A stretch of DNA of 64,000 nt, taken from Planomonospora sp. ID82291. Lineage in GTDB: Bacteria > Actinomycetota > Actinomycetes > Streptosporangiales > Streptosporangiaceae. Shown one piece after another: positions 1 to 64,000 of this stretch. A program made the position numbers and the translations under genes. Where the stretch lies: assembly GCF_015711645.1 (NCBI RefSeq), contig NZ_JABTEX010000010.1, positions 1 to 64,000 of the forward strand, given 5' to 3'. Each line of letters begins with the position of its first letter. Within the stretch, counting starts at the first letter, position 1. A model generated the notes under the pieces. It saw nothing but the letters and a program-made list of their open reading frames with translations, did no database searches and was not told the origin of the DNA.

Positions 1-1
1 C

Positions 2-244
2 CGCGCCGCCCGCCCCCTCGCGCCGATCCAGCCCACCATCTGGCGGACCCGCCTGCAGCAGACCGGCTACTGGACCGACCCCTACGGCGACCAGAAGCCC
101 GTCACCCACATGACCCCGTACGAGACGTACATGGCGCTTGCGTGGCTGGAGGTCAACGCCGCGCGGATCACCCCCATCGCCGACCCGATCGCCTGGGTCA
201 CCGCCACCCCGCTCGCCCAGGCCCTCATCCGCCAAGCCTCCTAG
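2..244 (+). CDS. Partial small hypothetical protein, paralogue of the next gene
   Basis: Only the 3' part is present; the start lies before the window. The visible 80 residues contain a W..RL...WTD..G..PV core and end in ADP-I-AW-TPL-QAL followed by TAG. The same pattern occurs in the next gene, so the two look like tandem paralogues. No family is recognised. High-GC codon use matches the neighbours. It is a small soluble protein with no membrane segment or Cys cluster in the visible part. Confidence 0.7.
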   Translation, partial: RAARPLAPIQPTIWRTRLQQTGYWTDPYGDQKPVTHMTPYETYMALAWLEVNAARITPIADPIAWVTATPLAQALIRQAS

Positions 245-260
245 AAGGACAGCCCCGCCC

Positions 261-614
261 ATGTATCTGAACTGGTACGAGCGCCTCCAGGAAGAGACCT
301 GGACCGATGGCGACGGCACCACGACCCCGGTCGCCGAGATGGACCCCCGCCACGCCCGCAACGTCCTCGCCTGGATAGAGCGCCAGCACGAGGGCATCGC
401 ACGGGCCGCCACCGCAGCCCTGCGCGACGTCCCGCTCCCGCCGTTCCACACCCACGCATACGACGAGGTGAGCGTTTCGGCCGACGCCGAGGCCGCCGCG
501 ATCCTCGCCGACCCGCTCGCCTGGCTCGCGCAGACCCCGCTCGTGCAGGCCCTCGCCCACCGCGCCGCGCTCTACATCGGCCGCAACGTCCGCCGTCTCC
601 CCCAGCCCGCCTAA
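261..614 (+). CDS. Small hypothetical protein (117 aa)
   Basis: ATG start preceded by GAAGGA about 11 bases upstream; it ends at TAA. The protein begins MYLNWYERLQ and ends in an ADPLAW-TPLVQAL segment that matches the C-terminus of the preceding partial gene, indicating a tandem duplication with divergence and an insertion in the middle. It has no transmembrane segment, Cys pair or recognisable catalytic motif. It lies 16 bases downstream of its paralogue and is closed off by a perfect hairpin, so the two are probably co-transcribed. Function unknown. Confidence 0.75.
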   Translation: MYLNWYERLQEETWTDGDGTTTPVAEMDPRHARNVLAWIERQHEGIARAATAALRDVPLPPFHTHAYDEVSVSADAEAAAILADPLAWLAQTPLVQALAHRAALYIGRNVRRLPQPA

Positions 615-632
615 CCCGTAGCTCCCCGCCCG

Positions 633-663
633 CCGGGGCGGCGCCCACTCCGCGCCGCCCCGG
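633..663 (+). terminator. Perfect GC hairpin downstream of 261-614
   Basis: Inverted repeat with a 12-bp perfect stem (CCGGGGCGGCGC and its complement) and a 7-base loop, placed 18 bases after the stop codon. There is no clear T-tract, so it may be a terminator of the GC-only actinobacterial type or an RNA-processing hairpin. Confidence 0.6.
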
Positions 664-682
664 CCCCTCGAAAGGCTTCACC

Positions 683-1792
683 GTGCAGCTCCTCCTGGAT
701 GCCCCCGAACTCCAGCAGCCCACCCCGCCGGCCCCCACTGACGCGCCCGCGGCGCCCGACCTGCGCACCTACGACCTGATCGTCATCAACTCCAGCGCGG
801 GAAAGGACTCCATGGCGATGCTCGCCTACGTCGCCGACCAGATCACCACCCACGGCTACACCGGGCAGGTCGTCGTCTTCCACAACGACCTCGGCGTCAC
901 CGACTCCGGCGAGCCGATCGAGTGGCCCGGCGTGGAGGCCCTGGCCCGCGAGCACGCGCAGCGGTACGGCTTCCGCATCGAGATCCTGCGCCGCGCCAAG
1001 GGCGGCCTGTGGCGGCAGCTCCTCGGCGAGCGGCTCCGCTTCATGGGGGAACGCACGCGCTGGTGCACTGCCGACCAGAAGACGGGGGTCGGCATGAAAC
1101 ACGTCACCCGGATCGTCAACGAGATCCGCGCCCACCAGGGCATCGCGGACCGGCCCGTGCGCGTGCTGTACTGCCTCGGCCTGCGCGCCGAGGAGTCCAC
1201 CGGCCGCAGCAAGCAGCCGGTCCTCGCCGAGGACACCGCGCGCTCCAGCCGAGTCCGCACCATCACCCGGTGGCTGCCGATCCACGGGTGGACGATCAAG
1301 CAGGTGTGGGACCAGATCAAGACCGCGGGCCTGCGCCCGCATGCCGCCTACTCGTGGGGGATGGGCCGCCTGTCGTGCTCGCTGTGCATCCTGGCGTCGG
1401 TCGATGACCTGATGCTCGCCGGCGCGCTGCGCCCGCGCCTGCTGGACGACTACCTGCGCGCCGAGTACAAGCTCGGCCACCGGTTCACTTTCACTCTGTC
1501 GATCGCGCAGATCCGCGCCGCCCTGGACGTCGCCCGCATGGAGCTGGACGGGGAGGACACCGCGGAGGAGGTCGCGTTCCTGCACCGGATCACCCGGGAG
1601 ATCGTGGCCGAACAGAACGACCTGCGGACCGGAACGTACGCCCGCACCGGCCTGCCGAAGCGATGGAGCGACGAGCAGGTGGAGGAGCGGACCCGTGCCC
1701 GCGTCGACCAGCTCGTGACCTCCGCTCGCCGCGCGATCGACCTGGCGGCCGCCGCGACATCCACGGACTCCACCCACTTGCCCATGCAGTAA
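683..1792 (+). CDS. PP-loop phosphoadenosine phosphosulfate reductase-family protein
   Basis: GTG start with GAAAGG upstream. The 369-residue protein has a PP-loop near residues 36-44 (INSSAGKDS), the ATP-pyrophosphatase loop of the PAPS reductase/adenine nucleotide hydrolase superfamily, followed by RTRWCTADQKT and a C-terminal SCSLCILAS Cys pair. Such proteins are common in actinophages and also include DndC-type enzymes of DNA phosphorothioation, but no dnd partners are visible here, so the substrate is open. Its stop codon lies inside promoter P1a, which drives the next gene. It could supply reduced sulfur or act on a nucleotide; the superfamily assignment is firm, the exact reaction is not. 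Confidence 0.8.
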   Translation: MQLLLDAPELQQPTPPAPTDAPAAPDLRTYDLIVINSSAGKDSMAMLAYVADQITTHGYTGQVVVFHNDLGVTDSGEPIEWPGVEALAREHAQRYGFRIEILRRAKGGLWRQLLGERLRFMGERTRWCTADQKTGVGMKHVTRIVNEIRAHQGIADRPVRVLYCLGLRAEESTGRSKQPVLAEDTARSSRVRTITRWLPIHGWTIKQVWDQIKTAGLRPHAAYSWGMGRLSCSLCILASVDDLMLAGALRPRLLDDYLRAEYKLGHRFTFTLSIAQIRAALDVARMELDGEDTAEEVAFLHRITREIVAEQNDLRTGTYARTGLPKRWSDEQVEERTRARVDQLVTSARRAIDLAAAATSTDSTHLPMQ

Positions 1793-1839
1793 ATCTACTG
1801 TACATTTTGAGGTGTGAGCGGGGGAGCGGTTCCCCGCTC
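1778..1839 (+). promoter_or_regulatory. P1-family promoter (copy a) with leader hairpin
   Basis: TTGCCC at 1778-1783, 17-bp spacer carrying AGTAAA at spacer positions 5-10, TACATT at 1801-1806. The predicted start is near 1813. The leader folds as GAGCGGGG (1816-1823) with CCCCGCTC (1832-1839) and contains AGCGGT in the loop. The TAA of AGTAAA is also the stop codon of the upstream gene. The same layout recurs before seven other genes. Confidence 0.8.
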
Positions 1840-1859
1840 CGAAGCCCCAGGAGGCCCCG

Positions 1860-3125
1860 ATGCTCGCCCCCGCCACCCTCGACAGCACCGCCCCCACACG
1901 AAGCGACCTGGTCGTGATCGTGCCGTGCGGAGGCAAGAAGGCCGACACCGACGCCCCCGTGCCCGCCGGCGAGCTCTACACCGGCTCCTACCACCGGGCC
2001 GCACGCCGCGCCGCCGACGCCCTCACCTCCGGCGGCGGCCGCGTGCTGATCCTGTCCGCGCTGCACGGCCTGGTCGAGCTGGACCAGCTCGTCGCGCCGT
2101 ACGAACTGCGCGCCGGGCAGGCGGGCACCGTGACCGGCGAGACGCTGCGCGCCCAGGCCGCGGCTCTCGGCATCGCCGACGCGCACGCGGTCGTCCTCGG
2201 CGGCCGCGCCTACGTCGCCCTGGCCCGCGAGGTGTGGCCGACCCTGGACTCGCCGCTGCAGGGGACGCGCGGCATCGGCGAGCAGATGGCGCGGCTCGCC
2301 GCCATCTACAAGCCCGCCCCGCAGGCCCCCGCCGCCCCGGTCGACGTCAACGCCCTGTGGGAGGCTGCCCGCCAGCACGCCGAGGCCCGCCGCGCCGAAA
2401 GGCTTACCAAGGAGGCCCGCCGCCGCGCCGCCTACGTCACCGCCGACGCGTTGCGCATCGTCGGCGACCGTGCGTCGGTGCGGTTCACCTTCCCCACCGG
2501 CTCCGGCATGGCGAAGGTCGCCGCCCGCATCCGCGCGGCCCGCCGGTTCGCCGCCGCCAACGGCGTGACCGCCGCCCAGCTCGACGCGGTCACCCTCCAG
2601 GCGCACGGCAGCCCGGAGCGGGTGGCCCGCTTCGTGAGCGCGTTGCCGCGCCTGGTCGAGCAGGTCGAGAACTACACCTCACTCGTGGTCCGTCACTACG
2701 GCCGCTGGGAGAAGCACTCCACCACCCAGCATCACCTGGCCGGGGTGAGCGAGACCGAGCGCCGCGCCCATCTCCGCGCGTTCCGGGCCCGCGCGTTCGA
2801 CGTCATCGTGGACACCCTGCTCCGCCCGGACCTGGAGTCCGCCCCGCAGATCCGCGAGGACGCGCCGCTGTGGGAGCAGGCCGACGCTGTCGCCACCCAG
2901 TACGCCGAGTACGGCTGGTTCGACATCACCAGCAAGGCCGACGCCGAGGAGACCGCCCGCCTGCTGGAGACGGCCCGGGTGGAGACCACCGTGCCCGCGG
3001 ACCCCGTCGCGCCGACCGGCCGACGCCTGCTCACCCCTCGGCCTGCCCGCCGTACGGCGGCACTGCGGCGGGGCGGCGCCCGCGCCCGCCACGCCGAGCC
3101 GGTCGGCCAGATCCACCTCTTCTGA
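1860..3125 (+). CDS. DUF6884-like protein with CGGKK motif
   Basis: ATG start with AGGAGG eight bases upstream, directly behind P1 promoter a and its leader hairpin. The N-terminal ~140 residues (VVIVPCGGKKAD, LYTGSYHR, LILSALHGLV, VVLGGRAYV) match the pattern of the DUF6884 domain found in actinomycetes and their phages. From about residue 150 to 421 there is an unrelated Ala/Arg-rich extension with no recognised fold. No enzymatic activity is established for this family. The nearby PP-loop protein and QueD raise the possibility of a base- or nucleotide-modification role, but that is inference. Confidence 0.7.
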   Translation: MLAPATLDSTAPTRSDLVVIVPCGGKKADTDAPVPAGELYTGSYHRAARRAADALTSGGGRVLILSALHGLVELDQLVAPYELRAGQAGTVTGETLRAQAAALGIADAHAVVLGGRAYVALAREVWPTLDSPLQGTRGIGEQMARLAAIYKPAPQAPAAPVDVNALWEAARQHAEARRAERLTKEARRRAAYVTADALRIVGDRASVRFTFPTGSGMAKVAARIRAARRFAAANGVTAAQLDAVTLQAHGSPERVARFVSALPRLVEQVENYTSLVVRHYGRWEKHSTTQHHLAGVSETERRAHLRAFRARAFDVIVDTLLRPDLESAPQIREDAPLWEQADAVATQYAEYGWFDITSKADAEETARLLETARVETTVPADPVAPTGRRLLTPRPARRTAALRRGGARARHAEPVGQIHLF

Positions 3126-3151
3126 CCCGCCCCTTCCCGAAAGGAATCCCC

Positions 3152-3685
3152 GTGTACGAGGCTCTCGCCAAGGAAGTCCGCACCGCCGCCACCACGCTGC
3201 GCGAGATGGCCGCCGCCGCCCGGGAGGCCACCACGCCCGGCCCCGGCGACGACTGGCGGCCCTGGTACGTCGTGCAGGAGACCCAGCCCGACCCGGCCCA
3301 GCCGCTCGTGACCACGCCCAGCCCGTGGGGACCGATGACCGGCCCCGCCCTCACCCGCACCGGGCAGGCCGCTCCCGCGCACCACCGGTTCGCCCACGAC
3401 CACGGAGAAGCCTGGTACGAGAGCGAGTTCATCGGCGGGATGATGGACGCCCGGGTCGCCGAGTGGATCGTCCTCACCTCCCCGGCCCTCGCCGAGCCGT
3501 TCGCCGACCTGCTCGACTACTTCGCCGGCCGCATGCTGGTCTGCCAGGTGGAGGAAGCCCACTTCGGCGAGGGCGAGAAGCGCCGCAGCCTGGTCAAGGA
3601 CGCACGCGGCACCACCTACCCGGACCTGAGGATGGCCCTGGAGTTGGCCCGGTTCATCAACCGCGCTGCCGAGGACCAGCGGTGA
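3152..3685 (+). CDS. Hypothetical protein (177 aa)
   Basis: GTG start with GAAAGGA upstream and a GTGA overlap with the following gene, so the two are translationally coupled. The protein is soluble, starts with an Ala-rich helix (ALAKEVRTAATTLREMAAAA), has a Trp-rich stretch near residue 30 and ends with a helical segment. It contains one Cys and no known motif. It is 26 bases after the DUF6884-like gene and is probably transcribed from the same P1 promoter. No family is recognised. Confidence 0.75.
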   Translation: MYEALAKEVRTAATTLREMAAAAREATTPGPGDDWRPWYVVQETQPDPAQPLVTTPSPWGPMTGPALTRTGQAAPAHHRFAHDHGEAWYESEFIGGMMDARVAEWIVLTSPALAEPFADLLDYFAGRMLVCQVEEAHFGEGEKRRSLVKDARGTTYPDLRMALELARFINRAAEDQR

Positions 3686-4206
3686 GGACCAACGCCGAGC
3701 GGCTCGAACCCGCCACCCGCCTGCCCGCGGCCGCGCTGCCCGGCGGCAGGTACCTGATGCCGCTCGACGTCGCCGCGGCGATCGCCGAGCAGGTGCTCCC
3801 GCGCGGCGTCGCGTCCCTGATCACCCGGCACCTGTGCCCCTGCCAGTGGGGCCCGTGCGGCGCCTGCCACCCCGAGAAGGGAGAGGCGAGGCATCACGCG
3901 TGCCTTACCCGCCGCGATCGGCAGGAAGGCCGTCCGGTCCGCTCGTCCGGTGGCGCCGGATCGTTCACCACCCGCCACGGCTACCCGCTCGCCGAGCTCG
4001 ACCACGCGGATCGCATCTGCCGCTGGGAATGCCCGTGCGGCTGCTGGCAGGACGGTAAGCGCTACAGCCCGTACATTCCCGGCCGTCCTCGCACCCCCGC
4101 CCCACCATCCGCCCCGACGCCGAAGGCCGCCCCCGCGCCCCGGAAGCGACCCCGGCCGCGTCGCCGGAGGCCCGCCCCCGTCCACGAAGGCCAGACCAGC
4201 CTGTGA
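3682..4206 (+). CDS. Cys-rich protein resembling DUF6248
   Basis: The GTG start overlaps the previous stop (GTGA). Around residues 50-75 it has CPCQWGPCGACH and a following HHAC, and a second cluster RWECPCGCW near residue 118; these look like a zinc-binding module of the type annotated as DUF6248 in Streptomyces and its phages. The C-terminal 50 residues are Pro/Ala then Arg-rich (RPRRRRPAP), suggesting nucleic-acid contact. It is the last gene of the P1a transcript before a convergent hairpin. The Cys pattern is clear; the family name is a moderate-confidence guess. Confidence 0.7.
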   Translation: MRTNAERLEPATRLPAAALPGGRYLMPLDVAAAIAEQVLPRGVASLITRHLCPCQWGPCGACHPEKGEARHHACLTRRDRQEGRPVRSSGGAGSFTTRHGYPLAELDHADRICRWECPCGCWQDGKRYSPYIPGRPRTPAPPSAPTPKAAPAPRKRPRPRRRRPAPVHEGQTSL

Positions 4207-4244
4207 CCACCCCGGCCGCCCGCCCAGGGGTCCGGAACATGAGT

Positions 4245-4275
4245 CGGGGCGGCTACCGACATGGTGGCCGCCCCG
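4245..4275. terminator. Hairpin between convergent genes
   Basis: CGGGGCGGC pairs perfectly with GCCGCCCCG across a 13-base loop, located between the end of a plus-strand gene and the end of a minus-strand gene. Position and symmetry fit a bidirectional terminator. Confidence 0.55.
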
Positions 4276-4299
4276 GTTCGTTCTGCCCGCCGGCGGGCG

Positions 4300-4422
4300 C
4301 TAGTTCCCGATCGAGAAGCTGAAGATCCCGCCCTGGTGCACGAGCACGACCAGGATGACCACGACGACGACGAGCCAGCGCTGCGCGCGGTCCAGGGAGC
4401 TGAGACTGAAACGGAACTCCAC
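4300..4422 (-). CDS. 40-aa single-span membrane peptide
   Basis: GTG start preceded by AAAGGAGCTCATC, a strong Shine-Dalgarno with good spacing, which is why this short frame is chosen over longer upstream starts. The peptide is VEFRFSLSSLDRAQR followed by a continuous hydrophobic helix of Val, Ile and Leu (about residues 16-28) and a short tail. It is a single-pass membrane miniprotein, too small for family assignment. It reads out of the long structured intergenic region to its right. Confidence 0.6.
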   Translation of the reverse strand: MEFRFSLSSLDRAQRWLVVVVVILVVLVHQGGIFSFSIGN

Positions 4423-5394
4423 GATGAGCTCCTTTCTGCAGGGCGAACCTGCCTCTGTTGAGGTGGGTTGCCGGACCTGCGGAAACGTGAACCCTTGACG
4501 CGCTACACTGAGGGCGCGAACCGCGTGTGTAGCAGCATCAGGACCGTCTACAGGTCCGGCTGCGTACCGCAAAGCCCGGTCCACCTCCGGCAAGAGGTAG
4601 ACCGGGCTCCCGCATGTACGGGGACGATATTAGCGGTTTCCCCGGCGTCCCGTGTGGCGATCGCCCCGGCATTCTTGGCATATCTTGGCACAGCCCTCGG
4701 GGACGCCTCCGCGAGCCTCCGCAGGACTCCGCAGGACTCCGCATCGGGGTGCGCCGCCGAGCGACTGTAAAGACTCTCACCAGCGGAAACCCCTAGCATG
4801 GGTCCGCAATAAGCGCTGTGTTTGTCTAATTTCCCAGTTCCTTTCTCAGGAGAAACGTTTAGGAAACTGGCGGAAACTCCATCCGGTTAGCGTCGGCATG
4901 TTCCGTTTGAATCACAGTGATTCAACCCCTCCCAGAGAGCCTCTGGCAACGGTGCTTTTCTCTGTCCGGATGACCGTCCCCGCAGGTCCGCCGCCGTGTC
5001 TCCGCAGCGCCATAAGCGCCGTGGATCTTGCAGCCGCGTCCATCCCCGCCGTTCGGCGGCCCCAACGTGACCGCCTGGCCCTGGACATGCGCGAGGGGAA
5101 CCGTAAGGCATGTAAGGGCATCAGACTCAACCCCAGTTTGAAACCCGGAATCGACATCACTGCTCTGCATCGCCGTTCAGCCGGGCGTGCCCGTCTGCGT
5201 GCCGTCCGTCGACCCGAGCGTGGGTGGCGACGGTGCTCGAGTCTCCGGGCAGACGGATCATTACCAGGACAAAGGACAACAGAATAGATGGACGTTGTAA
5301 AGGCGACCGCATCACATAACGGCCGCCTCTTCTCATACACTCGAACACTTGTGCGCATGGCAACGCGCCGGTCACAGCATGCGATCCTGAAAGC
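4423..5394. other. Structured non-coding region (about 970 bp)
   Basis: No convincing gene. It is less GC-rich than its surroundings and holds several secondary structures: a hairpin at about 4527-4566 (GCAGC/GCTGC outside, GGACC/GGTCC inside), a long hairpin at about 4571-4611 (AGCCCGGTC paired with GACCGGGCT), a short tandem of CTCCGCAGGA near 4723-4750, an inverted repeat CCAGTTCCT/AGGAAACTGG at 4834-4870, and a perfect palindrome of 9-bp arms (TTGAATCAC, GTGATTCAA) at 4907-4925. This could be an operator/immunity region, an attachment site, an origin or a small RNA locus; nothing decides between them. Confidence 0.5.
4907..4925. promoter_or_regulatory. Perfect 19-bp palindrome, operator-like
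   Basis: TTGAATCAC, one central base, then GTGATTCAA. Nine-bp arms with a single central base fit a dimeric repressor site. It is the most symmetric AT-rich element in the non-coding region and no coding frame explains it. Confidence 0.5.
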
Positions 5395-5619
5395 ATGCTG
5401 TCGCCGAACTCCCCCCTGGTCCCGCCGCCCGGCTACACCATGACCGACCTCGACACGTGGTCCTTCGCGTGCGCCGCCGGCCACCACGACGAGTGCAAGG
5501 GCACGCGAACCAACCCGGACCCGGACTGCCCCGCCGAAGAGATCACCCTCCTGTGCGAGTGCGGCGTCTGCACCCACCAGGCCAAGAAGGCCGGCCGCCC
5601 CCGCAAGACCGCGGAGTAA
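5395..5619 (+). CDS. Small zinc-binding protein with AT-hook-like tail
   Basis: 74 residues from ATG; an internal ATG at residue 16 is an alternative start. Contains CAAGHHDEC, a CP pair and CECGVCTH, consistent with a small Cys/His zinc site, followed by AKKAGRPRKTAE, where GRPRK resembles an AT-hook. A DNA-binding accessory role is plausible but unproven. It is followed by a perfect terminator hairpin, so it forms its own unit at the right end of the long non-coding region. Confidence 0.7.
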   Translation: MLSPNSPLVPPPGYTMTDLDTWSFACAAGHHDECKGTRTNPDPDCPAEEITLLCECGVCTHQAKKAGRPRKTAE

Positions 5620-5622
5620 CCC

Positions 5623-5649
5623 GCGTCGCCCTGCTGATCAGGGCGACGC
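5623..5649 (+). terminator. Perfect 11-bp terminator hairpin
   Basis: GCGTCGCCCTG, five-base loop, and exact complement, starting 4 bases after the stop codon and ending immediately before P2 promoter copy 1. It insulates the P2 unit from upstream transcription. Confidence 0.75.
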
Positions 5650-5676
5650 GACGTTAACGAAAGAACCTGCTACCCC
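5650..5676 (+). promoter_or_regulatory. P2-family promoter (copy 1)
   Basis: GACGTTAA at 5650-5657, 13-bp gap, TACCCC at 5671-5676. The start codon of the next gene (5685) lies 8 bases after the hexamer, about where transcription should begin, so the mRNA would be leaderless or nearly so. Confidence 0.75.
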
Positions 5677-5684
5677 TTCCCGGC

Positions 5685-5978
5685 GTGACAGACACGCCGA
5701 TCTATGACGGCCTGGTGGCCGACCTCGCCGAGCAGCGCGCCGACACCCAGCCTTTCCCCCGCCGCCCCGCCCGGCCGGACCTGCTCGTCGCCGCCGCCCC
5801 CGCCCCGGGCCCGGCGGGGGACTGGTTCGCACCCGCGACCCCGGCCCGCCCGGAACCCCCGGCGCCGCCCGGACTCCAAGGCCTCGCCCGCATCCTGTAC
5901 CGGCCCGCCCCGGACACGACACCCGCAGCTGACCTCAGCGACTCCCACGCCACCACGGCGGCCGGAGCGAACGAGTGA
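5685..5978 (+). CDS. Pro/Ala-rich hypothetical protein (97 aa)
   Basis: GTG start immediately downstream of P2 copy 1 with no room for a Shine-Dalgarno, implying leaderless translation. The N-terminus MTDTPIYDGLVADLAEQRAD is followed by a low-complexity Pro/Ala segment. The stop overlaps the next start (GTGA). No family recognised; disordered composition suggests a linker or structural accessory role. Confidence 0.65.
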   Translation: MTDTPIYDGLVADLAEQRADTQPFPRRPARPDLLVAAAPAPGPAGDWFAPATPARPEPPAPPGLQGLARILYRPAPDTTPAADLSDSHATTAAGANE

Positions 5979-6118
5979 CCGCCCAGGCCTCCGACGCCGA
6001 GCCCGTCGAGCCCGACGCCCTCCTCCAGATCGTCCGCTTCGGCGGCTCCCCCTACTACCTCGCCGGCCTGCACTGCCTGAACCCGGCCTCAGCCGTCGTC
6101 ATCGCCGGAATCGCCTGA
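5975..6118 (+). CDS. 47-aa hypothetical peptide
   Basis: The GTG overlaps the preceding stop and its own TGA overlaps the next ATG (TGATG), so the three genes from 5685 are translationally coupled. Sequence includes LLQIVRFGGSPYYLAGLHCL and a hydrophobic C-terminus. Function unknown; support comes from tight coupling and codon use. Confidence 0.6.
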   Translation: MTAQASDAEPVEPDALLQIVRFGGSPYYLAGLHCLNPASAVVIAGIA

Positions 6119-6285
6119 TGAGCGGCCGCGGCGAAGACGGATGCCTCCTCCGGCTCATGAAGTTCGCGTACCTGGTCGCCCTGGTCTGGTCGGCCACCAC
6201 CACCGAAAGCACCCCGCTCGCGGTGCTCTGCTGGGCCCTGGCAGGCTCCGCCGTCCTCGGCTTCCTCATCGAAGCAGCCGACTAA
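6118..6285 (+). CDS. 55-aa small membrane protein
   Basis: ATG overlaps the previous stop. After MSGRGEDGCLLRLM there are two hydrophobic segments (about residues 15-27 and 33-50), giving a two-span membrane peptide ending IEAAD. It is the third gene of the P2 copy 1 unit. Could be a small phage membrane effector; no homologous family is identified. Confidence 0.6.
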   Translation: MSGRGEDGCLLRLMKFAYLVALVWSATTTESTPLAVLCWALAGSAVLGFLIEAAD

Positions 6286-6319
6286 ACCCCCAGTTCAACG
6301 CCCTGATCCGCTCCGGCAG

Positions 6320-6346
6320 GACGTTAACGCCGGAATCTGTCACACT
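6320..6346 (+). promoter_or_regulatory. P2-family promoter (copy 2)
   Basis: GACGTTAA at 6320-6327, 13-bp gap, CACACT at 6341-6346; expected start near 6353, giving a leader of about 37 bases before queD. Confidence 0.75.
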
Positions 6347-6389
6347 CCACCGCGCTCGACACCCACCCACCGACAAGGACCCCGAACCC

Positions 6390-7016
6390 GTGTTCACCGA
6401 GACCGTCGAAACCACCTGGCACGCCGGCCACTCCCTGCCGCACATCCCGGGCCGCTGCTCCAGCCTCCACGGCCACACCTGGCGGGCCGCCCTCACCATC
6501 GCCGGGCCCAGCCTCGGCGCGGACGGTCTCCTGGTGGACTTCGGGCCGCTCAAGGCCCGCATGAACGCCTGGATCGACACCCACCTCGACCACGCCCTCA
6601 TGCTCGGCAACGCCGACAACCTCGTCCCGCTCCTGGAACCCAGCCCGGACGGCACCCCGTCCCCGCTCGCGACCGCGTTCGCCGAGCGCGGGCAGCGGCT
6701 GTTCATCTTCGGCCGTGACTTCCCCGACGCCGCATGGCCCTCCGTCGAGGGCGTCGCGCAGCTGCTCGCCCACCACGCCCACACCTGGCTGACCGAGTCG
6801 ACCGACCGCGGCGACGTCTACGTCTCGCAGGTGACCGTCCGCGAGACCGACAACAACTCCGCCACCTGGCACAACCCCGACCCCGTCCCGGCCCGCCAGG
6901 CAGCCCGCGCCGCCGCCAGCGTGCTCCGCCGCCTCCTGGACGAGCACAGCGACCACCGCGCTCTCCTTGAGGCCGAACTCGCCGACATCCTCACCAACGC
7001 CACCCGCAACCAGTAA
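6390..7016 (+). CDS. queD: 6-carboxytetrahydropterin synthase (QueD)
   Basis: GTG start. The motifs are those of the PTPS/QueD fold: WHAGHSLP supplies the first zinc His, RCSSLHGHT (residues ~22-30) the catalytic Cys and two zinc His, LLVDFGPLK and THLDHALML the conserved Asp/His, and VEGVAQ...VTVRET the pterin-binding part. It is longer (208 aa) than bacterial QueD (about 120 aa) owing to an insertion after LDHA. QueD makes 6-carboxy-tetrahydropterin on the way to preQ0, the 7-deazaguanine precursor used for queuosine and for some phage DNA modifications. QueC, QueE and FolE are not in the window. It has its own P2 promoter. Confidence 0.88.
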   Translation: MFTETVETTWHAGHSLPHIPGRCSSLHGHTWRAALTIAGPSLGADGLLVDFGPLKARMNAWIDTHLDHALMLGNADNLVPLLEPSPDGTPSPLATAFAERGQRLFIFGRDFPDAAWPSVEGVAQLLAHHAHTWLTESTDRGDVYVSQVTVRETDNNSATWHNPDPVPARQAARAAASVLRRLLDEHSDHRALLEAELADILTNATRNQ

Positions 7017-7043
7017 CCCCCCGAACCGGAAACGGAGAACCCC

Positions 7044-7700
7044 ATGAGCCCCGACACCGCCGCCGTCGTCACCGTCCCCGCCGCGGACTTCACCCGCTTC
7101 ACCAACCTCGTCCAGCAGCTCGGCGAAGCCACCCGAACCCTCGCCGGCACCGTCACCGACACCGCGCCCGCCCTGCGCACCATCATCGAGCTCGCCGACG
7201 ACCTCCCCGTCGCCGACACCCTCCCCGGCCTCGACACCGGCAAGCCCGCCCAGGAACAGCCGGCCCGCCCGACCCCCGCCGACCACGCCGCCTACCGGGA
7301 ACAGCTCTACGCCCGCATCAACGCCACCGGCGCCGAGGGAGCCACCGCCGCCGACCTCGTCACCGGCAACGACACCCTCAACCGGGTGCAGGGCGCCCTG
7401 CGCACCCTCGAAGCCTCCGGCCGCGTCTTCCGCGTCGGCCACGGCCTCCTGCACTGGCACACCGACCGCAACCGCACCGCCGTCATCAACGCCATGCGAC
7501 GCCGCCTCCCCAACCACGACCTCACCGTCCCCGAGACCGCGACCGTGCTGAAGGTCTCCGAGACCCGCGTCCGCGAACTGGTCAACACCGGAGCTCTCGG
7601 CGGGCGTCGCGTCGGCCGCGCCATCATCGTCCACCGCAAGGCGCTCCTGGAGTACATCCAGCGCATCGGCGCCGCCCCCACCGTCGAGACCACCGCCTGA
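7044..7700 (+). CDS. DNA-binding protein with C-terminal excisionase-type HTH
   Basis: ATG with GGAGAA upstream, 27 bases after queD. The first 80 residues are helical; residues ~95-140 look like a winged helix (ATAADLV, GALRTLEASGRVFRVGHGLLHW); residues ~165-212 (VPETATVLKVSETRVRELV, GRRVGRAIIVHRKALLEYI) are a MerR/excisionase-like HTH with a wing. Two DNA-binding modules in one protein suggest a transcriptional regulator or a directionality factor. It sits between queD and the terminase-small-like gene in the same direction. Confidence 0.75.
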   Translation: MSPDTAAVVTVPAADFTRFTNLVQQLGEATRTLAGTVTDTAPALRTIIELADDLPVADTLPGLDTGKPAQEQPARPTPADHAAYREQLYARINATGAEGATAADLVTGNDTLNRVQGALRTLEASGRVFRVGHGLLHWHTDRNRTAVINAMRRRLPNHDLTVPETATVLKVSETRVRELVNTGALGGRRVGRAIIVHRKALLEYIQRIGAAPTVETTA

Positions 7701-7770
7701 CCCATACGCAGCCCCACAGGGCCACACAGAGCACCAGACACACCCGCACACAGAGGGGAGAGACACCCGC

Positions 7771-8292
7771 ATGGGACGCCCGACCAAGCTCACCCCCGAA
7801 CTGGCCGACCACTTCATCGAAGCACTGGAGAAAGGCAACTCCATCCGGAGGGCAGCAGCCCTCTGCGGCATCACCCGCAAGACCGCACACGCGTGGATAG
7901 CCCAAGGGGAGGAAGACGACGCCTCACCGGAGTTACGTGACTTTTGTGACAGGGTCACGCGCGCGCGCACGAAGGCGATCGGGGACCTGTTCAACGCGGC
8001 CTATCAGGATGCGATCGGTGGGGTGGAGATCAAGCGGACGGTCCGGCCGGACGGGTCGGAGGAGGTCCAGGTGACTCCGCCGAACGGCAAGGTCGCAATG
8101 CAGCTGATGGCGTTGCTGGATCCGGAGGAGTGGCTCCCGCGGAAGGCGCTGGAGCTGTCGGGGCCGAACTCGGGACCAGTGGAGGTGTCGCATCAGGCCG
8201 AGGTGGTCGAGGGGATTCTCGCGCGGGTGCGCAAGGCGAAGGAGCGGCGGGCCGCCGAGGCGGCGGCTCGCGCGGGGGACGGAGAGGAATGA
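7771..8292 (+). CDS. Terminase small subunit-like HTH protein
   Basis: ATG with GAGGGGAGAGA upstream. The N-terminus MGRPTKLTPELADHFIEAL, GNSIRRAAALCGITRKTAHAWI, then PELRDFCDRVTRARTKA and AMQLMALLDPEEWLPR follows the usual order of phage TerS-like proteins: HTH, helical oligomerisation part, and a closing W-P-R motif. TerS recognises viral DNA and loads it on the motor. The large subunit here lies 45 kb away, which is unusual since they are commonly adjacent, so a regulatory HTH role is also possible. ATGA overlap with the next gene. Confidence 0.7.
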   Translation: MGRPTKLTPELADHFIEALEKGNSIRRAAALCGITRKTAHAWIAQGEEDDASPELRDFCDRVTRARTKAIGDLFNAAYQDAIGGVEIKRTVRPDGSEEVQVTPPNGKVAMQLMALLDPEEWLPRKALELSGPNSGPVEVSHQAEVVEGILARVRKAKERRAAEAAARAGDGEE

Positions 8293-8762
8293 CGGACGGT
8301 AGTCATGAGACCCGGGAGGCGGCAGACCTTCCGGCGGAATCGAGTACGGACAGTGACACGTGGGTGGATCGGGGCCAGTTCGTGGAGCGGGCGGCGCGAC
8401 GGGACGCCGAGCGGGCCCGGGACGCCGGGCTGGGGAAGGAGACGGCCGAGCGGTTGCGTGCCGAGCCGGTGCCGGTCCCGGTGGCGGCGTTCGTCTCCCC
8501 TCGGGCGCGGGAGGCCCGGGAGGCAGCGCGGGCGGAGGCGATGGCGCGGCACCCGGCCGGGCGGGCGCTGGCGGGCCGGTTCACCCAGTCGCATCCGTGG
8601 CTGACCGGAACGAGCGAGGCGGGCCGGGGCGAGCTGGTCGAGCTGCGCGAGCGGGTCGAGCGACTTGAACGCAGGCTCCGCCAGCTCGAGACCGCAGGCT
8701 CTCACGGCATCGAGGTCACGACGTTCGACGGCCAGACACGGACGATCGCGGGGGAGCGGTGA
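8289..8762 (+). CDS. Hypothetical helical protein with C-terminal coiled coil
   Basis: ATG overlaps the preceding stop. The protein (157 aa) is rich in Arg, Ala and Glu; residues ~75-95 are a helical REAREAARAEAMARH stretch, and ~115-140 form a leucine-spaced coiled coil (LVELRERVERLERRLRQLE). No catalytic motif. Coupling to the TerS-like gene suggests a partner role in packaging or regulation; that is inference from position only. Confidence 0.7.
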   Translation: MTDGSHETREAADLPAESSTDSDTWVDRGQFVERAARRDAERARDAGLGKETAERLRAEPVPVPVAAFVSPRAREAREAARAEAMARHPAGRALAGRFTQSHPWLTGTSEAGRGELVELRERVERLERRLRQLETAGSHGIEVTTFDGQTRTIAGER

Positions 8763-8977
8763 GGCACGCGGCGGGGCGGGCGGCTCCTGGGTGGCGGGAG
8801 CCGGCGGGGCGGGCGTACCGGGGCGGTCTCGCGACCGGGGTCGGCGTGTTCGGCGCGGGCGCGCTGGAGGCGGCGACGCGGGGGAACCTGCCGATGACGC
8901 TGGCGTGCGTCGGGATGCTGCTCGGGTTGTCGGTGCTGTGCCTGGCGTCGGCGCTCCTGGCGGCCGTCCGCGGCTGA
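8759..8977 (+). CDS. 72-aa two-span membrane protein
   Basis: GTG overlaps the previous stop (GTGA). After an Arg/Gly-rich N-terminus come two hydrophobic helices (about residues 24-40 and 46-69) with a short turn NLPMT, ending AAVRG. The size and topology are holin-like, but there is no lysin beside it, so this is only a possibility. A perfect terminator follows. Confidence 0.6.
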   Translation: MRHAAGRAAPGWREPAGRAYRGGLATGVGVFGAGALEAATRGNLPMTLACVGMLLGLSVLCLASALLAAVRG

Positions 8978-8985
8978 CCGGCAGG

Positions 8986-9028
8986 AGCAGAGGGCCCGGA
9001 CCCGGCGAGGGGGTCCGGGCCCTCTGCT
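8986..9028. terminator. 18-bp bidirectional terminator hairpin
   Basis: AGCAGAGGGCCCGGACCC and its exact complement around a 7-base loop, between the end of a plus-strand gene (8977) and the end of a minus-strand gene (9030). Confidence 0.85.
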
Positions 9029-9029
9029 G

Positions 9030-9290
9030 TCAGTAGGCGGTACGGCGGGCGCGGCGGGCGAGCATGCGCGCCTTCCGCTGGGCGGAGGTCGGCGGTTCCC
9101 ACCGGTGCCAGCCGATCGGCGGTTTCCACTCGGTCATGTGGCCGTAGGCGTCGAGGCCGCACCATCGGCACCCGTTCGGGTTCGGGAGTCGAGCGGGCCG
9201 GACGGGCACGGGCGGGCGGACAAGCTCCTCGGGCAGGGCCGCGGTGCGGGCGGCGGCCAGGAGGGCACGGGCGATGTCGGTGCGCTGCAT
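9030..9290 (-). CDS. Small protein with a CxxC zinc-finger-like motif
   Basis: 86 residues. Residues ~38-55 contain NPNGCRWCGLDAYGHM, a Cys pair with a downstream His often seen in small actinophage proteins, followed by a Trp-rich stretch and a strongly basic C-terminus (RKARMLARRARRTAY). Likely a nucleic-acid-binding accessory protein. It is the last gene of a minus-strand series that begins at 11663. No specific family recognised. Confidence 0.65.
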   Translation of the reverse strand: MQRTDIARALLAAARTAALPEELVRPPVPVRPARLPNPNGCRWCGLDAYGHMTEWKPPIGWHRWEPPTSAQRKARMLARRARRTAY

Positions 9291-9326
9291 GGGCGGGGTT
9301 CCAATCGAGTCGAGAGCGGACGGGCG

Positions 9327-9356
9327 GGGTGCGGGCCGTGCGGTCGGCCCGCACCC
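9327..9356 (-). other. Intergenic GC hairpin with loop ACCGCA (minus sense)
   Basis: A 12-bp perfect stem GGGTGCGGGCCG closes a six-base loop reading ACCGCA in the direction of transcription. The same loop occurs at 10208-10239 and 15587-15614 and is exactly complementary to the UGCGGU loop of several P1 leader hairpins. Confidence 0.6.
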
Positions 9357-9362
9357 GGGCGG

Positions 9363-10169
9363 TCAGCGGGTGGAGGCCGAGCGGGGCGGGCGGCCGCGTC
9401 GTACGGCGTGCGGCCGTACGGCGGGGCGGTGGGCCGGTACGGCGGCGCGCGGGCGACGCCGGGCGACGTGCTTTCGGGGGAGCGCGCGCCGAGCCGTACG
9501 GCGGGCCGGTACGGCGTGCGGCCGGGCGGTCGGCACCGAGACGGCCGGGCCGGTCTCCTCGACGTCGAATCCGGGAGCGACCCCGACGTACGTCGTCACC
9601 GTGCCGTCGTCGCCGGGGAAGTCCTCCGACCGGTCGGCGTGGATCGCGTCCCACACCGTCGCGTACCGGTGCCCGGTCTCGTCGCGTGCCGCGCGCCGTT
9701 CGGCCTCGGCCGCCGCGTTGGCCTCGGCCCGCGCGACCGTCTCGGCGAACCGGGCCTGAATCTCGGCCTCGCGCTGCGCCATGCTGTCGTGCCACTCCCG
9801 GGCGCGGCGGGTCGCCTCCCGACCCCGGTACAGCGGCGTGAGCTCGTCGGCCTCGACGTCGGCCGGGGCGGGCGGGTAGGCGGTCCACGCGGCGAGCGCA
9901 TCGCGGCCGTCGTCGGTGGGGGTCACGGTCGGGCCGTCGATGGTGAGGAACCCGGCGGCGGCCAGGGCGCGGATGCGGGCGCGAGCGACGGCGCGGCCTC
10001 GGCCACCGTGGCGGCCGGTGCGGTAGAAGCCGCGCGCGTCGGCGTGCAAGTCGCCGGCGGCCGCCGCGGCGACGGCGTCGGCGTGCGCGGCGGTCCAGCC
10101 GAGCCGGGCGGCCCGGTCCTGCTGCAGGAGGGCGATGCGGATCTCCTCGATCGTGGGGACCTCGGTCAT
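9363..10169 (-). CDS. Winged-helix-like hypothetical protein with basic tail
   Basis: 268 residues from ATG. N-terminal ~90 residues (MTEVPTIEEIRIALLQQD, RIRALAAAGFLTIDGPTVTPTDDGRDAL) look like a winged-helix fold. Residues ~115-160 are a charged helical segment (AQREAEIQARFAETVARAEA). The last 60 residues are Arg/Pro/His-rich and contain several near-repeats of the type RPHAVxRR. A DNA-binding role is likely from composition. It belongs to the minus-strand run 11663-9030 and is bounded on both sides by hairpins with the same loop. Confidence 0.65.
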   Translation of the reverse strand: MTEVPTIEEIRIALLQQDRAARLGWTAAHADAVAAAAAGDLHADARGFYRTGRHGGRGRAVARARIRALAAAGFLTIDGPTVTPTDDGRDALAAWTAYPPAPADVEADELTPLYRGREATRRAREWHDSMAQREAEIQARFAETVARAEANAAAEAERRAARDETGHRYATVWDAIHADRSEDFPGDDGTVTTYVGVAPGFDVEETGPAVSVPTARPHAVPARRTARRALPRKHVARRRPRAAVPAHRPAVRPHAVRRGRPPRSASTR

Positions 10170-10207
10170 GGTGGTGCTCCGTTCAGAGAGTCGAGACAGG
10201 GGGAAGG

Positions 10208-10239
10208 GCGGGGCGGGCCGTGCGGTCGGCCCGCCCCGC
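10208..10239 (-). other. Intergenic GC hairpin with loop ACCGCA (minus sense)
   Basis: Perfect 13-bp stem and six-base loop ACCGCA in minus sense, in the gap between two minus-strand genes; nearly identical in stem and loop to the hairpin at 15587-15614. Confidence 0.65.
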
Positions 10240-10245
10240 GGGGGA

Positions 10246-10974
10246 TCAGGCTTCGCTGGGGTGCGAGATGGTGATGACCTGCTGGCCGTTCTCGCGGATC
10301 ACGGAGACGTGCAGCGTGGCCGGGTGCGCCTTGCGGATGCGGCGCTCACGGGGGGTCCGCACCAGGGAGACGGCGGCGCGGCGGTGGGCGCGCGGCATCC
10401 CCACGAGCGCGCCACGGGCCGCGCAGAGCACATCCCACAGGCGGCCGGTCTCGTCCTGCACGGTGCCCTTACGCCGGTTGTCGGCGTCGCTCCAGGCCAC
10501 GCAGTCCTCCCACGCCGCCCGGGTGAGCGCGACCGGGAACCGCAGGCCCGCCTCCCGGGCCAGGTCGGCGGGGACCTCGACCAGGTCGCCGGAGGCGAGG
10601 CGGTCAGCGCGGCTCGGAGCGTCCACGGGCAGCTGCGAGGCGAGCGCGAGCACGATCCGGCTGCCCGGGTCGTCGGCGTCGTTGAGCTGGATCGTCAGCT
10701 CGGTCACGAACCGTTCGCCGTTGGTGCGGTTGCGGGCCACGCTCAGCGGGGCGCGCTCGTCGTCGGTCGTGTTCGCGACCTCGTACGCGTCTCGCAGCAG
10801 CAGGTTGAGCCGGTCCTGAAAGTCGTCGCCGTCGAGGAGGTCGGGGTTCTGGACCAGGCCGTCCCAGACGGCGCGGGTGATCTCGACGGTGACGTCGAAC
10901 GTGCCCGCGTTGTGGGCGACGTAGGAGGGGACGACCCAGACCGGGCCAAGGTCGGTGATGGTGGGGGAGATCAC
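10246..10974 (-). CDS. Hypothetical protein (242 aa)
   Basis: The GTG start at 10974 is chosen because CGGAGGCAATCCC precedes it; longer frames upstream lack a ribosome site and become Arg/Pro-rich. The protein is soluble and mixed alpha/beta (VISPTITDLGPVWVVPSYVAHN, FDVTVEITRAVWDGL), with two similar VEITRAVWDGL and VALTRAAWEDCV segments that suggest an internal duplication. The C-terminus is basic, then TLHVSVIRENGQQVITIS. No family recognised. Confidence 0.7.
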   Translation of the reverse strand: MISPTITDLGPVWVVPSYVAHNAGTFDVTVEITRAVWDGLVQNPDLLDGDDFQDRLNLLLRDAYEVANTTDDERAPLSVARNRTNGERFVTELTIQLNDADDPGSRIVLALASQLPVDAPSRADRLASGDLVEVPADLAREAGLRFPVALTRAAWEDCVAWSDADNRRKGTVQDETGRLWDVLCAARGALVGMPRAHRRAAVSLVRTPRERRIRKAHPATLHVSVIRENGQQVITISHPSEA

Positions 10975-11013
10975 GGGATTGCCTCCGAGGGCGAGCGAGT
11001 CATGGGGGAAGGA

Positions 11014-11038
11014 GGGGCGGCGCGGTGCGCGCCGCCCC
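11014..11038 (-). other. Intergenic GC hairpin
   Basis: Perfect 11-bp stem GGGGCGGCGCG with a 3-base loop, just after the stop of the 84-aa minus-strand gene. Confidence 0.5.
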
Positions 11039-11045
11039 GGGCGGG

Positions 11046-11300
11046 CTACCGGCAGGTGCCGCAGTGCGGGCACTCCTCCGGCTCCTCGCCCTCCGGGGAG
11101 AGGTAGACGAACACGTGGTAGGTGCGGCAGGTCCAGGCGACGGGGTCCGCGCCGCAGCAGCCGGTGACGATCTGGTCGCCGTCGAGCCCGGCCTCGTAGG
11201 TGCTCGGGTCGGTGCTCTCGCACTCGGGGCACGCGACGTCCAGGTGGAGCCTGTACGGGGCCGGAGTGGGCGCGAGGGCGGCGGGCAGGGTGATCGACAC
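11046..11300 (-). CDS. Zinc-ribbon protein (84 aa)
   Basis: GTG start with AAAGGA upstream. Cys pairs CPEC (residue ~25), TGCCG (~47), TC and a closing CPHCGTC make one or two zinc knuckles. The segment GDQIVTGCCG resembles GETVTDCCH in the protein encoded at 13090-13620, so the ribbons are related although the rest is not. Probably a nucleic-acid or protein-interaction module; function unknown. Confidence 0.7.
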   Translation of the reverse strand: MSITLPAALAPTPAPYRLHLDVACPECESTDPSTYEAGLDGDQIVTGCCGADPVAWTCRTYHVFVYLSPEGEEPEECPHCGTCR

Positions 11301-11350
11301 GGGGTGTGTCCTTTCGGGGCTGTACGGGGGTCCTGGGGCTGTGCGGGGTG

Positions 11351-11384
11351 CCGGGGGCGGGCGGACCGCTCCGCCCGCCCCCGG
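11351..11384 (-). other. Intergenic 15-bp GC hairpin
   Basis: CCGGGGGCGGGCGGA and exact complement around a 4-base loop, between two minus-strand genes. Confidence 0.55.
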
Positions 11385-11390
11385 GCGGGG

Positions 11391-11663
11391 TCACATGTAA
11401 GCGGGGTAGCGGGCTTCCGTCGCCTCGACGTCTGTGCAGTCCGGGCACCACACCGAAGCGCCGTCCTCGACCAGCCAGAGGTTCAGGCCGCACTCGCCGC
11501 AGAAGTGGGTGGGTTCCATCCCGTTCGGTCCCTTGGTGGCGACCAGGGCGACCGCGAGGTTCTCGCCGCAGATGGTGACCGGGGCGGGGCGGGTGGCCGC
11601 GAGGCCGGTGGTGATGGCCTGCGCGATGCTGGCCGCGATCAGGGCGAGGGCGAGAGCGAGCAT
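11391..11663 (-). CDS. Membrane-anchored zinc-ribbon protein (90 aa)
   Basis: The ATG at 11663 has CAGGAGGTCACC directly upstream. MLALALALIAASIAQAITTGLAA is a signal anchor or transmembrane helix. The soluble part has CGECG and CPDC, a two-pair zinc ribbon. It is the first gene of the minus-strand run and is driven by P1 copy b, whose leader hairpin lies between promoter and start. Role unknown; a membrane-attached ribbon is unusual. Confidence 0.75.
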   Translation of the reverse strand: MLALALALIAASIAQAITTGLAATRPAPVTICGENLAVALVATKGPNGMEPTHFCGECGLNLWLVEDGASVWCPDCTDVEATEARYPAYM

Positions 11664-11685
11664 GGTGACCTCCTGGATCGGTGGG

Positions 11686-11745
11686 GCGGGGAACCGCATC
11701 CCCGCTCACACTTTAAACTGTACATCAGATTTATTGATCCGTCTA
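11686..11745 (-). promoter_or_regulatory. P1-family promoter (copy b), minus strand, with leader hairpin
   Basis: On the minus strand: TAGACG (11745-11740), 17-bp spacer with AATAAA in the conserved register, TACAGT (11722-11717), then a leader hairpin GCGGGG/CCCCGC (11705-11686) with loop ATGCGGTT. It is back to back with P1 copy c, 15 bp between the -35 elements. Confidence 0.75.
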
Positions 11746-11760
11746 CACGGGGGGATCGTC

Positions 11761-11822
11761 TTGCGTCGTTAGTAAATCACCTGTACAGTTTGAGATGTGA
11801 ACGGGGCGATGCGGTTCGCCCC
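11761..11822 (+). promoter_or_regulatory. P1-family promoter (copy c) with leader hairpin
   Basis: TTGCGT (11761-11766), 17-bp spacer with AGTAAA, TACAGT (11784-11789). The leader forms GGGGCG (11803-11808) with CGCCCC (11817-11822) around loop ATGCGGTT. The stem sequence differs from the other copies but keeps pairing, which is covariation. Confidence 0.8.
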
Positions 11823-11844
11823 CACCACCCAGGAAGGACCCACC

Positions 11845-12756
11845 ATGGGCTCTCTCAAGACCCTCGCGCTCGCCGGTCTCGCCGCCGCCGCGACCCTCCT
11901 CACCCCCGCCACCGCCCACGCGGACAACGGCGGCACCCTCACCGCCCCCACCACCGGCAAGGAGGGCACCGCGCTCACCGTGAGCGCCGACGTCGCCAAC
12001 GTGTGCGACGCCAAGATCACCGCGACCGCGCCGAACGGCTCGACCCTCCTGGTCGCCGCCGCCCCGGCCGACCCGATGTGCGCCCCGACCAGCTTCACCG
12101 GCACCTACACCCCCGCCCAGGCCGGGGAGCACACCCTCACCCTCGCCGCCGGGAAGGGCGCGACCGTGGACACGGTGACCATCACCGTCGCCGCCGCCCC
12201 GGCCCCGGAGCCCACCAAGACCCCCGCCCCGGAGAAGCCCGCCCCGGCCCCGGAGCCCACCAAGACGGCCAAGCCCGCCGAGACCAGCACGGCCGCCGAG
12301 ACGCCCAAGCCGAAGGTCACCGTGACCGTCACCGCCACCCCGAAGCCCAAGGCCACCACCACGGCCAAGCCCGGCACCGTGCCCGGCAGCACCCCCAAGG
12401 CGACCCCCACCCCCACCCCGGCCGCGACCGCGACCGTGACGGCCACCGCCGACACCCCGGCCCCCGTCTACGTCGCCCCGGCGACGCCCACCACCCCCAC
12501 CGAGGAGGAGACCGCCCCGGCCCCCGCCGGAACCACCACCCCGGCCGCCGCCGCCCCGGCGACGTCCACCACCCCCACGGCCGCCGTCCCGGTCGCCATG
12601 CACACCGTCGCCAATGACGGCACCCTCGCCACCGCCCTCGGCGCGATCGGCAACGTGCTCCTGCCGACCCTCGGAGCCCTCGCCCTCGCCTTCACCTTCC
12701 TGACCCGGCGCAACGGCAAGGGCCGCCACGCCGCCGACGCCCTCGCCAAGGACTGA
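11845..12756 (+). CDS. Secreted Pro/Thr-rich surface protein with C-terminal anchor
   Basis: ATG with AGGAAGGA upstream. Residues 1-27 are a signal peptide (MGSLKTLALAGLAAAATLL ending AHA). Residues ~30-115 form a compact beta-rich Ig-like domain with two Cys (NVC, PMC) likely disulfide bonded. Residues ~118-245 are a Pro/Thr/Lys spacer fit to cross the cell wall. A final hydrophobic helix (LPTLGALALAFTFL) and basic TRRNGKGRH tail make a membrane anchor. This is an exported host-surface-type protein in a phage-like setting, suggesting lysogenic conversion, host surface alteration or exclusion. It is driven by P1c and closed by a terminator. Confidence 0.8.
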   Translation: MGSLKTLALAGLAAAATLLTPATAHADNGGTLTAPTTGKEGTALTVSADVANVCDAKITATAPNGSTLLVAAAPADPMCAPTSFTGTYTPAQAGEHTLTLAAGKGATVDTVTITVAAAPAPEPTKTPAPEKPAPAPEPTKTAKPAETSTAAETPKPKVTVTVTATPKPKATTTAKPGTVPGSTPKATPTPTPAATATVTATADTPAPVYVAPATPTTPTEEETAPAPAGTTTPAAAAPATSTTPTAAVPVAMHTVANDGTLATALGAIGNVLLPTLGALALAFTFLTRRNGKGRHAADALAKD

Positions 12757-12763
12757 CCCCCTC

Positions 12764-12792
12764 GGGGCTCCCGGCCACCCGCCGGGAGCCCC
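12764..12792 (+). terminator. 12-bp perfect hairpin
   Basis: GGGGCTCCCGGC, five-base loop, exact complement; starts 8 bases after the stop of the surface-protein gene. Confidence 0.75.
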
Positions 12793-12827
12793 CTCCCTCC
12801 CCTGAACGCCCCACCGGAGGAACCGAG

Positions 12828-12992
12828 ATGACCAGCCACACCGAGCCGATCACCCTCGACCCCAGCGCCCGCCAGGAACTCGCCGAGCTCCTCGACGCGT
12901 GGGACGCCGCGATTGAGGGCGAAAGCGGCGACGCCGAGATCGACGCCGCCACCGAGCTGGCCGACGCCGTACGCGCCCTGATCGGCCGCTAG
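12828..12992 (+). CDS. 54-aa acidic helical peptide
   Basis: ATG with GGAGGAACCGAG upstream. The peptide is a charged Ala/Glu/Asp-rich helix (LDPSARQELAELLDAWDAAI, EIDAATELADAVRALIGR). It is enclosed by two perfect hairpins and so has its own transcript unit or processing unit. Composition resembles small antitoxin-like or scaffold helices, but nothing specific is recognised. Confidence 0.65.
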   Translation: MTSHTEPITLDPSARQELAELLDAWDAAIEGESGDAEIDAATELADAVRALIGR

Positions 12993-12998
12993 CGCCCC

Positions 12999-13041
12999 TG
13001 GCCGGGCACGGCCGCGCCCACCCCGCGACCGTGCCCGGCCA
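12999..13041 (+). terminator. 13-bp perfect hairpin
   Basis: TGGCCGGGCACGG and its complement around a 17-base loop, beginning 7 bases after a stop codon. Confidence 0.7.
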
Positions 13042-13089
13042 AGGCCGCTAGGCCCGACTCCGCCCCGCCCGAGGCCTGAAAGGCACCTG

Positions 13090-13620
13090 ATGGACTTCCC
13101 CGAGACCGAGATCCGCGCCCGACTCGCCGCCCACCCGGCCGCGCCGCCGGAAGCGCCGGCGCTTACCCACCTGTACGGCATCCAGCTCGCCGAGGGTGAG
13201 CTCGCGTGGAAGCCGGACGGGGTCGGCGCGTACTACGGCCCGGCGTACGTGATCTATGGCCGCTGGCAGACGGGCAAGGTGGACGCCGAGCTCCTCCCGG
13301 CGGGCAGCTTCCGGCGCGAGGCCGAAGCCCGCATGGTCGCCTCACGGCTGGAGAACGCTGGCCTGTTTGCCACCGTCGCAGCCGATCGGCATGTCCGCCA
13401 GGACCAGCACGGCCCGTTCAACGCGTGGCGGGTGACCGTGGTGGCCGACGCGGCGCTTCTGGCGCTCGCCGAGCCGGACGAGGACGACGCCGAGCCGGGG
13501 CGCGGCTACCTCGCCGAGTGCCCGACGTGCGGCGGTGATGACCCGCCCGTGACCACGCTGGGCGACAGCGGGGAGACCGTCACGGACTGCTGTCACACGA
13601 CCGTGACGACGCTCATCTGA
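13090..13620 (+). CDS. Hypothetical protein with C-terminal zinc ribbon (176 aa)
   Basis: ATG with AAAGGCACC upstream. The N-terminal 140 residues are mixed alpha/beta (YYGPAYVIYGRWQTGKVDAE, RREAEARMVASRLENAGLFA, WRVTVVADAALLALA). The last 30 residues carry CPTCGGDD and VTDCCH, a ribbon related to that of the protein at 11046-11300. No enzyme motif. It could be a DNA-binding accessory protein. Confidence 0.7.
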   Translation: MDFPETEIRARLAAHPAAPPEAPALTHLYGIQLAEGELAWKPDGVGAYYGPAYVIYGRWQTGKVDAELLPAGSFRREAEARMVASRLENAGLFATVAADRHVRQDQHGPFNAWRVTVVADAALLALAEPDEDDAEPGRGYLAECPTCGGDDPPVTTLGDSGETVTDCCHTTVTTLI

Positions 13621-13730
13621 GCAGGCGAGCGGGTGGGACGCCCGGGTGACCGGCATGTCCCGACGATTCGCCCCGGCCGATCCAGGCGCGGGGCGCGGTG
13701 AGCGCCCACCCGAAAAGGTGTCCCACCCAC

Positions 13731-13788
13731 TTGCCCATTGAGTAAACCTCCTGTACATTTTGAGATGTGAGCGGGGAGCGGTCCCCGC
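13731..13788 (+). promoter_or_regulatory. P1-family promoter (copy d) with leader hairpin
   Basis: TTGCCC (13731-13736), 17-bp spacer with AGTAAA, TACATT (13754-13759). Leader hairpin GCGGGG (13771-13776) with CCCCGC (13783-13788), loop AGCGGT. About 15 bp upstream of the -35 are also shared with copies a and f. Confidence 0.85.
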
Positions 13789-13810
13789 CCCAAAGCCCCA
13801 GGAGGCCCCA

Positions 13811-14164
13811 ATGTTCACCACCACCGACCAGGCGCTCACCATGGCCGACCTGCGCGACCTCGCCGAGGACCTGCACATCCTCATCGCCACCGAGGAGTAC
13901 ACCCGCGACCGCGCGATCACCCTCCTCGCCCTCATGCGGCCGGGCCTCGGCTTCGACGCCGCCGAGCGAGTCCTCCGCAGCGCCGACCCGGCCATGCACG
14001 CCGGTAGCTGGGACATCCTCCCCAACGGCGACCTGCGCCCCCGCTGGGGAACCAAGCGCGTCATCTGGGACTACACCAAGGGCGACCAGCAGGGCGTCCC
14101 CGCCCTGCCCGCCCTGGTCGAGAAGTGGGGCGCAAAGGTCGCCGAGTTCGCCCCCACCCGGTAG
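13811..14164 (+). CDS. Hypothetical protein (117 aa)
   Basis: ATG with AGGAGG seven bases upstream, directly behind P1d. The first 60 residues are helical (MADLRDLAEDLHILIATEEY, DRAITLLALMRPGLGF), then a Trp/Asp-rich stretch and VEKWGAKVAEF. Soluble, no Cys. First gene of a P1 unit that continues through hairpin-separated small genes. Function unknown. Confidence 0.75.
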   Translation: MFTTTDQALTMADLRDLAEDLHILIATEEYTRDRAITLLALMRPGLGFDAAERVLRSADPAMHAGSWDILPNGDLRPRWGTKRVIWDYTKGDQQGVPALPALVEKWGAKVAEFAPTR

Positions 14165-14170
14165 CCGCCC

Positions 14171-14199
14171 GGCCCGCCCCGCACCGCGCGGGGCGGGCC
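14171..14199 (+). other. Intergenic 12-bp GC hairpin, loop ACCGC
   Basis: GGCCCGCCCCGC and exact complement, loop ACCGC, starting 7 bases after the stop. It belongs to the series of gene-separating hairpins between 12.7 and 19.1 kb. Confidence 0.6.
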
Positions 14200-14244
14200 C
14201 CGCTCCCCGACCTCCCTCCCACCGCCCCGAGAAAGGCCCTCAGC

Positions 14245-14526
14245 GTGTCCGAGAAGACCACCCCCGCCGTCCCGCCCGCCCCCCGCATGAACGCCACCCA
14301 GCGCCGCGCCCGCCTCCGCGAGATCGGCACCGGCCCCACCGTGACCGACAAGGACTGGCCGCGCGCCTACGCCGAGCTGGTGGCGCTGGAGAGCGCGGGC
14401 CGCACCGACCGGTGGCTCGGCGCGATCGACTGGCTCAAAGAGATGTGGGCCAACGAGGAGATGCCCCGCGACTGGGTGATCCTCCAGGGCCTGGTCAACC
14501 TCGGCTACGCCAACGCCCCCAAGTAA
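14245..14526 (+). CDS. Hypothetical protein (93 aa)
   Basis: GTG with GAAAGG upstream. VSEKTTPAVPPAPRMNATQRRARLREIG is followed by KDWPRAYAELVALESAG, WLGAIDWLKEMW and WVILQGLVNLGYA; a Trp-rich helical protein. The internal ATG at residue 15 is an alternative start. No family recognised. It lies between two gene-separating hairpins. Confidence 0.7.
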   Translation: MSEKTTPAVPPAPRMNATQRRARLREIGTGPTVTDKDWPRAYAELVALESAGRTDRWLGAIDWLKEMWANEEMPRDWVILQGLVNLGYANAPK

Positions 14527-14535
14527 CCCGTCCCC

Positions 14536-14555
14536 GGCCCGCCCCGGGGCGGGCC
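14536..14555 (+). other. Intergenic 20-bp perfect palindrome
   Basis: GGCCCGCCCC followed directly by its complement, 10 bases after a stop codon. The arms match those of the neighbouring gene-separating hairpins. Confidence 0.5.
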
Positions 14556-14581
14556 ACCCCCTCGAACAGGAGACAACCCGC

Positions 14582-14899
14582 ATGACCCCGCTCGCCAGCA
14601 GGCCCGCCTACACGACCTACACGACCACGCTCATCCTCACCGACGCGCCCGTCATCACCGACTACGCCAACCGGCGGTTCCTCGCCGAGACGCTCACCAT
14701 CGAGTGGCGACGCCACAGCATCGCCGGATGGCAGGGCTACATCACCGCGCGCGGCCCCCGGCTCCGCAAGAAGGACGGCGCGGTCAGCTCGCTCATCGGT
14801 GAACGGTGCCAGACCCCGACCACCCCGGAGGAGCGGTGGCTGCCCGAGGAGTTCCGCGCACTGGCCGACACCGTGCCCGTGCCGTCGTTCCCCGCCTGA
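14582..14899 (+). CDS. Hypothetical protein (105 aa)
   Basis: ATG with AGGAGA upstream. MTPLASRPAYTTYTTTLILTDAP is beta-rich, then LAETLTIEWRRHSIAGWQGYI and PEERWLPEEFRALAD. One Cys. Soluble, no known motif. Flanked by hairpins on both sides, same direction as neighbours. Confidence 0.7.
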   Translation: MTPLASRPAYTTYTTTLILTDAPVITDYANRRFLAETLTIEWRRHSIAGWQGYITARGPRLRKKDGAVSSLIGERCQTPTTPEERWLPEEFRALADTVPVPSFPA

Positions 14900-14906
14900 C
14901 CCGCCC

Positions 14907-14935
14907 GGGGCGGGCCGACCGGTACGGCCCGCCCC
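14907..14935 (+). other. Intergenic 11-bp GC hairpin
   Basis: GGGGCGGGCCG and complement around loop ACCGGTA, seven bases after a stop codon; stem shared with the hairpins at 10208 and 15587. Confidence 0.55.
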
Positions 14936-14977
14936 GCGCCCCGCTCCCCGCCCCTCACAGCCCCAGGAAGGCCCAAC

Positions 14978-15577
14978 GTGACCGCCACCGCCACCCGCGC
15001 CCTGATCACCGTCGTCCTCGCCCCGACCAACCAGCCGAGCGCCCACTCGATCGAGTGCCCCGCCAGCGACTTCTACATCCCGGCCCGGTCCGGCGAGCCC
15101 GGCGACTGGTCCGGCGACGTCGCCGACCTCGGCGAGCTGAGCGACCGCTTCCCCGGCGTCGTCTTGCACCCGTGCCTGCACAAGGCCGCCCGCGACTACG
15201 ACATCCCGGCCGGACTCGACGGCGAGAGCATGACCGCCCGCCGGACCCGCGCGGCCGTCCTCGTCGGCCACGTCCTCGACACCGACGCCGAGCCCGGCGC
15301 GGCCGTCACCCAGATCCGCGCCCTGCTCGCCGTCGAGGAGGCGTACGCCAAGCCCGCCCGGCAGCTCGCCGCCGCCCAGGAGGCCGACCCGGCCAGCGGC
15401 ATTCTCGGCGCGGGCCTGGACGAGCTGCGCGCGGCGATGCGGTCCGCCCGCCTCGCGCTGCTCGTCCGCGTGGAGAACGCCATCCACGCGCTGGCCGCCG
15501 AGCTGGAGCTCGGGACGGTGGACGCCTACAGCGTCATCGCCGACCTGCGCCAGCGGCCCGCGCTGGCCACCTGGTAG
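14978..15577 (+). CDS. Hypothetical protein (199 aa)
   Basis: GTG with CAGGAAGG upstream. The N-terminus has TRALITVVLAPTNQPSAHSI and CPASDFYIPARSGEPGDWSG; residues ~55-65 read FPGVVLHPCLHKAARDYDIP. The second half is helical (AVTQIRALLAVEEAYAKPAR, LRAAMRSARLALLVRVENAI). No recognised family. Part of the hairpin-separated series after P1d. Confidence 0.7.
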   Translation: MTATATRALITVVLAPTNQPSAHSIECPASDFYIPARSGEPGDWSGDVADLGELSDRFPGVVLHPCLHKAARDYDIPAGLDGESMTARRTRAAVLVGHVLDTDAEPGAAVTQIRALLAVEEAYAKPARQLAAAQEADPASGILGAGLDELRAAMRSARLALLVRVENAIHALAAELELGTVDAYSVIADLRQRPALATW

Positions 15578-15586
15578 CCCCTCCCC

Positions 15587-15614
15587 GGCGCGGGCCGACC
15601 GCACGGCCCGCGCC
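15587..15614 (+). other. Intergenic GC hairpin with loop ACCGCA
   Basis: GGCGCGGGCCG, loop ACCGCA, exact complement. In sense orientation the loop is the reverse complement of UGCGGU found in P1 leader loops. Confidence 0.6.
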
Positions 15615-15651
15615 GCCCCTCTCCCACCCCGCTACGACCTTGGAGGCCCCC

Positions 15652-16248
15652 GTGCCCGTCATCGCCCCGCTCGTCAACCACTTCACCGGCGGAGTCCGCG
15701 CCATGCCCACCTACCTGCCCGCGCCCGGCGCCGGCGCCTACTTCACCCCCGGCGCGGTCGTGCCGATCCCCGCCGAGGCGCTGCCCGCCGAGCTGGTGGA
15801 CCGCGCGCCCGTGGACGCCGTCGTCACCCGCGACCGGCGTCTGTGGGGCGTGCCCGCCTACGTGGCCGCCGCCCCGATCCACCATGCGGCGTTCCTCTCC
15901 TTCCGGTGGGACGCCGAGACCGGGCAGGTGGCCGACGTCGCATGCTGGCCGAGCGAGGGGGAGGCCGACCGCGCGGCCTACAACCTCGCCCGCACCGTCT
16001 CCGCCCCGGCCAAGGAGGGCAAGCCGCTTACGCACGTCACCGTGACGTGGGGCGGCATCGGCGGGCGGCGCGTGATCGGCCCGGCGTGGGGCGGCACCCT
16101 CACCCGCGGCAAAGGCGGCATCCTCGTGCGCGCCGACTTCCGGCCCGAGCCGGTCGGCACCGCGAGCACCTACCGGACCGGGGCGCGGCTGCTGGCCCGG
16201 CACCACGGCGTGCCCGCGCGCGGGATCGCCCTGGACGTGCAGGACTGA
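15652..16248 (+). CDS. Hypothetical protein (198 aa)
   Basis: The GTG at 15652 has TTGGAGG seven bases upstream, which decides the start over longer frames. The protein is mostly beta-strand-like (VPVIAPLVNHFTGGVRAMPT, RRLWGVPAYVAAAPIHHAAF, LTHVTVTWGGIGGRRVIGPA) with a basic C-terminus. Single Cys. No family recognised. It ends the P1d series before P1e. Confidence 0.7.
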   Translation: MPVIAPLVNHFTGGVRAMPTYLPAPGAGAYFTPGAVVPIPAEALPAELVDRAPVDAVVTRDRRLWGVPAYVAAAPIHHAAFLSFRWDAETGQVADVACWPSEGEADRAAYNLARTVSAPAKEGKPLTHVTVTWGGIGGRRVIGPAWGGTLTRGKGGILVRADFRPEPVGTASTYRTGARLLARHHGVPARGIALDVQD

Positions 16249-16352
16249 CCGAGGCGGCCCCCTCGCCCGCACCGCCCCCGTGGCCGTCGTCCAGAACGAC
16301 GGGAAGCGGCGGGCGCACCTGGCCGAGCAACGAATTCCTCCGGCACACCCTA

Positions 16353-16410
16353 TTGCTCATTAAGTAAGGATGCTGTACAGTTTGAGGTGTGAGAGGGAGT
16401 CGTTCCCCTC
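16353..16410 (+). promoter_or_regulatory. P1-family promoter (copy e) with leader hairpin
   Basis: TTGCTC (16353-16358), 17-bp spacer with AGTAAG in register, TACAGT (16376-16381). Leader stem GAGGG (16393-16397) with CCCTC (16406-16410): different bases from the other copies but still paired. Confidence 0.75.
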
Positions 16411-16454
16411 GCCCCCGGCCTAACCACCCGGGGCAGGTCAGGAAAGGATCCGAG

Positions 16455-16607
16455 ATGCCGAACAACAAGTACAAGGTGAGCCAGTGCATCCTCTGCTGCA
16501 AGCGGCTGGACGTCCCGCCGGGCTCGCCGACCCCGGCGCACCGCGACGACTTCGGCAACCCGTGCCCCGCCAAGGGGAACTCGTTCCGGACCGGGATGGC
16601 GGGGTGA
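16455..16607 (+). CDS. 50-aa zinc-knuckle peptide
   Basis: ATG with AGGAAAGGA upstream. MPNNKYKVSQCILCCKRLD, a His at residue 29 and CPAKGNSF give a C-x2-CC ... H ... C arrangement able to bind one zinc. It has its own P1 promoter and its own 17-bp terminator, so it is an independent cassette. Too short for family assignment; likely an interaction or regulatory module. Confidence 0.7.
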   Translation: MPNNKYKVSQCILCCKRLDVPPGSPTPAHRDDFGNPCPAKGNSFRTGMAG

Positions 16608-16612
16608 TGTGA

Positions 16613-16651
16613 GCGGCCGTGCCTCCGCCCGCCAGGCGGGGGCACGGCCGC
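16613..16651 (+). terminator. 17-bp hairpin terminator
   Basis: GCGGCCGTGCCTCCGCC paired with its near-perfect complement across loop CGCCA, six bases after the stop. Confidence 0.8.
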
Positions 16652-16688
16652 TTCCGGACCCGGAAGCGCTCGGCTCTCAAGAGGGCCG

Positions 16689-16743
16689 GATTTTGTAAAT
16701 CTCAAGCGCCAAAATCTGGAAGACGGACTAGACAAGAGTTGTC
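16689..16743 (+). promoter_or_regulatory. Two inverted repeats in front of the HicB-like gene
   Basis: GATTTTG (16689-16695) with CAAAATC (16710-16716), and GACAA-GAG-TTGTC (16731-16743), in an AT-rich stretch unlike its surroundings. They fit operators for the HTH protein encoded just downstream (autoregulation inferred). Confidence 0.5.
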
Positions 16744-16755
16744 GGAGGCCCTACC

Positions 16756-17238
16756 GTGATGACCATGACGCTCCCCGAAGAGATCCTCAGCCAGCCCGAC
16801 ATCACGACCGAATTCGACGCCGACGACGTCGTCGCGACCGACTACCGCGCCACCGTCACCCGCACCGGCAAGCAGTGGACCGCCACCGTCCGAGACCTCC
16901 CCGAGGGCCACGCCGTCCAGGCCCAGGGCTCAACCTGGAGCGAGGTCGGACAGAACGTGACCCTCTGCATCGTCGACCTGCTCCAGGCCGCCCCCGGCAC
17001 GGTCGCCGTCCAGCTCGTCCCCGCTGACTCGGCGGCCGCGGACGCCCTGGCGGCCGTCAAGCGGGCCCGATACGCCCGCGTCCTCGCCGAGCAGGCCGAG
17101 CGGGACGCGACCCGGGCCGCCGCCCGCACACTCATTGGCCAGGGGTGGACCACCCGCGACGCGGGCAGCGCCATGGGCCTGTCCCACCAGACCATTTCCA
17201 AGCTCACCTCTGGCGCCGCTGTGGACGCCACGGCGTAA
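16756..17238 (+). CDS. HicB-like protein with C-terminal HTH
   Basis: GTG start with CGGAGG seven bases upstream; an ATG one codon later is equally possible. Residues ~25-85 (YRATVTRTGKQWTATVRDLP, GSTWSEVGQNVTLCIVDLL) have the HicB fold pattern of a partial RNase-H-like antitoxin. Residues ~120-155 (AARTLIGQGWTTRDAGSAMG, LSHQTISKLTSG) are an HTH. HicB antitoxins normally neutralise an adjacent HicA toxin and repress their operon. No HicA is visible here, so this is an orphan regulator or phage repressor. Two inverted repeats upstream support autoregulation. Confidence 0.7.
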   Translation: MMTMTLPEEILSQPDITTEFDADDVVATDYRATVTRTGKQWTATVRDLPEGHAVQAQGSTWSEVGQNVTLCIVDLLQAAPGTVAVQLVPADSAAADALAAVKRARYARVLAEQAERDATRAAARTLIGQGWTTRDAGSAMGLSHQTISKLTSGAAVDATA

Positions 17239-17427
17239 GCTCCAAGCGTTCCCGTTCCTTTCCTGACCGGGACAGGCCGCCACCCATCGGGCTGGTTACC
17301 CGAACACACGGGGCGGCCGCGGCCCCCGCCGGCCTTTCGCTGGCGGGGGCTTGCGCATGCCGGGGCGCCGGCACCCCGGCCGCCGGGCCTGCACCGGGAC
17401 GGGCGCCCGGATTCCCGCCCCACCCAC

Positions 17428-17489
17428 TTGCCCAGTGAGTAAATCTACTGTACAGTTCTACGTGTGAGCAGGGATGCGGTTCCCCGCTC
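17428..17489 (+). promoter_or_regulatory. P1-family promoter (copy f) with leader hairpin
   Basis: TTGCCC (17428-17433), 17-bp spacer with AGTAAA, TACAGT (17451-17456). Leader GAGCAGGG (17466-17473) with CCCCGCTC (17482-17489), one mismatch, loop ATGCGGTT. Confidence 0.8.
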
Positions 17490-17520
17490 CACCCGGTTCC
17501 TACGGCCCCAGGAGGCTCCC

Positions 17521-18171
17521 GTGAACACCACCCTCGCCACCATCGCGAACGCCGTCGCCTACGGCCGCGAGGCCGAAGCCAAGGCCAAGGTCGTCCCGGC
17601 CGTCGCCGCCCGCTACCCGATGCTGGCCAAGCACATCGCGGCCGCCCGTGACTGCTACCTCACCGGCGCCGAGGCCGCCGGGCTCCCCACCGAAAAGCTG
17701 CCGGAGATCACCACCCTCGGCCGCCTCATGCGCGAATGGCTCGACGGCATCGCCGACACCAACATCGTCTCCATCGCGATCAGCGCGGGCTTCCCCGCCC
17801 ACCTGACCCCCATGGTGAAGGTCTCCTCTCTGCGCGCCTGGCTCACCCTGCCCGCCTACGGCGGCAACGATCCCAAGCTCGGCCGCATCCTCGACAAGGC
17901 CCGCGAGGTCTACGCCGAGGCGTACCCCGACCTCGCGGGCCCCTGCGAGGACTGCGGCGCCGAGCCCGGCGACTGCAACCCGGTCATCTGCCTCGCGGAC
18001 GCCTCCCTGGACGACGAGGTGCCGACGCTCGCCGAGATCGTGGAAGACCCCAACACCCCCGCCGAGTGGCTGAACCTCGACCCCGACGCGATCCGGGCTC
18101 TCGCCCGCCACATGGTCGAGATGAACGCCTACAACCGGCTCGCGATCGAGGCAGGCGCTTCCGCCGCGTAA
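17521..18171 (+). CDS. Hypothetical protein with CxxC motif (216 aa)
   Basis: GTG with AGGAGGC upstream, directly behind P1f. All-helical protein (NTTLATIANAVAYGREAEAK, MLAKHIAAARDCYLTGAEAA, LGRLMREWLDGIAD) with a Cys cluster CEDCGAEPGDCNPVICL near residue 140. The C-terminal part is acidic. No family recognised. The cluster could hold zinc. Confidence 0.7.
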   Translation: MNTTLATIANAVAYGREAEAKAKVVPAVAARYPMLAKHIAAARDCYLTGAEAAGLPTEKLPEITTLGRLMREWLDGIADTNIVSIAISAGFPAHLTPMVKVSSLRAWLTLPAYGGNDPKLGRILDKAREVYAEAYPDLAGPCEDCGAEPGDCNPVICLADASLDDEVPTLAEIVEDPNTPAEWLNLDPDAIRALARHMVEMNAYNRLAIEAGASAA

Positions 18172-18180
18172 CACCCCCTC

Positions 18181-18213
18181 GGGCCTGCGCTGCCCTGTGG
18201 GTAGCGCAGGCCC
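18181..18213 (+). terminator. 11-bp hairpin
   Basis: GGGCCTGCGCT and exact complement around an 11-base loop, 10 bases after a stop. Confidence 0.6.
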
Positions 18214-18260
18214 CCTCACCAGCCCTTATGTCTCCGAACATCCCTGGAAGGGGAAACCTC

Positions 18261-18605
18261 ATGAGCATCGACCCGAACGGCACCGCCGCCGACCACGGAC
18301 CCAACGTGGAGGCCGCGCTCGTCCTGCTCTACCTGCCCGCCCGGCAGGCGCTTGAGGCCGCTGAGCGCCGCGACGCCGACAACTTCGCCACCGTCGAGGA
18401 GGTCGAGATCACCGCCCGTAACGCCCTGTCCCTCGCCATCGCCGTTCACAGCGGCGACGTCTGCCCGGACATCTCCTACGAGGTCGACGCGGCCGCCGAA
18501 GCGCTCGCCGAGGCCCGCGAGCGGAGCGGCTGCCTCTGCTACCAGCACAGCCCCACCGAGCGCACCCACGTCGGCCACTGCCCCAGCCACACCCCCGGCG
18601 AATAA
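18261..18605 (+). CDS. Hypothetical protein with C-terminal Cys/His cluster (114 aa)
   Basis: ATG with GGAAGGGGAAA upstream. Helical core (EAALVLLYLPARQALEAAER, EEVEITARNALSLAIAVH, DAAAEALAEARER) and a C-terminal SGCLCYQHS...HVGHCPSH, a probable zinc site. Not assigned to a family. Lies between hairpins in the P1f series. Confidence 0.7.
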   Translation: MSIDPNGTAADHGPNVEAALVLLYLPARQALEAAERRDADNFATVEEVEITARNALSLAIAVHSGDVCPDISYEVDAAAEALAEARERSGCLCYQHSPTERTHVGHCPSHTPGE

Positions 18606-18614
18606 CCCCGCCCG

Positions 18615-18647
18615 GCCGCTCCCCGGCCCAAACAGCCGGGGAGCGGC
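18615..18647 (+). other. Intergenic 13-bp GC hairpin
   Basis: GCCGCTCCCCGGC and exact complement around a 7-base loop CCAAACA, ten bases after a stop. Confidence 0.6.
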
Positions 18648-18680
18648 TCCGCCCTCTCGACAGCCCCAGGAAGGCCAACC

Positions 18681-19022
18681 ATGACCACCACCGCGCCCAC
18701 GACCATCGTCGTTCCCACCCGCGTCTACGCGATTGACGAACGGCAGCACTACCCGACCGTCGTCATCGACCGGTGGGAGGCGCTGAAGTGCGCCGCACCC
18801 TGCAACAACGACATCCACGGCTCCGGCTTCGACTTCGCCAACGAGATGGGCACGGTCGTCCTTCCGCCGGAGGCCGACATCACCCCCGAGAAGACCGGCA
18901 TCTACGTGTGCCTGGGCTGCGGGATCGTGATCGACATCGCGCCCGTCCCCGCGTGGGACCCCGCCCAGGCACCGGCCGCCGAGGCGTGGGAGCCCGACAT
19001 CGACAGCCACCTCGACAACTGA
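18681..19022 (+). CDS. Small Cys-containing hypothetical protein (113 aa)
   Basis: ATG with AGGAAGG upstream. Contains LKCAAPCNND near residue 36 and VCLGCGIVIDIA near residue 78, two Cys pairs spaced like a zinc ribbon, between beta-rich segments. Acidic C-terminus (EAWEPDIDSHLDN). No family recognised. Confidence 0.7.
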   Translation: MTTTAPTTIVVPTRVYAIDERQHYPTVVIDRWEALKCAAPCNNDIHGSGFDFANEMGTVVLPPEADITPEKTGIYVCLGCGIVIDIAPVPAWDPAQAPAAEAWEPDIDSHLDN

Positions 19023-19031
19023 CCCGCCCCG

Positions 19032-19054
19032 GCCCGCCCCGGGCAGGGGCGGGC
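19032..19054 (+). other. Intergenic 9-bp GC hairpin
   Basis: GCCCGCCCC, loop GGGCA, exact complement; last of the gene-separating hairpins in this block. Confidence 0.5.
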
Positions 19055-19108
19055 ACCCTCCCCCTGAACGAGCGCCGCATCGGCGACGTCAAGATCGGAG
19101 CCTGACCT

Positions 19109-19288
19109 GTGGGCAAGCACGTCCTCATCGCCTACGACCCGGCCACCGGCGACCCCGAGGTCTTCGGACCGGTCTACACAGCCCGGGGCCTCGAGGAACT
19201 GGAAGCCGAAGCAGCGCGAGCCGGACTCGTTCGGCCGGAACGGGCCCGGCTCACCTCCAAGGCCGACCTCCTCGCCCGGCCCTACTGA
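19109..19288 (+). CDS. 59-aa hypothetical protein
   Basis: GTG with GGAGCCTGACC upstream. VGKHVLIAYDPATGDPEVFG then a helix LEELEAEAARAGLVRP. A compact alpha/beta peptide of unknown role. Its 3' end overlaps the end of the convergent minus-strand gene by 7 bases. Confidence 0.6.
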   Translation: MGKHVLIAYDPATGDPEVFGPVYTARGLEELEAEAARAGLVRPERARLTSKADLLARPY

Positions 19289-19902
19289 CTCAACTTCGTG
19301 GGGGGCGCCTCGACACCGTTCTGGGCGCCCCCCGCGCGCTCCTCGCTGGAAGGTTCCTGGATCGCCGCCAACTGCCTCGTCAGCTCAAGAGCCGCCCGCC
19401 CGCGCTTCAGCAGTCGCCAGAGCGGTGTCTCAAGCACTGTGGCCAGAGGCGTCACCAACCCCGTGATGGCCTCCGCCTGATCACGGCGCGTTCGAGCCGA
19501 CATCAGCACCCCCAGCACCGCGAACGCCGCATTGGCTGTCAGCCGGCGGGGCAGTCCGAGCAACGTCACCAGGTAGCGGCCGGAGCCGTCGACCAGCTCC
19601 TGCCCTAGCTCCTCCAGCCGTTTGTACTGCCGGGCGCGCTCCGCCCGCACCTTCTGCTGGACTACGGGATCAGCGATCGCCGGTAAGTCTTCCCGTAGCA
19701 CCGCCGCCGCGAGACCGATGTCCAGCAGCGTTGCGGTCAGCTTCCTGCGCGCTCGAACAGCATCGAGGATGCGCTCCTTACGCGCTTCCAAGCGAGGCTT
19801 CGCCGCGTACTCCACCAGCAGCGTCACCACGATCGACGTCACTCCCGCCACCACAGCAGCCGCCAGATTGATCGTCACAGCAGAGGCCCTCTCCGCTTGC
19901 AC
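19282..19902 (-). CDS. Membrane-anchored helical protein (206 aa)
   Basis: N-terminal transmembrane helix (TINLAAAVVAGVTSIVVTLL, residues ~10-29) followed by a long charged cytosolic helical region (AKPRLEARKERILDAVRARR, QQKVRAERARQYKRLEELGQ). No catalytic motif. It is alone on the minus strand between plus-strand units, with less regular codon use than neighbours, so it may be a moron (single acquired gene). Similar membrane-plus-coil designs occur in phage exclusion proteins, but this is only an analogy. Confidence 0.65.
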   Translation of the reverse strand: MQAERASAVTINLAAAVVAGVTSIVVTLLVEYAAKPRLEARKERILDAVRARRKLTATLLDIGLAAAVLREDLPAIADPVVQQKVRAERARQYKRLEELGQELVDGSGRYLVTLLGLPRRLTANAAFAVLGVLMSARTRRDQAEAITGLVTPLATVLETPLWRLLKRGRAALELTRQLAAIQEPSSEERAGGAQNGVEAPPTKLSQ

Positions 19903-19985
19903 GCCTGCCCACGGCAGGCAAGCCAGCCGAGCGTAAGACAGCGCTCGCTTCGGCCGCAGCCAAACTCGACGGATCGGCCCCGCGC

Positions 19986-20012
19986 GACGTTAAGCCCCTT
20001 TTCCGCCATCCT
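19986..20012 (+). promoter_or_regulatory. P2-family promoter (copy 3)
   Basis: GACGTTAA (19986-19993), 13-bp gap, CATCCT (20007-20012); leader of about 30 bases before the endolysin gene. Confidence 0.8.
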
Positions 20013-20050
20013 CCCCGGCGACAAACCACCGAGCCGCCCACGGGGGAGCG

Positions 20051-20833
20051 ATGAAGAAGGTCCAGGCCCGCTACTACCACCGAGGCCGTATCAAGCCGAT
20101 CCGCCTCATCGTCATTCACTCGATGGAGGCCCCGGAGAAGCCCGCCACCGCCGAGAACGTCGCCCGCTGGTTCGCCACCAGCTCCCCGAAGACCTCGGCG
20201 CACGTCTGCGTCGACAACAACAGCATCGTCCGCTGCGTGGACGACGGCGACACCGCGTGGTGCGCGCCGAACGCCAACGCCGACGGCCTGCACATCGAGA
20301 TGGCCGGCTACGCCCGCCAGTCCCGCGCCGAATGGCTCGACGCGTTCTCTCTGGCCATGCTGCGCAACGCGGCGAAGGTCGCCGCCGCCTGGGTGACCAA
20401 GTACAAGATCCCCGTCCGCAAGCTCACCCCGGCCGAGGTCCGCGCCGGCCGCAAGGGGTTCTGCGCGCACGTCGACGTCACCAACGCCTACCCGGGCACC
20501 GGCTCCCACACCGACCCGGGCAAGGGCTTCCCCTGGGATCGGTTCTTCGCGTTCGTCCGCGAGGAGCTCGACGGCAAGCCCGCTAAGCCCGTCGCCTGGT
20601 CCCGCCCGCTCGTCTACGTCAAGGGCAAGCCGTACATGACCGGCCCGGACGTCGAGGCGTGGCAGGACCGCCTGGACGATCTCGGCTACGACGTCGACGT
20701 GGACGGCCTGTACGGGCCCGGCTCGACCGCGGCCACCAAGAAGTTCCAGGCCGACGCGGGGCTGCTCGTCACCGGCACCGTGGACAAGACCACGTGGGCG
20801 AAGGCCAGCGAGAAGGCGGCCGCGAAGAAGTGA
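20051..20833 (+). CDS. Endolysin: N-acetylmuramoyl-L-alanine amidase with peptidoglycan-binding domain
   Basis: ATG with GGGGGAGCG upstream. Residues ~15-170 are an Amidase_2 domain: RLIVIHSME (His23), and GSHTDPGKGFPWD (His153 and Asp) supply likely zinc ligands. Residues ~195-255 are a PG_binding_1 domain (TGPDVEAWQDRLDDLGYDVD, DGLYGPGSTAATKKFQ). It cuts the amide bond between MurNAc and L-Ala and so opens the host wall at lysis. No signal peptide, so release needs a holin; a candidate lies two genes downstream. P2 control fits late expression. Confidence 0.9.
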   Translation: MKKVQARYYHRGRIKPIRLIVIHSMEAPEKPATAENVARWFATSSPKTSAHVCVDNNSIVRCVDDGDTAWCAPNANADGLHIEMAGYARQSRAEWLDAFSLAMLRNAAKVAAAWVTKYKIPVRKLTPAEVRAGRKGFCAHVDVTNAYPGTGSHTDPGKGFPWDRFFAFVREELDGKPAKPVAWSRPLVYVKGKPYMTGPDVEAWQDRLDDLGYDVDVDGLYGPGSTAATKKFQADAGLLVTGTVDKTTWAKASEKAAAKK

Positions 20834-21018
20834 ACGCCGAGGAGTGGAAGGCCGGCCGCGGCCGCGCCCGGGTCAACGGCTGGTTCGAGGTCACTCTCGA
20901 CTGGGGCGGCTCCGAGGCATGCATGCCGCCGGACGAGGCCGACGAGATAGCCGAGGCGCTGAAGGCCGCGGCCCGCGAGGCGCGGGCCCGGTCGGCGGAG
21001 AGCGGGCCCGCCCGGTGA
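20830..21018 (+). CDS. 62-aa hypothetical protein in lysis cassette
   Basis: GTG overlaps the endolysin stop (GTGA), and its own stop overlaps the next GTG. VNAEEWKAGRGRARVNGWFE is followed by a helical Ala/Arg/Glu C-terminus. No membrane segment. Its position between endolysin and holin candidate suggests a lysis accessory, but function is unknown. Confidence 0.65.
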   Translation: MNAEEWKAGRGRARVNGWFEVTLDWGGSEACMPPDEADEIAEALKAAAREARARSAESGPAR

Positions 21019-21305
21019 TCGGCTGGATCATCTACCTCACCGGGGTCGTCGTCGTAGCGCGCAAGGTGATCACGCTCCTCCGGGACGACGGCCTGTACGA
21101 GCCCGATGACTGGACTGAGGACGCCGCGTTCCGCGCCATTGGACTGCTGATAGCGATCCCCTGGCCGCTCATCCTGCTCGGCGCGGTCCTCACCGGCCGC
21201 CTACCCAAGAGCCACCACGAACTCCGGGCCGAGCTCGCCGCGCACGAGCGCCGCATCGCCCAGCTCGAACGCGAGCGAGACCACTGTCCGAGGCCCATGG
21301 CCTAA
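21015..21305 (+). CDS. Two-span membrane protein, holin candidate (96 aa)
   Basis: GTG overlaps the previous stop. Two hydrophobic helices (VIGWIIYLTGVVVVA, residues 1-15; AIGLLIAIPWPLILLGAVLT, residues ~40-60) are followed by a charged coiled coil (LRAELAAHERRIAQLERER). Small size, two spans, a charged tail and coupling to the endolysin are typical of actinophage holins, which make the membrane hole that lets the endolysin out. No sequence family is identified, so the call rests on topology and context. Confidence 0.65.
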   Translation: MIGWIIYLTGVVVVARKVITLLRDDGLYEPDDWTEDAAFRAIGLLIAIPWPLILLGAVLTGRLPKSHHELRAELAAHERRIAQLERERDHCPRPMA

Positions 21306-21323
21306 CGGTTCCCGGAACGCGAC

Positions 21324-21358
21324 GACGCCCGGCCAGCGGGGAAGTCTGGCCGGGCGTC
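21324..21358. terminator. 13-bp bidirectional terminator
   Basis: GACGCCCGGCCAG and exact complement around a 9-base loop, between the lysis cassette (plus) and the end of the eight-gene minus-strand operon. Confidence 0.8.
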
Positions 21359-21376
21359 ACCCATATCTCCGGAGGG

Positions 21377-21985
21377 CTACAGCAGAACGGCCAGCGTCGC
21401 CCAGGTGGCTGCCGCGCCGGCCACGGTCCCGGCGGTGACCTGGGCGGGCGTGTGGTCGCGGATCATCACCCGCGACCAGCCGATCGCCGCGACCACCACG
21501 GCGCCGACCGCATAGACAGGGGCGGGCGGCAGCACCCACGCGAGCATCACCACGCTCCCGGCCGCGACCGCCGTGTGGAAGGAGATCTTCCACCAGAACG
21601 TGATGGGGCCGACCACGGCCAGCGTGGCGAGCATGATGGACACGCACGCCACCATCACCCGCGGCGCCCCGAGCACGACCAGGAGCACGAGCGCGAGCAC
21701 GACCAGGGCGACGATGACGCCGATCAGCCAGGGCCGTTGCGCCCGGTCGGTGATGTGCTTATCGCCGAACCGGCCGGACTTCACCCCGGCCGCGATGACC
21801 AGGGCGGGGATACCGCCGCACAGTCCGGCTGCCAGCAGCGCCCATCCGAGGCCGGACCAGCCGCCGGTGACCGCGCCCACCGCCAGCGGCAGACCCATGA
21901 CGAAGTGCGCGGGCGCGAACACCTCGGTGAGCCAGCGGGCCGCCGTCAGCAGCGCCGCCCGGTCGCGGACGTCGGTGGCGGTCAT
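21377..21985 (-). CDS. PAP2-like membrane phosphatase, module copy 2
   Basis: ATG at 21985 overlaps the stop of the preceding gene (ATGA). About six hydrophobic helices. PAP2 signature elements are recognisable: KHITDRAQRPW (motif 1-like), KISFHTAVAAG (motif 2, SxHT in place of PSGH) and GWSRVMIRDHTPAQVTAG (motif 3, SR...H..P.QV..G). PAP2 enzymes dephosphorylate lipid phosphates such as undecaprenyl pyrophosphate or phosphatidic acid at the membrane. Last gene of the duplicated four-gene module. Activity is inferred from motifs only. Confidence 0.78.
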   Translation of the reverse strand: MTATDVRDRAALLTAARWLTEVFAPAHFVMGLPLAVGAVTGGWSGLGWALLAAGLCGGIPALVIAAGVKSGRFGDKHITDRAQRPWLIGVIVALVVLALVLLVVLGAPRVMVACVSIMLATLAVVGPITFWWKISFHTAVAAGSVVMLAWVLPPAPVYAVGAVVVAAIGWSRVMIRDHTPAQVTAGTVAGAAATWATLAVLL

Positions 21986-23043
21986 TGCGGCCTCGGCAGG
22001 GTCACGTAGGCGCGGGCCACCTGAGCCAGCCACGCCGCCTCGGCTTCGATGCTGGTGCGGGTGGGCGCGGTCTGCTCGGCCACGTCCACCGCGCCCGCCG
22101 GCGCCGCTGACCTCTCGCCGCGGCGGTAGGCGGCGGCCGCGTCCGCCACCCAGCGCGCAGCCTGCTGAGCGTCGCTTTCCGACAGCGGGCCGGGCCCGTA
22201 CGGCGTCAGCGCCACCAGCGCTTCGCGGATCTCCACGGTGTGGCGCACCAGCTTCTCGTCGGCGGTGGCGGCAGCCATGACGGTGTCAGGGAACAGGCGG
22301 GTCAGCTCGGCGTGCAGCGGCCGCAGCGCTCGCACCGTCCGCCGCAGTTGCAGGCGCCGCCATCCGGTGGCGACCGCCGGGATGCAGGTGCCGAGCGTGC
22401 ACAGCAGCAGGCAGGCCGCCATGACCCAGCGGGCCTGAGTCAGTTTCAGGAAGCCGGGTCCGGCGATCAGCAGGGCGTACAGCGTGTAGAGCGGGGAGCC
22501 GATGCCGATGAGCATGCCGACGCCCAGGATGCCCATACCGAGCCGGGTGGTGCCGGGGTCGCCGGAGCTGTCGCGGCCGAGCGCATACCGCAGGGAGGCG
22601 TAGCCGGACACGGCCAGGGCCAGCCCGAGGAAGCCGTCGAACACGCCGAAGTACCAGCCGGCCGCGGCGCTGCCGTCCCAGTCCTCCATCTCGCCGACCT
22701 TGTGGTCGGCGGCGTTGTGCGCGATGACCAGCGCCCAGCCGGTAGCAGCGGCCGCGAACCACACGATGCGGGTGTTTCGGCCGGTGACGGCCATGGTGAA
22801 CGCGGCGATCGAGGCGGCGCCCACGGTGATGGCCACCCGTTTGGCCAGGGGCGTGAACTCCCAGCCGACGAGCGCGTTGAACCAGTCGGCGACGGGCGGA
22901 AGGGTCAGCGTCCAGCCCACCGCCAAGGACAGGAAGGTCAGCCACAGCGAGCGGGCGGCATTGGAACGGCGGACAGCCGGCGCCCGCCACACGACGACGG
23001 CCCACAGCACGGCCAGCACAAGGTATTGCCGGGCCTCAGCCAC
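21982..23043 (-). CDS. MAB_1171c-like multi-span membrane protein, module copy 2
   Basis: GTG start at 23043, overlapping the end of the ImmA gene by 8 bases. Residues ~1-240 contain about seven hydrophobic helices (YLVLAVLWAVVVW, LTFLSLAVGWTLTLPPVADW, GWALVIAHNAADH). Residues ~245-353 are a cytosolic domain with LHAELTRLFPD, KLVRHTVEIREALVALTP and AQQAARWVADAAAAY. This arrangement is that of actinobacterial proteins annotated as MAB_1171c family putative transporter; no transport activity has been shown. Same domain order as copy 1 at 24694-25758. Confidence 0.75.
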   Translation of the reverse strand: MAEARQYLVLAVLWAVVVWRAPAVRRSNAARSLWLTFLSLAVGWTLTLPPVADWFNALVGWEFTPLAKRVAITVGAASIAAFTMAVTGRNTRIVWFAAAATGWALVIAHNAADHKVGEMEDWDGSAAAGWYFGVFDGFLGLALAVSGYASLRYALGRDSSGDPGTTRLGMGILGVGMLIGIGSPLYTLYALLIAGPGFLKLTQARWVMAACLLLCTLGTCIPAVATGWRRLQLRRTVRALRPLHAELTRLFPDTVMAAATADEKLVRHTVEIREALVALTPYGPGPLSESDAQQAARWVADAAAAYRRGERSAAPAGAVDVAEQTAPTRTSIEAEAAWLAQVARAYVTLPRPQ

Positions 23044-23587
23044 GGCCGCCGCCCAGCGGGTGCCCTAGGACGCCTTCGGCGCGGCGCCCGGTGGCCCCCG
23101 AAGCCCGGCGTGCTTCGGCGGCCGCCCGGCTCATCACGGCGGTGGCGAACGCTTCGGCCTCTTGCTCTGCGGGTTGGTCGTAGGTCGAGCGGGCCGCGGC
23201 CGCGCGGGCGATCACAGCGGGCGGCAGGTGCGGGAAACTCTGCTGCAGCAGGGAGATCACGTTTCCTTCAGAGGTAGCGGACTGGTCGTGCCCGGCCACG
23301 ATGTGCCCCAGCTCGTGAGCGGCGACCTGCGCCTTGAGCGCCGGGATGCGGGCATAGCCAGCGTCGATGAACAGGTAGTCGATGCCGTCGCCGCCCAGCA
23401 CCCACAGGCCGCACCAGCCGGAGCGGGTCAGGCCGGTGATGACGTCGAGCTGGATGGTCCGGCCGAGCGCGGCGCCGAAGTGGTCGACCAGGGTCTCCGC
23501 GGTCACGAGGTGGGGTAGCCCGATCTGCTTCAAGATCCGATGAGGATCGAACGTGTCTCGCTCCACGCACCAGCCTCTTTCAGACAC
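23036..23587 (-). CDS. ImmA/IrrE-family metalloprotease, module copy 2
   Basis: GTG start. Zinc protease signature AAHELGHIVAGH (His91, His95) and a downstream acidic EQEAEAFATAVM supplying the third ligand. ImmA/IrrE proteases (M78) cleave XRE-type repressors to switch mobile elements or stress genes on; the partner XRE gene lies just upstream. The protein is 183 aa with a Gly/Arg-rich tail. 91 bases separate it from the XRE gene. Confidence 0.85.
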   Translation of the reverse strand: MSERGWCVERDTFDPHRILKQIGLPHLVTAETLVDHFGAALGRTIQLDVITGLTRSGWCGLWVLGGDGIDYLFIDAGYARIPALKAQVAAHELGHIVAGHDQSATSEGNVISLLQQSFPHLPPAVIARAAAARSTYDQPAEQEAEAFATAVMSRAAAEARRASGATGRRAEGVLGHPLGGGRG

Positions 23588-23677
23588 AAAGATGACAGCG
23601 TCTCATGTTTGCGAAATGATCAAGTCAGCGTATAGCAGCCCTCCCTCTCCCCGGCCGGGCGCGTACGGGACGGCTGA

Positions 23678-24106
23678 CTACGGTTGCTCGGGCGGCGCCT
23701 GGGCGGCCTTCAGCGCCTGCGCCAGCGCCTCGATCGCCAGCCGCGGATTCCCATCGGCTGTGCACCCCCGGAAGTTCAGGTGCTTGATCTGAGCCTCGCG
23801 CAGCACCTGGAGGACCCCCGAGGCGCGCAGCTCGGTGAAGTCGGCGAGTTCGCGCCGGATCTGCTCCCCGGCGGGGGAGTCCGCGAAGACGTCGGCGCCG
23901 AAACCGAAGAACGCCGCGATGGCCGCCACGGTGGCCTCGTCGGGCCGCGGCCGGACGCCTTCCAGAAGGTCCTGCAGCGCCGCCGCATCCACCCGGATGC
24001 CGGCGGCCGCCAGCCCCGCCTGGACCTCCTCGACGGCGTACTCCCGGCCGTCAGGGTGAGGGACTGCCTGCCACACCTGGCGCAGGCACGTACTGAATGT
24101 CGACAT
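23678..24106 (-). CDS. XRE-family regulator, module copy 2
   Basis: 142 residues, HTH at about residues 22-70 (EYAVEEVQAGLAAAGIRVDA, LQDLLEGVRPRPDEATVAAI, AAFFGFGADVF). It matches copy 1 in the lead-in (TFSTCLRQVWQAVP versus TFADRLNRIWEQVP) and in FADSPAGEQIRRELADFTEL versus FADSPAGARIRQELSELRAM. It starts 13 bases after the PAP2 gene of copy 1, so it has no promoter of its own visible and is probably read through from the operon head. Confidence 0.8.
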   Translation of the reverse strand: MSTFSTCLRQVWQAVPHPDGREYAVEEVQAGLAAAGIRVDAAALQDLLEGVRPRPDEATVAAIAAFFGFGADVFADSPAGEQIRRELADFTELRASGVLQVLREAQIKHLNFRGCTADGNPRLAIEALAQALKAAQAPPEQP

Positions 24107-24118
24107 CTGCTCGGCTTT

Positions 24119-24697
24119 CTAACTGAAGATCGCGAGGATGAGCAGCGGCGTCGTGGCTCCCTGCGCCAGGCCGACCATCACCTGCGCGGGGGTGTGCTCG
24201 CCGAGGCGGACCCGCGACCAGGCGATCGCCGCACTCGCGGCGATTGCCGCAGGCAGCATCCACGGCCCGAGGAGGTAGACCATCCATACGCCGAACCCGG
24301 CGACTGATGAGGCGTGCCAGGACACATTCCATACGCGCGCCACGGGGATCTTGACGACGAAGCCGGTCAGGATCGACGCTACGAGGCTCACCAGGACCGG
24401 CGGCGCGCCCGCCACGACGAAGACGACCAGGCATGCGAGGAGGATGCCGGCCGCGATGACCAACGGAAGCGTCCTCTTGAGGGGACTCCCCTTGTCATCC
24501 ATCGCCTTGATCACGACCAAGGGCGCGATGACGCACGCCACCGTGGTGGCGAGGCCCCACAGCAGTCCCACGCCGCCCGCCTGAAGCGTCCCGGCCAGGG
24601 GCGGCAGGACCGGCCCGAGGACGCTCGGGCCGAGGACCGCTGAGGTCACCGCGGCGACGCGGTGAGTGCGCGTCGCCGCGTCCGTACTGGACGTCAC
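24119..24697 (-). CDS. PAP2-like membrane protein, module copy 1
   Basis: The GTG at 24697 overlaps the preceding stop, which decides this start over a longer frame. About six hydrophobic helices. Motif 2-like VSWHASSVAG and motif 3-like AWSRVRLGEHTPAQVMVG are conserved; motif 1 is weak (DDKGSPLKRTLP). The same positions as in copy 2 but overall divergent, indicating an old duplication. Catalysis is uncertain because the first motif is degenerate. Confidence 0.72.
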   Translation of the reverse strand: MTSSTDAATRTHRVAAVTSAVLGPSVLGPVLPPLAGTLQAGGVGLLWGLATTVACVIAPLVVIKAMDDKGSPLKRTLPLVIAAGILLACLVVFVVAGAPPVLVSLVASILTGFVVKIPVARVWNVSWHASSVAGFGVWMVYLLGPWMLPAAIAASAAIAWSRVRLGEHTPAQVMVGLAQGATTPLLILAIFS

Positions 24698-25758
24698 CGT
24701 TGCCCTGCCGCGATGCGCGCATAGGACTGCGAAACGGCGCCGAGCCATTTCGCCTCGTCCATGAACTCCTGCCGCGCCCCGCGGGTGGCCACCGCCACCC
24801 CGCTCCTGGAGACGCTCTCCCCTGCAGCGTGGTTAGCGATCGCCGTGGCGAACCACTGGGCCGCCGCCTGCGGATCGGACTCGGGAGCGGGGTCCGGGTG
24901 GAAGGCAGCCAGGCCGGCCTGAGCGTCGCGGATCTCCACCACATGCCGGATCAGCTGTTCTTCGCTGCTGGGCATCGGCAGCACCCGCTCGGGGAAGATC
25001 GCGGCCGCCGCGGAGTGCAGGGGCGTCAAGTCGTTCAGGAGGCGGCGGACTCGGCGGGAGTGCCTCGCGGCGCCGACCTCCAACACGATCGAGCCGGCCA
25101 CGCTGGCGAGCATCATCGCCCCCTGGATACCGCGGAACTGCTGGTCGACGTAGACGCCGGGCCCGGCGACCAGCAGGCACCACAGGATGTACAAGGCCAC
25201 AGGGAAGCAGATGATGGTGCCGCAGCCGAGGATGGCCATGCCGATGCGAATGTCTCGTCGGGTTCCGCGGCCGGTGGCCGCGTGCCACAGGCTGACACCG
25301 CCCGCGCTGGCGAAGGTCACGGCCAGGAACAGCTCGTAGGCGGTGAAGTAGACGCGGCCCGCCATGGAGCCGTCCCAGTCAGCGATGGCACCGACCGTGT
25401 GACCGGAGGCGAAGTGCGCGCCGGCCATGACGACGAGGGTGGCCAGCGCGGTGGGCCATACCCAGCGGGTAGGCCGTTGGGCGATGGTGAAGTACAAGCC
25501 GCACAGCGACGCACCGGACAAGACGGCTACAGCCCGTTTCACACCGGAGATGAGGGGCCACCCCGCCCAGGCGTCGACCTGGTCGAACCAGGGCCCGAGC
25601 ACGGTGGGGGAGGACAACGTCCACGTCAGCGTGATGCCCAGGTACATGAGCCACCGTTGACGGGGAAGGCCTGGGGTGTTCGCTGATCGGGTACGCCAAG
25701 CGACGACCAGCCACATGGGCACCATCACGATCAGGTGAAAGAGCTCCGCTTTCGACAT
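24694..25758 (-). CDS. MAB_1171c-like multi-span membrane protein, module copy 1
   Basis: ATG start 6 bases after the ImmA gene. Seven or so hydrophobic helices in residues 1-235 (LFHLIVMVPMWLVVAW, TRWVWPTALATLVVMAGAHF, YELFLAVTFASAGGVSLW) then a cytosolic region with LNDLTPLHSAAAAIFPE, QLIRHVVEIRDAQAGLAAFH and PQAAAQWFATAI that aligns with copy 2. A role in membrane signal sensing linked to the adjacent repressor and protease is plausible; nothing is established. Confidence 0.75.
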   Translation of the reverse strand: MSKAELFHLIVMVPMWLVVAWRTRSANTPGLPRQRWLMYLGITLTWTLSSPTVLGPWFDQVDAWAGWPLISGVKRAVAVLSGASLCGLYFTIAQRPTRWVWPTALATLVVMAGAHFASGHTVGAIADWDGSMAGRVYFTAYELFLAVTFASAGGVSLWHAATGRGTRRDIRIGMAILGCGTIICFPVALYILWCLLVAGPGVYVDQQFRGIQGAMMLASVAGSIVLEVGAARHSRRVRRLLNDLTPLHSAAAAIFPERVLPMPSSEEQLIRHVVEIRDAQAGLAAFHPDPAPESDPQAAAQWFATAIANHAAGESVSRSGVAVATRGARQEFMDEAKWLGAVSQSYARIAAGQR

Positions 25759-25764
25759 GAGGGG

Positions 25765-26271
25765 TTAGTCCTTCCAGTGGTTCAGCGCCTGTTCAGCGGC
25801 ACGCCCGATGGGGGATCGGGATTGAAGGTTGGCGCGGGCCATCACGAGCGTGGCGAAACGCTCCGCTTCCTGCTCGGCTTCCAGCTCGTAGGTGGTGCGG
25901 GCCATCACAGCCCGGACGACCACGTGAGGCGGCAAGGCCGGGAACCGGGCCTGCAAGAGAGCGATGAGGCTGGCTTCCGCAGTGGCGCCCTGATCGTGTC
26001 CGGCGACGACATGGCCGAGCTCGTGCGCGACGATGTGCGTCTCGAAGATGGGTACGGCGGCGGCGGCCTGGTCAACGAAGATGTAGTCGACCAGGTCCTC
26101 GCCGCGGATCCATAGGCCGCACCAGCCCATGGAGGCGGAGAGGCCGGGCAGGGTCGAGAGGCGGATGTCGCGTCCCAGCGCATGGGCGTAGTGGTCGATC
26201 AGGGTGTGAGCGGTGAGTCGGCGAGGTAGGCCGATCTTTTGCAAGGTCGCGGACAGGTCGAACTTGGGCAT
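25765..26271 (-). CDS. ImmA/IrrE-family metalloprotease, module copy 1
   Basis: 168 residues from ATG. VAHELGHVVAGHD (His83, His87) is the zinc site and EAEQEAERFATLVM holds the third ligand. Also conserved with copy 2: MGWCGLWI near residue 50 and ALLQARFPALPP. Predicted to cleave the XRE protein encoded 50 bases upstream, as ImmA does to ImmR in ICEBs1; that pairing is inference. Confidence 0.85.
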   Translation of the reverse strand: MPKFDLSATLQKIGLPRRLTAHTLIDHYAHALGRDIRLSTLPGLSASMGWCGLWIRGEDLVDYIFVDQAAAAVPIFETHIVAHELGHVVAGHDQGATAEASLIALLQARFPALPPHVVVRAVMARTTYELEAEQEAERFATLVMARANLQSRSPIGRAAEQALNHWKD

Positions 26272-26320
26272 GCAGGCACACCTTGATCAAAGAGCGCAAT
26301 GCCGCGCAACGGTACGGCGG

Positions 26321-26773
26321 TCAGGGGCCGGGCTGGCTCGGGGGGCGGGTATCGGGGAGGCCCGCCCCCCTGCGCATTGCCTCGACGACGGCCTGGAGCG
26401 TGTCGAGGTCAGCCTCCGGTAGTCCGGCGGCCGTGCGCGCGAAGGCGGCGATCTTGCCTTCCCGCATGAGGTCGAGCAGCCCTGACTCCTTCATCGCCCG
26501 TAGCTCGCTCAGCTCTTGCCGTATCCGCGCGCCGGCTGGGGAGTCGGCGAAGACGGTGGCGTCATCGAAGCCGAAGAACTTCGCCAGCGCCTCCTTCAGC
26601 TCCGGAGATGGGTTGGGCCGTTTCCCCGAGCGCAGCATCGACAGGTACGCGGCCGAGACCTCCGTGCCCGCCTTGGCGAGAGCGTCGGCCACTTCTTGCA
26701 GGGTGTACGGCTTACCGTCCTCGCGGGGAACCTGCTCCCAGATCCGGTTGAGCCGGTCTGCAAACGTGGGCAC
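26321..26773 (-). CDS. XRE-family regulator, module copy 1 (operon head)
   Basis: The GTG at 26773 gives VPTFADRLNRIWEQVP, which lines up with copy 2; longer upstream frames lack similarity. HTH at about residues 20-70 (YTLQEVADALAKAGTEVSAA, YLSMLRSGKRPNPSPELKEA, LAKFFGFD). C-terminal part is acidic/helical. First gene of the eight-gene operon; TTGTCC and TTAAAT with an 18-bp spacer in the upstream 250 bp could be its promoter. Likely represses its own operon and perhaps the divergent gene. Confidence 0.82.
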   Translation of the reverse strand: MPTFADRLNRIWEQVPREDGKPYTLQEVADALAKAGTEVSAAYLSMLRSGKRPNPSPELKEALAKFFGFDDATVFADSPAGARIRQELSELRAMKESGLLDLMREGKIAAFARTAAGLPEADLDTLQAVVEAMRRGAGLPDTRPPSQPGP

Positions 26774-27024
26774 TCTGCTGCCTTCCAGGTCGATACAGGG
26801 CGGATCGGTGGAGACGTTACCCCTCGGGTGGTCCATGACGCGATCCGGTTGACATATCGTATCGTTTCCGGACACAGTAGCCCCCGGAATTTAACTAAAA
26901 CCTCCTGACCTGGGACAAGGCATACACCGTAGTTAACAACTGATGAACGACCTGGGGGTTTGGCCTGTGTCACACGGCCAGCTCGACCCCCAGCCCCAGC
27001 GACATCACGCCTCGGAGACCCGCG
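26774..27024. promoter_or_regulatory. Divergent control region of the XRE operon and the 27025 gene
   Basis: Plus strand: TTGACA (26849-26854), 18-bp spacer containing TATCGTATCG, CACAGT (26873-26878). Minus strand: TTGTCC, 18 bp, TTAAAT. The TATCG tandem sits between the two promoters and is a candidate operator for the XRE protein. AT-rich relative to flanks. Confidence 0.5.
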
Positions 27025-28665
27025 TTGCAACTGGACCATGACGGCCGGAGACTGTTCCTTGAGCTCTCCGCCCACCTGTATGAGCAAGCCGTCGAGCGCG
27101 CAACCGGTGATGATGCTCAGCGCAACGAGGGTCTGGCCTTCTGGCAGGTCATCCGGAACGCGATGGACCAGGAGGTCGCCGAGCACAACAAGCGGATGGA
27201 GGTCTACCGGAAGCTGGAGGACCTCGCCGTCACCCGCATGGCCCGCGTGCAGGGCATGCCCTACCACCGCATCGGGGCCCGAGCCGGGAATAGGTCCCGC
27301 ACCTGGGCCCACCAGCACACCCTGCCCGCGGACATCGTGGACGACTTCCTGGGACTGCTGGAGGAGGCCGAAGAGGAGCAACGCGCCGCCTACCTGCGCA
27401 ACATCATGGAGCCCGAGGCCACCGCGGAGCAGGGCGGCAGCAGCGTCCTCACCCTGTCCACCGTCCGCCAGAAGGTCCGCAACGAGCAGGACGCGGCGCG
27501 GTTGACGATCATCTACCGGCGGCTGCGGCACTGGCTCGGCGGAGCCGCCGCCGCTGTGGGCCCGGCCTACGTCGCGGCGCGGGCCGCCGTGGAGGGCTAC
27601 ACCTCGACCGTGCACACGGCGCTGATGAGCAACGGCGCGCTTCTGCCGCTCCCCGCCGTGGACCCGGTGAGCGGTACCGGCCTGACGAGCGTGCTGTCGG
27701 CGGCCTCCGGAACGACGACCGCGCAGGCGTCGGGTCCGGTGGCGACGGCGGTCGGGAAGTTCGTCGCCTCGACCATCATCGGTGTGCAGGCCACCGCGGG
27801 CGTCTCGGCGCCGGCCGCCACGGTGGTCGTGGCCACCATGGGTGCGGCGAGTGCGCCCGTGGTCCGCGCCGTCGAGACCGTCGTGGCGGACACGGTGACC
27901 AAGCCGATCGCGGCCGCTTTCGGCCTGGACGGCGGGGACCCGGGCCCGGTCCTGGTGCCGCCGGTCGTACCGCTCCCCGCAGAGACGCCGACCGGGGCAC
28001 CGAGTGAGGTACCCGCCTCGGCCGGCGCTCCGCCGACGCCCCTGCCAACGCCGACGCTGGAGCCCCCAAAGCCTGCCGACACCGCGGCGGCCGAACCGGA
28101 CGTCGGCGCCGAGCGGGTGCCGGCGTCGGCACCGGCGACGACGCCCGCGTCGACGCCTTCGCCGACGCACCGGACCAGCGACGCGAGCCCGGCACCTACT
28201 CCTACTGCTTCTCACGCGCCGACGCCCACGCAGGCACACGAGACCCCGGCCCCTGTGGAGCCGACGTCGGTGCCCGCACCCATGCCTACCGAGAAGCCGA
28301 AGCCTCCGGAGCCGACCACCGCGCCGACGCCCACGGAGGCGCCGATGCCTACAGGGACGGCGACTGCGGACCCGGCCCCCACCCCGACGCCTACGGACTC
28401 GCCCACGGCGGAGCCGGAGCCGACTCCCACCGAGACGGAGACCTCGGCGCCCGCGCCGACGCCCACGGACCCGCCGAGCGAGTCGCCCGCTCCGGAGCCG
28501 ACTCCGACGCAGAGCAGCGCGCCCGCTCCGGAGCCCACGGGCGAGCCGGACGATGCTCCCGCCGGAGGCGAGCAGAGCGCGCCGGATCCTCTTCCCGCGG
28601 GGGCGGGGGAGGCTCCGGTGGCGTGGGGCTGGTGGTACGAGCCCGTCACGCGAGAGATCGCGTAG
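27025..28665 (+). CDS. HTH-like protein with hydrophobic middle and Pro/Thr-rich C-terminus
   Basis: TTG start with CGGAGA upstream; no ATG or GTG in frame is close. Residues 1-175 are soluble and helical with an HTH-like MARVQGMPYHRIGARAGN near residue 75. Residues ~175-300 are Ala/Val/Gly-rich and hydrophobic with several possible membrane segments (VATAVGKFVASTIIGVQ, APAATVVVATMGAASAPVV). Residues ~310-530 are a long PTPT/EPTPT low-complexity spacer. Divergent from the XRE-ImmA operon, so probably regulated with it. No known family; could be a membrane-spanning sensor or surface protein. Confidence 0.65.
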   Translation: MQLDHDGRRLFLELSAHLYEQAVERATGDDAQRNEGLAFWQVIRNAMDQEVAEHNKRMEVYRKLEDLAVTRMARVQGMPYHRIGARAGNRSRTWAHQHTLPADIVDDFLGLLEEAEEEQRAAYLRNIMEPEATAEQGGSSVLTLSTVRQKVRNEQDAARLTIIYRRLRHWLGGAAAAVGPAYVAARAAVEGYTSTVHTALMSNGALLPLPAVDPVSGTGLTSVLSAASGTTTAQASGPVATAVGKFVASTIIGVQATAGVSAPAATVVVATMGAASAPVVRAVETVVADTVTKPIAAAFGLDGGDPGPVLVPPVVPLPAETPTGAPSEVPASAGAPPTPLPTPTLEPPKPADTAAAEPDVGAERVPASAPATTPASTPSPTHRTSDASPAPTPTASHAPTPTQAHETPAPVEPTSVPAPMPTEKPKPPEPTTAPTPTEAPMPTGTATADPAPTPTPTDSPTAEPEPTPTETETSAPAPTPTDPPSESPAPEPTPTQSSAPAPEPTGEPDDAPAGGEQSAPDPLPAGAGEAPVAWGWWYEPVTREIA

Positions 28666-28774
28666 GCCCGTTTCAGGGGGTTCCTGGCGTCATGCCCGGC
28701 TTGCATCCGGCGATCACCGCTAAATGATCTCTCTGTAGCGGACGCTGGCGGGCGAACTCGGGACGCCAAAGGGC

Positions 28775-28812
28775 AAGGGCTCAGGAGCGGCCTCGGCGGC
28801 TCCTGAGCCCTT
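28775..28812. terminator. 14-bp bidirectional terminator
   Basis: AAGGGCTCAGGAGC and exact complement around a 10-base loop, with A and T runs at its ends, between a plus-strand and a minus-strand gene. Confidence 0.8.
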
Positions 28813-28830
28813 TCAGGCGTTCATCCCTGC

Positions 28831-29145
28831 TTACAGGTCCTCGGCGATGCGCCGCATCGCCCGCACGGCCTCCATCTCCTGGCGGGAGAGGACGTCGTGG
28901 TGCTCCATGAACCAGTCGCGGATCAGGCGCATCGGCTGAGTGGTGTTGACGTAGCGGCGGGCGCCGCTCACCGTGATCGGCACCGTGAGCGTGTCCCCGT
29001 CGTGGGCGGACAGGACGGTCAGGCCAGTGATGAAGCGCCGGCGCGAGTCGAGCACGCCGGGGGCGGAGATGACCAGCATCAGCCGTTCGCGGTCGATTCC
29101 CTTGGGGGAGTAGAGGTAGACGCCGCCGGTCTGGAGCTGGATCAC
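28831..29145 (-). CDS. PemK/MazF-like toxin candidate (104 aa)
   Basis: GTG start overlapping the stop of the upstream gene by 4 bases. IQLQTGGVYLYSPKGIDRER, LMLVISAPGVLDSRR and VNTTQPMRLIRDWFMEHHDV show the beta-barrel lead-in, the conserved hydrophobic strand and the closing helix of the PemK-like endoribonuclease fold. These toxins cut RNA and are held by the cognate antitoxin. The order antitoxin then toxin with overlap supports a TA pair. Similarity is moderate; another SH3-like barrel protein is possible. Confidence 0.6.
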   Translation of the reverse strand: MIQLQTGGVYLYSPKGIDRERLMLVISAPGVLDSRRRFITGLTVLSAHDGDTLTVPITVSGARRYVNTTQPMRLIRDWFMEHHDVLSRQEMEAVRAMRRIAEDL

Positions 29146-29381
29146 GCGGCGCCTCGCTCGCGGGACTCATCGTCGGCAAGGGATGCCTCGTGCTCGTCGG
29201 CGAGTGCCTCGGCGAAGTCGTCGGCGGCCGCGGTGGTGGGCGCGCCGGTGACGAGCGCGTAGTAGGTGACGGCCTTCTCGACCCAGGCCGACTTGCTGAG
29301 CCCGTCACGCTCGGCGCCGGACTCGATGAACCCGTGGGCGACCTCGCTCAGGCTGTAGGAACCGTTCTTCGTCGTACTCAT
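29142..29381 (-). CDS. Antitoxin-like RHH protein (79 aa)
   Basis: The ATG at 29381 is preferred; an ATG 30 bases upstream is an alternative. MSTTKNGSYSLSEVAHGFIE then AERDGLSKSAWVEKAVTYYA resembles a ribbon-helix-helix DNA-binding part, followed by an acidic tail (DFAEALADEHEASLADDESR) typical of antitoxins that wrap the toxin. A TATCAT hexamer about 18 bases upstream could be the -10. Probably represses its own operon. Confidence 0.6.
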   Translation of the reverse strand: MSTTKNGSYSLSEVAHGFIESGAERDGLSKSAWVEKAVTYYALVTGAPTTAAADDFAEALADEHEASLADDESRERGAA

Positions 29382-29494
29382 ACTCGTGATGATACTTCGC
29401 ATGAGAGTCACGCTACTAGTGCTGCTGTTAGTGGCGCTGGTAAATCTCTCAGGTTTTTATTTCCGGGAATTAGTGTTCCCACCGATAAAACTGT

Positions 29495-29537
29495 TATGAT
29501 CATGCCAAGGGCGGCCCGCCCCGGGGAGCGGTCCCCG
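29495..29537 (+). promoter_or_regulatory. P1-like promoter variant (copy j) with P1-type leader hairpin
   Basis: TATGAT at 29495-29500 without a good -35 match, preceded by GATAAAACTG in place of AGTAAA-CTG. The leader has CGGGG (29522-29526), loop AGCGGT, CCCCG (29533-29537), the same loop as copies a and d. It heads the gene run 29586-32959. Confidence 0.55.
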
Positions 29538-29585
29538 ACCGGCCCGCCCGCGACAGCCCCAGGACGCACGAAAGGACCTAAGCGC

Positions 29586-29966
29586 GTGCACAACGACTTC
29601 GTCCCGTTCGACGCCAACCGCGCGGCGCTCGCCGAGTACCTCGACGCCCACCCCGAATGGGAGTGCGTCCTCTTCGGCCCGCAGTACGCCTACTACCGGC
29701 ACCCCTCCTTCTCCCGGCCGCACGACCACATCGAGATCCCCGCCAACGACGATCCCCGGTTCGTCTCCGAGGACCGCAAGATCTGCCAGACCGCTGCCCG
29801 CCTCATCAACGCCGTCGCGCTCGGCCTGCCCACCACCACCCCGCAGGAGCCCCTCCGCCGCCTGGTCGAGATCACCGAGTGGGCGCGCACGCGCGGAGCG
29901 GGCATCCCCGACTCCCTCGCCGCCGAACTGGTCGCCATTGCCACCGGAGCGGAGGACGCCCGATGA
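29586..29966 (+). CDS. Hypothetical protein, duplicated-pair member A (126 aa)
   Basis: GTG with AAAGGACC upstream. VHNDFVPFDANRAALAEYLD then HPEWECVLFGP and a C-terminal AARLINAVALGL helix. The gene at 30259 encodes a paralogue (RLVPFNATLPALIQFLDASP ... NTINAVALGL). Overlaps the next gene by 4 bases. Unknown function; soluble alpha/beta protein. Confidence 0.75.
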   Translation: MHNDFVPFDANRAALAEYLDAHPEWECVLFGPQYAYYRHPSFSRPHDHIEIPANDDPRFVSEDRKICQTAARLINAVALGLPTTTPQEPLRRLVEITEWARTRGAGIPDSLAAELVAIATGAEDAR

Positions 29967-30262
29967 GCGACCTGCCGACCACCCTGTCGCCCGAACGGCT
30001 CGCCGAACTCGCCGCCCAGGGCCGCGCCCAAGCCGGCCGCTCCCCCTTCGTGAACCCCGACACGGTCGCCCAGCTCAAGGAACTGCTCCGCGAGCGAGGC
30101 GAGACGTGGGCCGCAAGCATCCTGATGCGCGACCTGTCCCGCCGTTCCCTCCTCTTCCCCCACCTGCCGTGGCTGAAGGATGGGGAGATGGAGACGCTGG
30201 TCCTCGCCAACAAGGCGGAGTGGGAGCAGCTTGTCAGCGCGGCGGGCGGTGACGCCCGATGA
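29963..30262 (+). CDS. Hypothetical protein, duplicated-pair member B (99 aa)
   Basis: ATG overlaps previous stop. LSPERLAELAAQGRAQAG, LKELLRERGETWAASILMRD and KDGEMETLVLANKAEWEQL align with the first 95 residues of the protein at 30887. All-helical, no Cys. Overlaps the next gene. The pair A-B is duplicated as A'-(alpha-CTD)-B', so the unit is a tandem duplication with an insertion. Confidence 0.75.
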   Translation: MSDLPTTLSPERLAELAAQGRAQAGRSPFVNPDTVAQLKELLRERGETWAASILMRDLSRRSLLFPHLPWLKDGEMETLVLANKAEWEQLVSAAGGDAR

Positions 30263-30645
30263 CCGCCACCGCCGTACGGCTCGTCCCGTTCAACGCCACC
30301 CTCCCCGCCCTCATCCAGTTTCTCGACGCCAGCCCCGTCTGGGAGCGCGCCACGCGCCGCTCCGGCTTCCTCACCTGGGACCTTTCCCCCGACGTCTCCG
30401 ATGCCGTCTACGGTGGACGCCACCACAGCGTGAGCCTCCTCCCCGTCGACGTCGCCAAGCACGTCGACACCGAGAGCTGGTGCGCCGACGCGGTGAACAC
30501 CATCAACGCCGTGGCCCTCGGCCTGGACCCGAGCACCCGCCCCGACGCCGTTGAGCGGCTCGCCGCGATCTACCGGCTCGCCGAGCCCGGTAGCACCATC
30601 GCCCTCATCGCCTCCGGACAGGTGGAGGCGGTGGAGCCCGCATGA
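30259..30645 (+). CDS. Hypothetical protein, pair member A' (128 aa)
   Basis: ATG overlaps the previous stop. MTATAVRLVPFNATLPALIQ, HHSVSLLPVDVAKHVDTESW and VNTINAVALGLDPSTRPDAV are counterparts of the protein at 29586. The spacing of the conserved blocks is retained. No known domain. Overlaps the next gene by 4 bases. Confidence 0.75.
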   Translation: MTATAVRLVPFNATLPALIQFLDASPVWERATRRSGFLTWDLSPDVSDAVYGGRHHSVSLLPVDVAKHVDTESWCADAVNTINAVALGLDPSTRPDAVERLAAIYRLAEPGSTIALIASGQVEAVEPA

Positions 30646-30887
30646 GCACCCCGACGCAGAGCATGGCCGAGCTGGTCGCCAAGAGCGGCCTGCCCGACGA
30701 TCACCCGATCAAGGCGCTGCCCGGCCTGACCTGGCACGTCACCAAGCCTCTGGAGAAGGCGTCGATCGTCATGGTCGGCGACCTCGCTGCCCGTACCGAC
30801 GCCGAACTCCTCGGCGTCCCGAAGTTCGGCGGCCGCCGCCTGGAGGCGGTCAAGGCCGCGCTCGCCCGCGCTACTGGAGATGCCTGA
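30642..30887 (+). CDS. Stand-alone RNA polymerase alpha-CTD-like protein (81 aa)
   Basis: ATG overlaps the previous stop. After a 30-residue lead the sequence PLEKASIVMVGDLAARTDAE, LLGVPKFGGRRLEAVKAAL follows the helix-hairpin-helix pattern of the RNA polymerase alpha subunit C-terminal domain, in which the matching helices contact UP elements and activators. There is no N-terminal alpha domain, so it cannot assemble into polymerase. It could compete for DNA or activators, or act as an adaptor at the phage promoters; that is inference. It sits between A' and B' of a duplicated pair, as an insertion. Confidence 0.7.
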   Translation: MSTPTQSMAELVAKSGLPDDHPIKALPGLTWHVTKPLEKASIVMVGDLAARTDAELLGVPKFGGRRLEAVKAALARATGDA

Positions 30888-31516
30888 TGACGACCTGGCA
30901 GACCACGCTCTCCTCCGAGCAGCTCGACGAGCTCGCCGCCCAGGGGTACACGCAGGCCGCATGCTCCGCCCCGGGCGATCCCGCGGTGCTTAACGAGGTC
31001 ACCGACATCATCCGGAAGCGCGGCTCATGGTGGGCTGAGAGCATCCTGCGACGTAGCCTGGCCGACCGCAAGACGGGACGGGTAGCCGCGTTCCCGCCCT
31101 TGAGGGATGGCGAGATGGAGACGCTGATCCTCGCCCACCAGACCGAGGCGGAGATGGAGCGCGGCGAGCAGAGGGCACGCGAGGCGATCGCCGCGTGCGT
31201 CGCCCGCCACGGCGGCCACGCCTGGATGCTGGAGTGTGAACCGGAGGAGGCCCCCGTCCTGTCCTGCGCGCACGGCTGCCCGGCGCAGGCGCACACCCTG
31301 TTCCCCGAGGACCCCACTGACCTCATGGTCGGCGACCTCACCGCCGACGACGGCACGACCATCCACATCCAGGGCGGCGAGCACGACGCGACCTGCCTCG
31401 TGCAGATCCCCGTCTCAGTGGAGGTTGAGGACGTCATCTACCCGGGCGGGCCCTGGGGCGCCACCGAGTACGACGTGTTCATCCACCTCACCAACCGGCC
31501 AGGAGAGCAGCCGTGA
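30887..31516 (+). CDS. Hypothetical protein, pair member B' with extra domain (209 aa)
   Basis: ATG overlaps the previous stop (TGATG). Residues 1-95 are the paralogue of the 99-aa protein at 29963 (LSSEQLDELAAQGYTQA, WAESILRRSL, RDGEMETLILAHQTE). Residues ~110-209 are an added part with CVARHGG, CEPEEAPVLSCAHGC (possible zinc site) and a beta-rich tail DVIYPGGPWGATEYDVFIHL. Overlaps the next gene. Function unknown. Confidence 0.75.
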   Translation: MTTWQTTLSSEQLDELAAQGYTQAACSAPGDPAVLNEVTDIIRKRGSWWAESILRRSLADRKTGRVAAFPPLRDGEMETLILAHQTEAEMERGEQRAREAIAACVARHGGHAWMLECEPEEAPVLSCAHGCPAQAHTLFPEDPTDLMVGDLTADDGTTIHIQGGEHDATCLVQIPVSVEVEDVIYPGGPWGATEYDVFIHLTNRPGEQP

Positions 31517-31728
31517 CCCAGGAGAAGACCGACCACATCGACCGGAACCTGCTCATGCTGAACCACGCTCGGCGCATCGCCGTCGCCCTCGGCGCCGCCT
31601 CCGACGAGCCGTCGAACGTCGCCTACGAGCTGGACCAGCTCTTGGATGGCAAGGAGCTGACCATGGGGGAACTCCTGCTGGCGGCGCTCGCCGAGATCGC
31701 CGAGAAGCGCGAGCAGGAGCACACGTGA
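31513..31728 (+). CDS. 71-aa helical hypothetical protein
   Basis: GTG overlaps the previous stop. DHIDRNLLMLNHARRIAVAL, EPSNVAYELDQLLDGKELT, MGELLLAALAEIAEKREQE: an all-helical acidic protein. Its stop overlaps the start of a 9-codon ORF that leads into the integrase. Position suggests a possible recombination accessory, without sequence support. Confidence 0.7.
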   Translation: MTQEKTDHIDRNLLMLNHARRIAVALGAASDEPSNVAYELDQLLDGKELTMGELLLAALAEIAEKREQEHT

Positions 31729-31754
31729 GCAAGACCAGGCAGAGCACTCGGTGA
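31725..31754 (+). CDS. Nine-codon coupling ORF before the integrase
   Basis: GTG at 31725 overlaps the stop of the preceding gene and TGA at 31752-31754 overlaps the integrase GTG at 31751. The peptide would be VSKTRQSTR. Such an ORF keeps ribosomes moving through the 22-base gap and could couple integrase translation to the upstream genes. The alternative is chance. Confidence 0.45.
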   Translation: MSKTRQSTR

Positions 31755-32959
31755 ACGAGCACCTCCCCGAGACCACCACGGCGGGCAGCGATGCGCTGCC
31801 CGCCGTGGTGACGCCCGTCGATTCCCTCCGGAACCCCTACCTGGCCTACCTCGCCTCCCTCGACTCCGTAGAGTCCAAGCGCACCATGCGCGGCTGCCTC
31901 GACCGGATCGCCCGCATCCTCGCGGGCCGCGATCCGAACGGCACCGACCCGGAGACGGGCAAGCCCGACCCCGCCGTGCTGTCGATCACCGGGGAGAACG
32001 TCCGCTGGCATCTCCTGCGCTACGAGCACGCCATCCGGCTCCGGGAACTCCTCGCCGAGCAGACCAACAAGCAGGGGGAGCCCTGGTCACCGGCCTACCG
32101 CAACAAGCATCTGGTGGCGCTCCGGCAGATCCTCGACCAGGCGTGGCAGCTCGGTCTCATGAGCGCCGAGGAGAAGGACCGTGCCGTACGGCTCGACCCG
32201 TTCAAAGGCACGCGACTCCCTGCCGGCGAGCACCTGCCGATCGAGCGGGTCGGCGCGCTGCTCGCCGAGTGCGACGCCGACGCCGTCCTGGCCGGGCCCG
32301 ACGACGAGACCCCGCGCGAGCGTGCCCGGCGAGAGGTCCTGCGCCGGGTGGCGCTGCGGGACGCGGCGATCATCGCCGTGCTGTACGCCTCCGGGGTCCG
32401 GCGGGCAGAGCTCGCTGGGCTCGCCCTGGCCGACTACGACCCGGCCGCCCGCTCCCTGCGGGTACGCGGCAAGCGGGACAAGGAACGGCTCGTCTACATC
32501 ACCACCAGCGCCGTCGCCCGCGTCGAGGCATGGCTGACGGTGCGCGGCCGCGAGCCCGGGGGCCTATTCACGCCGTTCACGCCGCGCGGCGGCCACATCC
32601 GCCGCGACGCCCAGGGCCGCCCGGCGCACATGGACGGGCGGACGGTCGGCGACGTCCTCAACCTGCGCGGCGAGCAGGCCGGGGTCGGACCGCAGGCCGC
32701 GCACGACTTCCGCCGCACGTTCATCGGTGAGCTGCTCGACTCCGGCGTGGACCTGGCCACCGCCCAAGCCCTCGCCGGGCACGCCTCACCGACCACGACC
32801 GCCCGCTACGACCGGCGGCCGGAGCGACGCCGCCGCGAGGCCGTCGACCAGCTGCGCACACCGCCCGCGGTCCCGCTTCCCGGAGTCGTACGAAAGCGGG
32901 ACAAGCCGCCCGCCAGACAGGAAGATGAGACTCGCTCACGCGGCCGCCGGAGCGGCTGA
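31751..32959 (+). CDS. int: Tyrosine recombinase / integrase
   Basis: GTG start. 402 residues: N-terminal SAM-like arm/core-binding part (residues ~25-150) and a catalytic domain. The catalytic set is complete: Arg218 (GVRRAEL), Lys about 244 (GKRDKER), His318 and Arg321 (HDFRR), His344 (LAGHASPTTT) and Tyr353 (ARYDRR). It carries out site-specific integration of the element by Tyr-DNA covalent strand exchange. The C-terminal tail is basic. No attachment site is recognised next to it. It is the last gene of the run that begins at 29586. Confidence 0.92.
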   Translation: MNEHLPETTTAGSDALPAVVTPVDSLRNPYLAYLASLDSVESKRTMRGCLDRIARILAGRDPNGTDPETGKPDPAVLSITGENVRWHLLRYEHAIRLRELLAEQTNKQGEPWSPAYRNKHLVALRQILDQAWQLGLMSAEEKDRAVRLDPFKGTRLPAGEHLPIERVGALLAECDADAVLAGPDDETPRERARREVLRRVALRDAAIIAVLYASGVRRAELAGLALADYDPAARSLRVRGKRDKERLVYITTSAVARVEAWLTVRGREPGGLFTPFTPRGGHIRRDAQGRPAHMDGRTVGDVLNLRGEQAGVGPQAAHDFRRTFIGELLDSGVDLATAQALAGHASPTTTARYDRRPERRRREAVDQLRTPPAVPLPGVVRKRDKPPARQEDETRSRGRRSG

Positions 32960-32994
32960 ACGAGCGCCACGCGGCGCAGACAGGAAGGAACCGC

Positions 32995-33399
32995 ATGCCC
33001 ACCTCCCCGGAGCAGACCGGCCCGGCCGGCGACTCGACGGCCAAGGACTGGAACGCGCTGTGGCGCTCTGTGGTCGCTCATGCCATGGAGTGCGCTGAGC
33101 TGGCGGCCAACGCCGACCCGGCCAATCTCGGTGCGACCAGCGACTACGAAGACGCCCGCCAGGCGTTGGCTGCCGCCCTGCAGCGGAAGCCCATGCTGTT
33201 CAACGTGCACGGTGCCGCGCACCGCTTCCATAAGTCGCTGGGCGCCACCGAAGACCTGTCTGCCCGGCTCGCCAGCGGCGGGCTCGGCCCGGAGGAGCTG
33301 GACCTCCTGTTCTCTGCGCAGATGCTCGGGAAGGCGCTGTACGAGTTCGATGCAGCGGGCGGCCTGATGACTCAGGGTGCAACGCCGAAAGCACCCTGA
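32995..33399 (+). CDS. Hypothetical helical protein (134 aa)
   Basis: ATG with AGGAAGGA upstream, 35 bases after the integrase. Helical throughout (LWRSVVAHAMECAELAANAD, DYEDARQALAAALQRKPMLF, EELDLLFSAQMLGKALYEF). No known domain. A small hairpin (CAGGGTGC/GCACCCTG, about 33373-33398) overlaps its stop codon and may terminate the integrase transcript. Confidence 0.7.
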   Translation: MPTSPEQTGPAGDSTAKDWNALWRSVVAHAMECAELAANADPANLGATSDYEDARQALAAALQRKPMLFNVHGAAHRFHKSLGATEDLSARLASGGLGPEELDLLFSAQMLGKALYEFDAAGGLMTQGATPKAP

Positions 33400-33410
33400 C
33401 CTGCCGATGC

Positions 33411-33437
33411 GACGTTAAGCACGAAATGCTCTAGCTT
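33411..33437 (+). promoter_or_regulatory. P2-family promoter (copy 4)
   Basis: GACGTTAA (33411-33418), 13-bp gap, TAGCTT (33432-33437); heads the overlapping gene run 33472-35542. Confidence 0.8.
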
Positions 33438-33471
33438 CCTCTCCCCGCCGTCCTGGAGAGGAAGCCAGAGC

Positions 33472-33726
33472 ATGCCCCAACCCCCCGATGCGGCCGTGCT
33501 GCCGCCGTACAGCGGCCCGGACACCGACTGCCTGAAGTGCGGCGCGACCGGCGCAAACACCCAACACCGACCGGCCCGCGGGCCGATCGCCCTTCCGTGG
33601 AACCCGGAGGTCCTGGTCGACGGGCCCCGGCCCGAACGGATGGCCCGCCAATGCCGCTGCTGCGGCTACCAATGGGACGAAGCCCCCCAGGACGCCAAGC
33701 CCGCCCCAGCCGAGGTGAGCCGGTGA
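33472..33726 (+). CDS. Zinc-ribbon protein (84 aa)
   Basis: ATG with GAGAGGAAG upstream. CLKCGATG near residue 22 and CRCCGYQWDEAP near residue 62 form a classic two-pair zinc ribbon with a Trp. First gene of the P2 copy 4 run; its stop overlaps the next GTG. Probably nucleic-acid binding; function unknown. Confidence 0.75.
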   Translation: MPQPPDAAVLPPYSGPDTDCLKCGATGANTQHRPARGPIALPWNPEVLVDGPRPERMARQCRCCGYQWDEAPQDAKPAPAEVSR

Positions 33727-34007
33727 GAGCCGACAACCCCGGAATGAGCCTGTGGTTCGTCACCCTCGGCGGCGGCCGCCGCTTGCTCCGGCGGATCACC
33801 CTGTACGGCGAGCACCTCGGGCTGACGGTCACCCACCAGCACGACGGCGCTCTCCTGTTCCGCCACCACCGAGTCACCGCCGCGGGCCCCGACCGGACGG
33901 TCCGGAGGTTCTTCCGTACGGTGGACCGCGTCCTCTCGAGCGAGCGGAAGCGCAAGCAGGAGCAGAGCCGCGCTGACCTCCTGGCCCGTCTGCGGGGTGA
34001 GGCGTGA
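33723..34007 (+). CDS. Small basic hypothetical protein (94 aa)
   Basis: GTG overlaps the previous stop. Beta-rich N-terminus (MSLWFVTLGGGRRLLRRITL, HHRVTAAGPDRTVRRFFRTV) and a helical Lys/Arg/Glu tail (SSERKRKQEQSRADLLARL). Basic composition fits DNA or RNA contact. Its stop overlaps the next start (TGATG). Confidence 0.7.
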   Translation: MRADNPGMSLWFVTLGGGRRLLRRITLYGEHLGLTVTHQHDGALLFRHHRVTAAGPDRTVRRFFRTVDRVLSSERKRKQEQSRADLLARLRGEA

Positions 34008-34498
34008 TGGGATTCGTCCAGCACGGGCCCGAGAGCTTCTGCTCTTGGTGGTCCAGCACCGAGCACCCCATCGACCGGCTCCCCGTCGAACTCGACTGGC
34101 GGCTGCCCGTGCCGGAGCCGGGCCAGCCGATCACCGGGACCTGCAAGTCGTGCGGCCGGTACGGCGTCGTCTACGAGCCGCCCGGCATCCCGGCCGAGGC
34201 GCAGGCGTCGACGGCGGCGTTCCGGCAGTGGTTGAAGGAGGCGATCGCTGATCGCGTTGGCCGGTTTGGGGAGCCGCCGTTCGTCGGCCATCGTGGAGAG
34301 GCGGACGTGGCGCTGCTCGGCTGGCACCAGCCGGTCGAGATCGTCCGCACGACGGGCAGGTGGAGGGCGCCGGAGGCCGTCCAGGAGTGCCGGGAGTGCG
34401 GGAGTCGCGGCGGGCCGTACCCGTGCCGGACGCTGCGGATGGTGGCCGCGCCGTACCGGTTCGACTTCCCCGGCCACCGGCGGGAGTGGCTGCCGTGA
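34004..34498 (+). CDS. Zinc-ribbon-containing protein (164 aa)
   Basis: Starts GTG ATG; the ATG at 34007 overlaps the upstream stop and may be the true start. CKSCGRYG near residue 46 and CRECGSRG with PCRTLRMV near residue 137 are two Cys pairs. The middle is helical with FRQWLKEAIADRVGRFGEPP. Common in actinophage early regions; no function known. Overlaps the next gene by 4 bases. Confidence 0.75.
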   Translation: MMGFVQHGPESFCSWWSSTEHPIDRLPVELDWRLPVPEPGQPITGTCKSCGRYGVVYEPPGIPAEAQASTAAFRQWLKEAIADRVGRFGEPPFVGHRGEADVALLGWHQPVEIVRTTGRWRAPEAVQECRECGSRGGPYPCRTLRMVAAPYRFDFPGHRREWLP

Positions 34499-34719
34499 AG
34501 CACCGATTCAAGCGCGACGAGTACGGCGAGGTCGACTACTTCGCTCATGAGTGGCACATCCACAACGGGCCTCGGTGCCTGTGGTGCGGTGACTCGTGGT
34601 GCATGTGGTGTGAGCGGGGACGCCATACCGAGGAATGCCCCGAAGGGGAGGCGGCGCGTCGTCGCCTGCACCGGGCGAAGCGCTCCTACATCACCAAGAT
34701 CCGGCGGAGGCGGCGGTGA
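34495..34719 (+). CDS. Cys-rich basic small protein (74 aa)
   Basis: GTG overlaps the previous stop. CLWCGDSWCMWCERG gives three close Cys pairs, followed by a His and Cys (HTEEC), and a basic tail (RRLHRAKRSYITKIRRRRR). A zinc-finger-like nucleic-acid binder is likely. Overlaps the next gene. Confidence 0.75.
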   Translation: MKHRFKRDEYGEVDYFAHEWHIHNGPRCLWCGDSWCMWCERGRHTEECPEGEAARRRLHRAKRSYITKIRRRRR

Positions 34720-35195
34720 CCGACTCCGGTTCCTACGCCCGAGGCGGTGAGGTCCCCGCCGGCGTGCTCGACGTCGACCCCGGCCCGCTCCCGGAAGCTG
34801 TCTCCCCTTGCCTGTATCGGATCCCGATCGTGGAGAGCCGCGTGGCGTCCGCTCCGCTGCTCCTCAAGGGGCCCGTCACGCTGTACGTCATTCCGGAGGA
34901 CAGCGACGTCGACCACCCGGACACGTGGAAGCCGCTCGGCGTGCTGGACGGCGCCGGCCTCCAGCTCGCGGGGGAGCGGAAACCGCTCGACTTCCCGGAC
35001 ATGACCCTCGGGCCCTGGCCGGTGGACGACTGGAGCCGCATGCTGCCTGACTGGTCGACTCCCCGAACGCTGATGTTCGATCTCCTGCCGTGGCGGCCGG
35101 ACTCCAGGTCGTGGCGGGCGTACCGGCGCCGGACCGGCCGCACCCACCCGGCCGCCCACCGGGTCAAAAGCCTGTACCGGCGGAGGCGCCGATGA
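34716..35195 (+). CDS. Hypothetical protein with basic tail (159 aa)
   Basis: GTG overlaps the previous stop. Beta-rich (CLYRIPIVESRVASAPLLLK, PVTLYVIPEDSDVDHPDTW) and Trp/Pro-rich, ending HRVKSLYRRRRR. No known family. Same basic ending as the preceding protein (IRRRRR), so they may bind the same nucleic acid or partner. Confidence 0.7.
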   Translation: MTDSGSYARGGEVPAGVLDVDPGPLPEAVSPCLYRIPIVESRVASAPLLLKGPVTLYVIPEDSDVDHPDTWKPLGVLDGAGLQLAGERKPLDFPDMTLGPWPVDDWSRMLPDWSTPRTLMFDLLPWRPDSRSWRAYRRRTGRTHPAAHRVKSLYRRRRR

Positions 35196-35542
35196 ACCGG
35201 CGGGACCTGCCGTGCTGCCCGGTCTGCCTGTCCGCGGAGCTCGTGGAGATGCGTCATTCGATCAACGGCCCGGGGTGGGCGCGCTACCGGTGCGGCCACG
35301 TCGTCCGCGGGTTCATGGCCGCCGCCCTGCGGCTGCCCTCGGCGGCCGAGGAAGCGAAGCGCCGGGCGGACGAGCGGGCCCGGCAGGTCGCCGAGGCCGC
35401 GCGGATCGTGCGCGAGCACGTCGGCGGGATGCGACTGCTCTACGAGCTCGGCCTGGCTGGCATCCCGTACGACGTTCTCGTCTCGACCCTCACCCGCCCC
35501 GAGACTGAGGAGAGCTTGCAGAGCCGCGCGGCGCCGCTGTAG
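35192..35542 (+). CDS. Hypothetical protein with N-terminal zinc finger (116 aa)
   Basis: ATG overlaps the previous stop. CCPVCLSAELVEM and RYRCGH supply the zinc ligands, followed by an Ala/Arg/Glu helical stretch (AAEEAKRRADERARQVAEAA) and YELGLAGIPYDVLVSTLT. Last gene of the P2 copy 4 overlapping run. Confidence 0.7.
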   Translation: MNRRDLPCCPVCLSAELVEMRHSINGPGWARYRCGHVVRGFMAAALRLPSAAEEAKRRADERARQVAEAARIVREHVGGMRLLYELGLAGIPYDVLVSTLTRPETEESLQSRAAPL

Positions 35543-35672
35543 CGTGCCGAGAGAAGTCCTCATCATCCCTGCGAGGGATCGGCCGGTATCGCTGATGAAT
35601 CCGCGACCGTGCCTCATCGCCCCTTCAGAGGGGTCGTCACGCAGTGACAGCAGCTCGCAGTGGGAGGACACC

Positions 35673-36014
35673 ATGGACAAGCCCCGGCACCGATCGACCC
35701 CGTGGCGTCGCGACGCCATGGGGCTGATCTTCCCCGCCGAGGCGCGTGCGGGTGTCCTCTCCGCGGTGGCCGGCGGGGAGACCGTGAGCGAGGCCATGGA
35801 GCGGTACGGCTTGCCGCATGAGATCGCCTTCGGTCGGGCCCGGTGGGACACCGAGTGGCGGGATCAGCTCTACCGCGCGCTCATGGACGGGCGGGACCCG
35901 AGCCTGGAGCACGGCCGGGCGCGGACGTACCGGGGCGGGTGCAGGTGCCCGGAGTGCATGGCCACGCAGTCCGGCTGCACGGCGGCGCAGCGGTTCCTGC
36001 AGACGGCGGGGTAA
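35673..36014 (+). CDS. Hypothetical protein with C-terminal CRCPEC motif (113 aa)
   Basis: ATG with GGGAGGA upstream. MDKPRHRSTPWRRDAMGLIF, GGETVSEAMERYGLPHEIAF reads like an HTH recognising part, and the C-terminus HGRARTYRGGCRCPECMATQ is a Gly-Cys-Arg-Cys motif often at the end of small phage DNA-binding proteins. Separate from the previous run by 130 bases. Putative DNA-binding protein. Confidence 0.7.
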   Translation: MDKPRHRSTPWRRDAMGLIFPAEARAGVLSAVAGGETVSEAMERYGLPHEIAFGRARWDTEWRDQLYRALMDGRDPSLEHGRARTYRGGCRCPECMATQSGCTAAQRFLQTAG

Positions 36015-36156
36015 CGCGACGGGTGGGGCAGCCTCCCGGGGCCACCCCACCCATCTTTCTCCCACCTGCTCGACGCGGCCGTTGGGTGCGGGCCGCTTCA
36101 GGACGGCGGGAGGTCATCATCCGCAGCCGATGATCTTACTCCGGCCGCGCCTCCCG

Positions 36157-37281
36157 CTATGCGCCCGTCAGGCCAAGGGAGGGCTGTTTCAGCAGGACGC
36201 GCAGTCGCTCCTCTGCTGCGTGAACCGCAGCGGTGACGGCGTCCATGTGATCCGCCGGCAGGACTCCCGCGCCGAGTCCCGACGCGGCGAGCACGGCGGT
36301 GAGCACCTCCTCCTGCCGGTGGGTCATCCGCGAGCGCATCACGGGGTGGTCCAGGACATCGCGGGCAGCGTAGGCGTCACCGGATGCCACGTCGATGACC
36401 GCGGCCCGCAGATCAGCGGCGCACGGCGTGGACCGGTCGGCGGTCAGGTCGAACGCGGTCAGGCCGAGACGGGCCCGGAACGCCGCCGTCATCGGCTCCG
36501 GCTCCGCGATCAACGTGAGCGTCTCCCGCACCACCTGGTCGATCTCCTGCTCCGGCGCCAGGGAGGGGTCCGGCCGGCAGTAGATGCGCAGGATGGCCGC
36601 GACGGTGTTCTCCCACGGCTCGTCCGGGGCGGTGGAGTCGATCATTTCGGTGGCCTGCTGGTGGAGGCCCTGCTCCAGCAGCGACATGATCTTGATCTGG
36701 CGTCCGTCGAGGAGCCGGTTGCCGATGCCGTGGTGCGCGGCCATGGTCGCGGCCGCCGCGGTCCAGCGGCCGCCGCGGGCGAGGGCTCTGGCGCCGTCGA
36801 TGAGCAGGGCGACCCACAGCTCCTCGCAGAGTTTCCGGTGGTCGGCGTCGGTGCGGATCCACGGCGACAGGTCGACGTCGTGGCCGCGGATGAGCGCCGT
36901 CCCGCGCTGCTGGGCGGCGCGGTACAGCCGCTGGAGCACCTCGAAGGCGCCGTCGCCGTCGCCCTCGCGGATCAGCAGCCGCGCGATGTTCACCACTGGC
37001 ATCAGCGCCATCACGGCGATGTCCTGCTCCAGGCTGCCGGCCCCGGCGAAGACGCGGTGCTGCCTCCAGCACAGGTCCGCGGCAAGGTCGGGCATCCCGG
37101 TGTCGGAGGCGATCAGCGCGGCGAAGTTCAGGACGCCGCAGGCGCGGGCCACCCGCTCGTGGTGGTCCGCGCCGTCCGACTCGACCAGCGCGGTGAGCTC
37201 GGCGATGCGTTTGTCCAGGGGCATTCCGGGCGGTTTGGGCCGCCGGACCAGGGGGATGCGGCAGGCTATCGCTGGGTTCAT
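36157..37281 (-). CDS. TPR-like helical protein in the lanthipeptide cluster
   Basis: 374 residues, entirely helical with repeated HxxA/LxxA spacing (RVARACGVLNFAALIASDTG, DLAADLCWRQHRVFAGAGSL, LCEELWVALLIDGARALARG), typical of tetratricopeptide-like scaffolds. It starts 15 bases after the methyltransferase gene and is the last gene of the minus-strand biosynthetic operon. Its role is unknown; TPR proteins of this size in RiPP clusters may bind peptide or regulate. No membrane segment. Confidence 0.7.
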   Translation of the reverse strand: MNPAIACRIPLVRRPKPPGMPLDKRIAELTALVESDGADHHERVARACGVLNFAALIASDTGMPDLAADLCWRQHRVFAGAGSLEQDIAVMALMPVVNIARLLIREGDGDGAFEVLQRLYRAAQQRGTALIRGHDVDLSPWIRTDADHRKLCEELWVALLIDGARALARGGRWTAAAATMAAHHGIGNRLLDGRQIKIMSLLEQGLHQQATEMIDSTAPDEPWENTVAAILRIYCRPDPSLAPEQEIDQVVRETLTLIAEPEPMTAAFRARLGLTAFDLTADRSTPCAADLRAAVIDVASGDAYAARDVLDHPVMRSRMTHRQEEVLTAVLAASGLGAGVLPADHMDAVTAAVHAAEERLRVLLKQPSLGLTGA

Positions 37282-37296
37282 CGCGCTGCTCTCCTT

Positions 37297-39348
37297 CTAC
37301 GGCCAGTCGATGACGAGTCGGCTGTAGGGCTTGTCGATGACGAACCGCGGGTCGGCGGCCGTCAGCAGGTCGCGGGCGCTGCCGGTGGCCATGCGGAAGG
37401 TAGGGGCCGGAGCGTCGTTGCCGTAGTCGCGGTCCCACTCGCTGATCGCGGCCGCAACCTGCTCGGCGAGCACGGCGGCGCGCGAGCCGTGCCCGATGAC
37501 GCCGACCTCCCAGAACCGGCCCTCGCCATCCTCACCCTCGCGGACCGTCAGGTAGGCGAGGGAGTCGCCGTCGAGCGCGGCCATGGAACCCCAGCCGAAG
37601 TGCGGGGTGAAGCCGGGCCGCTGGCCGGGCAGCCGGGACAGGCCGTTCGGCAGGACGCACGCCAGCCACAGGTACAGCCACTCCCAGGGGGAGCCCTGCC
37701 GGAACTTCACCCCGGTGTAGACCTTGTGGGCGGGCTCGTCCAGGACGGTCCGGATCGCCTCCCGGTCGACGAGCTGCTCGCTGAAGGTCTCCAGGCGGAC
37801 GTTGCCTTCCCCGGCCATGAGCACCCGCGTGTAGACGTCGTCGCAGATGCCCTTGCGCAGCGGGACGAACGTCGCCATCTCGCAGGAGACCGTCTTCCAG
37901 ACCTCGCCGTCACGCTCGAACGCGAACGAGCGGGAGATGCTGCCGCGGATCCGCATCGGGATGACCACCCGGCCGCCGGGGGCGAGCTGGTCCAGCACCG
38001 TGACGGGGACGTCTCCCGTGCCGACGGTGAACTGGATCCGGTCGAACGGGGCATGGCCGGGCAGCCCGGCCGCGCCATCACCAAGGACGCAGGTGACGTT
38101 CGAGACGCCCGCCTCCGCCACGTTCTTCCGCGCGCTGGCCACCAGGTCCTCGTCAACGTCGACGGTCCACACGTGACCGTCCGGGGCGACGAGCCGCCCG
38201 AGCAGGGCCGCGTTGTAGCCGGTGGCGGCCCCGGCTTCCAGGACCTTGTCGCCGGGGCGGGCGCCCAGCTGCTCCAGTTGGGTGGCGACGATGGACGGCG
38301 CGGAGATGCACGAGATCATCTCGCCGGTCTCGTCGTCGTGCTTCACGGGCACGGCGTCATCGACGTACGCGGCCTCGACGCTGGCGTCGGGGATGAACCG
38401 GTGGCGCTCGACGGTGCGGAACGCGTCGATGATCGCGGGGGTGCGCAGGTGCCCGGAGGCGGTGAACCTGTCCACCATGGCTTCGCGCAGCTCGGTGGGG
38501 TCGACGGTCGTAGTGATGGTGGTCTCCATTTTCTCGACGGTAGGGGTTACGGGTACGGACTGGCGGGTGGACACGGTGGCCGGTTCGTCATCGCCGAACG
38601 CGACGCGGCGGCCCAGCCATGCCGCCGCGGCCTGCTCGGCCACGGGTACGGCGGCGCGGTTGAACGCGAAGATGGCGTGGTGGGCGAGCACCGCGCGCAG
38701 GCCTCGCGTCAGGTGCCCGCCGGCCGCGAGCCGGGCCAGGCGGCGGCCGGCGTCGGCGAACGCGGTGACCCGCTCAGCCCAGCCCGGTTCGGTGGCCTGT
38801 CGCTGCGCGGCGTCGGCGTTCATCAGGCGCCGCATGGCGCCGATCGCTGCCGTCCGGCGGGCCGCGTCCTGCGGCGGGTCGATCAGCGGGCGGAGGGCTG
38901 CGAGCTTCGCCCACACGTCGCCGATCTCGAACGGGTCGAGTCCGGCGGCGCGGTACATGGTGGACAGCAGCAGCACGCAGCGTTCCTTGGCGTGCGGGCT
39001 GCCGGTCTCGGCCAAGGCGGGAGGGCTGTCGGCGCAGAACACCTCATGAGCGACGGCCATACCGTCCGGGCCGCCGAAGGCGTCGGTCTCGGGCTCGTAG
39101 ATGCCGCCGACCCAGCCGGTCGCCAGGTCGTCGGCGACGAGCTGGTCGAGCAGGTCGCCCGCGGGGTGTTCGGTGCGCAGCCGGAGCCCTCCGTCCTTGT
39201 GCAGGAAGTGGAACCGCTGGCCGTGCAGGGCGGCCGACAGGGCGGCGGCGGCCTTGGGGCTGATCCCGTTGCCGCCGGGGAAGCTGATGGTGGCGTGCCA
39301 CCAGTCCGGTTCGGCCGCCGGGACCCGGTTGTCCTCGGTGGAGTTCAT
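37297..39348 (-). CDS. Lanthipeptide elimination domain fused to PIMT-like methyltransferase (FxLD system)
   Basis: 683 residues. The first ~260 (WWHATISFPGGNGISPKAAA, HFLHKDGGLRLRTEHPAGDL, GGIYEPETDAFGGPDGMAV) match the thiopeptide-type/SpaB C-terminal domain that in LanB enzymes performs glutamate elimination. From ~300 onward is a protein-L-isoaspartate O-methyltransferase-like domain with SAM motif VLEAGAATGYNAALL near residue 365 and VWTVDVDEDLVASAR. This is the architecture annotated as methyltransferase, FxLD system. The methyltransferase part is expected to methylate an Asp of the modified peptide (as OlvSA does, leading to isoAsp); whether it does so here is inference. Confidence 0.83.
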   Translation of the reverse strand: MNSTEDNRVPAAEPDWWHATISFPGGNGISPKAAAALSAALHGQRFHFLHKDGGLRLRTEHPAGDLLDQLVADDLATGWVGGIYEPETDAFGGPDGMAVAHEVFCADSPPALAETGSPHAKERCVLLLSTMYRAAGLDPFEIGDVWAKLAALRPLIDPPQDAARRTAAIGAMRRLMNADAAQRQATEPGWAERVTAFADAGRRLARLAAGGHLTRGLRAVLAHHAIFAFNRAAVPVAEQAAAAWLGRRVAFGDDEPATVSTRQSVPVTPTVEKMETTITTTVDPTELREAMVDRFTASGHLRTPAIIDAFRTVERHRFIPDASVEAAYVDDAVPVKHDDETGEMISCISAPSIVATQLEQLGARPGDKVLEAGAATGYNAALLGRLVAPDGHVWTVDVDEDLVASARKNVAEAGVSNVTCVLGDGAAGLPGHAPFDRIQFTVGTGDVPVTVLDQLAPGGRVVIPMRIRGSISRSFAFERDGEVWKTVSCEMATFVPLRKGICDDVYTRVLMAGEGNVRLETFSEQLVDREAIRTVLDEPAHKVYTGVKFRQGSPWEWLYLWLACVLPNGLSRLPGQRPGFTPHFGWGSMAALDGDSLAYLTVREGEDGEGRFWEVGVIGHGSRAAVLAEQVAAAISEWDRDYGNDAPAPTFRMATGSARDLLTAADPRFVIDKPYSRLVIDWP

Positions 39349-39394
39349 GTCGTCGTGTTCGCTCCTGCTCGGTAGAGGTCGGGTGGTGCGGGGG

Positions 39395-40459
39395 TCAGTG
39401 GATCAGCAGAGCTCGGGTCCAGCCGGTGGTGTTCGAGCCGTCCAGCGCCAGGTGCGCGCCGGCCCGGCCTTCCATGAACCCGGGTTTCGGCAGTCCAGCG
39501 ATCCCTGCGGCCAGGCGCTGATGGAGCTGTTCGATGTGCCCGGCGAACCGGTCGGGGGCGGCGCTGTCGGTGGCGACGGCTCTGGTGACGGTCAGCAGGC
39601 CCGCCCAGCCGTGGCACAGGGACGCATCGGTGACCAGATCAAGGCGGGCCGGGTCGGCGAGAGCGGCCAGGGCCATCTCCTCGGCCATCTGCCTGCGGGC
39701 GGGGTCGCCGAGCGCGAGCGCGGCCAGCTGCAGGGCGCGGGCGATCCCCAGGGCCCCGTAGCACCAGGACGGACGTCCCGGCGGCGCCGACGACGGTGGC
39801 GGCTCCTGGGTGAGCTGGTCGCGGGTGATCCAGTAGAAGGCACCGAAGACGTCCAGCCAGCGCGCGAACACCTCGATGGCGTCGGTCTGGCCGTCCACCT
39901 GGATGCCGTGGCGGGCGGCGATGGACAGCAGCGCCAGCGGGCCCGCGATGCCGTGCGCGACCCCGTTGTTGCCGTGCCCGCCGACCACCTCCTCGTGCCC
40001 GGGACCGTCCGCGGACCACCAGCCGGGCAGCACCCGGCCGTCGTCGTGGACCGGGTGGGCCAGCGACACCAGACAGGCCAGCACCTCCCCCAGCAGCGGC
40101 GGCGGGCTCTCCCGGGCCAGCAGCAGCGCGGCCAGCCCGGTGAGCCCGCGGATCAGGTCGAACTCCGCCAGCGGCACCAGCAGCGCCGAATCCCGCCGCC
40201 GCCGGGCCGCGGCCAGGCGGGCGGCCACGACCCGGTCGACGGCGGCCTGGACGCCGGGGCTGGTGCGTCCGGCGCGGCCGAGCACGAACTCCAGCGCCGG
40301 GGCGCCGTGGAACAGGGACGCGTTCGCGCCGACGCTGACGCCGCCGGCGACCGCCTCGGCCAGCAGCGGCCGCGCCGTCTCGAGGTCGCCGCGCTCGATG
40401 GGCAGCAGCGCCATCCCGAGCGTGCCCTCGGCCAGGGCCTGCGTTCTGGGCGGGGTCAT
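39395..40459 (-). CDS. lanC: Lanthionine synthetase C-like cyclase (LanC)
   Basis: The ATG at 40459 overlaps the dehydratase stop (ATGA), so the two are translationally coupled. 354 residues of alpha-toroid type with GHGNNGVAHGIAGPLALLSI, WCYGALGIARALQLAAL and CHGWAGLLTVT; the Cys of WCYG and the Cys-His of CHG are the zinc ligands that activate precursor Cys thiols for addition to dehydroamino acids. It would form the thioether rings of the peptide encoded at 42556-42729. Confidence 0.88.
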   Translation of the reverse strand: MTPPRTQALAEGTLGMALLPIERGDLETARPLLAEAVAGGVSVGANASLFHGAPALEFVLGRAGRTSPGVQAAVDRVVAARLAAARRRRDSALLVPLAEFDLIRGLTGLAALLLARESPPPLLGEVLACLVSLAHPVHDDGRVLPGWWSADGPGHEEVVGGHGNNGVAHGIAGPLALLSIAARHGIQVDGQTDAIEVFARWLDVFGAFYWITRDQLTQEPPPSSAPPGRPSWCYGALGIARALQLAALALGDPARRQMAEEMALAALADPARLDLVTDASLCHGWAGLLTVTRAVATDSAAPDRFAGHIEQLHQRLAAGIAGLPKPGFMEGRAGAHLALDGSNTTGWTRALLIH

Positions 40460-42492
40460 CGGGCCGCCCTCAGCGCGACGACGATGCTGTGCGCTCGCCC
40501 GCCGATCCAGCCATCGGCGTCCGGCGGCGGCGCGTCGTAGAGCGTCGCGACGGGGGCGCCGCCGAGGTGGGTGCGGAGCAGGTCCAGGTGCATGTCCTGG
40601 GTGAGGTCCAGCAGCAGCCGCTGATCGTCCACGGCCCACAGCACCCGCTCGGGCACCCGGGCCCTCTCGCGCCAGGCGTGCAGCTGCTCCGCCCACTGGC
40701 CCAGAGAGGCGGTACGGCCGGGCAGGGTCCGGGCGCGGAGCTGCCAGCGTGCGGCGACCAGGACGCTGCGCCGGTAGTGCAGCGCCGGGGTGAACGGCAG
40801 CGTCCACGCGGCCCCCCAGTCCCACCAGGTGACTTGGGGGGTGGCGGCGCGGCTGATCTCGGCCAGGAACCGGACCAGCGGCGGGGTGTAGTTGTTCCAC
40901 ACGAAGTTGATCGCGGTCGGCGCCAACAGCTCCACGCGCTCCCCCGTGGTCGCCACCGCGAGGTACAGGTGGCCGTCGCGGAGGCCGACGACCAGATCGG
41001 AGGGGAGGAGCACCTTCTCGTCGCCGGTGCGGAACTCGCCGACGCTCAGCAGACGCGGCAGGGCCTTCGGCGCCCGCGTGAGCAGGTCGGCCCCGACGCG
41101 GGAGGGATGGAACGACAACTGCGCCGCCTGCGCGCCGGGCGCCACCGTGGGCAGGTCGCCGTACCCGGCGGTGAGCTCCGGCAGCAGATACCAGAACCGG
41201 CCGGTCATGGTGCCGGCCGCGCGGGAGACGGTGTGGACGCGCAGCCGGAAGTCGCCCCTGCCGAGTGCCGGCAGCGAGCACGCCTGCACCTGTGCGCACA
41301 GCTCGAAGTGGGGCGCGAGGGCGGGGCCCGGCCCGCCCGCGGCGGCCTCCAACTCCTCGACCATCGCCTCCGACAAGATCACCGTCTGGTCGCCTTCGGC
41401 TGCGGCGGTCCCGGCGAGATCCAGCAGCACCCGGTCGCGGCGTGACATCGGCCGGGGCGGCTGTGACAGCACGTCGAACCCGTCCGGCAGGCCCAGCCCG
41501 GCGTCCGGGTCGGTGAGGTACTCCAGGGCAATCTCGGCGCCCTCGCCGAACCGCTCGGCGAACCGCTCGGTGTAGCGCTGCCAGGCCGTGGTCCCGGCCG
41601 GGCAGGGCGACAGGCGGGCCAGCGCGGTCGCCGCGGTCTCCAGCTCGACCGCGACCGTCTGCGGCAGGACCACCTCGGCGTCCAGCCGCAGGTCTGCCGC
41701 CGCCCGAGCGCTGGCGGCCACGACCGCGGGCGGCAGAGCGTCGGCCGGGTCGATGACGGTGGCGGGGGCCCGCAACTGCGACAGGAGCAGCCGGGTCCGC
41801 AGCAGGTCGGCGACCATCGCCGCCCGGCGGTGCGCACTCCCGTGCGGGAACGCGGCGGCGAGCCTGTCGAGCAGGGCCGCGTACCGGATCGGTGACCGTG
41901 CCGCCTCCAGCACCAGCGCCAGCGCGGGAGTCAGCGCCAGTGAGAACTCCGCGGCCCCCTCGGCGGGGACATGCACGCGGCCCGCACGGACGCGGGCCAG
42001 GGTGTTGACGCACACCTCGATGTCGGCCATCAGTTCGGGGTCTGCTTCGTAGGCGCTGATCGCCGCATCCAGTACGGTGGGGTCCGGCCGTACGACGACC
42101 TCGTGCGCCTCCCCGACGCGCACGAACGGCTTGTCGCCGAACTCGACCAGGCCGACGCCCGCGAACAGCCCGAACGGGGTGGACCGGTGCGCGGAGCGCA
42201 GGGCGTAGCGGGCGACGGCGAGGGCGGCGCGGCGGGCCCGGTGAGGATTCGTCACCTGCCTGGCCAGGATCGCCGCCACCTGGTGGGCGAGGTCGGGGCT
42301 GGCGTTGGTGACCGCCCGCCGGAAGGGGGCATCGGCCCACACCGTGGCAAGCCACGATCGCCACTGCTCGATGGGAGACCCGGGCCCCGGCCATGCCGGA
42401 AGGGGAGGAGTCGCAGTGTTCACCGCAGCGCGCAGCATCCCTGCGCCGGTGCGCTGGTAGAGCCTGATCCGCTTCCGCGTCATCACTCTCAC
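40456..42492 (-). CDS. lanB: Class I lanthipeptide dehydratase, glutamylation domain only (split LanB)
   Basis: 678 residues. RSAHRSTPFGLFAGVGLVEF near residue 100 is the hallmark of the Lant_dehydr_N domain. It ends without the C-terminal elimination domain, which is instead found fused to the methyltransferase at 37297-39348. LanB uses Glu-tRNA to glutamylate Ser/Thr of the precursor before elimination. The first codons offer GTG at 42492 or ATG at 42483. 63 bases downstream of the precursor gene. Confidence 0.88.
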   Translation of the reverse strand: MRVMTRKRIRLYQRTGAGMLRAAVNTATPPLPAWPGPGSPIEQWRSWLATVWADAPFRRAVTNASPDLAHQVAAILARQVTNPHRARRAALAVARYALRSAHRSTPFGLFAGVGLVEFGDKPFVRVGEAHEVVVRPDPTVLDAAISAYEADPELMADIEVCVNTLARVRAGRVHVPAEGAAEFSLALTPALALVLEAARSPIRYAALLDRLAAAFPHGSAHRRAAMVADLLRTRLLLSQLRAPATVIDPADALPPAVVAASARAAADLRLDAEVVLPQTVAVELETAATALARLSPCPAGTTAWQRYTERFAERFGEGAEIALEYLTDPDAGLGLPDGFDVLSQPPRPMSRRDRVLLDLAGTAAAEGDQTVILSEAMVEELEAAAGGPGPALAPHFELCAQVQACSLPALGRGDFRLRVHTVSRAAGTMTGRFWYLLPELTAGYGDLPTVAPGAQAAQLSFHPSRVGADLLTRAPKALPRLLSVGEFRTGDEKVLLPSDLVVGLRDGHLYLAVATTGERVELLAPTAINFVWNNYTPPLVRFLAEISRAATPQVTWWDWGAAWTLPFTPALHYRRSVLVAARWQLRARTLPGRTASLGQWAEQLHAWRERARVPERVLWAVDDQRLLLDLTQDMHLDLLRTHLGGAPVATLYDAPPPDADGWIGGRAHSIVVALRAAR

Positions 42493-42555
42493 TCCGTCCT
42501 GTACGCCATCCGGGAAGACAGGGGCCCGAGCCGGTGAGGCCCGCGCGAGCCGGGT

Positions 42556-42729
42556 CTACGACGTCGTGCAGGCGCTCGGGCAGGAGCTTCCGCAGTTGTC
42601 GCCGGTGCTGCACATCAGCACCGTGTCGGCCGCCGGGGTGCCCTCGACATAGGTGATGTCGAAGCCGAACGGGTCGACGTCGGTCTCGCTGTCCGCGGTG
42701 GTCGGCTGGTCGATGGTCGGGGTGCTCAT
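42556..42729 (-). CDS. FxLD-type lanthipeptide precursor peptide (57 aa)
   Basis: The ATG at 42729 is preceded by GAGGAGGACAGGG, an excellent ribosome site, which decides the start. Leader residues 1-38 include DPFGFDITYVEG, an FxLD-like recognition motif (here F-D-I-T). The core CSTGDNCGSSC, PSACTTS has four Cys and five Ser/Thr before or between them, enough for up to four thioether rings, plus GDN as a candidate Asp methylation site. Directly upstream of the dehydratase. Confidence 0.85.
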   Translation of the reverse strand: MSTPTIDQPTTADSETDVDPFGFDITYVEGTPAADTVLMCSTGDNCGSSCPSACTTS

Positions 42730-43100
42730 CCCTGTCCTCCTCTGCTGTGCGGGGAACGCCGGCATGGGAGTCACGCCAGCGGGTGGGGACCCTGCATCGC
42801 CTCCCGGGGCGCCGCAGGGGTGGCGCCTGTTGTTCCTCCGCCGGCGGCGTCCCGTGGACCTTGTGCTGCCTGCGGAGTCGTACGGCGCGGCAGCACGGGA
42901 AGCGAGTGGTTTCCCCCGTGCTGCCGCGCCAGTTCATGGGGGACCGGCGGAAACGGTCGTGCGTTCGACGCCGAGCCGGTCGGCGGCCGCGTCGAGGTCT
43001 TCCGGCAGCAGGTTCCATCGGTGTACGAGCCGGGCCGCCGCGGACTTCTGCCGGAGGCGCCTGCGTATCCACCGGAGGGTGAGGAAGCCCCGGCGTGTGA
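42730..43100. other. Gap between precursor and upstream operon
   Basis: No supported gene. It contains a strong hairpin (see 42884-42930) and must hold the precursor promoter, but no clear P1 or P2 element is present, unlike the phage-like units. That difference suggests the cluster came in as separate cargo. Confidence 0.5.
42884..42930 (-). terminator. 16-bp hairpin upstream of the lanthipeptide precursor
   Basis: GGCGCGGCAGCACGGG and exact complement around a 15-base loop. It could end the 44172-43101 transcript or attenuate read-through into the precursor gene. Confidence 0.65.
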
Positions 43101-43244
43101 TCACCGATTGGCCTGCGGGGGGATCCCGGCGAAGCCCGGCATCGCGCCGAGGATCTGGTACGCCGACAGCGGCAGGGGAGCCTTCTCGGAGGGCTCGTCG
43201 GCGGGGTCGTCGGACGCGGGCGTGGGGACGTCGTTCTCAGGCAT
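43101..43244 (-). CDS. 47-aa acidic peptide
   Basis: The ATG at 43244 has CTGGAG at good spacing and overlaps the end of the upstream gene by 8 bases; a longer frame exists but its N-terminus is low complexity. MPENDVPTPASDDPADEPSE, KAPLPLSAYQILGAMPGFA: acidic, Pro-rich, with a hydrophobic GAMPGFAG end. No Cys, so not a lanthipeptide core. It could be a second small peptide product or a chaperone-like partner. Confidence 0.5.
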   Translation of the reverse strand: MPENDVPTPASDDPADEPSEKAPLPLSAYQILGAMPGFAGIPPQANR

Positions 43245-43656
43245 ACCGGACTCCAGGGAGATGGTCAGCGGAAACGGATGAGGCTTGCCCGCGGCCTCGG
43301 CGGGACCTGCGTCGGCGCTGGGGGACTGCGCTCCCCTTCGCCGCGTGGTCACCGCCGCCGAGGCCGCGGGGTGTGATCTGGCAGGCTCCCGTCACCGGCC
43401 TGATGGGTGTGGGCGGCCGGAGGTGCGCCGTGGGGAGCACGAGCGCCTGCCAGAGGTCGTCTTCGGCCTGGACCATGCGGTCCCAGAGGCCTTCGGGGGT
43501 GCGGTCCTCGACCGTGGGGCAGCCCTGGGGGTCGCAGAGGTACAAGGCGGTGAAGCACCGGCTCCACGGTCCCCACATGACCAACCAGCGGCCTCCGGTG
43601 CGGGCCTGGAGCTCGCGGGCCTTGGCGGCGTTGGCGACGTCATACGGGCGCGGCAT
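43237..43656 (-). CDS. Hypothetical protein of the lanthipeptide region (139 aa)
   Basis: ATG with AAGAGATGACTTCTC upstream. The N-terminal 85 residues look genuine (ELQARTGGRWLVMWGPWSRC, FTALYLCDPQGCPTVEDRTP, LWDRMVQAEDDLWQAL); the C-terminal third is Arg-rich. Proteins with the WLVMWGPWSR motif are common beside XRE/ABC regulatory genes in actinomycetes and have no assigned function. Overlaps both neighbours, forming a coupled run. Confidence 0.65.
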   Translation of the reverse strand: MPRPYDVANAAKARELQARTGGRWLVMWGPWSRCFTALYLCDPQGCPTVEDRTPEGLWDRMVQAEDDLWQALVLPTAHLRPPTPIRPVTGACQITPRGLGGGDHAAKGSAVPQRRRRSRRGRGQASSVSADHLPGVRYA

Positions 43657-44005
43657 GAGAAGTCATCTCTTCCAGGTAGAGGTCAGCGAGGGTGCCGGCG
43701 GTGCCTTCACGGACACGCGCCACGAGGTCGGCCCGGAGCGCGGCACGGTGCTTAGCGAGCCGCGCGGCCGCGCCCCGGGCTGTGAAGGTCAGGACGAGCA
43801 GGGGCCGGTCCCTGCCCGGGATGGCTGCCGCGGGGGCGGTCCACCAGATGACGCGGCCATCTGTCCAGGCGACCAGACCATGCCATATCGAGAGCTGGAC
43901 ATGGCCGGAGACGAGCGGGTGCACGTCCACGGAAACGCCGTGCTCGTCCCGTAGCGCCGCGGCGATTCGGTGGGCTATCTGCTCCGCCGGAGTGTTCACC
44001 GTCAC
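43640..44005 (-). CDS. Hypothetical protein (121 aa)
   Basis: The GTG at 44005 overlaps the stop of the 56-aa gene upstream and is preceded by GGGGGATG. VTVNTPAEQIAHRIAAALRD, VDVHPLVSGHVQLSIWHGLV, RVIWWTAPAAAIPGRDRPLL, ARLAKHRAALRADLVARVR. Alpha/beta, soluble. Its 3' end overlaps the next gene by 17 bases. No family recognised. Confidence 0.65.
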   Translation of the reverse strand: MTVNTPAEQIAHRIAAALRDEHGVSVDVHPLVSGHVQLSIWHGLVAWTDGRVIWWTAPAAAIPGRDRPLLVLTFTARGAAARLAKHRAALRADLVARVREGTAGTLADLYLEEMTSHAAPV

Positions 44006-44172
44006 CGCATCCCCCTGCCGGTGAACGTCTGCGAGAGGACTCCTCCGTGGGGTCCGTAGAAGACCACGCTGCCGTCGCTCACCCACACCGTCGTGGCGCC
44101 CTCGCCCTGGTGGTCCAGCGGCATGCGTGTGCCGTGGCTCGGCATCGCTGGACTGGGGGACTGCTCATTCAT
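44002..44172 (-). CDS. 56-aa hypothetical protein heading the minus-strand run
   Basis: ATG with CGAGGCCCCG upstream; stop overlaps the next GTG. MNEQSPSPAMPSHGTRMPLD then a beta-rich TTVWVSDGSVVFYGPHGGVL. First gene of four overlapping genes (44172 to 43101) that run toward the lanthipeptide precursor and are divergent from the XRE-TPR regulator. Function unknown. Confidence 0.6.
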   Translation of the reverse strand: MNEQSPSPAMPSHGTRMPLDHQGEGATTVWVSDGSVVFYGPHGGVLSQTFTGRGMR

Positions 44173-44412
44173 CGGGGCCTCGGAAAAGTGAGACGGCTGG
44201 AGGACTGCCGTTAGTAAACGCCCTCGGCACTTGGATGGTCACTGGGCGTGCGGACATTCTTTCTATGCACTCAAGAACCCCATTGACCTGCGGATTCACC
44301 GGCAGGAGAGGCTGTTCTATGTCACCCGAAAGACCGGTGCCCGATTTGCGTGGTTGCCGAACGCGGGTATCAACGGCGACTCTGCCCCCAGAGCCCATTC
44401 CAGGGAGCTGTG

Positions 44413-45912
44413 ATGAGCGGATCAAGCAAGAGGGACGTCAACCGGCTACGCACCCAGATGGCCCAGCAGGGCCGCGAGGTGGAGGAGATCGCCGAAGAGA
44501 TCCGGCACATGTGCGGATGCTCGCGCCTGGCGGCGTTCCGCATGGCACTCGGTCTCAGCCAGCCCGAGGCGGTGGAGCGGTGCCGGCGGCAAGCACCGAC
44601 GTCGGTCCTGGACCAGCCGCTGCTGTCGCGGCTGGAGATGTTCCCGGCGGCCGGATCTCGGGCGCCGCAGGCGACGCAGATCATCACGCTGGCCAGCGTC
44701 TACGGGACCACTCCGCTGAGGCTGCTCGACCCGGCAGCCCTGGACCGGCTCGACCCATCGGAACGGGACGTCCTGATCCGATGCAACACCGGATTCACCG
44801 CTGCTCCGACCGCCCCGGCCGGAGCAGCACCTTCACCAACGGCACGGGCACGTCCACTGGTCCACCTACAGGTACCAGCATCCGACAGCCTGAAGAAGGA
44901 GGTAGAGATGGCCGCACGCAGAGCGCTGCGGTTCACTGTCGGCGCAGAGGGCAGCAACATCGGCCCCGAGACACTGGACCAGCTACGTGCCGAGGTCAGC
45001 CGCCTCGCACTGGCCTACCCTCAGCAACCCCTGCCGACCCTGCTCGGCGACCTGACGGACCTCCAAGACGTCGCATTCCGGCTCCTCGAAGGCCGACAGC
45101 GGCCCGCCGAGACCGCCGAGATGTACCTCCTCGCCGGGGTCATCAGCGGAATGCTCGCCAAGGCCTCCCACGACCTCGGCGACCCGCACTCGGCGATGAC
45201 GCAGGCCCGCGCGTCGTTCGTCTGCGCGGACAACGCCGGCCACGACGGACTGCGAGCGTGGACGCGCGGCCTGCAGTCGATGATCTCCTACTGGGCCGGG
45301 TGGCCCCACGAGGCCGGCCGCTACGCGCAGTCCGGCGGCGAGTATGCCTCCCGGACCCGTGGGACGAGCTCGGTGTGGCTGCCCGCGCAGGAGGCTCGGG
45401 TATGGGCCGTCCTCGGGGACGGGGAGCGGGCGATCGCGGCGATCGAGCGCGCGAACGACGCTCGGGAACAGGTCGAGCCGGACGACCTGGACGTCCTCGG
45501 CGGGATCATGACGTTCCCGCGGCCCCGCCAGCTCTACTACGCCGCTGACACGCGCGTGTGGCTCCCCGGGGATGAGGAGCAGGCCGACCGGGTCGCGGGC
45601 GAAGCGCTCGCCGCCTACGGCCAAGCGGCGCCGGATGAGCGGTCCTTCAGCGACGAGGCCGGTGCCCGTGCCGATCAGGCGCTCGCCCGGGTGAACCTGG
45701 GCGATCTGGAGGGCGCGGCCGAAGCGCTGCGGCCGGTGCTGGAGTTGCCCGTCGAGCAGCGCATCGGCGGAGTCGTCGCCAGCGCGATGCGCGTGCACGC
45801 CGCCCTCCGGACCCCGACCTACCGGGGCACGACCACCGCGAGGACATTGCAGCAGGAGATCGAGGTCTACGGGCAGGTGTCGGCCAGTGCCGCGCTTCCC
45901 CGCGGTCGCTAA
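44413..45912 (+). CDS. XRE-TPR transcriptional regulator
   Basis: ATG with GGGAGCTGTG upstream. Residues ~30-115 are an HTH region (SRLAAFRMALGLSQPEAVER, LDQPLLSRLEMFPAAGSRAP, ITLASVYGTTPLRLLDPAAL). From ~170 to 499 are TPR-like helical repeats (AEMYLLAGVISGMLAKASHD, QEARVWAVLGDGERAIAAIE). This is the layout of actinomycete regulators that sense a small ligand through the TPR part. Divergent from the operon reading toward the lanthipeptide genes, so it is the likely cluster regulator. Confidence 0.83.
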   Translation: MSGSSKRDVNRLRTQMAQQGREVEEIAEEIRHMCGCSRLAAFRMALGLSQPEAVERCRRQAPTSVLDQPLLSRLEMFPAAGSRAPQATQIITLASVYGTTPLRLLDPAALDRLDPSERDVLIRCNTGFTAAPTAPAGAAPSPTARARPLVHLQVPASDSLKKEVEMAARRALRFTVGAEGSNIGPETLDQLRAEVSRLALAYPQQPLPTLLGDLTDLQDVAFRLLEGRQRPAETAEMYLLAGVISGMLAKASHDLGDPHSAMTQARASFVCADNAGHDGLRAWTRGLQSMISYWAGWPHEAGRYAQSGGEYASRTRGTSSVWLPAQEARVWAVLGDGERAIAAIERANDAREQVEPDDLDVLGGIMTFPRPRQLYYAADTRVWLPGDEEQADRVAGEALAAYGQAAPDERSFSDEAGARADQALARVNLGDLEGAAEALRPVLELPVEQRIGGVVASAMRVHAALRTPTYRGTTTARTLQQEIEVYGQVSASAALPRGR

Positions 45913-45921
45913 CCTCCCTTC

Positions 45922-46476
45922 ATGTATCCCGTCACGATCACCTCCCCCCGGCTCGCCCTGCGCGAGTTCACCGCTGACGACGTGGACGCGCTCACCGCCA
46001 TCTACGGCGACCCGAAGGTCGCCGAGCACATGAGCTTCGAGCCGCGCAGCCGCGAGCAGGTGCAGACCACCATCACCACCGTGACGGAAGCCGCCAAGGC
46101 CGTACCGCGGACCGAGTACTCCCTCGCCGCGGTACGGCCCGGCGGGGACCTCATCGCGTTCGCCCGCCTGGCCATCGACACCCAGCACCCGGGCCAAAGC
46201 AGCGGCCAGATCGGGTTCGCGCTCCGCGCCGACCAATGGGGCCAGGGCCTCGGTACCGACGTCGTGCGGCTGCTGCTGCGCCTCGCGTTCGACGAGCTCG
46301 ACCTGTACCGCGTCTGGGGCGCGCGGAGCCCTCTCAACGAGGCCTCGGCCCGGGTGATGAGCAAGGTCGGCATGGTCGAGGAGGGCCGTATCCGCGGGCA
46401 CCTCCTGGTCCGCGGCCAGTGGCGGGACTCGATCGTGCACTCGATCCTGGCGCCGGAATGGCGCGACGAGCGGTGA
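45922..46476 (+). CDS. GNAT-family N-acetyltransferase
   Basis: ATG 10 bases after the regulator stop. 184 residues of RimJ/RimL type: VTITSPRLALREFTADDVDA at the N-terminus, the acetyl-CoA loop GQIGFALRADQWGQGLGTDV (Q/RxxGxG/A) near residue 100, and LDLYRVWGARSPLNEASARV with the usual VMSKVGMVEEGRIR tail. It transfers acetyl to an amine, possibly of a peptide or protein N-terminus. Co-transcribed with the XRE-TPR gene; could modify the peptide or give self-protection, which is inference. Confidence 0.88.
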   Translation: MYPVTITSPRLALREFTADDVDALTAIYGDPKVAEHMSFEPRSREQVQTTITTVTEAAKAVPRTEYSLAAVRPGGDLIAFARLAIDTQHPGQSSGQIGFALRADQWGQGLGTDVVRLLLRLAFDELDLYRVWGARSPLNEASARVMSKVGMVEEGRIRGHLLVRGQWRDSIVHSILAPEWRDER

Positions 46477-46581
46477 TTGGTCGTCATCGGTGATGTCGTT
46501 GAACCCTCTGAAGATCAACTTCTGGAAACGATGTGCGACACGCCCGGCGCTAGTAGTGGCATATGCATAACTGAGTGCGCA

Positions 46582-46995
46582 ATGATGCTCCGCATGGCTG
46601 CTATCCCGGGACGTACCCGCCGCGCGAACAGCGACGAGGGCGACAAGATCCTTCAGGGGTTCGTCCCCCCGGAGATCCACGCCCGCGCGCACCGCGGTGC
46701 CGCTGCCCGCGGAGTGAGCGTCGCCAGATATCTGGAAATCCTGGTCGAGGCCGACACGGTGGCTGACGACACGGCAGACACGATGCTGATCTGCCGGCCC
46801 CGCACCGCCCTCGGCTCCGGTAAGGGCAAGCTCCTGCAAGGCCGGGTCCGTCTGGACGTCTACGCGCGCGCCCGCCGTGGCGCTGCCGTGCGCGGCGTAC
46901 GGATCGCCCAGTACCTGGTGATCCTCGTTGAAGCTGACCCGCAGGCCAACCCTGTGGAGCAGAAGCCGATGGATCAGCTCAGCCTGTCCGCGTAG
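46582..46995 (+). CDS. Protein with two tandem RHH-like repeats
   Basis: Start uncertain: ATG at 46582, 46585 or 46594, none with a good ribosome site. The protein is a clear internal duplication: DKILQGFVPPEIHARAHRGA, AARGVSVARYLEILVEADT and, 50 residues later, GKLLQGRVRLDVYARARRGA, AVRGVRIAQYLVILVEADP. Each unit has the length and pattern of a ribbon-helix-helix DNA-binding half, so one chain could act as a covalent RHH dimer. Probably a repressor or partition-like protein; it stands alone upstream of the primase gene. Confidence 0.7.
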   Translation: MMLRMAAIPGRTRRANSDEGDKILQGFVPPEIHARAHRGAAARGVSVARYLEILVEADTVADDTADTMLICRPRTALGSGKGKLLQGRVRLDVYARARRGAAVRGVRIAQYLVILVEADPQANPVEQKPMDQLSLSA

Positions 46996-47055
46996 ACCTC
47001 GGGCGAGCCACACGGCTCCCGGAAGGAGAACCTGCACGACAAACGCGTAAATGCA

Positions 47056-47106
47056 AGAAGGCCCCCGCGCTATCGCCGACCAAAGCTCATGCGCGAGGAC
47101 CTTCCC
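47056..47106. terminator. Imperfect hairpin after the RHH gene
   Basis: GAAGGCCCCCGCGC pairs with GCGCGAGGACCTTC with two mismatches around a 20-base loop. A terminator is likely but weaker than the others. Confidence 0.4.
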
Positions 47107-47210
47107 CAGTAGACATCCGGCCCGGCTCGTGTCGGCTGGAGCGCTTTCGCGTGCCTGGCCGGTGTCCTGACGTCTGGAGCCACGATAAACGATGGGCCCC
47201 AGGCTCTGCC

Positions 47211-47316
47211 AGTCATGCCCGGGTTCGGCGTGTCGGAACCGGGCATGCCCGGCATTGCCGCGCTGGACAACCACATATCGCCACTTGATCCCCCCATGGG
47301 TCAAGCTGGGCATGCC
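47211..47316 (+). repeat. GGCATGCC-type repeats at the start of the primase gene
   Basis: CATGCCCGG, GGGCATGCCCGG and TGGGCATGCCG occur within about 100 bp, the first two also as an inverted repeat. They could be iterons or an operator. They overlap the 5' end of the longest primase frame, so the true start may be after them. Confidence 0.45.
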
Positions 47317-49281
47317 GTACTGACCGCTGCCCGGACGTGGGAGCTGTGCGCCCCGCGGCTGAGCGAGCACGACCGGATCCGGATCGCCCGGAGCGGCAAG
47401 TCCCGGGGCTTCACCGGCCGCCGGGAACTCCCGCTGACCAGGCGGCAGCCTCCGTACGTCGCTGCCCTGTACGTCTACCGGTACGGCGCGACGAAGGTCC
47501 TGTTCGGCGACATGGACCCCAAGCGCGCGGCCGCCGCCGGAGCAGCCGACCCGCTCGCTGTGGTCGAGGCCGAGACCGCGGACCTGGCCGCGCTGATCGC
47601 GGCCTGCGGCGGTGACGGCTTCACCGACGTCTCGCCGGCGACCGGCGGCCGGCACGTCTACATCCCGTGGGCCACGGCCATCTCCTTCGGGCCGATGCGG
47701 CGCGTCGCCGAGGCGCTCGCCCGCCGCTACGTCTCGTTCGACCCCGCGCCGCACCAGAACGCCGTAGAGGGGCTGATCGTCCCACCGGGCTCCTGGGTCC
47801 GTGGTGGCGGCTTCCGGCAGCTCACCGATCCCCCGACGCACGTCGAATGGGTGCTCGATCACCCGAACGGGCCGGAGGTCTGGTCGGCGCTGCTGGATGC
47901 GCTGCGGCCGGAGCTGGAGGAGCTGGAGCGGATCGGACCCCGTCGTCAGGAGACGACCACCTCGGCCGCGGCCGCCGAGGCCCCCGACGCGACACCCGAG
48001 GAAGTACGGGCGGCGGTGGCGGCCGCCTCCTGGGCGGTGGCCGACGACGAGGACGGCGTTCCCGTGTGGAGGCGACCCGGAGGTCCCGTTCCCCGCCTGT
48101 CTCCGCTCATGGAGTCCATCGCGTGCACCGGCCGGTACGAGCGCGGGGTCGGCTCGGGCCGGTACGGCTCCGACTCCGAGGCCAGGCAGGCGGTCATCGC
48201 GGGCGCCGTCTCGTGTGGATGGCGGCTGGCCGAGGTCGCTGCCCGGCTCCGCGCCGGGGACTGGCCCGGCCTCGGCAGGTTCTACGCCCGGTACAAGGAC
48301 GCCGCCGCCCGGGTCAAGGCGCTCCGGGCGGACTGGGACAAAGCGGTCGCCTGGATTGCCGGGCGGGAGACCGGGCGTGACATCCACACACGGGAGAGAA
48401 CACACGGGGGGGTAGGGGAGATAGCCCTTGAAGGGGTGCCGCTGACGCTGAAACCTCCGAGGTCCTCCTCTCCCCTGGATGAGGCTTCGGCGCTGCAGCA
48501 GACACGGAGGTGGTACTCGGCGTTCAGGGCAGCGGAGACGCACCGGTGGAGCGGGCCGGGCGGGATCACGAAGCGGCGGATCCTGCGCGCGATGCTGAAA
48601 GCTGCGCAGCTGCGGCGGAGCATGGTGATCGGCTTCGGCGTGCGGGAGATCGGGCTGCTGGCGGGCCTGGACCACTCGACCGTCGCGAACCACCTGCGGG
48701 AGCTGCGAGCCGAGCCTGACCCGTTCATCGACCATGTCGCCGAGTACCACCAGGAGCAGCCGGACATCTACCAGCTCATCATCCCGGCCGGGTACGCCGA
48801 GGCGGCCGCGTGGCGGCGCTGGCAGCCCGGCAGACTCGGCGGGATCCACCCGGTGTTCCGGGAGCTGGGCGGGCCGGCCGCGATGCTGTACGAGGTCCTC
48901 GGCGCCGAGCCGGTGCGCTCGTGCGACCTGCCCGGCCTGGCAGGGGTCTCCGAGACGGCGGCCAAGGTCGGGGTGCGGGCGCTTGCTGAGCACGGCATGG
49001 CCGAGCGCGTCGCCGGCGGGTGGGTACGCGGGCCCGCGGACCCGGGGGAGGTGGCCGAACGGCTCGGGGTGTACGAGCGGGTCGACCAGGTGGTGAAGCG
49101 CTACCGGAAGGAGCGGGAGGAGTTCCGGACGTGGTTGAAGATCGTGAATGCCGGGTTCGGGCCGGAGGCGGACGACGGGGAGGACCGGTCGTTCCCGGAT
49201 GAGGTGAGGGCGGTGTTCGGGCCGCCGGAGTGGGTGGTGGTCGAGCCGCACGGGCCGCCAGCGGGGGCGGCGCGACGTTAG
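47215..49281 (+). CDS. Primase-polymerase-type replication protein with winged-helix C-terminus
   Basis: 688 residues from the ATG at 47215; no ribosome site is clear, and ATG 47296 is an alternative that avoids the upstream repeats. Prim-Pol motifs: KVLFGDMDPKRA (acidic pair), DVSPATGGRHVYIPWA (catalytic His region) and DPAPHQNAVEGLIVPPGSWV. The middle part has helicase-loader-like helices (GRFYARYKDAAARVKALRAD); the C-terminal ~200 residues contain winged helices (VREIGLLAGLDHSTVANHLR, LAGVSETAAKVGVRALAEHG). Such proteins prime and initiate replication of actinomycete plasmids and phages. Its stop codon lies inside P2 copy 5. Confidence 0.82.
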   Translation: MPGFGVSEPGMPGIAALDNHISPLDPPMGQAGHAVLTAARTWELCAPRLSEHDRIRIARSGKSRGFTGRRELPLTRRQPPYVAALYVYRYGATKVLFGDMDPKRAAAAGAADPLAVVEAETADLAALIAACGGDGFTDVSPATGGRHVYIPWATAISFGPMRRVAEALARRYVSFDPAPHQNAVEGLIVPPGSWVRGGGFRQLTDPPTHVEWVLDHPNGPEVWSALLDALRPELEELERIGPRRQETTTSAAAAEAPDATPEEVRAAVAAASWAVADDEDGVPVWRRPGGPVPRLSPLMESIACTGRYERGVGSGRYGSDSEARQAVIAGAVSCGWRLAEVAARLRAGDWPGLGRFYARYKDAAARVKALRADWDKAVAWIAGRETGRDIHTRERTHGGVGEIALEGVPLTLKPPRSSSPLDEASALQQTRRWYSAFRAAETHRWSGPGGITKRRILRAMLKAAQLRRSMVIGFGVREIGLLAGLDHSTVANHLRELRAEPDPFIDHVAEYHQEQPDIYQLIIPAGYAEAAAWRRWQPGRLGGIHPVFRELGGPAAMLYEVLGAEPVRSCDLPGLAGVSETAAKVGVRALAEHGMAERVAGGWVRGPADPGEVAERLGVYERVDQVVKRYRKEREEFRTWLKIVNAGFGPEADDGEDRSFPDEVRAVFGPPEWVVVEPHGPPAGAARR

Positions 49282-49300
49282 CGCTCTTTTGTGCTTATCT
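49274..49300 (+). promoter_or_regulatory. P2-family promoter (copy 5)
   Basis: GACGTTAG (49274-49281, its TAG is the primase stop codon), 13-bp gap, TTATCT (49295-49300). It is 45 bp upstream of P1 copy g, so the next genes may have dual control. Confidence 0.75.
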
Positions 49301-49344
49301 CCCTGGGCCGTACGAACGATCGGCCGCGTGGTCCCCTACACGAC

Positions 49345-49402
49345 TAGAAGCGACAGTAAATTTGCTGTACAATTCTAAGCGTGTCTGGGGGTGCGGTCCT
49401 CC
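49345..49402 (+). promoter_or_regulatory. P1-family promoter (copy g) with leader hairpin
   Basis: TAGAAG (49345-49350), 17-bp spacer with AGTAAA, TACAAT (49368-49373). Leader GGGGG with CTCCC (one G-U), loop TGCGGTC, weaker than other copies. Confidence 0.72.
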
Positions 49403-49440
49403 CGGCACACCTACTGCCCCCAGGGAGAAAGGTCCCTCAC

Positions 49441-49956
49441 GTGACCATCATCGACGCGCCCGAAACGCACGGCTCCGACACTGTCTACCTCCTGCCCATC
49501 CCGTACGGCGTGCAGGTGCCCCGTCTCGCCGACTGGGCCATCTCCGTGTCCATGGGCAGGGAGGAGGAGCAGCGCTTCGCCGAGCTGGCACTGGCGTGCA
49601 TCGCGATCAGCGAGGACCTCGCCAACGGCCACGACGGCACCGCTGTCGACGCTGAGCGGCGCGAGGCCGACCTGCTCCGCTTCAAGAGGGCCATGGCGGC
49701 GGTGACCGCCGACATCGGCCCCATCACCCTCGCCGTCGACCCCGGCCAGGCCGCGGAGATCGCCGACGCCGCCCATCAGATCGCCGCGACCGCCCAGCCG
49801 GTCGAGCTGGACCCGGCCGTCATCTGGGATCTGCTCGACGCGACCGGGCACGGCGAGCACGCCGGGTGGACGCATGACTCGCGGTGGCCCGAGGTGGTGT
49901 GCGCGTGCGGTGACACCGTGCTCCGCCTGACCGTCCCCGCCCCGGCCAGCCGATAG
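49441..49956 (+). CDS. Hypothetical protein (171 aa)
   Basis: GTG with GAAAGG upstream, behind P2 copy 5 and P1g. Helical acidic protein (EEEQRFAELALACIAISEDL, ERREADLLRFKRAMAAVTAD, AAEIADAAHQIAATAQPVEL) with a C-terminal VVCACGDTVLRL Cys pair. No known family. First gene of a six-gene replication/regulation block. Confidence 0.7.
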   Translation: MTIIDAPETHGSDTVYLLPIPYGVQVPRLADWAISVSMGREEEQRFAELALACIAISEDLANGHDGTAVDAERREADLLRFKRAMAAVTADIGPITLAVDPGQAAEIADAAHQIAATAQPVELDPAVIWDLLDATGHGEHAGWTHDSRWPEVVCACGDTVLRLTVPAPASR

Positions 49957-49968
49957 CGACCGGCGCCC

Positions 49969-50721
49969 GTGGCCCGCGAAGCGTGCTGCCTGGACGGGTG
50001 CGACCGGCCCCACCATGCGCGGGGCCTGTGCCGTACCTGCTATGTGCGCTTCGCGGACCAGGGCAAGCCGTTCCCCCGGCCCGCGAAGACGCCCGCGCCG
50101 ACGTCGAAAGCGAAGCGCCCGCCGCGCCACGGCTCCACCTCCGAGCGGTACGCGCGGTTCCTGGAGCTCGACCGGCCGGGCGTCACCAACATGGAGTTGG
50201 CCGCCGAGCTGGGCTGCTCCGAGCGGACCGTCATCCGCTACCGCAACGCCTTCTGCCCGCCCCAGGAAGAAGCAGCACCCGTGCCTCCTCCCGTCCCCGC
50301 CCCGGCCGCTCCGGCGCCGCTGGACGACCGGCAGCGCCAGCGCCTCGCCGAACGGACCCTCCAGGCCGCGCTCAACCTCGCGGTCATGGTCCGCGACGAG
50401 GACGCCACCGCCTGCCGGGAGTTCGTCACCTCCCTCCCCGCCGACCAGCGCGACGCCCTGCCGTACGTGCTCGCCGCGCTCATCCCCGTCGACCAGCCGG
50501 TGGACGCGCTCCTGGAATGGATCACCTGGGACGAGCGTGGCCGCCCCCTCAATCAGCCGACCACGCCCCGATGCACCGCCACCCGGGCCCCCGCTGCTCC
50601 CGCGACGGCCAAGCAGCACCGTGACCGCGCCGAACCGCTGTGCATCCCGTGCCAGGACGCCGAACGCACCTACCGGCGCGATCTCTACCGGACCAAGAAG
50701 CGGCGCACGCGCGCCGCCTGA
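49969..50721 (+). CDS. HTH protein with N- and C-terminal Cys clusters (250 aa)
   Basis: GTG start 12 bases after the previous gene. CCLDGCDRPHHARGLCRTCY is a zinc site common in phage HNH-associated and DNA-binding proteins; YARFLELDRPGVTNMELAAE, LGCSERTVIRYRNAF is an HTH. A Pro/Ala linker and a helical part follow, and the C-terminus has LCIPCQDAERTYRRDLYRTK, a second Cys pair with basic residues. Probably a transcription factor or replication accessory. Confidence 0.75.
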   Translation: MAREACCLDGCDRPHHARGLCRTCYVRFADQGKPFPRPAKTPAPTSKAKRPPRHGSTSERYARFLELDRPGVTNMELAAELGCSERTVIRYRNAFCPPQEEAAPVPPPVPAPAAPAPLDDRQRQRLAERTLQAALNLAVMVRDEDATACREFVTSLPADQRDALPYVLAALIPVDQPVDALLEWITWDERGRPLNQPTTPRCTATRAPAAPATAKQHRDRAEPLCIPCQDAERTYRRDLYRTKKRRTRAA

Positions 50722-50757
50722 CCAGCCCTCCCCCCAGGCAAGGAGACCCCCGACCGC

Positions 50758-51033
50758 GTGAGGTACTACGCCATCCCCGACGACGAACGCCCCGGCGCGG
50801 GCCTGGTCTGCAACATCTGCCGGACCTCGGTCGAGACCGGCCCCTGCCCGGACCACGTCGAATTCGGCTCGGACGCCGACTGGTACGCCGCGACCGGCAT
50901 GTGCGGCCAGTGCCAGCGCGACGGCGCCGACTGCGACGGGGCATGCGGCTGCTCCTGCGCAGCCCTGCACCCGCCCGGCACGCCGGCCCTCGTCATCCCC
51001 GGCCAGGTGCTGCTCGATCTCATCCCCCTGTGA
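50758..51033 (+). CDS. Cys-rich small protein (91 aa)
   Basis: GTG with AAGGAGA upstream. VRYYAIPDDERPGAGLVCNI, then CRTS, CP, MCGQCQRDGADCDGACGCSC: ten Cys in about 70 residues, suggesting two zinc sites or a metal cluster. Arrangement is not that of WhiB. No family recognised. Confidence 0.7.
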   Translation: MRYYAIPDDERPGAGLVCNICRTSVETGPCPDHVEFGSDADWYAATGMCGQCQRDGADCDGACGCSCAALHPPGTPALVIPGQVLLDLIPL

Positions 51034-51105
51034 CCGGCTCGCGGGCGGCGCCGAGCATCGACCTCCGCCGCCCGCGGGCCCACCAACTCGAGAGGAAGGA
51101 ACCCC

Positions 51106-51546
51106 GTGAAGGAGAACAACGTGGTCACGAGGACAAGGCGCACCACCGTACGGCGACCGGTCGTGCCGGTCGGCCTGAGCCGGGAGAAATACCTGCGGCA
51201 GGCGGCCCGAGACATGATGGAGGACGTCCTCCAGGCCAACGTGCGCCGCCTGGCCGCCGCGATGGGTTGGCGGGTCCACTGCTGGTACAACAGCCGCAAG
51301 TCGCCGCCCGGGTTCCCTGACCTGACCCTCATCCACACCGGTCAGGGCCGGATCATGTTCCGGGAGTTGAAGCGCTCCGGCAGTCGCGGCGTCATCAGCG
51401 AGGCCCAGGCCGCATGCATGGCCGACCTCGCGGCAGTCGGCATGGACGTGAAGGTCTGGCGGCCGGAGGACTGGCTAGACGGCACCATCGAGGCCGAACT
51501 CTCCTCACCTGGCACGGCCCCGGCTTCCGCGCCGATGCGCGAGTAA
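51106..51546 (+). CDS. VRR-NUC domain nuclease
   Basis: GTG with GAGAGGAAGG upstream. Residues ~25-125 carry the PD-(D/E)xK core of VRR-NUC proteins: EDVLQANVRRLAAAMGWRVH, FPDLTLIHTGQGRIMFRELK (PD, then E and K) and SEAQAACMADLAAVGMDVKV, WRPEDW. These nucleases act in phage recombination, repair or Holliday junction processing. It belongs to the replication block after the primase. Confidence 0.88.
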   Translation: MKENNVVTRTRRTTVRRPVVPVGLSREKYLRQAARDMMEDVLQANVRRLAAAMGWRVHCWYNSRKSPPGFPDLTLIHTGQGRIMFRELKRSGSRGVISEAQAACMADLAAVGMDVKVWRPEDWLDGTIEAELSSPGTAPASAPMRE

Positions 51547-51557
51547 TCTCCTCCTGG

Positions 51558-51613
51558 TTCACAGGAAAGTAAACGCCCTATACAATCTGCGGTGTGCGCC
51601 GGCAGGCGCGCAC
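51558..51613 (+). promoter_or_regulatory. P1-family promoter (copy h)
   Basis: TTCACA (51558-51563), 17-bp spacer with AGTAAA in register, TACAAT (51581-51586). Leader stem GTGCGC (51594-51599) with GCGCAC (51608-51613); the loop lacks GCGGT. Confidence 0.75.
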
Positions 51614-51669
51614 CGCCCGATCAATTGTGAGCGGGAGGAAGCAAGCCCCAGGAACCCAAGGACCCCACC

Positions 51670-52530
51670 ATGACGACCACCCTGCCGAGCCGCCTGAAGA
51701 AGATCGCCGACGAAGTCGCCTCCGCGCACAAGACCGTCCTCGACCTCCAGAACCAGCACAAGCGCTGCGCCCACCGCCGCAACCTCGGCGCCCTGGTCCT
51801 CGTGCGGACCCACAAACGCAAGGTCGTGCCGACCCTGCGCGTCGCCGGCCTCGCCCGCAACAACTGGGTGACGGGCATCCTGCCCAAGGCCCCCACCCGG
51901 CTCCCCGATTGGACGGCGGAGAAGGCGGAGGAGGTCCTCGCCGAGACGGTCAAGACGATCGCGGACCTCGCGATTGAGGAGGCGAGGGTCCGCGAGGTCC
52001 GCATCCGCGGCCTGCGCGCCCTGGCCGACGCCGAGCTCGACGGCGAACCGCTGTTCACAAACACAGAGATCGCCGACCTCGTCGGCATGTCCAAGGTCAC
52101 GGTCGGCGAAGACCTCGCCAAGACCGCCGAGGCGGCGGCCGCGGCCGACGACAGCACCCTGGAGCCGGCCGCAGTGCTCGCCGAGAAGCTCGGCGTCCCC
52201 CTCAAGGAACTGATGGACCGCATCCAGTACGCGAGGGAGAACGGCATCGCCGTACCGCGCACCTCCCGGGGCAGCGGCCGCGTCCTCATGGTCGACGTGC
52301 CCGCGTTCGAGGAGTGGTGGACGGCCAACCGGTTCCACTGGCTGCCGGCGCAGGCCCTCGCCGAGCGGTGGGGCGTGGAGTACGGGACGCTGAAGGAGCG
52401 GCTGCGCGCGGCCAAGGCGAAGGGGACGACGCCGGAGTCGGAGAACCGCGGCCGCCGCATCTTCTACAACCCGGAGGCCGCGGACGCGTGGGGCACCCAG
52501 TACGGCTACGCACCCGCTGGCAAGAGCTGA
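51670..52530 (+). CDS. Multi-HTH DNA-binding protein (286 aa)
   Basis: ATG with AGGAACCCAAGG upstream, behind P1h. Residues 1-100: charged helices (LPSRLKKIADEVASAHKTVL). Residues ~130-150: HTH (LFTNTEIADLVGMSKVTVGE). Residues ~165-215 and ~225-280: two further helix-turn-helix or excisionase-like modules (FHWLPAQALAERWGVEYGTL, GRRIFYNPEAADAWGTQ). No catalytic motif. Candidate phage transcription regulator; its place just before the packaging block makes it a candidate for late control. Confidence 0.75.
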   Translation: MTTTLPSRLKKIADEVASAHKTVLDLQNQHKRCAHRRNLGALVLVRTHKRKVVPTLRVAGLARNNWVTGILPKAPTRLPDWTAEKAEEVLAETVKTIADLAIEEARVREVRIRGLRALADAELDGEPLFTNTEIADLVGMSKVTVGEDLAKTAEAAAAADDSTLEPAAVLAEKLGVPLKELMDRIQYARENGIAVPRTSRGSGRVLMVDVPAFEEWWTANRFHWLPAQALAERWGVEYGTLKERLRAAKAKGTTPESENRGRRIFYNPEAADAWGTQYGYAPAGKS

Positions 52531-52579
52531 ACCAGGGGAGCCCGCCCCCTGGCAGCGTCGGGAATCCGGGCCCCGGTTC

Positions 52580-52606
52580 GACGTTAGTCGGCCGGGGCCC
52601 TGCCGT
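52580..52606 (+). promoter_or_regulatory. P2-family promoter (copy 6), left flank of an inverted gene
   Basis: GACGTTAG (52580-52587), 13-bp gap, TGCCGT (52601-52606). It reads antisense into the 52584-53258 gene, whose stop codon lies within it. It matches copy 7 over 22 bp with one difference, so the pair looks like a duplicated site around an insertion. Confidence 0.65.
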
Positions 52607-53258
52607 ATTCCCCGTCCCGATACACCCAATCGAGGTCCTTCTTAGCAGTGACGGGCACTGCAGGGACGTTTATGCAAACCTCCCAATGCCCCGGTCCGCC
52701 GGAGGTGTCGTCTGTCGGGCGGCCGCATGGACATGTCCATGCTTCTGCATCGTCGTCGGCTCGGGGCGGCCAGAACTGGAGACGGATCATGGTGGTCCGA
52801 GGGCAGTCCGCCCCGTTGATCGGTGGCCACCGCTCCACGACGAAGCTGTTCGAGCGGTGGTGGGCGCGTACCAGCCCTACGTCTGCAGATTTCGTTTGGC
52901 CTTCGTGGTCATGCATGATTGCTCGCACTCGATAGCTACGAGGCGAGTAGAAGGAACCGAAAAGCAGCCCGTCCTCTTTGAAGAACACGCCGATCTCCAG
53001 CTTGAAGTCGAGCGGCGCCAGATGGTGAGGGCTGAGGGACTCGTGGCGGCGCTCGCGCTCCTCATCACGCCGTTCCTGTTCGACCTGCGCGACGGCTGCT
53101 GCATGCTTGGCGGACTCCGAGGCGGATGCGGCGGCTCTCTCGGTGGACTTGGCAGACGCTTTGGCGGCCCTGGCAGACACTCCGGAGAAGTAGAGAGCGA
53201 GGAAAGCGGCGAGAGCTGCGGCTACGGCGGCGGCGGCGCTGACGTCCACATTCAGCAA
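52584..53258 (-). CDS. Membrane-anchored hypothetical protein (moron-like, 224 aa)
   Basis: TTG start at 53258, no closer ATG in frame. Residues ~5-27 are a transmembrane anchor (VSAAAAVAAALAAFLALYFS); ~28-70 a charged Ala-rich coiled coil (RAAKASAKSTERAAASASES); ~75-224 a soluble beta-rich domain (LDFKLEIGVFFKEDGLLFGS, TCPCGRPTDD). It is the only minus-strand gene in the packaging region, has lower GC and more varied codons, and is bounded by two nearly identical P2 sites. These are signs of acquisition as a single-gene cassette. Possible superinfection-exclusion protein, by analogy only. Confidence 0.68.
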   Translation of the reverse strand: MLNVDVSAAAAVAAALAAFLALYFSGVSARAAKASAKSTERAAASASESAKHAAAVAQVEQERRDEERERRHESLSPHHLAPLDFKLEIGVFFKEDGLLFGSFYSPRSYRVRAIMHDHEGQTKSADVGLVRAHHRSNSFVVERWPPINGADCPRTTMIRLQFWPPRADDDAEAWTCPCGRPTDDTSGGPGHWEVCINVPAVPVTAKKDLDWVYRDGEYGRAPAD

Positions 53259-53309
53259 GTTACCCGAGCGCTTCGTCCTCGCCTAGCGGGTACAGCATGA
53301 TCCTCATTC

Positions 53310-53336
53310 GACGTTAGTCAGCCGGGGCTTCATCCT
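53310..53336 (+). promoter_or_regulatory. P2-family promoter (copy 7) for the terminase
   Basis: GACGTTAG (53310-53317), 13-bp gap, CATCCT (53331-53336); about 90 bases upstream of the terminase start. A 32-codon ORF (GTG 53345, TGA 53441-53443) overlaps the terminase start and might be a leader. Confidence 0.75.
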
Positions 53337-53433
53337 GTCCGGCCGTGATCAGCATGCCCGTCGCGTACGCCCGCCCCATGCCTGTTTCGGCCATGGGTGC
53401 GGTGGTGTCCGCCGAGGTCCCCGGGCGGCCGTC

Positions 53434-55155
53434 GTGGTGTTGATCGCCCCGGCCGCGATCAATCCGCCCGGGGACGCCCAGTCCCGGATGGCGGCCGCCA
53501 TGTTCGCCGAGCTGATGGAGCTCCCGCCCGACGAGCGGCGGGTCCTGCTGGAGGACCTGACCGACACCGAGGCCCGCCAGGTGTACGCCGCGGCGTACCG
53601 GGCGGCCGGCACCTCGTTCGCGCTGTGGGTCGATGATCCGGTCGGGTTCTGCGAGCAGGTGCTCGGCAGCGCGGTGTGGTCGGTGCCGCGCCGGTTCATG
53701 ACCGCGCTGACCGAGCACAAGCAGGTCGCCGTCCCCTCCTGCTTCGGCTCCTCCAAGACGTTCTCCTGCGGGCAGCTCGTGCTCTGGCACTCCCTGGTCC
53801 ACCCGGTCGGGACCGGCGTCACCGTCAGCCTCGCCCCGCTGTGGCGCCAGGTCGTCCGGCAGCTCTGGCGGGAGGTCCGCGGCGCCCACTCCCGCGCCGG
53901 GCTCCCCGGGATCATCGACATGGCGCAGTACAAACTCCCTGACGCCAACGGCCTAGAGACCGTGGTCGCCTACGGCATCGCGGCCGCGCCGTACAACGAA
54001 GCCGCCGTGCAGGGCATCCACGCCAACCAGCTCCTGCTGGTGGTCGAGGAGGCCGGCGGCATCGCCCACACGATCGGTGACAACCTCGCCGGTCTGCTGG
54101 TGGGCGACGGCACGAAGATGATCGCGATCGGCAACCCGCCGACCGACGAGGTCAACACCTGGTTCGAGAAGCTGTGCGCCGACGAAGAGGTCGAGACCAT
54201 CCCGATCTCGGCGTTCGAGACGCCGAACCTCACCGGCGAGGACTTCGGGGAATGCCAGTCCTGCCCCGGCGGCGGTCACTCCCCGGCCAAGCACATGGTC
54301 GACAAGGCGTGGATCGACCGGACCACCCGCGTCCACGGGCCGAAGTCCAACTACGTGCGGGCGAAGATCCACGCGCTGTTCCCCAAGGGCCTCACGAACG
54401 TGGTCATCCCCTCCGACTGGGTGAAGGCCGCCACGGACATGGAGGAGCCGGAGCTGCGCGACGGGTGGTGGCGGCTGCGGGACCTCGGCCTGGCCGACGA
54501 GGACGCCGAGTGGGTCGTCAAGGCGGGGGCGTGGGTACGGCTCGGCGTCGACGTCGCCGCGGACGGCGGTGACGAACTGGTCGTCGCGCGTGTGGTGGGG
54601 GACCTGGCGACGATTGAGCACGCGAGCAGCGGGCCGGAGAACGCCGACCCGGTGCAGGTGGCCGGGATCGTGCTGGAGCAGATTCGCCGCGCCGAGGCGC
54701 TGGCGCGGGCGCTCGGGTCGGCCGCGCGGGTGCGGGTGAAGATCGACGGCAACGGGCTCGGCTGGGGCGTGGCCGGTCTGCTCGCGGCATGGGGGCGCGA
54801 GGGACGGCACGACGCGGAGATCGTCAGCGTGCTGGTGTCGGAGTCGCCGGGCCGGGAGGCGGACGAGGCGACGCTGAGGCCGCACAGGAAGAGAGACGAG
54901 ATGTGGCTGGCGGGCCGGGCGCTGGTGCGGCCGGACGACTACGGCGACGCTCAGATCCGGTTGCGGGTGGACGACATGACGGCTGCGCAGCTCTCGGCGC
55001 CGAAGCTCACCACGAACTCCACCGGGCACTCGGTGGTGGAGTCGAAGAAGGACATGAAGAAGCGCGGCGTCTCCAGTCCTGACCGCGGGGAAGCGGTGCT
55101 CTTGAGTGTTTACGAGCCTGCTGTGGAGGAAGAGGAGTGGCGGATCATCGCCTGA
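53434..55155 (+). CDS. Terminase large subunit (packaging ATPase-nuclease)
   Basis: GTG start, with a second GTG one codon on. 573 residues. ATPase part: VAVPSCFGSSKTFSCGQLVL near residue 102 is a Walker A variant (FGSSKT), LLLVVEEAGG near 204 is Walker B, and MIAIGNPPTDE is the coupling motif. Nuclease part from ~370: VRLGVDVAADGGDELVVARV and RVRVKIDGNGLGWGVAGLLA are RNase-H-like acidic motifs. It cuts concatemeric DNA and pumps it into the procapsid. The small-subunit-like gene lies at 7.8 kb rather than next to it. Confidence 0.9.
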   Translation: MVLIAPAAINPPGDAQSRMAAAMFAELMELPPDERRVLLEDLTDTEARQVYAAAYRAAGTSFALWVDDPVGFCEQVLGSAVWSVPRRFMTALTEHKQVAVPSCFGSSKTFSCGQLVLWHSLVHPVGTGVTVSLAPLWRQVVRQLWREVRGAHSRAGLPGIIDMAQYKLPDANGLETVVAYGIAAAPYNEAAVQGIHANQLLLVVEEAGGIAHTIGDNLAGLLVGDGTKMIAIGNPPTDEVNTWFEKLCADEEVETIPISAFETPNLTGEDFGECQSCPGGGHSPAKHMVDKAWIDRTTRVHGPKSNYVRAKIHALFPKGLTNVVIPSDWVKAATDMEEPELRDGWWRLRDLGLADEDAEWVVKAGAWVRLGVDVAADGGDELVVARVVGDLATIEHASSGPENADPVQVAGIVLEQIRRAEALARALGSAARVRVKIDGNGLGWGVAGLLAAWGREGRHDAEIVSVLVSESPGREADEATLRPHRKRDEMWLAGRALVRPDDYGDAQIRLRVDDMTAAQLSAPKLTTNSTGHSVVESKKDMKKRGVSSPDRGEAVLLSVYEPAVEEEEWRIIA

Positions 55156-55479
55156 CGAGCAGTCCGCGACGCGCAAGCATGCCCTTCGGTTTACAGCTAT
55201 GCGAAATTGTTATTAACCAATAGTTCGCGGCGGGTGTCACTCTCAGTGTCGAATCTCCTTTACTGCCACTGATTAGAACCTTTACCTTTTGAGGCGTCCT
55301 TAAAGCGCTGCTCGAACTGGCTATAAGGACTCAGAGCCTTTCCGACCGTCAGTGGTAGCTGAAGAACCTGGCCTACTCACCCAAGAGACGCGCCCGCTCT
55401 GCGCCGGGCCTCTCTTGACGGGGGGTGACCAGCCAGGAGACCGCAGTTACGTCCTAGTGATGTGCTGGGAGAGATATAG
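55156..55479. other. AT-richer intergenic region with nested inverted repeats
   Basis: No gene supported. It is clearly poorer in GC than its flanks. TACTGCCACTGA (55261) pairs with TCAGTGGTAG (55349-55358), and inside it GTCCTTA (55296-55302) pairs with TAAGGAC (55324-55330), giving a nested stem of about 100 bases. It could be a structured RNA leader, a packaging/cohesive site or a remnant of insertion. Confidence 0.45.
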
Positions 55480-55878
55480 ATGCCGTACCCAGAAGGCCAC
55501 GCATGGGGAATCGCGCTCACCGTGGAGCCGGCCGCCGATGAGCTGATGTGGCGGCTTGTCGATAAACCATACGTGACCTTCCCCGACGACCTCCGCTTCT
55601 TTCCTGACTACGGCCAGCAAGGGCTCGTCTTCGCCGCCCTGGACCGGTACTGCGTCAAGTGCCGGCAGAAGTTCGACCTGTGCGCGTGGGGCGAGTGCCT
55701 GGCCGACACGACCAACGGTGAGCACCTGCGCGGTGGCAACTCCGCCGAACGCAAGTCCCGCAGCACCCCCCATGCTCCCCTAGACGTTCTCGTCCGCCGG
55801 GCCGCCTCACCCGTGAGGCGGCAGCGGCGCGAGGTCCCCGCCTACATGCAGGCCAGCCGCCTCGACGGTCTCAACTAG
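55480..55878 (+). CDS. Hypothetical Cys-containing protein (132 aa)
   Basis: ATG with GGGAGAGA upstream. MPYPEGHAWGIALTVEPAAD, KPYVTFPDDLRFFPDYGQQG, then YCVKCRQKFDLCAWGECLAD with CxxC, C and C spaced as in a zinc or iron-sulfur site, and a basic C-terminus (RRQRREVPAYMQASRL). Some resemblance to WhiB spacing but the WhiB G[VI]WGG turn is missing. Lower-GC upstream region suggests acquisition. Function unknown. Confidence 0.65.
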   Translation: MPYPEGHAWGIALTVEPAADELMWRLVDKPYVTFPDDLRFFPDYGQQGLVFAALDRYCVKCRQKFDLCAWGECLADTTNGEHLRGGNSAERKSRSTPHAPLDVLVRRAASPVRRQRREVPAYMQASRLDGLN

Positions 55879-55887
55879 GCGCGACGC

Positions 55888-55914
55888 GACGTAAAGCCTC
55901 TCGGCCCCTACCGT
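55888..55914 (+). promoter_or_regulatory. P2-family promoter (copy 8)
   Basis: GACGTAAA (55888-55895, one base off consensus), 13-bp gap, TACCGT (55909-55914); leads into the 78-aa membrane protein and the portal gene. Confidence 0.72.
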
Positions 55915-55968
55915 GCCCCGGAGCCCGCCCCCACCCAGAAGGCGGCGCACCGGTACGGAGGGGCCCAG

Positions 55969-56205
55969 GTGTATTTCGACCCGAACGAACTCATCGCCGA
56001 GCGTGACCGCGAGCAGCACGACCCCGCTGCGCACGCGCAGCAGCGGCGGGTGGTCCGCGACCTCGTCGGCCTGGCCCTGCTCCTCCTCGGCGCGCTGTGC
56101 ACCTCGGCCGCGGCCTACCTGTGGAGCCCGGCCGCCGGCCTAGCCCTGGTGGGCGTCTACCTGATGGCCGGGGGCTGGCTGCTCGCCTCCGGTCAGGCGA
56201 GCTGA
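55969..56205 (+). CDS. Small two-span membrane protein (78 aa)
   Basis: GTG with ACGGAGGGG upstream. VYFDPNELIAERDREQHDPA is a charged N-terminal part, followed by two hydrophobic helices (VGLALLLLGALCTSAAAYLW and AGLALVGVYLMAGGWLLA). It lies 11 bases before the portal gene under the same P2 promoter. Small membrane proteins here are sometimes holin-like or head-assembly membrane anchors; no family is identified. Confidence 0.68.
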   Translation: MYFDPNELIAERDREQHDPAAHAQQRRVVRDLVGLALLLLGALCTSAAAYLWSPAAGLALVGVYLMAGGWLLASGQAS

Positions 56206-56216
56206 GGGGCCGCCGG

Positions 56217-58508
56217 ATGGCACGCACCTTCCTGCCCGGCCTCCTGAACCGGGCCGCCGCCCCCGCCCTGCACACGACGCAGTCCTCCCTGGAGATGGAG
56301 CTCAAGCAGCTCGTCCCCAACTACGGGGCGGTCGCCGTCTCGGACTGGTCCAGTAACTTGTCGGCGGCCGCGCGCCGCGCCTGGCCCGTCGAACGCGCTG
56401 TCGCCGAGGCGTTCGAGCGCGTCGTGTGGGTGTTCAAGGCCTGCGACTCGATCGCCGAGCACCAAGCCAACCTGGACTACATCCACCGCGACCCCAAGAC
56501 CGGCGAGATCATCGAGGATGACCCGCTGGTCGAGCTGCTCAACGACGGCCAGGCCAACGAACTGGAGACCGGTCGCCAGTTCCGCTACCGGCTCTCGGCG
56601 CAGATCCTCCTGTCCCCGCGGGGCGCGTTCGTGGAGATGACGTTCGACCGGCGGGGCCGGCCGATCCGCCTGGACCTGCTGCCGCCGGGCCGTACCCGCC
56701 CGGTGCCCGGGAAGAACGGCGTCCTGCTCAGCCATTTCGAGACGATCACGCCGGACGGCACACGGGTACCGGTCCCGGCCGAGCGGGTCCGCTGGTTCCG
56801 AAAGCCGCACCCGACCGACCCCTACATGGGCATCACCCCGCTGCAGGCGGCCGGGCTCTCGGTCGACCAGGACTTCCTGGCGAAGATCTACAACAACTCG
56901 TTCATGCTCAACGACGGCCGTCCCGGCGGCATCTTGAGCGTGGAGGGCCGCACGAACGAGACCGATGCCCGCAAGCTGGAGGAACGGTTCGGCCGGGGCC
57001 CGGCCGAAGCGGGGAAGCTGACCGTGATCGGCGGCGGGAAGCTGTCCTACGTCGACCTCGCGGCGACCCCGAGAGACATGGCGTACGGGGAGATGGCCGC
57101 CCGCGCCAAGGAGGAGGTCCTCGCCGCGTACGGCGTCGGCGAGACCGTGCTCGGCAACTCCTCGGGCCGGACGTGGGACAACGCCGAGCAGGAGCTTTTC
57201 ACCTTCTGGACGATCACGATGCCGCCCCACCTGCGCATCCTGACGACCGGATTCAGCCGGGACGCCGGCAGGGGCATCCGGCCCGAGTTCGACACCAGCA
57301 CCGTGGAGGTGCTTCGCCGTACGGCCGAGGCCCGCCGCCGGGAGGCCCGCGAAGAGGTCAAGGAAGGCCTCATCTCCCCGGACGAGTACCGGCAGATCGC
57401 CGAGTACGAGCCGTACGACCTGCCGCACACCCGCGCCATCTACATCGGGATGAGCCGCACGCCGATCCCGACGCGGCCGGAGGACGCGGCCGCGCTCGGC
57501 CTGGCCTCCCCCGCCGGGGAGCAGCCTCCCGCCGCCCCGGACGCCCCAGCAGCGCCAGGAGAGCCGGGAGAGCCGGGGGAGGAGCCTGCCGCCGAAGAGA
57601 CCGCGCCCGGCCCGGATGCGACGCCTCCGGGCAGGGAGGCGGCACCGCTGGACGCCGGCGACCCCGCCACCCAGCAGGCGTTCGCGATGATGCAGGGCAT
57701 CCTCGACGGCAGCGACGTCGAGACCAAGACGCTGCTCGGGCAGACCACGACCGCGGCCGCCGACGATGTCCGCGACCAGACCGAGGCGAATCTGCAGGGT
57801 GCGCTGCAGGCGCTGGTGCGGCGGCTGGTGCAACGCACCGCGGCCCGCGTCGCCTCCCCCAAGGCACGCAAGGGGACCCGGCACTTCACCCCGGAGTACA
57901 AGGCCGACACCCGCGTCGGGACGGCTCCGCTGGACGCCGAGAAGATCGCTGACACCAGCACGTGGGAGGAGGAGGCCGCCGCGGTGCTCACCCCGGTCCT
58001 GGCGGCGGCGGCCGCCACGGTGGCCGGTCCCGGCGCCGCTGCGGCGGTGGAGGCGGCCGGATGGCCGGTCGGTGAGGCGCGGGACTGGCTGGTGGCCCGG
58101 ATCGTCGGCGCGGCCCGCCGGCTCGGGGACCTGATCCGCACCCAGGACGCGGCCGGAGCTGACATTGATCGGCTCGTAGCCGAAGTACGCGCCCAGCTGC
58201 CCGGCCTGGAGGAGTGGGCGGTCCGCGCCGGGGTGCAGGCGGCGACCGGGCTGACGCACGCCGTGGAATTCGTGGTCGCCCAGGACGCCGCCGGGCCCGG
58301 CGGCATCGTCTCGGCGACGTGGCGCACCCGCCGCGACGGCGACGTGCGCCCCTCGCATCTGGCGGCGGACGGGCAGATCCGGCGCATGCCCACACCGTTT
58401 GACGTGGGCGAAACCCGCCTGCGGTGGCCCGGCGACTTCACCGCCCCCACCGAGGAGACCGCCAACTGCCGATGCCGGCTGTCGTGGGTCGTCTCCCCCG
58501 GCCGGTGA
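56217..58508 (+). CDS. Portal protein fused to MuF-like minor head domain
   Basis: ATG with GAGGGGCCGCC upstream; 763 residues. Residues ~1-430 are an HK97-type portal: VWVFKACDSIAEHQANLDYI, YRLSAQILLSPRGAFVEMTF, ITPLQAAGLSVDQDFLAKIY, YGVGETVLGNSSGRTWDNAE. Residues ~440-515 are a Pro/Ala/Glu linker. The C-terminal part ends VSATWRTRRDGDVRPSHLAA ... ANCRCRLSWV, the CRC signature of phage Mu gpF-like minor head proteins. Portal forms the DNA entry ring; MuF proteins stabilise the head and may be injected. The fusion into one chain is less usual than separate genes. Confidence 0.88.
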   Translation: MARTFLPGLLNRAAAPALHTTQSSLEMELKQLVPNYGAVAVSDWSSNLSAAARRAWPVERAVAEAFERVVWVFKACDSIAEHQANLDYIHRDPKTGEIIEDDPLVELLNDGQANELETGRQFRYRLSAQILLSPRGAFVEMTFDRRGRPIRLDLLPPGRTRPVPGKNGVLLSHFETITPDGTRVPVPAERVRWFRKPHPTDPYMGITPLQAAGLSVDQDFLAKIYNNSFMLNDGRPGGILSVEGRTNETDARKLEERFGRGPAEAGKLTVIGGGKLSYVDLAATPRDMAYGEMAARAKEEVLAAYGVGETVLGNSSGRTWDNAEQELFTFWTITMPPHLRILTTGFSRDAGRGIRPEFDTSTVEVLRRTAEARRREAREEVKEGLISPDEYRQIAEYEPYDLPHTRAIYIGMSRTPIPTRPEDAAALGLASPAGEQPPAAPDAPAAPGEPGEPGEEPAAEETAPGPDATPPGREAAPLDAGDPATQQAFAMMQGILDGSDVETKTLLGQTTTAAADDVRDQTEANLQGALQALVRRLVQRTAARVASPKARKGTRHFTPEYKADTRVGTAPLDAEKIADTSTWEEEAAAVLTPVLAAAAATVAGPGAAAAVEAAGWPVGEARDWLVARIVGAARRLGDLIRTQDAAGADIDRLVAEVRAQLPGLEEWAVRAGVQAATGLTHAVEFVVAQDAAGPGGIVSATWRTRRDGDVRPSHLAADGQIRRMPTPFDVGETRLRWPGDFTAPTEETANCRCRLSWVVSPGR

Positions 58509-58529
58509 GATCGCCCCCGGGGCCGGGGC

Positions 58530-58556
58530 GACGTTAACGCCGGAACTCGGCACCCT
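58530..58556 (+). promoter_or_regulatory. P2-family promoter (copy 9)
   Basis: GACGTTAA (58530-58537), 13-bp gap, CACCCT (58551-58556); about 35 bases of leader before the giant ORF. Confidence 0.78.
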
Positions 58557-58596
58557 GCCGCCTTGCAACGCACACGCCGCACGCACGGGGGCCGGT

Positions 58597-61500
58597 TTGT
58601 TCGGATTCGACGGTTGGGATGTCAAGGCACGCCGGGGTCTCGGGGCGTCGAAGTTCGACGCCGATCTGCACCCCCGTGACCGCAAGGGCCGGTTCATCGA
58701 GACCGGCGCCGAGGTCACCGTGTGGGGTGGTGGCCGCGGCACCGTCGTCAAGAACGTCGGCGGCGGCCGCATCGAGGTCCGCATGGCCGACGGCAGCGTG
58801 CAGCGGATCCACCGCAACTACCTGACCGTGCAGGCCCGGCCGGACGGCAGCAAGCCGACCGGCAAGACCAGCGCCGCACCGAAGGCCATGAAGGTCGAGC
58901 AGGCCAGCGCGGACGCCACCGACTTCGCCCCGGCCACCCCGGACGGGCGCGTCCCGGTCAAGAACCTCACCCGAGGCCAGGCCGTCATCGTGTACGGCCG
59001 GGTCAGCGACCCGACCGGGGAGGGCGGCGACAGCCCCGACGTGCAGCAGCGCGTCGGCATCGTCCGGGGGGTGAGGCCCGGCGAGGGCGGCGGTTGGGTC
59101 GTGCGCCTGGCCGAGGCCGACGAGCTCGCCAAGCCCCTCGACATCGAGATCGACGACCGGGACGCGCTCGCGCGGGTCATGCCCGACGAGCGGGTGGCCG
59201 AGCTGGTGCAGGCGATCCGTGACGGCAAGCGTGAGGCGGCCGAACTCGCCCAGGCCCTGGTCTCCGACACCCTCGCCGAGGACGACCGGGAAGCCGACTG
59301 GCAGGGCCTTGCGCCCGGCGCCGGATGGGACGCGTGGGCATCGGCCCTGAACGAGCAGTTCGGCACGAACGCCACCGGTGCCGAACTGCAGAGCGTCTAC
59401 GAGCGGGCCACGGCCGACCAGCGGATCCGGAACGCCGCCACCGCCAACGTCGACGTGGACAACTTCGGGCAGGTCTTCGGTGACGCGCTGCAGAACCACG
59501 TCGCCGACGCGATGGACGACCTCGGCCAGAACTTCATTCAGGCGTTCTTCGGCCGCGACCGGCGCTTCCGCGACACCTTCACCCGGGCGGCCCGGGACCG
59601 CGCCTACCGGGAGATCCGCGGGGAGGGACCTGCCGGTCTCACCGGACGGGAGCAGTCCGCCCAGGCGCCGGCCGCCCCGAGCACCGTCGTCCCCGGCGAC
59701 CTGGAGCGCGGTGACCGCGTCACGTTCGACGTCCCCGTCACCGCCGCCAACGCGGAGCGGTTCGCGACCTCGGGGGCGAAGAACCCGCCCCGGCCCGGGA
59801 GCACGGTGACCGTGCGCGGCGTGGTCGACGGCGTCGAGACCGACATGTTCGGCGACGCCAAGGTCCACCTGCGGCGCGAGGGCGCTCAGTGGCAGAGCAG
59901 CGGCGGCGGCGGCCGCCTGGACGGCGACGGCCTGGAATGGGCGCTGGATGAGAGCCACGCCGTCCACAAGACCGGCAAGGCCCAGGCCCAGCAGCAGCCG
60001 CGCCGCGGCGCCGCGCCGGTGCAGGCGGCTCCGCAGGGCGGGCTGTTCTCCGACGTCGGCCGCGAGGCTGCGGGCACCGAGGACATGTTCACCGCGCACG
60101 AGCGCGACGCCGAACAGGCCGAGTCGAAAGACGAACTGGCCCCCGCACCCGGGGTGTTCACCTCAGAGGTCGAGCAGCGGATCGCGGCCGCGGCCGCCAC
60201 CTACCGGGCTGGTCTCGCGGGTGATGAAGAGATGCCGATGATCCGTGGGTTCGCGGATCTGCGGGACCTGCTGATGGACGAGCGCGGTGAGTTCGGTTCT
60301 CCCCAGCGGGCCGAGTCCGACCGCCTTGTCGAGGCGGCCACCGGGCTGCGGGATGAGTGGGACCGTACGCACGCCGAGCAGATCCGCGAGCAGCGGCGCC
60401 GCCGTGAAGCCGCGGTCAAGGCCGTGGACGAGGCCCGCAAGATCGCCCGGGACGGGGACCTGGACGGCGCCCTGGCGATGATCGACGCCGCCGAGAAGGA
60501 CGCGCCGAGCGCCTACCAGTGGGGCCGGGTACGTGACGATGTGCGCGCCGAGTGGCGGGAGGGCGAGGCTGACCGCACTCCCCTGCCGACGACCGATGAC
60601 GGGACTCCGCCCAGCCCGGAGGGGATGACCCCGGGCCGCCGGGCTCGGCTGGTTGCCTCGATCGAGGAGAACGCCGCCGGATACGCCTGGAGCGGCGATC
60701 CGGGCCGCTACATCGCTGAGGGCGCCGGCGAACAGGGCCGTCCTCGGGACGGTGAGAAGGCATGGATCGACTCCTACATCGCCGCGCACCCGGAGGTGCT
60801 GAAGTTCTCCGATCGGGAGCGGGAGCGGCGCCGCAAGCAGCGTGAGGCCCGGGAGGAGCAGCAGCAGCGGGAAGCCAGGAAGCTGGCGTCGCGGTCGCAT
60901 GGGCACTTCCAGGCAGGCGAGTACGAGCAGGCGCTGGCGCTGATCGACCAGGCTGAGGACCTGTCTCCGAACGCGCAGCGGTGGGAGGCGATCCGCGAAG
61001 AGATCCGCGAGGCGATGGCAGCGCAGGATGAGACTGCGGCCGATGGCATCGCTGGCGAGCCGGATGGGGCCGAGGCGGACGACCGGCCTGTGCAGACCAT
61101 GTCGAATGGTCAGCCGATCCCGCCGGACCTGGAGCTGCCCGATCCGCGGACGCTCGACCTGAGCAAGCTCAGCGAGGCCGAGAAGGACGAGCTGGGGCGG
61201 CGGGCCCGCAACCGGGAGGTGACCGACCGCACCGCCCAGCAGATCCTGGCGATGCTGGGCGATGATGGGCTCGCCCGCAGCCGGGCGGCCGAAGCCGCGG
61301 CGATGACGGCCGAGGAACTGGACGAGAACATCCGCCGGGTGGAGAACGAGCGTGCGCGGACGCGCGCGCATTTGGAGAGGCAGCCCAGGCGGCGGGACCT
61401 GCGGCGGATGGTCGCGGACATCACGCGTCGTCTCCAGGTCCTCCAGTCGGAGAAGGACCGCCGGGAGCGGGACGAAACCCCACAGGTTGACACGAATCGT

Positions 61501-64000
61501 GATGATCGTGTTACGGTAAGTTCTACAATTGGCGCCCCCAAGACCGGGCCCGCGCCGACCGACAACCGCCCGGCCGAGGGAGACGACAGTGAACGAGTAC
61601 AGCCAGATCGCGCGCAGGCACTGGGAGACGTACCTGCCGACCGCTCTCGCCGAGCTGGACGACCCGGACGAGCACTTCGCGGCGCTGGGGAACCGGGTGG
61701 AGGACCGGATCGAGGACCTGGCGGAGGAGATGGCCGGGACGGCTCCGGCCGGGGAGAGCTTCAAGGAGAAGCTGGGCAGGCTGGCGAACGCGCGGACACG
61801 CGCCCGGGAGATCGTGATGGCCGAAGAGGTGTTCCTGCCCGCCGAGCCGGGTCGCGAGGACGCCGAGCTGCCGCCGAGGTAGCCGACCCTGGCGCGTTCC
61901 GGCCCGTCTCGCAGGAGGACCTCGCCCCCTCGGGGGAGAAGGCCAAGGCCCGCGCCAACATCGCCGCCGTCCGGCTGCTCCGGCAGCTCCAGGCCGAGGA
62001 CCGGCCGGCGACCGAGGAGGAGAAGCGGGTCCTGGCCCGCTGGTCCGGGTGGGGCAGCCTGCCCATCGTGTTCGAGTCCCGGCCCGTCGAGCGCGCCAAG
62101 GACTTCCGCAACGACGACGGCAGCCTCAACCGCGAGAAGTACGAGCGGGCCGTCAAGCGGTGGGAGTCCTTCGCCCCGGAGCGGGCCGAACTCCGCGCGA
62201 TGCTCAACGAAAAAGAGTGGCGCGAGGCCTCCCGCAACACCCTGAACGCGCACTACACCGACGCCTCCCTCGTCGCCGGGGTGTGGGACGCCGTCCAGCA
62301 GCTCGGGTTCAACGGCGGCAACGTCCTCGAACCCGGATCCGGCGTCGGCACGTTCATCGGCATGGCCCCCGAGGGGGCGCACATGACCGGCATCGAGCTC
62401 GACTCGACCACCGCGGCGATCTCCCAGCACCTCTACCCGAACGCCACGGTCCGCAACGAGAGCTTCGCCGACACACGCGCCCCCGACAACACGTTCGACC
62501 TGACCATCGGCAACGTGCCGTTCGGTGACTACTGGCTGGTCGACAACAAGCACAACCCGGGCGAGAAGCACTCGATCCACAACCACTTCATCCTCAAGTC
62601 CCTGGCGCTGACCCGGCCCGGCGGCCTGGTGGCGGTCGTCACCTCCCGCTACACCATGGACTCGGAGAACAGCGACGCCCGCCGCGAGATGGCCGCCATG
62701 GGCGACCTGGTCGGCGCCGTGCGGCTCCCCTCCGGCGCGCACCGCAAGGCCGCCGGCACCGACGTCGTCACCGACCTGCTCATCTTCCGCAAGCGGGAGG
62801 AGGACGAGGAGCCCGGCGACACCTCGTGGATCGACGCCCCGAAGACCGATGTGAACGGCCACCGCCACCCGGTCAACACCTACTTCCAGCAGCACCCGGA
62901 GAACATCCTCGGCGTCCAGACGACCGGCCGCGGCCAGTTCTCCGACCACGACCTGGTCGTGAAGGGCGACCGCGACGCCGCGCCCGCCCTACGGGAGGCA
63001 CTCGCCCGCATCGTCGCCGACGCCCACGAGAGCGGCCGGACCTTCGAGCAGCGGGCGCAGGTCGCGGCGCCGCTCCGGCTGGCCGCCCGCGACGAGCGGC
63101 ACGATGGCGCGCTCGCCCTCGCCGAGGATGGCACCTTCACCCAGGTCCGTGACGGCCAGGCCCTGCCCGTGGCCGTCCACCCCTCCCAGGTGGAGCAGCT
63201 CACCGGTCTGCTCGGGCTGCGCGACGTCGCCCGCGAACTCCTCGCCGAGGAGTCCCGCAGCGAGACCGACACTCCGCGCCTGGCCGAGCTGCGCGCCGAG
63301 CTCAACCGCCGCTACGACGCCTACACCGCCAGGTTCGGGTCCCCCTCTAAGAAGGCCAACCGTCGCTTCACCCCCGAGGAGGCCCGTCAGAAGGCCGCCG
63401 CCGAGGGCCGCAAGACCGGTGAGAAGGACATGACGCCGACCGCGGTCGGCTGGCTGAAGTCCGACCCGGCCGGGGCGATCGTGTTCAACGGTCTGGACGA
63501 CTACGACCCCGAAACCGACACCGCCCGCAAGGCCGACATGCTGGCCAAGCGAGTGATCGGCGCCAAGAAGCCGCTCGCTTCCACCGACGACCCGGGCGAG
63601 GCCCTCGCGGTGGTGCTCGACCGGTTCGGGGAACTCCGCCTGGACGAGATCGCCCGCCTGCTCAAGGTGGATGAGGAGACCGCGCGGGAGCGGCTGGGCG
63701 ACCGCGTGTTCGACGCGCCGTCGTTCGTCGTCAAGAACGGCCTGCTGCTGGAGACCGGCGAGCCGCCGAAGCTGGTCCCCGCAGCCGAATACCTATCCGG
63801 GAACGTGCGGCACAAGCTGGAGGCCGCGCGACGGGCCGCCGAAGACGATCCACGTTTCCATCTGAACGTCGCCGCGCTGGAGAGGGTGCTCCCTCGTGAT
63901 CTCACTCCCGGTGAGATTGACGCCAAGCTCGGCGCCGCCTGGATCTCCGCCGGGGTGGTGCAGGAGTTCCTGCGGGAGATCCTGGCCGACTCCTCCGTTC
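58597..64000 (+). CDS. Giant polyvalent phage protein with N6-adenine methylase domain (3' end beyond window)
   Basis: One frame open from the TTG at 58597 to the right edge, at least 1801 codons. GGGGG precedes the TTG. Start region: DLHPRDRKGRFIETGAEVTV, GRIEVRMADGSVQRIHRNYL, a domain common in actinophage head-region proteins. Then charged helical segments (DRERERRRKQREAREEQQQR). About residues 1000-1095 are Arg/Gly-rich because another gene is read in a second frame there. From ~1100: ANIAAVRLLRQLQAEDRPAT, LARWSGWGSLPIVFESR, the SAM motif NVLEPGSGVGTFIG near 1241 and TIGNVPFGDYW (NPPY-like) near 1305, as in the N12-class DNA methylase/helicase polyvalent proteins. Such proteins are thought to enter with the DNA and block restriction. 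The expected helicase part would follow outside the window. Confidence 0.8.
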   Translation, partial: MFGFDGWDVKARRGLGASKFDADLHPRDRKGRFIETGAEVTVWGGGRGTVVKNVGGGRIEVRMADGSVQRIHRNYLTVQARPDGSKPTGKTSAAPKAMKVEQASADATDFAPATPDGRVPVKNLTRGQAVIVYGRVSDPTGEGGDSPDVQQRVGIVRGVRPGEGGGWVVRLAEADELAKPLDIEIDDRDALARVMPDERVAELVQAIRDGKREAAELAQALVSDTLAEDDREADWQGLAPGAGWDAWASALNEQFGTNATGAELQSVYERATADQRIRNAATANVDVDNFGQVFGDALQNHVADAMDDLGQNFIQAFFGRDRRFRDTFTRAARDRAYREIRGEGPAGLTGREQSAQAPAAPSTVVPGDLERGDRVTFDVPVTAANAERFATSGAKNPPRPGSTVTVRGVVDGVETDMFGDAKVHLRREGAQWQSSGGGGRLDGDGLEWALDESHAVHKTGKAQAQQQPRRGAAPVQAAPQGGLFSDVGREAAGTEDMFTAHERDAEQAESKDELAPAPGVFTSEVEQRIAAAAATYRAGLAGDEEMPMIRGFADLRDLLMDERGEFGSPQRAESDRLVEAATGLRDEWDRTHAEQIREQRRRREAAVKAVDEARKIARDGDLDGALAMIDAAEKDAPSAYQWGRVRDDVRAEWREGEADRTPLPTTDDGTPPSPEGMTPGRRARLVASIEENAAGYAWSGDPGRYIAEGAGEQGRPRDGEKAWIDSYIAAHPEVLKFSDRERERRRKQREAREEQQQREARKLASRSHGHFQAGEYEQALALIDQAEDLSPNAQRWEAIREEIREAMAAQDETAADGIAGEPDGAEADDRPVQTMSNGQPIPPDLELPDPRTLDLSKLSEAEKDELGRRARNREVTDRTAQQILAMLGDDGLARSRAAEAAAMTAEELDENIRRVENERARTRAHLERQPRRRDLRRMVADITRRLQVLQSEKDRRERDETPQVDTNRDDRVTVSSTIGAPKTGPAPTDNRPAEGDDSERVQPDRAQALGDVPADRSRRAGRPGRALRGAGEPGGGPDRGPGGGDGRDGSGRGELQGEAGQAGERADTRPGDRDGRRGVPARRAGSRGRRAAAEVADPGAFRPVSQEDLAPSGEKAKARANIAAVRLLRQLQAEDRPATEEEKRVLARWSGWGSLPIVFESRPVERAKDFRNDDGSLNREKYERAVKRWESFAPERAELRAMLNEKEWREASRNTLNAHYTDASLVAGVWDAVQQLGFNGGNVLEPGSGVGTFIGMAPEGAHMTGIELDSTTAAISQHLYPNATVRNESFADTRAPDNTFDLTIGNVPFGDYWLVDNKHNPGEKHSIHNHFILKSLALTRPGGLVAVVTSRYTMDSENSDARREMAAMGDLVGAVRLPSGAHRKAAGTDVVTDLLIFRKREEDEEPGDTSWIDAPKTDVNGHRHPVNTYFQQHPENILGVQTTGRGQFSDHDLVVKGDRDAAPALREALARIVADAHESGRTFEQRAQVAAPLRLAARDERHDGALALAEDGTFTQVRDGQALPVAVHPSQVEQLTGLLGLRDVARELLAEESRSETDTPRLAELRAELNRRYDAYTARFGSPSKKANRRFTPEEARQKAAAEGRKTGEKDMTPTAVGWLKSDPAGAIVFNGLDDYDPETDTARKADMLAKRVIGAKKPLASTDDPGEALAVVLDRFGELRLDEIARLLKVDEETARERLGDRVFDAPSFVVKNGLLLETGEPPKLVPAAEYLSGNVRHKLEAARRAAEDDPRFHLNVAALERVLPRDLTPGEIDAKLGAAWISAGVVQEFLREILADSSV
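61590..61882 (+). CDS. TnpV-like small protein nested in the giant ORF
   Basis: GTG with GAGGGAGACGACA upstream, in the +1 frame relative to the giant ORF. 97 aa: VNEYSQIARRHWETYLPTAL, LAELDDPDEHFAALGNRVED, FKEKLGRLANARTRAREIVM, AEEVFLPAEP. This pattern is that of TnpV-like proteins found just upstream of the methylase/helicase gene in actinobacterial phages and integrative elements. In the same stretch the giant frame is only Arg/Gly-rich shadow sequence. So either the genes truly overlap for 290 bases, or the methylase is reached from this gene by a frameshift near its TAG. Confidence 0.72.

What the first reader, a model, noticed from the sequence alone, without database searches (positions are those of the whole stretch)
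21377..26773. Tandemly duplicated four-gene XRE / ImmA-IrrE / MAB_1171c-like / PAP2-like module
Seen: two consecutive copies in identical gene order on one strand with overlapping or tiny gaps; each has an HTH, an HELGH protease, a seven-span protein with a cytosolic tail, and a PAP2-like membrane protein. Known: ImmA/IrrE proteases cleave XRE repressors. Inference: a membrane-linked sensing or immunity switch in which the membrane pair feeds the protease-repressor pair. Two diverged copies suggest different specificities, as in defence or quorum systems. I know of no described function for this four-gene set.
Basis: partly seen in the sequence, partly recalled or inferred. Interest (0 to 1): 0.85.

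Follow-up and report, generated by a model that had tools for sequence, protein, structure and literature searches.

The report
Doubled membrane-receptor protease switch in phage
Two old, diverged copies of a four-gene set (DNA-binding protein, protease, seven-span membrane protein, lipid-phosphatase-like membrane protein) sit side by side on a circular phage-like element; the same set, and versions with other enzymes in fourth place, recur in actinobacteria, which suggests a little-studied way of passing a membrane signal to genes through a protease.

Summary
In detail: at 21377-26773 (minus strand) two four-gene sets lie head to tail, probably one eight-gene operon. The first gene is an EspR-like XRE (A: E 2.8e-14 to EspR), then a HExxH ImmA-like protein, a seven-span MAB_1171c/DUF6545 protein (predicted N out, C in) and a PAP2-fold protein. 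The linkage is real: of 62 high-scoring family members sampled from the class, 60 have ImmA within about 5 kb, 52 an XRE, 9 a PAP2 directly downstream; others carry P450, FAD enzyme, amidase, amidohydrolase or methyltransferase there. In two relatives the seven-span and PAP2 parts are one polypeptide. The duplication is old: a second element in the same genome carries the same A-B array, and A groups with other loci before B. Copy B's XRE has an acidic recognition segment. The window lies on a 120-kb, apparently circular, phage-like element. Best reading: a membrane receptor gates an ImmA protease that inactivates an EspR-like regulator, with PAP2 processing the receptor's probably lipid-like ligand. 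The coupling is inferred from gene order and the fusion; ligand, cleavage and output are untested. The defence reading has little support.

The parts
26321..26773 (-). XRE_A, EspR-like HTH regulator (150 aa, GTG start), recognition segment SAAYLSMLRSGKRPNPS
   Evidence: (EspR 3qf3, E 2.8e-14)
25765..26271 (-). ImmA_A, ImmA/IrrE-like metalloprotease (168 aa), HELGH
24694..25758 (-). 7TM_A, MAB_1171c/DUF6545 seven-span protein with cytosolic helical tail (354 aa)
24119..24697 (-). PAP2_A, PAP2-like membrane protein; GTG start overlaps the 7TM_A stop by 4 nt
23678..24106 (-). XRE_B, EspR-like protein whose recognition segment is acidic (DAAALQDLLEGVRPRPD)
23036..23566 (-). ImmA_B, ImmA/IrrE-like metalloprotease, HELGH (GTG start)
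21982..23043 (-). 7TM_B, MAB_1171c/DUF6545 seven-span protein (353 aa, GTG start)
21377..21985 (-). PAP2_B, PAP2-fold membrane protein; ATG overlaps the 7TM_B stop by 4 nt (a longer ORF starts at 22033)
26866..26889 (.). inverted repeat TTCCGG-N12-CCGGAA 93-116 nt upstream of XRE_A, around a TAnnnT hexamer; same place in C12 with one mismatch; candidate operator
   Evidence: weak (two sequences)

Best explanation
Each copy is a membrane-gated proteolytic switch. The seven-span protein (N outside, C inside) is a receptor whose cytosolic DUF6545 tail relays an outside or membrane signal to the neighbouring ImmA-like metalloprotease. The protease then cleaves or displaces the EspR-like XRE protein, which holds its own operon promoter (candidate operator 26866-26889) and probably other promoters of the element. 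The PAP2 protein sits with the receptor and dephosphorylates or otherwise processes its ligand, most likely a lipid or isoprenoid phosphate, as P450, FAD enzymes, amidases and a methyltransferase may do for other ligands in other family members. Copy B keeps the whole set but its XRE has probably lost or changed DNA binding, so it would act as a partner, decoy or alternative substrate that tunes copy A. On this phage-like element the output would be expression of genes of the element. Shown by computation: order, operon packing, linkage elsewhere, exchange of the fourth gene, the fusion, predicted topology, PAP2 fold, EspR homology, purifying selection. Inferred: receptor role, coupling to ImmA, cleavage of XRE, ligand type, output, role of B.
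For: Linkage: of 62 class-sampled members 60 have ImmA and 52 an XRE within about 5 kb; 0 of 25 control windows (1.5 kb each side) have either. 7TM and PAP2 in one ORF in L031 and L032; 4-nt overlaps here. Fourth gene: PAP2 beside 21 of 82 members; P450 directly downstream of 8 of 82, against 3 among the other called genes of these loci (Fisher p 6e-8; the loci are related and the P450 search was seeded with four P450s of these loci, so p is too small); FAD 4, amidase 2, amidohydrolase 2, methyltransferase 1. On the tree P450 needs 4 changes, at least 3 forced by starred branches. Positive-inside: K+R 2, 2, 2 in loops 1, 3, 5 and 0 in loops 0, 2, 4, 6 of 7TM_A. 7TM_A model: seven long helices and a helical tail, pLDDT 74.6; nearest solved folds GPCR/rhodopsin bundles (Z 15.8, rmsd 3.6 over 210). 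PAP2_B model: the 16 best rows are PAP2-superfamily proteins, Z 13.1 to 7.8. HExxH in 79 of 80 ImmA-profile hits. pN/pS 0.26-0.63 in all eight gene pairs between C1 and C12.
Against: No biochemical link between 7TM and ImmA is shown. Two of the 62 (L100, with neither; L105, with an HTH protein only) and a later-fetched pair, L153 (two 7TM genes), have no ImmA hit. PAP2 is beside 9 of 62 sampled members, and 44 of 82 tree rows had none of the fourth genes I looked for, so the enzyme is dispensable for the family. Of ten downstream genes scanned, one is a thiamine-binding protein, one a GntR regulator and one has no match. Foldseek gives no PDB match at E <= 0.001 for the 7TM or for PAP2_B, and helical bundles often reach high Z, so 'receptor' rests on topology and context. 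NCBI names the family a putative transporter. PAP2 motifs are altered: S-x-H in 22 of 24 and H-[TS]-x-x-Q in 24 of 24, in place of the PSGH and HxxxD that I recall (counted by eye), so activity is unsure. The known protease-repressor pairs of this type are described as answering DNA damage (PMC10233336, passages), which needs no membrane receptor.
Confidence: 0.45

Rival explanations
1. It is the element's lysogeny or maintenance switch: the EspR-like XRE is the phage repressor, ImmA inactivates it on DNA damage as in ICEBs1, and the membrane genes are lysogenic-conversion cargo in the same operon.
For: The array lies between an endolysin gene (20051-20833) and an integrase gene (31751-32959) on C1, and between an endolysin and a different integrase gene on C12. 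C1 carries terminase-like, portal, capsid, head protease, tail and tape-measure genes and looks circular. A third phage-like contig, G004:C15, carries a single copy about 2.3 kb from an endolysin gene. ImmR/ImmA modules control mobile elements (PMC10233336, passages).
Against: Family members with ImmA and XRE also lie on contigs of 5.9 to 9.7 Mb, that is chromosomes, often with enzymes as fourth gene; I did not look for prophages around those. The 7TM-ImmA link holds in nearly the whole sample.
Confidence: 0.25
2. It is a regulator-and-enzyme operon of specialised or lipid metabolism, working like a conservon: the fourth gene is the output enzyme, switched by the other three.
For: P450, FAD enzyme, amidase, methyltransferase or PAP2 directly downstream; in L031 and L032 a BTAD-type regulator, a SAM methyltransferase and a P450 lie with the set. 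Conservons are four-gene actinobacterial regulatory operons (PMC13343842, start of abstract in the listing).
Against: PAP2 is fused to the 7TM in two loci, which speaks for a part of the sensor and not a separate output; copy B carries its own PAP2.
Confidence: 0.18
3. It is an anti-phage or abortive-infection system: ImmA relieves XRE repression on infection and the membrane pair damages the membrane.
For: Weak matches of XRE_A to capH (E 1.9e-7) and of both ImmA to capP (E 0.0036 and 0.0051) in PADLOC; a place on a phage-like element could mean superinfection exclusion.
Against: No other PADLOC family among the eight proteins at E <= 1; recurrent linkage to metabolic enzymes in relatives.
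Confidence: 0.08

Closest known systems
ICEBs1 ImmR/ImmA (and CapH/CapP, DdrO/IrrE)
   Same: XRE-type DNA-binding protein next to a HExxH ImmA/IrrE-type protease on a mobile element (PMC10233336, passages)
   Different: the XRE is EspR-like, and a seven-span protein and PAP2 are in the operon; cleavage not tested
EspR of Mycobacterium tuberculosis (PDB 3qf3, 3r1f, 4ndw)
   Same: XRE_A residues 3-139 match EspR, E 2.8e-14; profile of A and B copies E 1.5e-21
   Different: XRE_B has an acidic recognition segment; I know of no protease partner of EspR (recalled; no paper of the library holds both ImmA and EspR as whole words)
MAB_1171c family / DUF6545 (NF042915, PF20182)
   Same: both 7TM proteins are over the DUF6545 cut-off
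   Different: the family is named putative transporter; a paper on M. abscessus reports about 50% less biofilm in a MAB_1171c knockout (PMC8707978, passages); no switch is mentioned in those passages
PAP2 lipid phosphatases (PgpB, LpxE, LPP1)
   Same: predicted fold of PAP2_B, Z up to 13.1; Pfam PAP2
   Different: altered catalytic motifs
Conservons (CvnA-D)
   Same: four-gene actinobacterial regulatory operon (start of abstract, PMC13343842), often with a P450 (recalled)
   Different: Pfam finds none of the four core protein types among the eight proteins

Membership tests
ImmA/IrrE (M78) metalloproteases | HExxH zinc motif | tested here: met
   HELGH in both copies; 79 of 80 ImmA-profile hits, the exception a fragment
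ImmA/IrrE (M78) metalloproteases | score over Pfam M78 cut-off | tested here: inconclusive
   B 19.1 bits against 22; A not listed for this family at E <= 1
ImmA/IrrE (M78) metalloproteases | cleaves or inactivates its XRE partner | not testable with these tools
   needs co-expression or purified proteins
EspR-like regulators | sequence similarity over nearly the whole length | tested here: met
   XRE_A residues 3-139 to EspR 5-131, E 2.8e-14
EspR-like regulators | basic or neutral recognition segment (taken as sign of DNA binding), copy A | tested here: met
   net charge +3
EspR-like regulators | basic or neutral recognition segment (taken as sign of DNA binding), copy B | tested here: not met
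   net charge -2 in B of C1 and of C12; of 72 segments only two others (-3, L053 and L055) are below 0. So B is filed as EspR-related, not as an EspR-type DNA binder
MAB_1171c / DUF6545 | score over DUF6545 cut-off | tested here: met
   46.0 and 58.4 bits against 24.4
MAB_1171c / DUF6545 | score over NF042915 cut-off (100) | tested here: inconclusive
   B 138.7, A 95.7
PAP2 phosphatases | PAP2 fold | tested here: met
   PAP2_B model: 16 best VIA rows are PAP2 superfamily (that G6PC1, Aur1 and acid phosphatases belong there is recalled); Foldseek's own E-values were not significant. PAP2_A was not modelled
PAP2 phosphatases | canonical catalytic motifs (recalled: KX6RP, PSGH, SRX5HX3D) | tested here: not met
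   S-x-H and (S/A)Rx5H[TS]xxQ instead; so called PAP2-fold, not filed as an active phosphatase
GPCR / rhodopsin-like 7TM | seven helices, N out, C in, bundle fold | tested here: inconclusive
   topology fits; Z 15.8 but no Foldseek match at E <= 0.001; no PDB sequence match under E 0.07
HisKA_7TM sensor regions | profile similarity | tested here: inconclusive
   hhalign probability 7.9% against 13 members from the class
CBASS with CapH/CapP | CBASS effector and cyclase in the operon | tested here: inconclusive
   only the eight proteins were scanned; capH/capP weak, no other defence family
Conservon | CvnA-D core proteins | tested here: not met
   Pfam finds HTH, M78-like, DUF6545 and PAP2 types, no kinase, roadblock or GTPase, among the eight proteins

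The most novel reading that the evidence does not exclude
MAB_1171c proteins are a large class of bacterial GPCR-like receptors that signal by regulated proteolysis: a seven-span receptor switches an ImmA protease that destroys an EspR-like regulator, each with its own ligand-making or ligand-breaking enzyme; phages have taken the receptor up, doubled it and turned one copy into a DNA-blind modulator, to read lipid signals of the host population.
Probability: 0.2. Interest if true: 0.9.

Novelty: new variant of a known kind. Interest (0 to 1): 0.6.

Why it matters
If true, a gene family found in about a fifth of sampled genomes of this actinobacterial class (85 of 394) and now labelled a putative transporter is a receptor family with a proteolytic relay, a route from membrane to gene that is neither two-component nor sigma/anti-sigma. 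The exchangeable enzyme gives a direct way to guess ligands, and the phage-like copies give a small, movable version to test. It would also give EspR-type regulators a protease partner. If only the linkage holds, it still gives a named partner set for an orphan family.

Tried and rejected
Recent local tandem duplication: rejected. A-A' (66-73%) and B-B' (73-88%) are closer than A-B (33-52%) across C1 and C12, and A is set apart from B together with L031/L032 by a starred branch (98*, SH-aLRT of a quick tree).

Obligate four-gene unit: rejected, PAP2 is beside 9 of 62 sampled members.

7TM as member of HisKA_7TM: hhalign probability 7.9%, left open. By sequence no PDB relative under E 0.07 for the 7TM profile of 54 rows, none under E 0.4 for the ImmA or PAP2 profiles. 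7TM_A has no match in the phage records and one in the plasmids, NZ_CP109431.1; the 7TM alignment found no relative in viral contigs and 3 loci in genome contigs. The genus holds only this genome.

Consensus promoters and terminators in 20800-27200: near chance (1 against 0.4, 2 against 1.9). The inverted repeat upstream of XRE_A is at the same place in C1 and C12, but each element has one more match with one mismatch elsewhere, and no exact repeat of 6 or more was found upstream in L031, L032 or L033, so support is weak.

Sample: from the matches I took 60 stretches (62 members), the highest-scoring ones; partial and weaker matches were left out, so the sample leans to the core of the family. 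The 82 members are these 62, 15 family hits of the window's own 7TM profile, 3 from genome contigs and 2 from C12; L153-L155 came later and are not in those counts. L100 and L036 were dropped from the tree as too short, and the two window copies were added.

Papers: MAB_1171c 1 paper, DUF6545 none, IrrE+PAP2+XRE none, ImmA+EspR none. Searches gave nothing on this set by their listings, 'irre' also matching other words; passages of PMC4255298 (no IrrE, no PAP2) and PMC9030533 (a prophage ImmA/IrrE gene, no such set) were looked at. The library is open-licence PMC only, so this does not show that nothing is in print.
Full report
What is there. On the minus strand of 21377-26773 lie eight ORFs in the order XRE, ImmA, 7TM, PAP2, twice (codons rechecked). 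Within each copy the genes overlap or lie close (largest gap 111 nt), and copy B starts 12 nt after copy A, so one transcript is likely. Third-position GC of 0.82-0.92 supports all eight as genes. Pfam and NCBIfam give DUF6545/MAB_1171c for the 7TM proteins and PAP2 for the last gene; HTH and M78-type matches are weak.

The first gene is EspR-like. XRE_A matches M. tuberculosis EspR over residues 3-139 (E 2.8e-14), and the profile of both copies and their C12 counterparts reaches E 1.5e-21. Many XREs of other family members align in the same way, though some have a different HTH region. The segment that holds the recognition helix has net charge +3 in A and -2 in B; the B copy on the second element is also -2; of 72 segments only two others (L053, L055, -3) are below zero. 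Between C1 and C12 XRE_B has pN/pS 0.55, so it is probably a working protein that no longer binds DNA in the same way. That last step is inference.

The duplication is old. The same genome, 7.58 Mb in 15 contigs, holds a second A-B array on contig C12. Same-letter copies are 66-88% identical, different-letter copies 33-52%. In the tree of 82 family members a starred branch (98) joins A of both elements with L031 and L032 and leaves B of both elements outside. The profiles find four EspR-like XREs, four ImmAs and four 7TMs in this genome, all in the two arrays.

The element. C1 is 120,341 bases; its first 80 bases recur 99 bases before its end, as in a circle. It carries terminase-like, portal, endolysin, integrase, capsid, head protease, tape-measure and tail genes. 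Of 110 genes called on C1, the BLAST lists have 25 rows against C12 and 30 against G004:C15, a contig of another genome of the family, some genes giving two rows. That contig has a single copy of the set, about 2.3 kb from an endolysin gene. So the set travels on a group of large phage-like elements. The family is Streptosporangiaceae by one tie: G141, 'same family', has a contig of the length (358,303) and match position of the Streptosporangium plasmid NZ_CP109431.1.

Linkage elsewhere. In the window's family 14 of 150 genomes, its own included, have a match to the window's 7TM profile; in the class 85 of 394, its own included, match NF042915. I fetched neighbourhoods of 15 family matches, 3 Streptomyces loci of genome contigs and 60 high-scoring class stretches. 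Of the 62 members in the class sample, 56 have ImmA upstream on the same strand and 60 within about 5 kb on either strand, 52 have an XRE within about 5 kb, 9 a PAP2 directly downstream, and all 9 have all four genes. Of the 15 family members 13 have ImmA, 7 PAP2 and 4 all four (L036 is a fragment). In 82 windows of 1.5 kb on each side, 78 hold ImmA, 58 an XRE, 21 a PAP2; in 25 control windows around HisKA_7TM genes of the same class none does.

The fourth gene is exchangeable. Of ten genes directly downstream of a 7TM gene that I scanned, seven are enzymes (P450 twice, FAD enzyme twice, amidase, amidohydrolase, methyltransferase), one a thiamine-binding protein, one a GntR regulator and one has no match. 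By similarity to those, P450s follow 8 of 82 members, against 3 among the other called genes of these loci (1,173 in all; Fisher p 6e-8; the loci are related and the seeds came from them, so this p is too small). On the tree PAP2 needs 5 changes (19.5 when shuffled), P450 4, FAD 3. 44 of 82 rows have none of these, so the core is XRE, ImmA and 7TM.

The membrane pair. In L031 and in L032 (WP_329430978.1) the 7TM and PAP2 are one open frame. This is the best evidence that the two act together. There a BTAD-type regulator, a SAM methyltransferase and a P450 lie within the same stretch. The model of 7TM_A (pLDDT 74.6, five sequences) has seven long helices and a helical tail. Charges place the N-terminus outside and the tail inside. 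The nearest solved folds are GPCRs and rhodopsins, Z up to 15.8 over 210 residues, but no Foldseek match is significant, and bundles score high in general. The PAP2_B model (pLDDT 83.6) has the PAP2 fold, Z 13.1 with rmsd 2.3 over 127 residues, the 16 best rows being of that superfamily, though again no Foldseek E-value is significant. Its motifs differ from those I recall for active enzymes.

How it most likely works. ImmA-type proteases inactivate XRE-type repressors on mobile elements, in CBASS and in Deinococcus (PMC10233336, passages). Here the protease gene lies between an EspR-like regulator and a seven-span protein with a conserved cytosolic tail: the eight columns conserved in at least 90% of 54 members all lie at residues 244-300. 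The simplest chain is signal, receptor, tail, ImmA, XRE, promoter; the fourth gene handles the ligand. A lipid-like phosphate is my guess from PAP2 and from the enzymes that replace it.

What remains open: trigger, cleavage, regulon, activity of PAP2, the job of copy B. The defence reading rests on weak capH/capP matches and on location. NCBI's label 'putative transporter' was not tested.

Noticed in passing
window 36157-42774: Lanthipeptide-type genes on the phage-like element: lantibiotic dehydratase N-terminal domain (40456-42492, E 7.5e-160), a protein joining the dehydratase C-terminal domain with a PCMT methyltransferase (37297-39348), and a short ORF (42556-42774) that could be a precursor, by eye.
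   Followed up: no
L006:9856-11343 (C1 73856-75343): One ORF matches phage head maturation protease in its first part and RNA ligase families in its second.
   Followed up: no
window 683-1792: PAPS-reductase-domain protein on the element.
   Followed up: no
window 27025-28665; L005:14374-16044: Divergent neighbour of the array: a long Pro/Thr-rich protein, kept beside the array on both elements at 29% identity; the window's copy has no Pfam or PHROGs match at E <= 0.01.
   Followed up: partly
L092, L154, L155: Two 7TM genes in direct tandem, about 1.2 kb apart, with one ImmA hit upstream; these could form receptor pairs.
   Followed up: partly
L062, L153: Other loci with two members 2.6-4 kb apart; L062 has two XRE-ImmA-7TM sets, the second followed by a P450; L153 has an XRE but no ImmA hit.
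   Followed up: partly
L031, L032 (NZ_CP109431.1): XRE is separated from ImmA by a methyltransferase and a divergent BTAD (in L031 also NB-ARC) regulator; in L032 an IS3 transposase and a group II intron protein lie between the fused 7TM-PAP2 gene and the P450.
   Followed up: partly
G000:C9:902335-902928 (L046): A chromosomal PAP2 protein of the same genome is close to the array's PAP2 (E 9.5e-46) but has no 7TM, ImmA or XRE hit in its 19-kb stretch; a possible source of the phage gene.
   Followed up: partly
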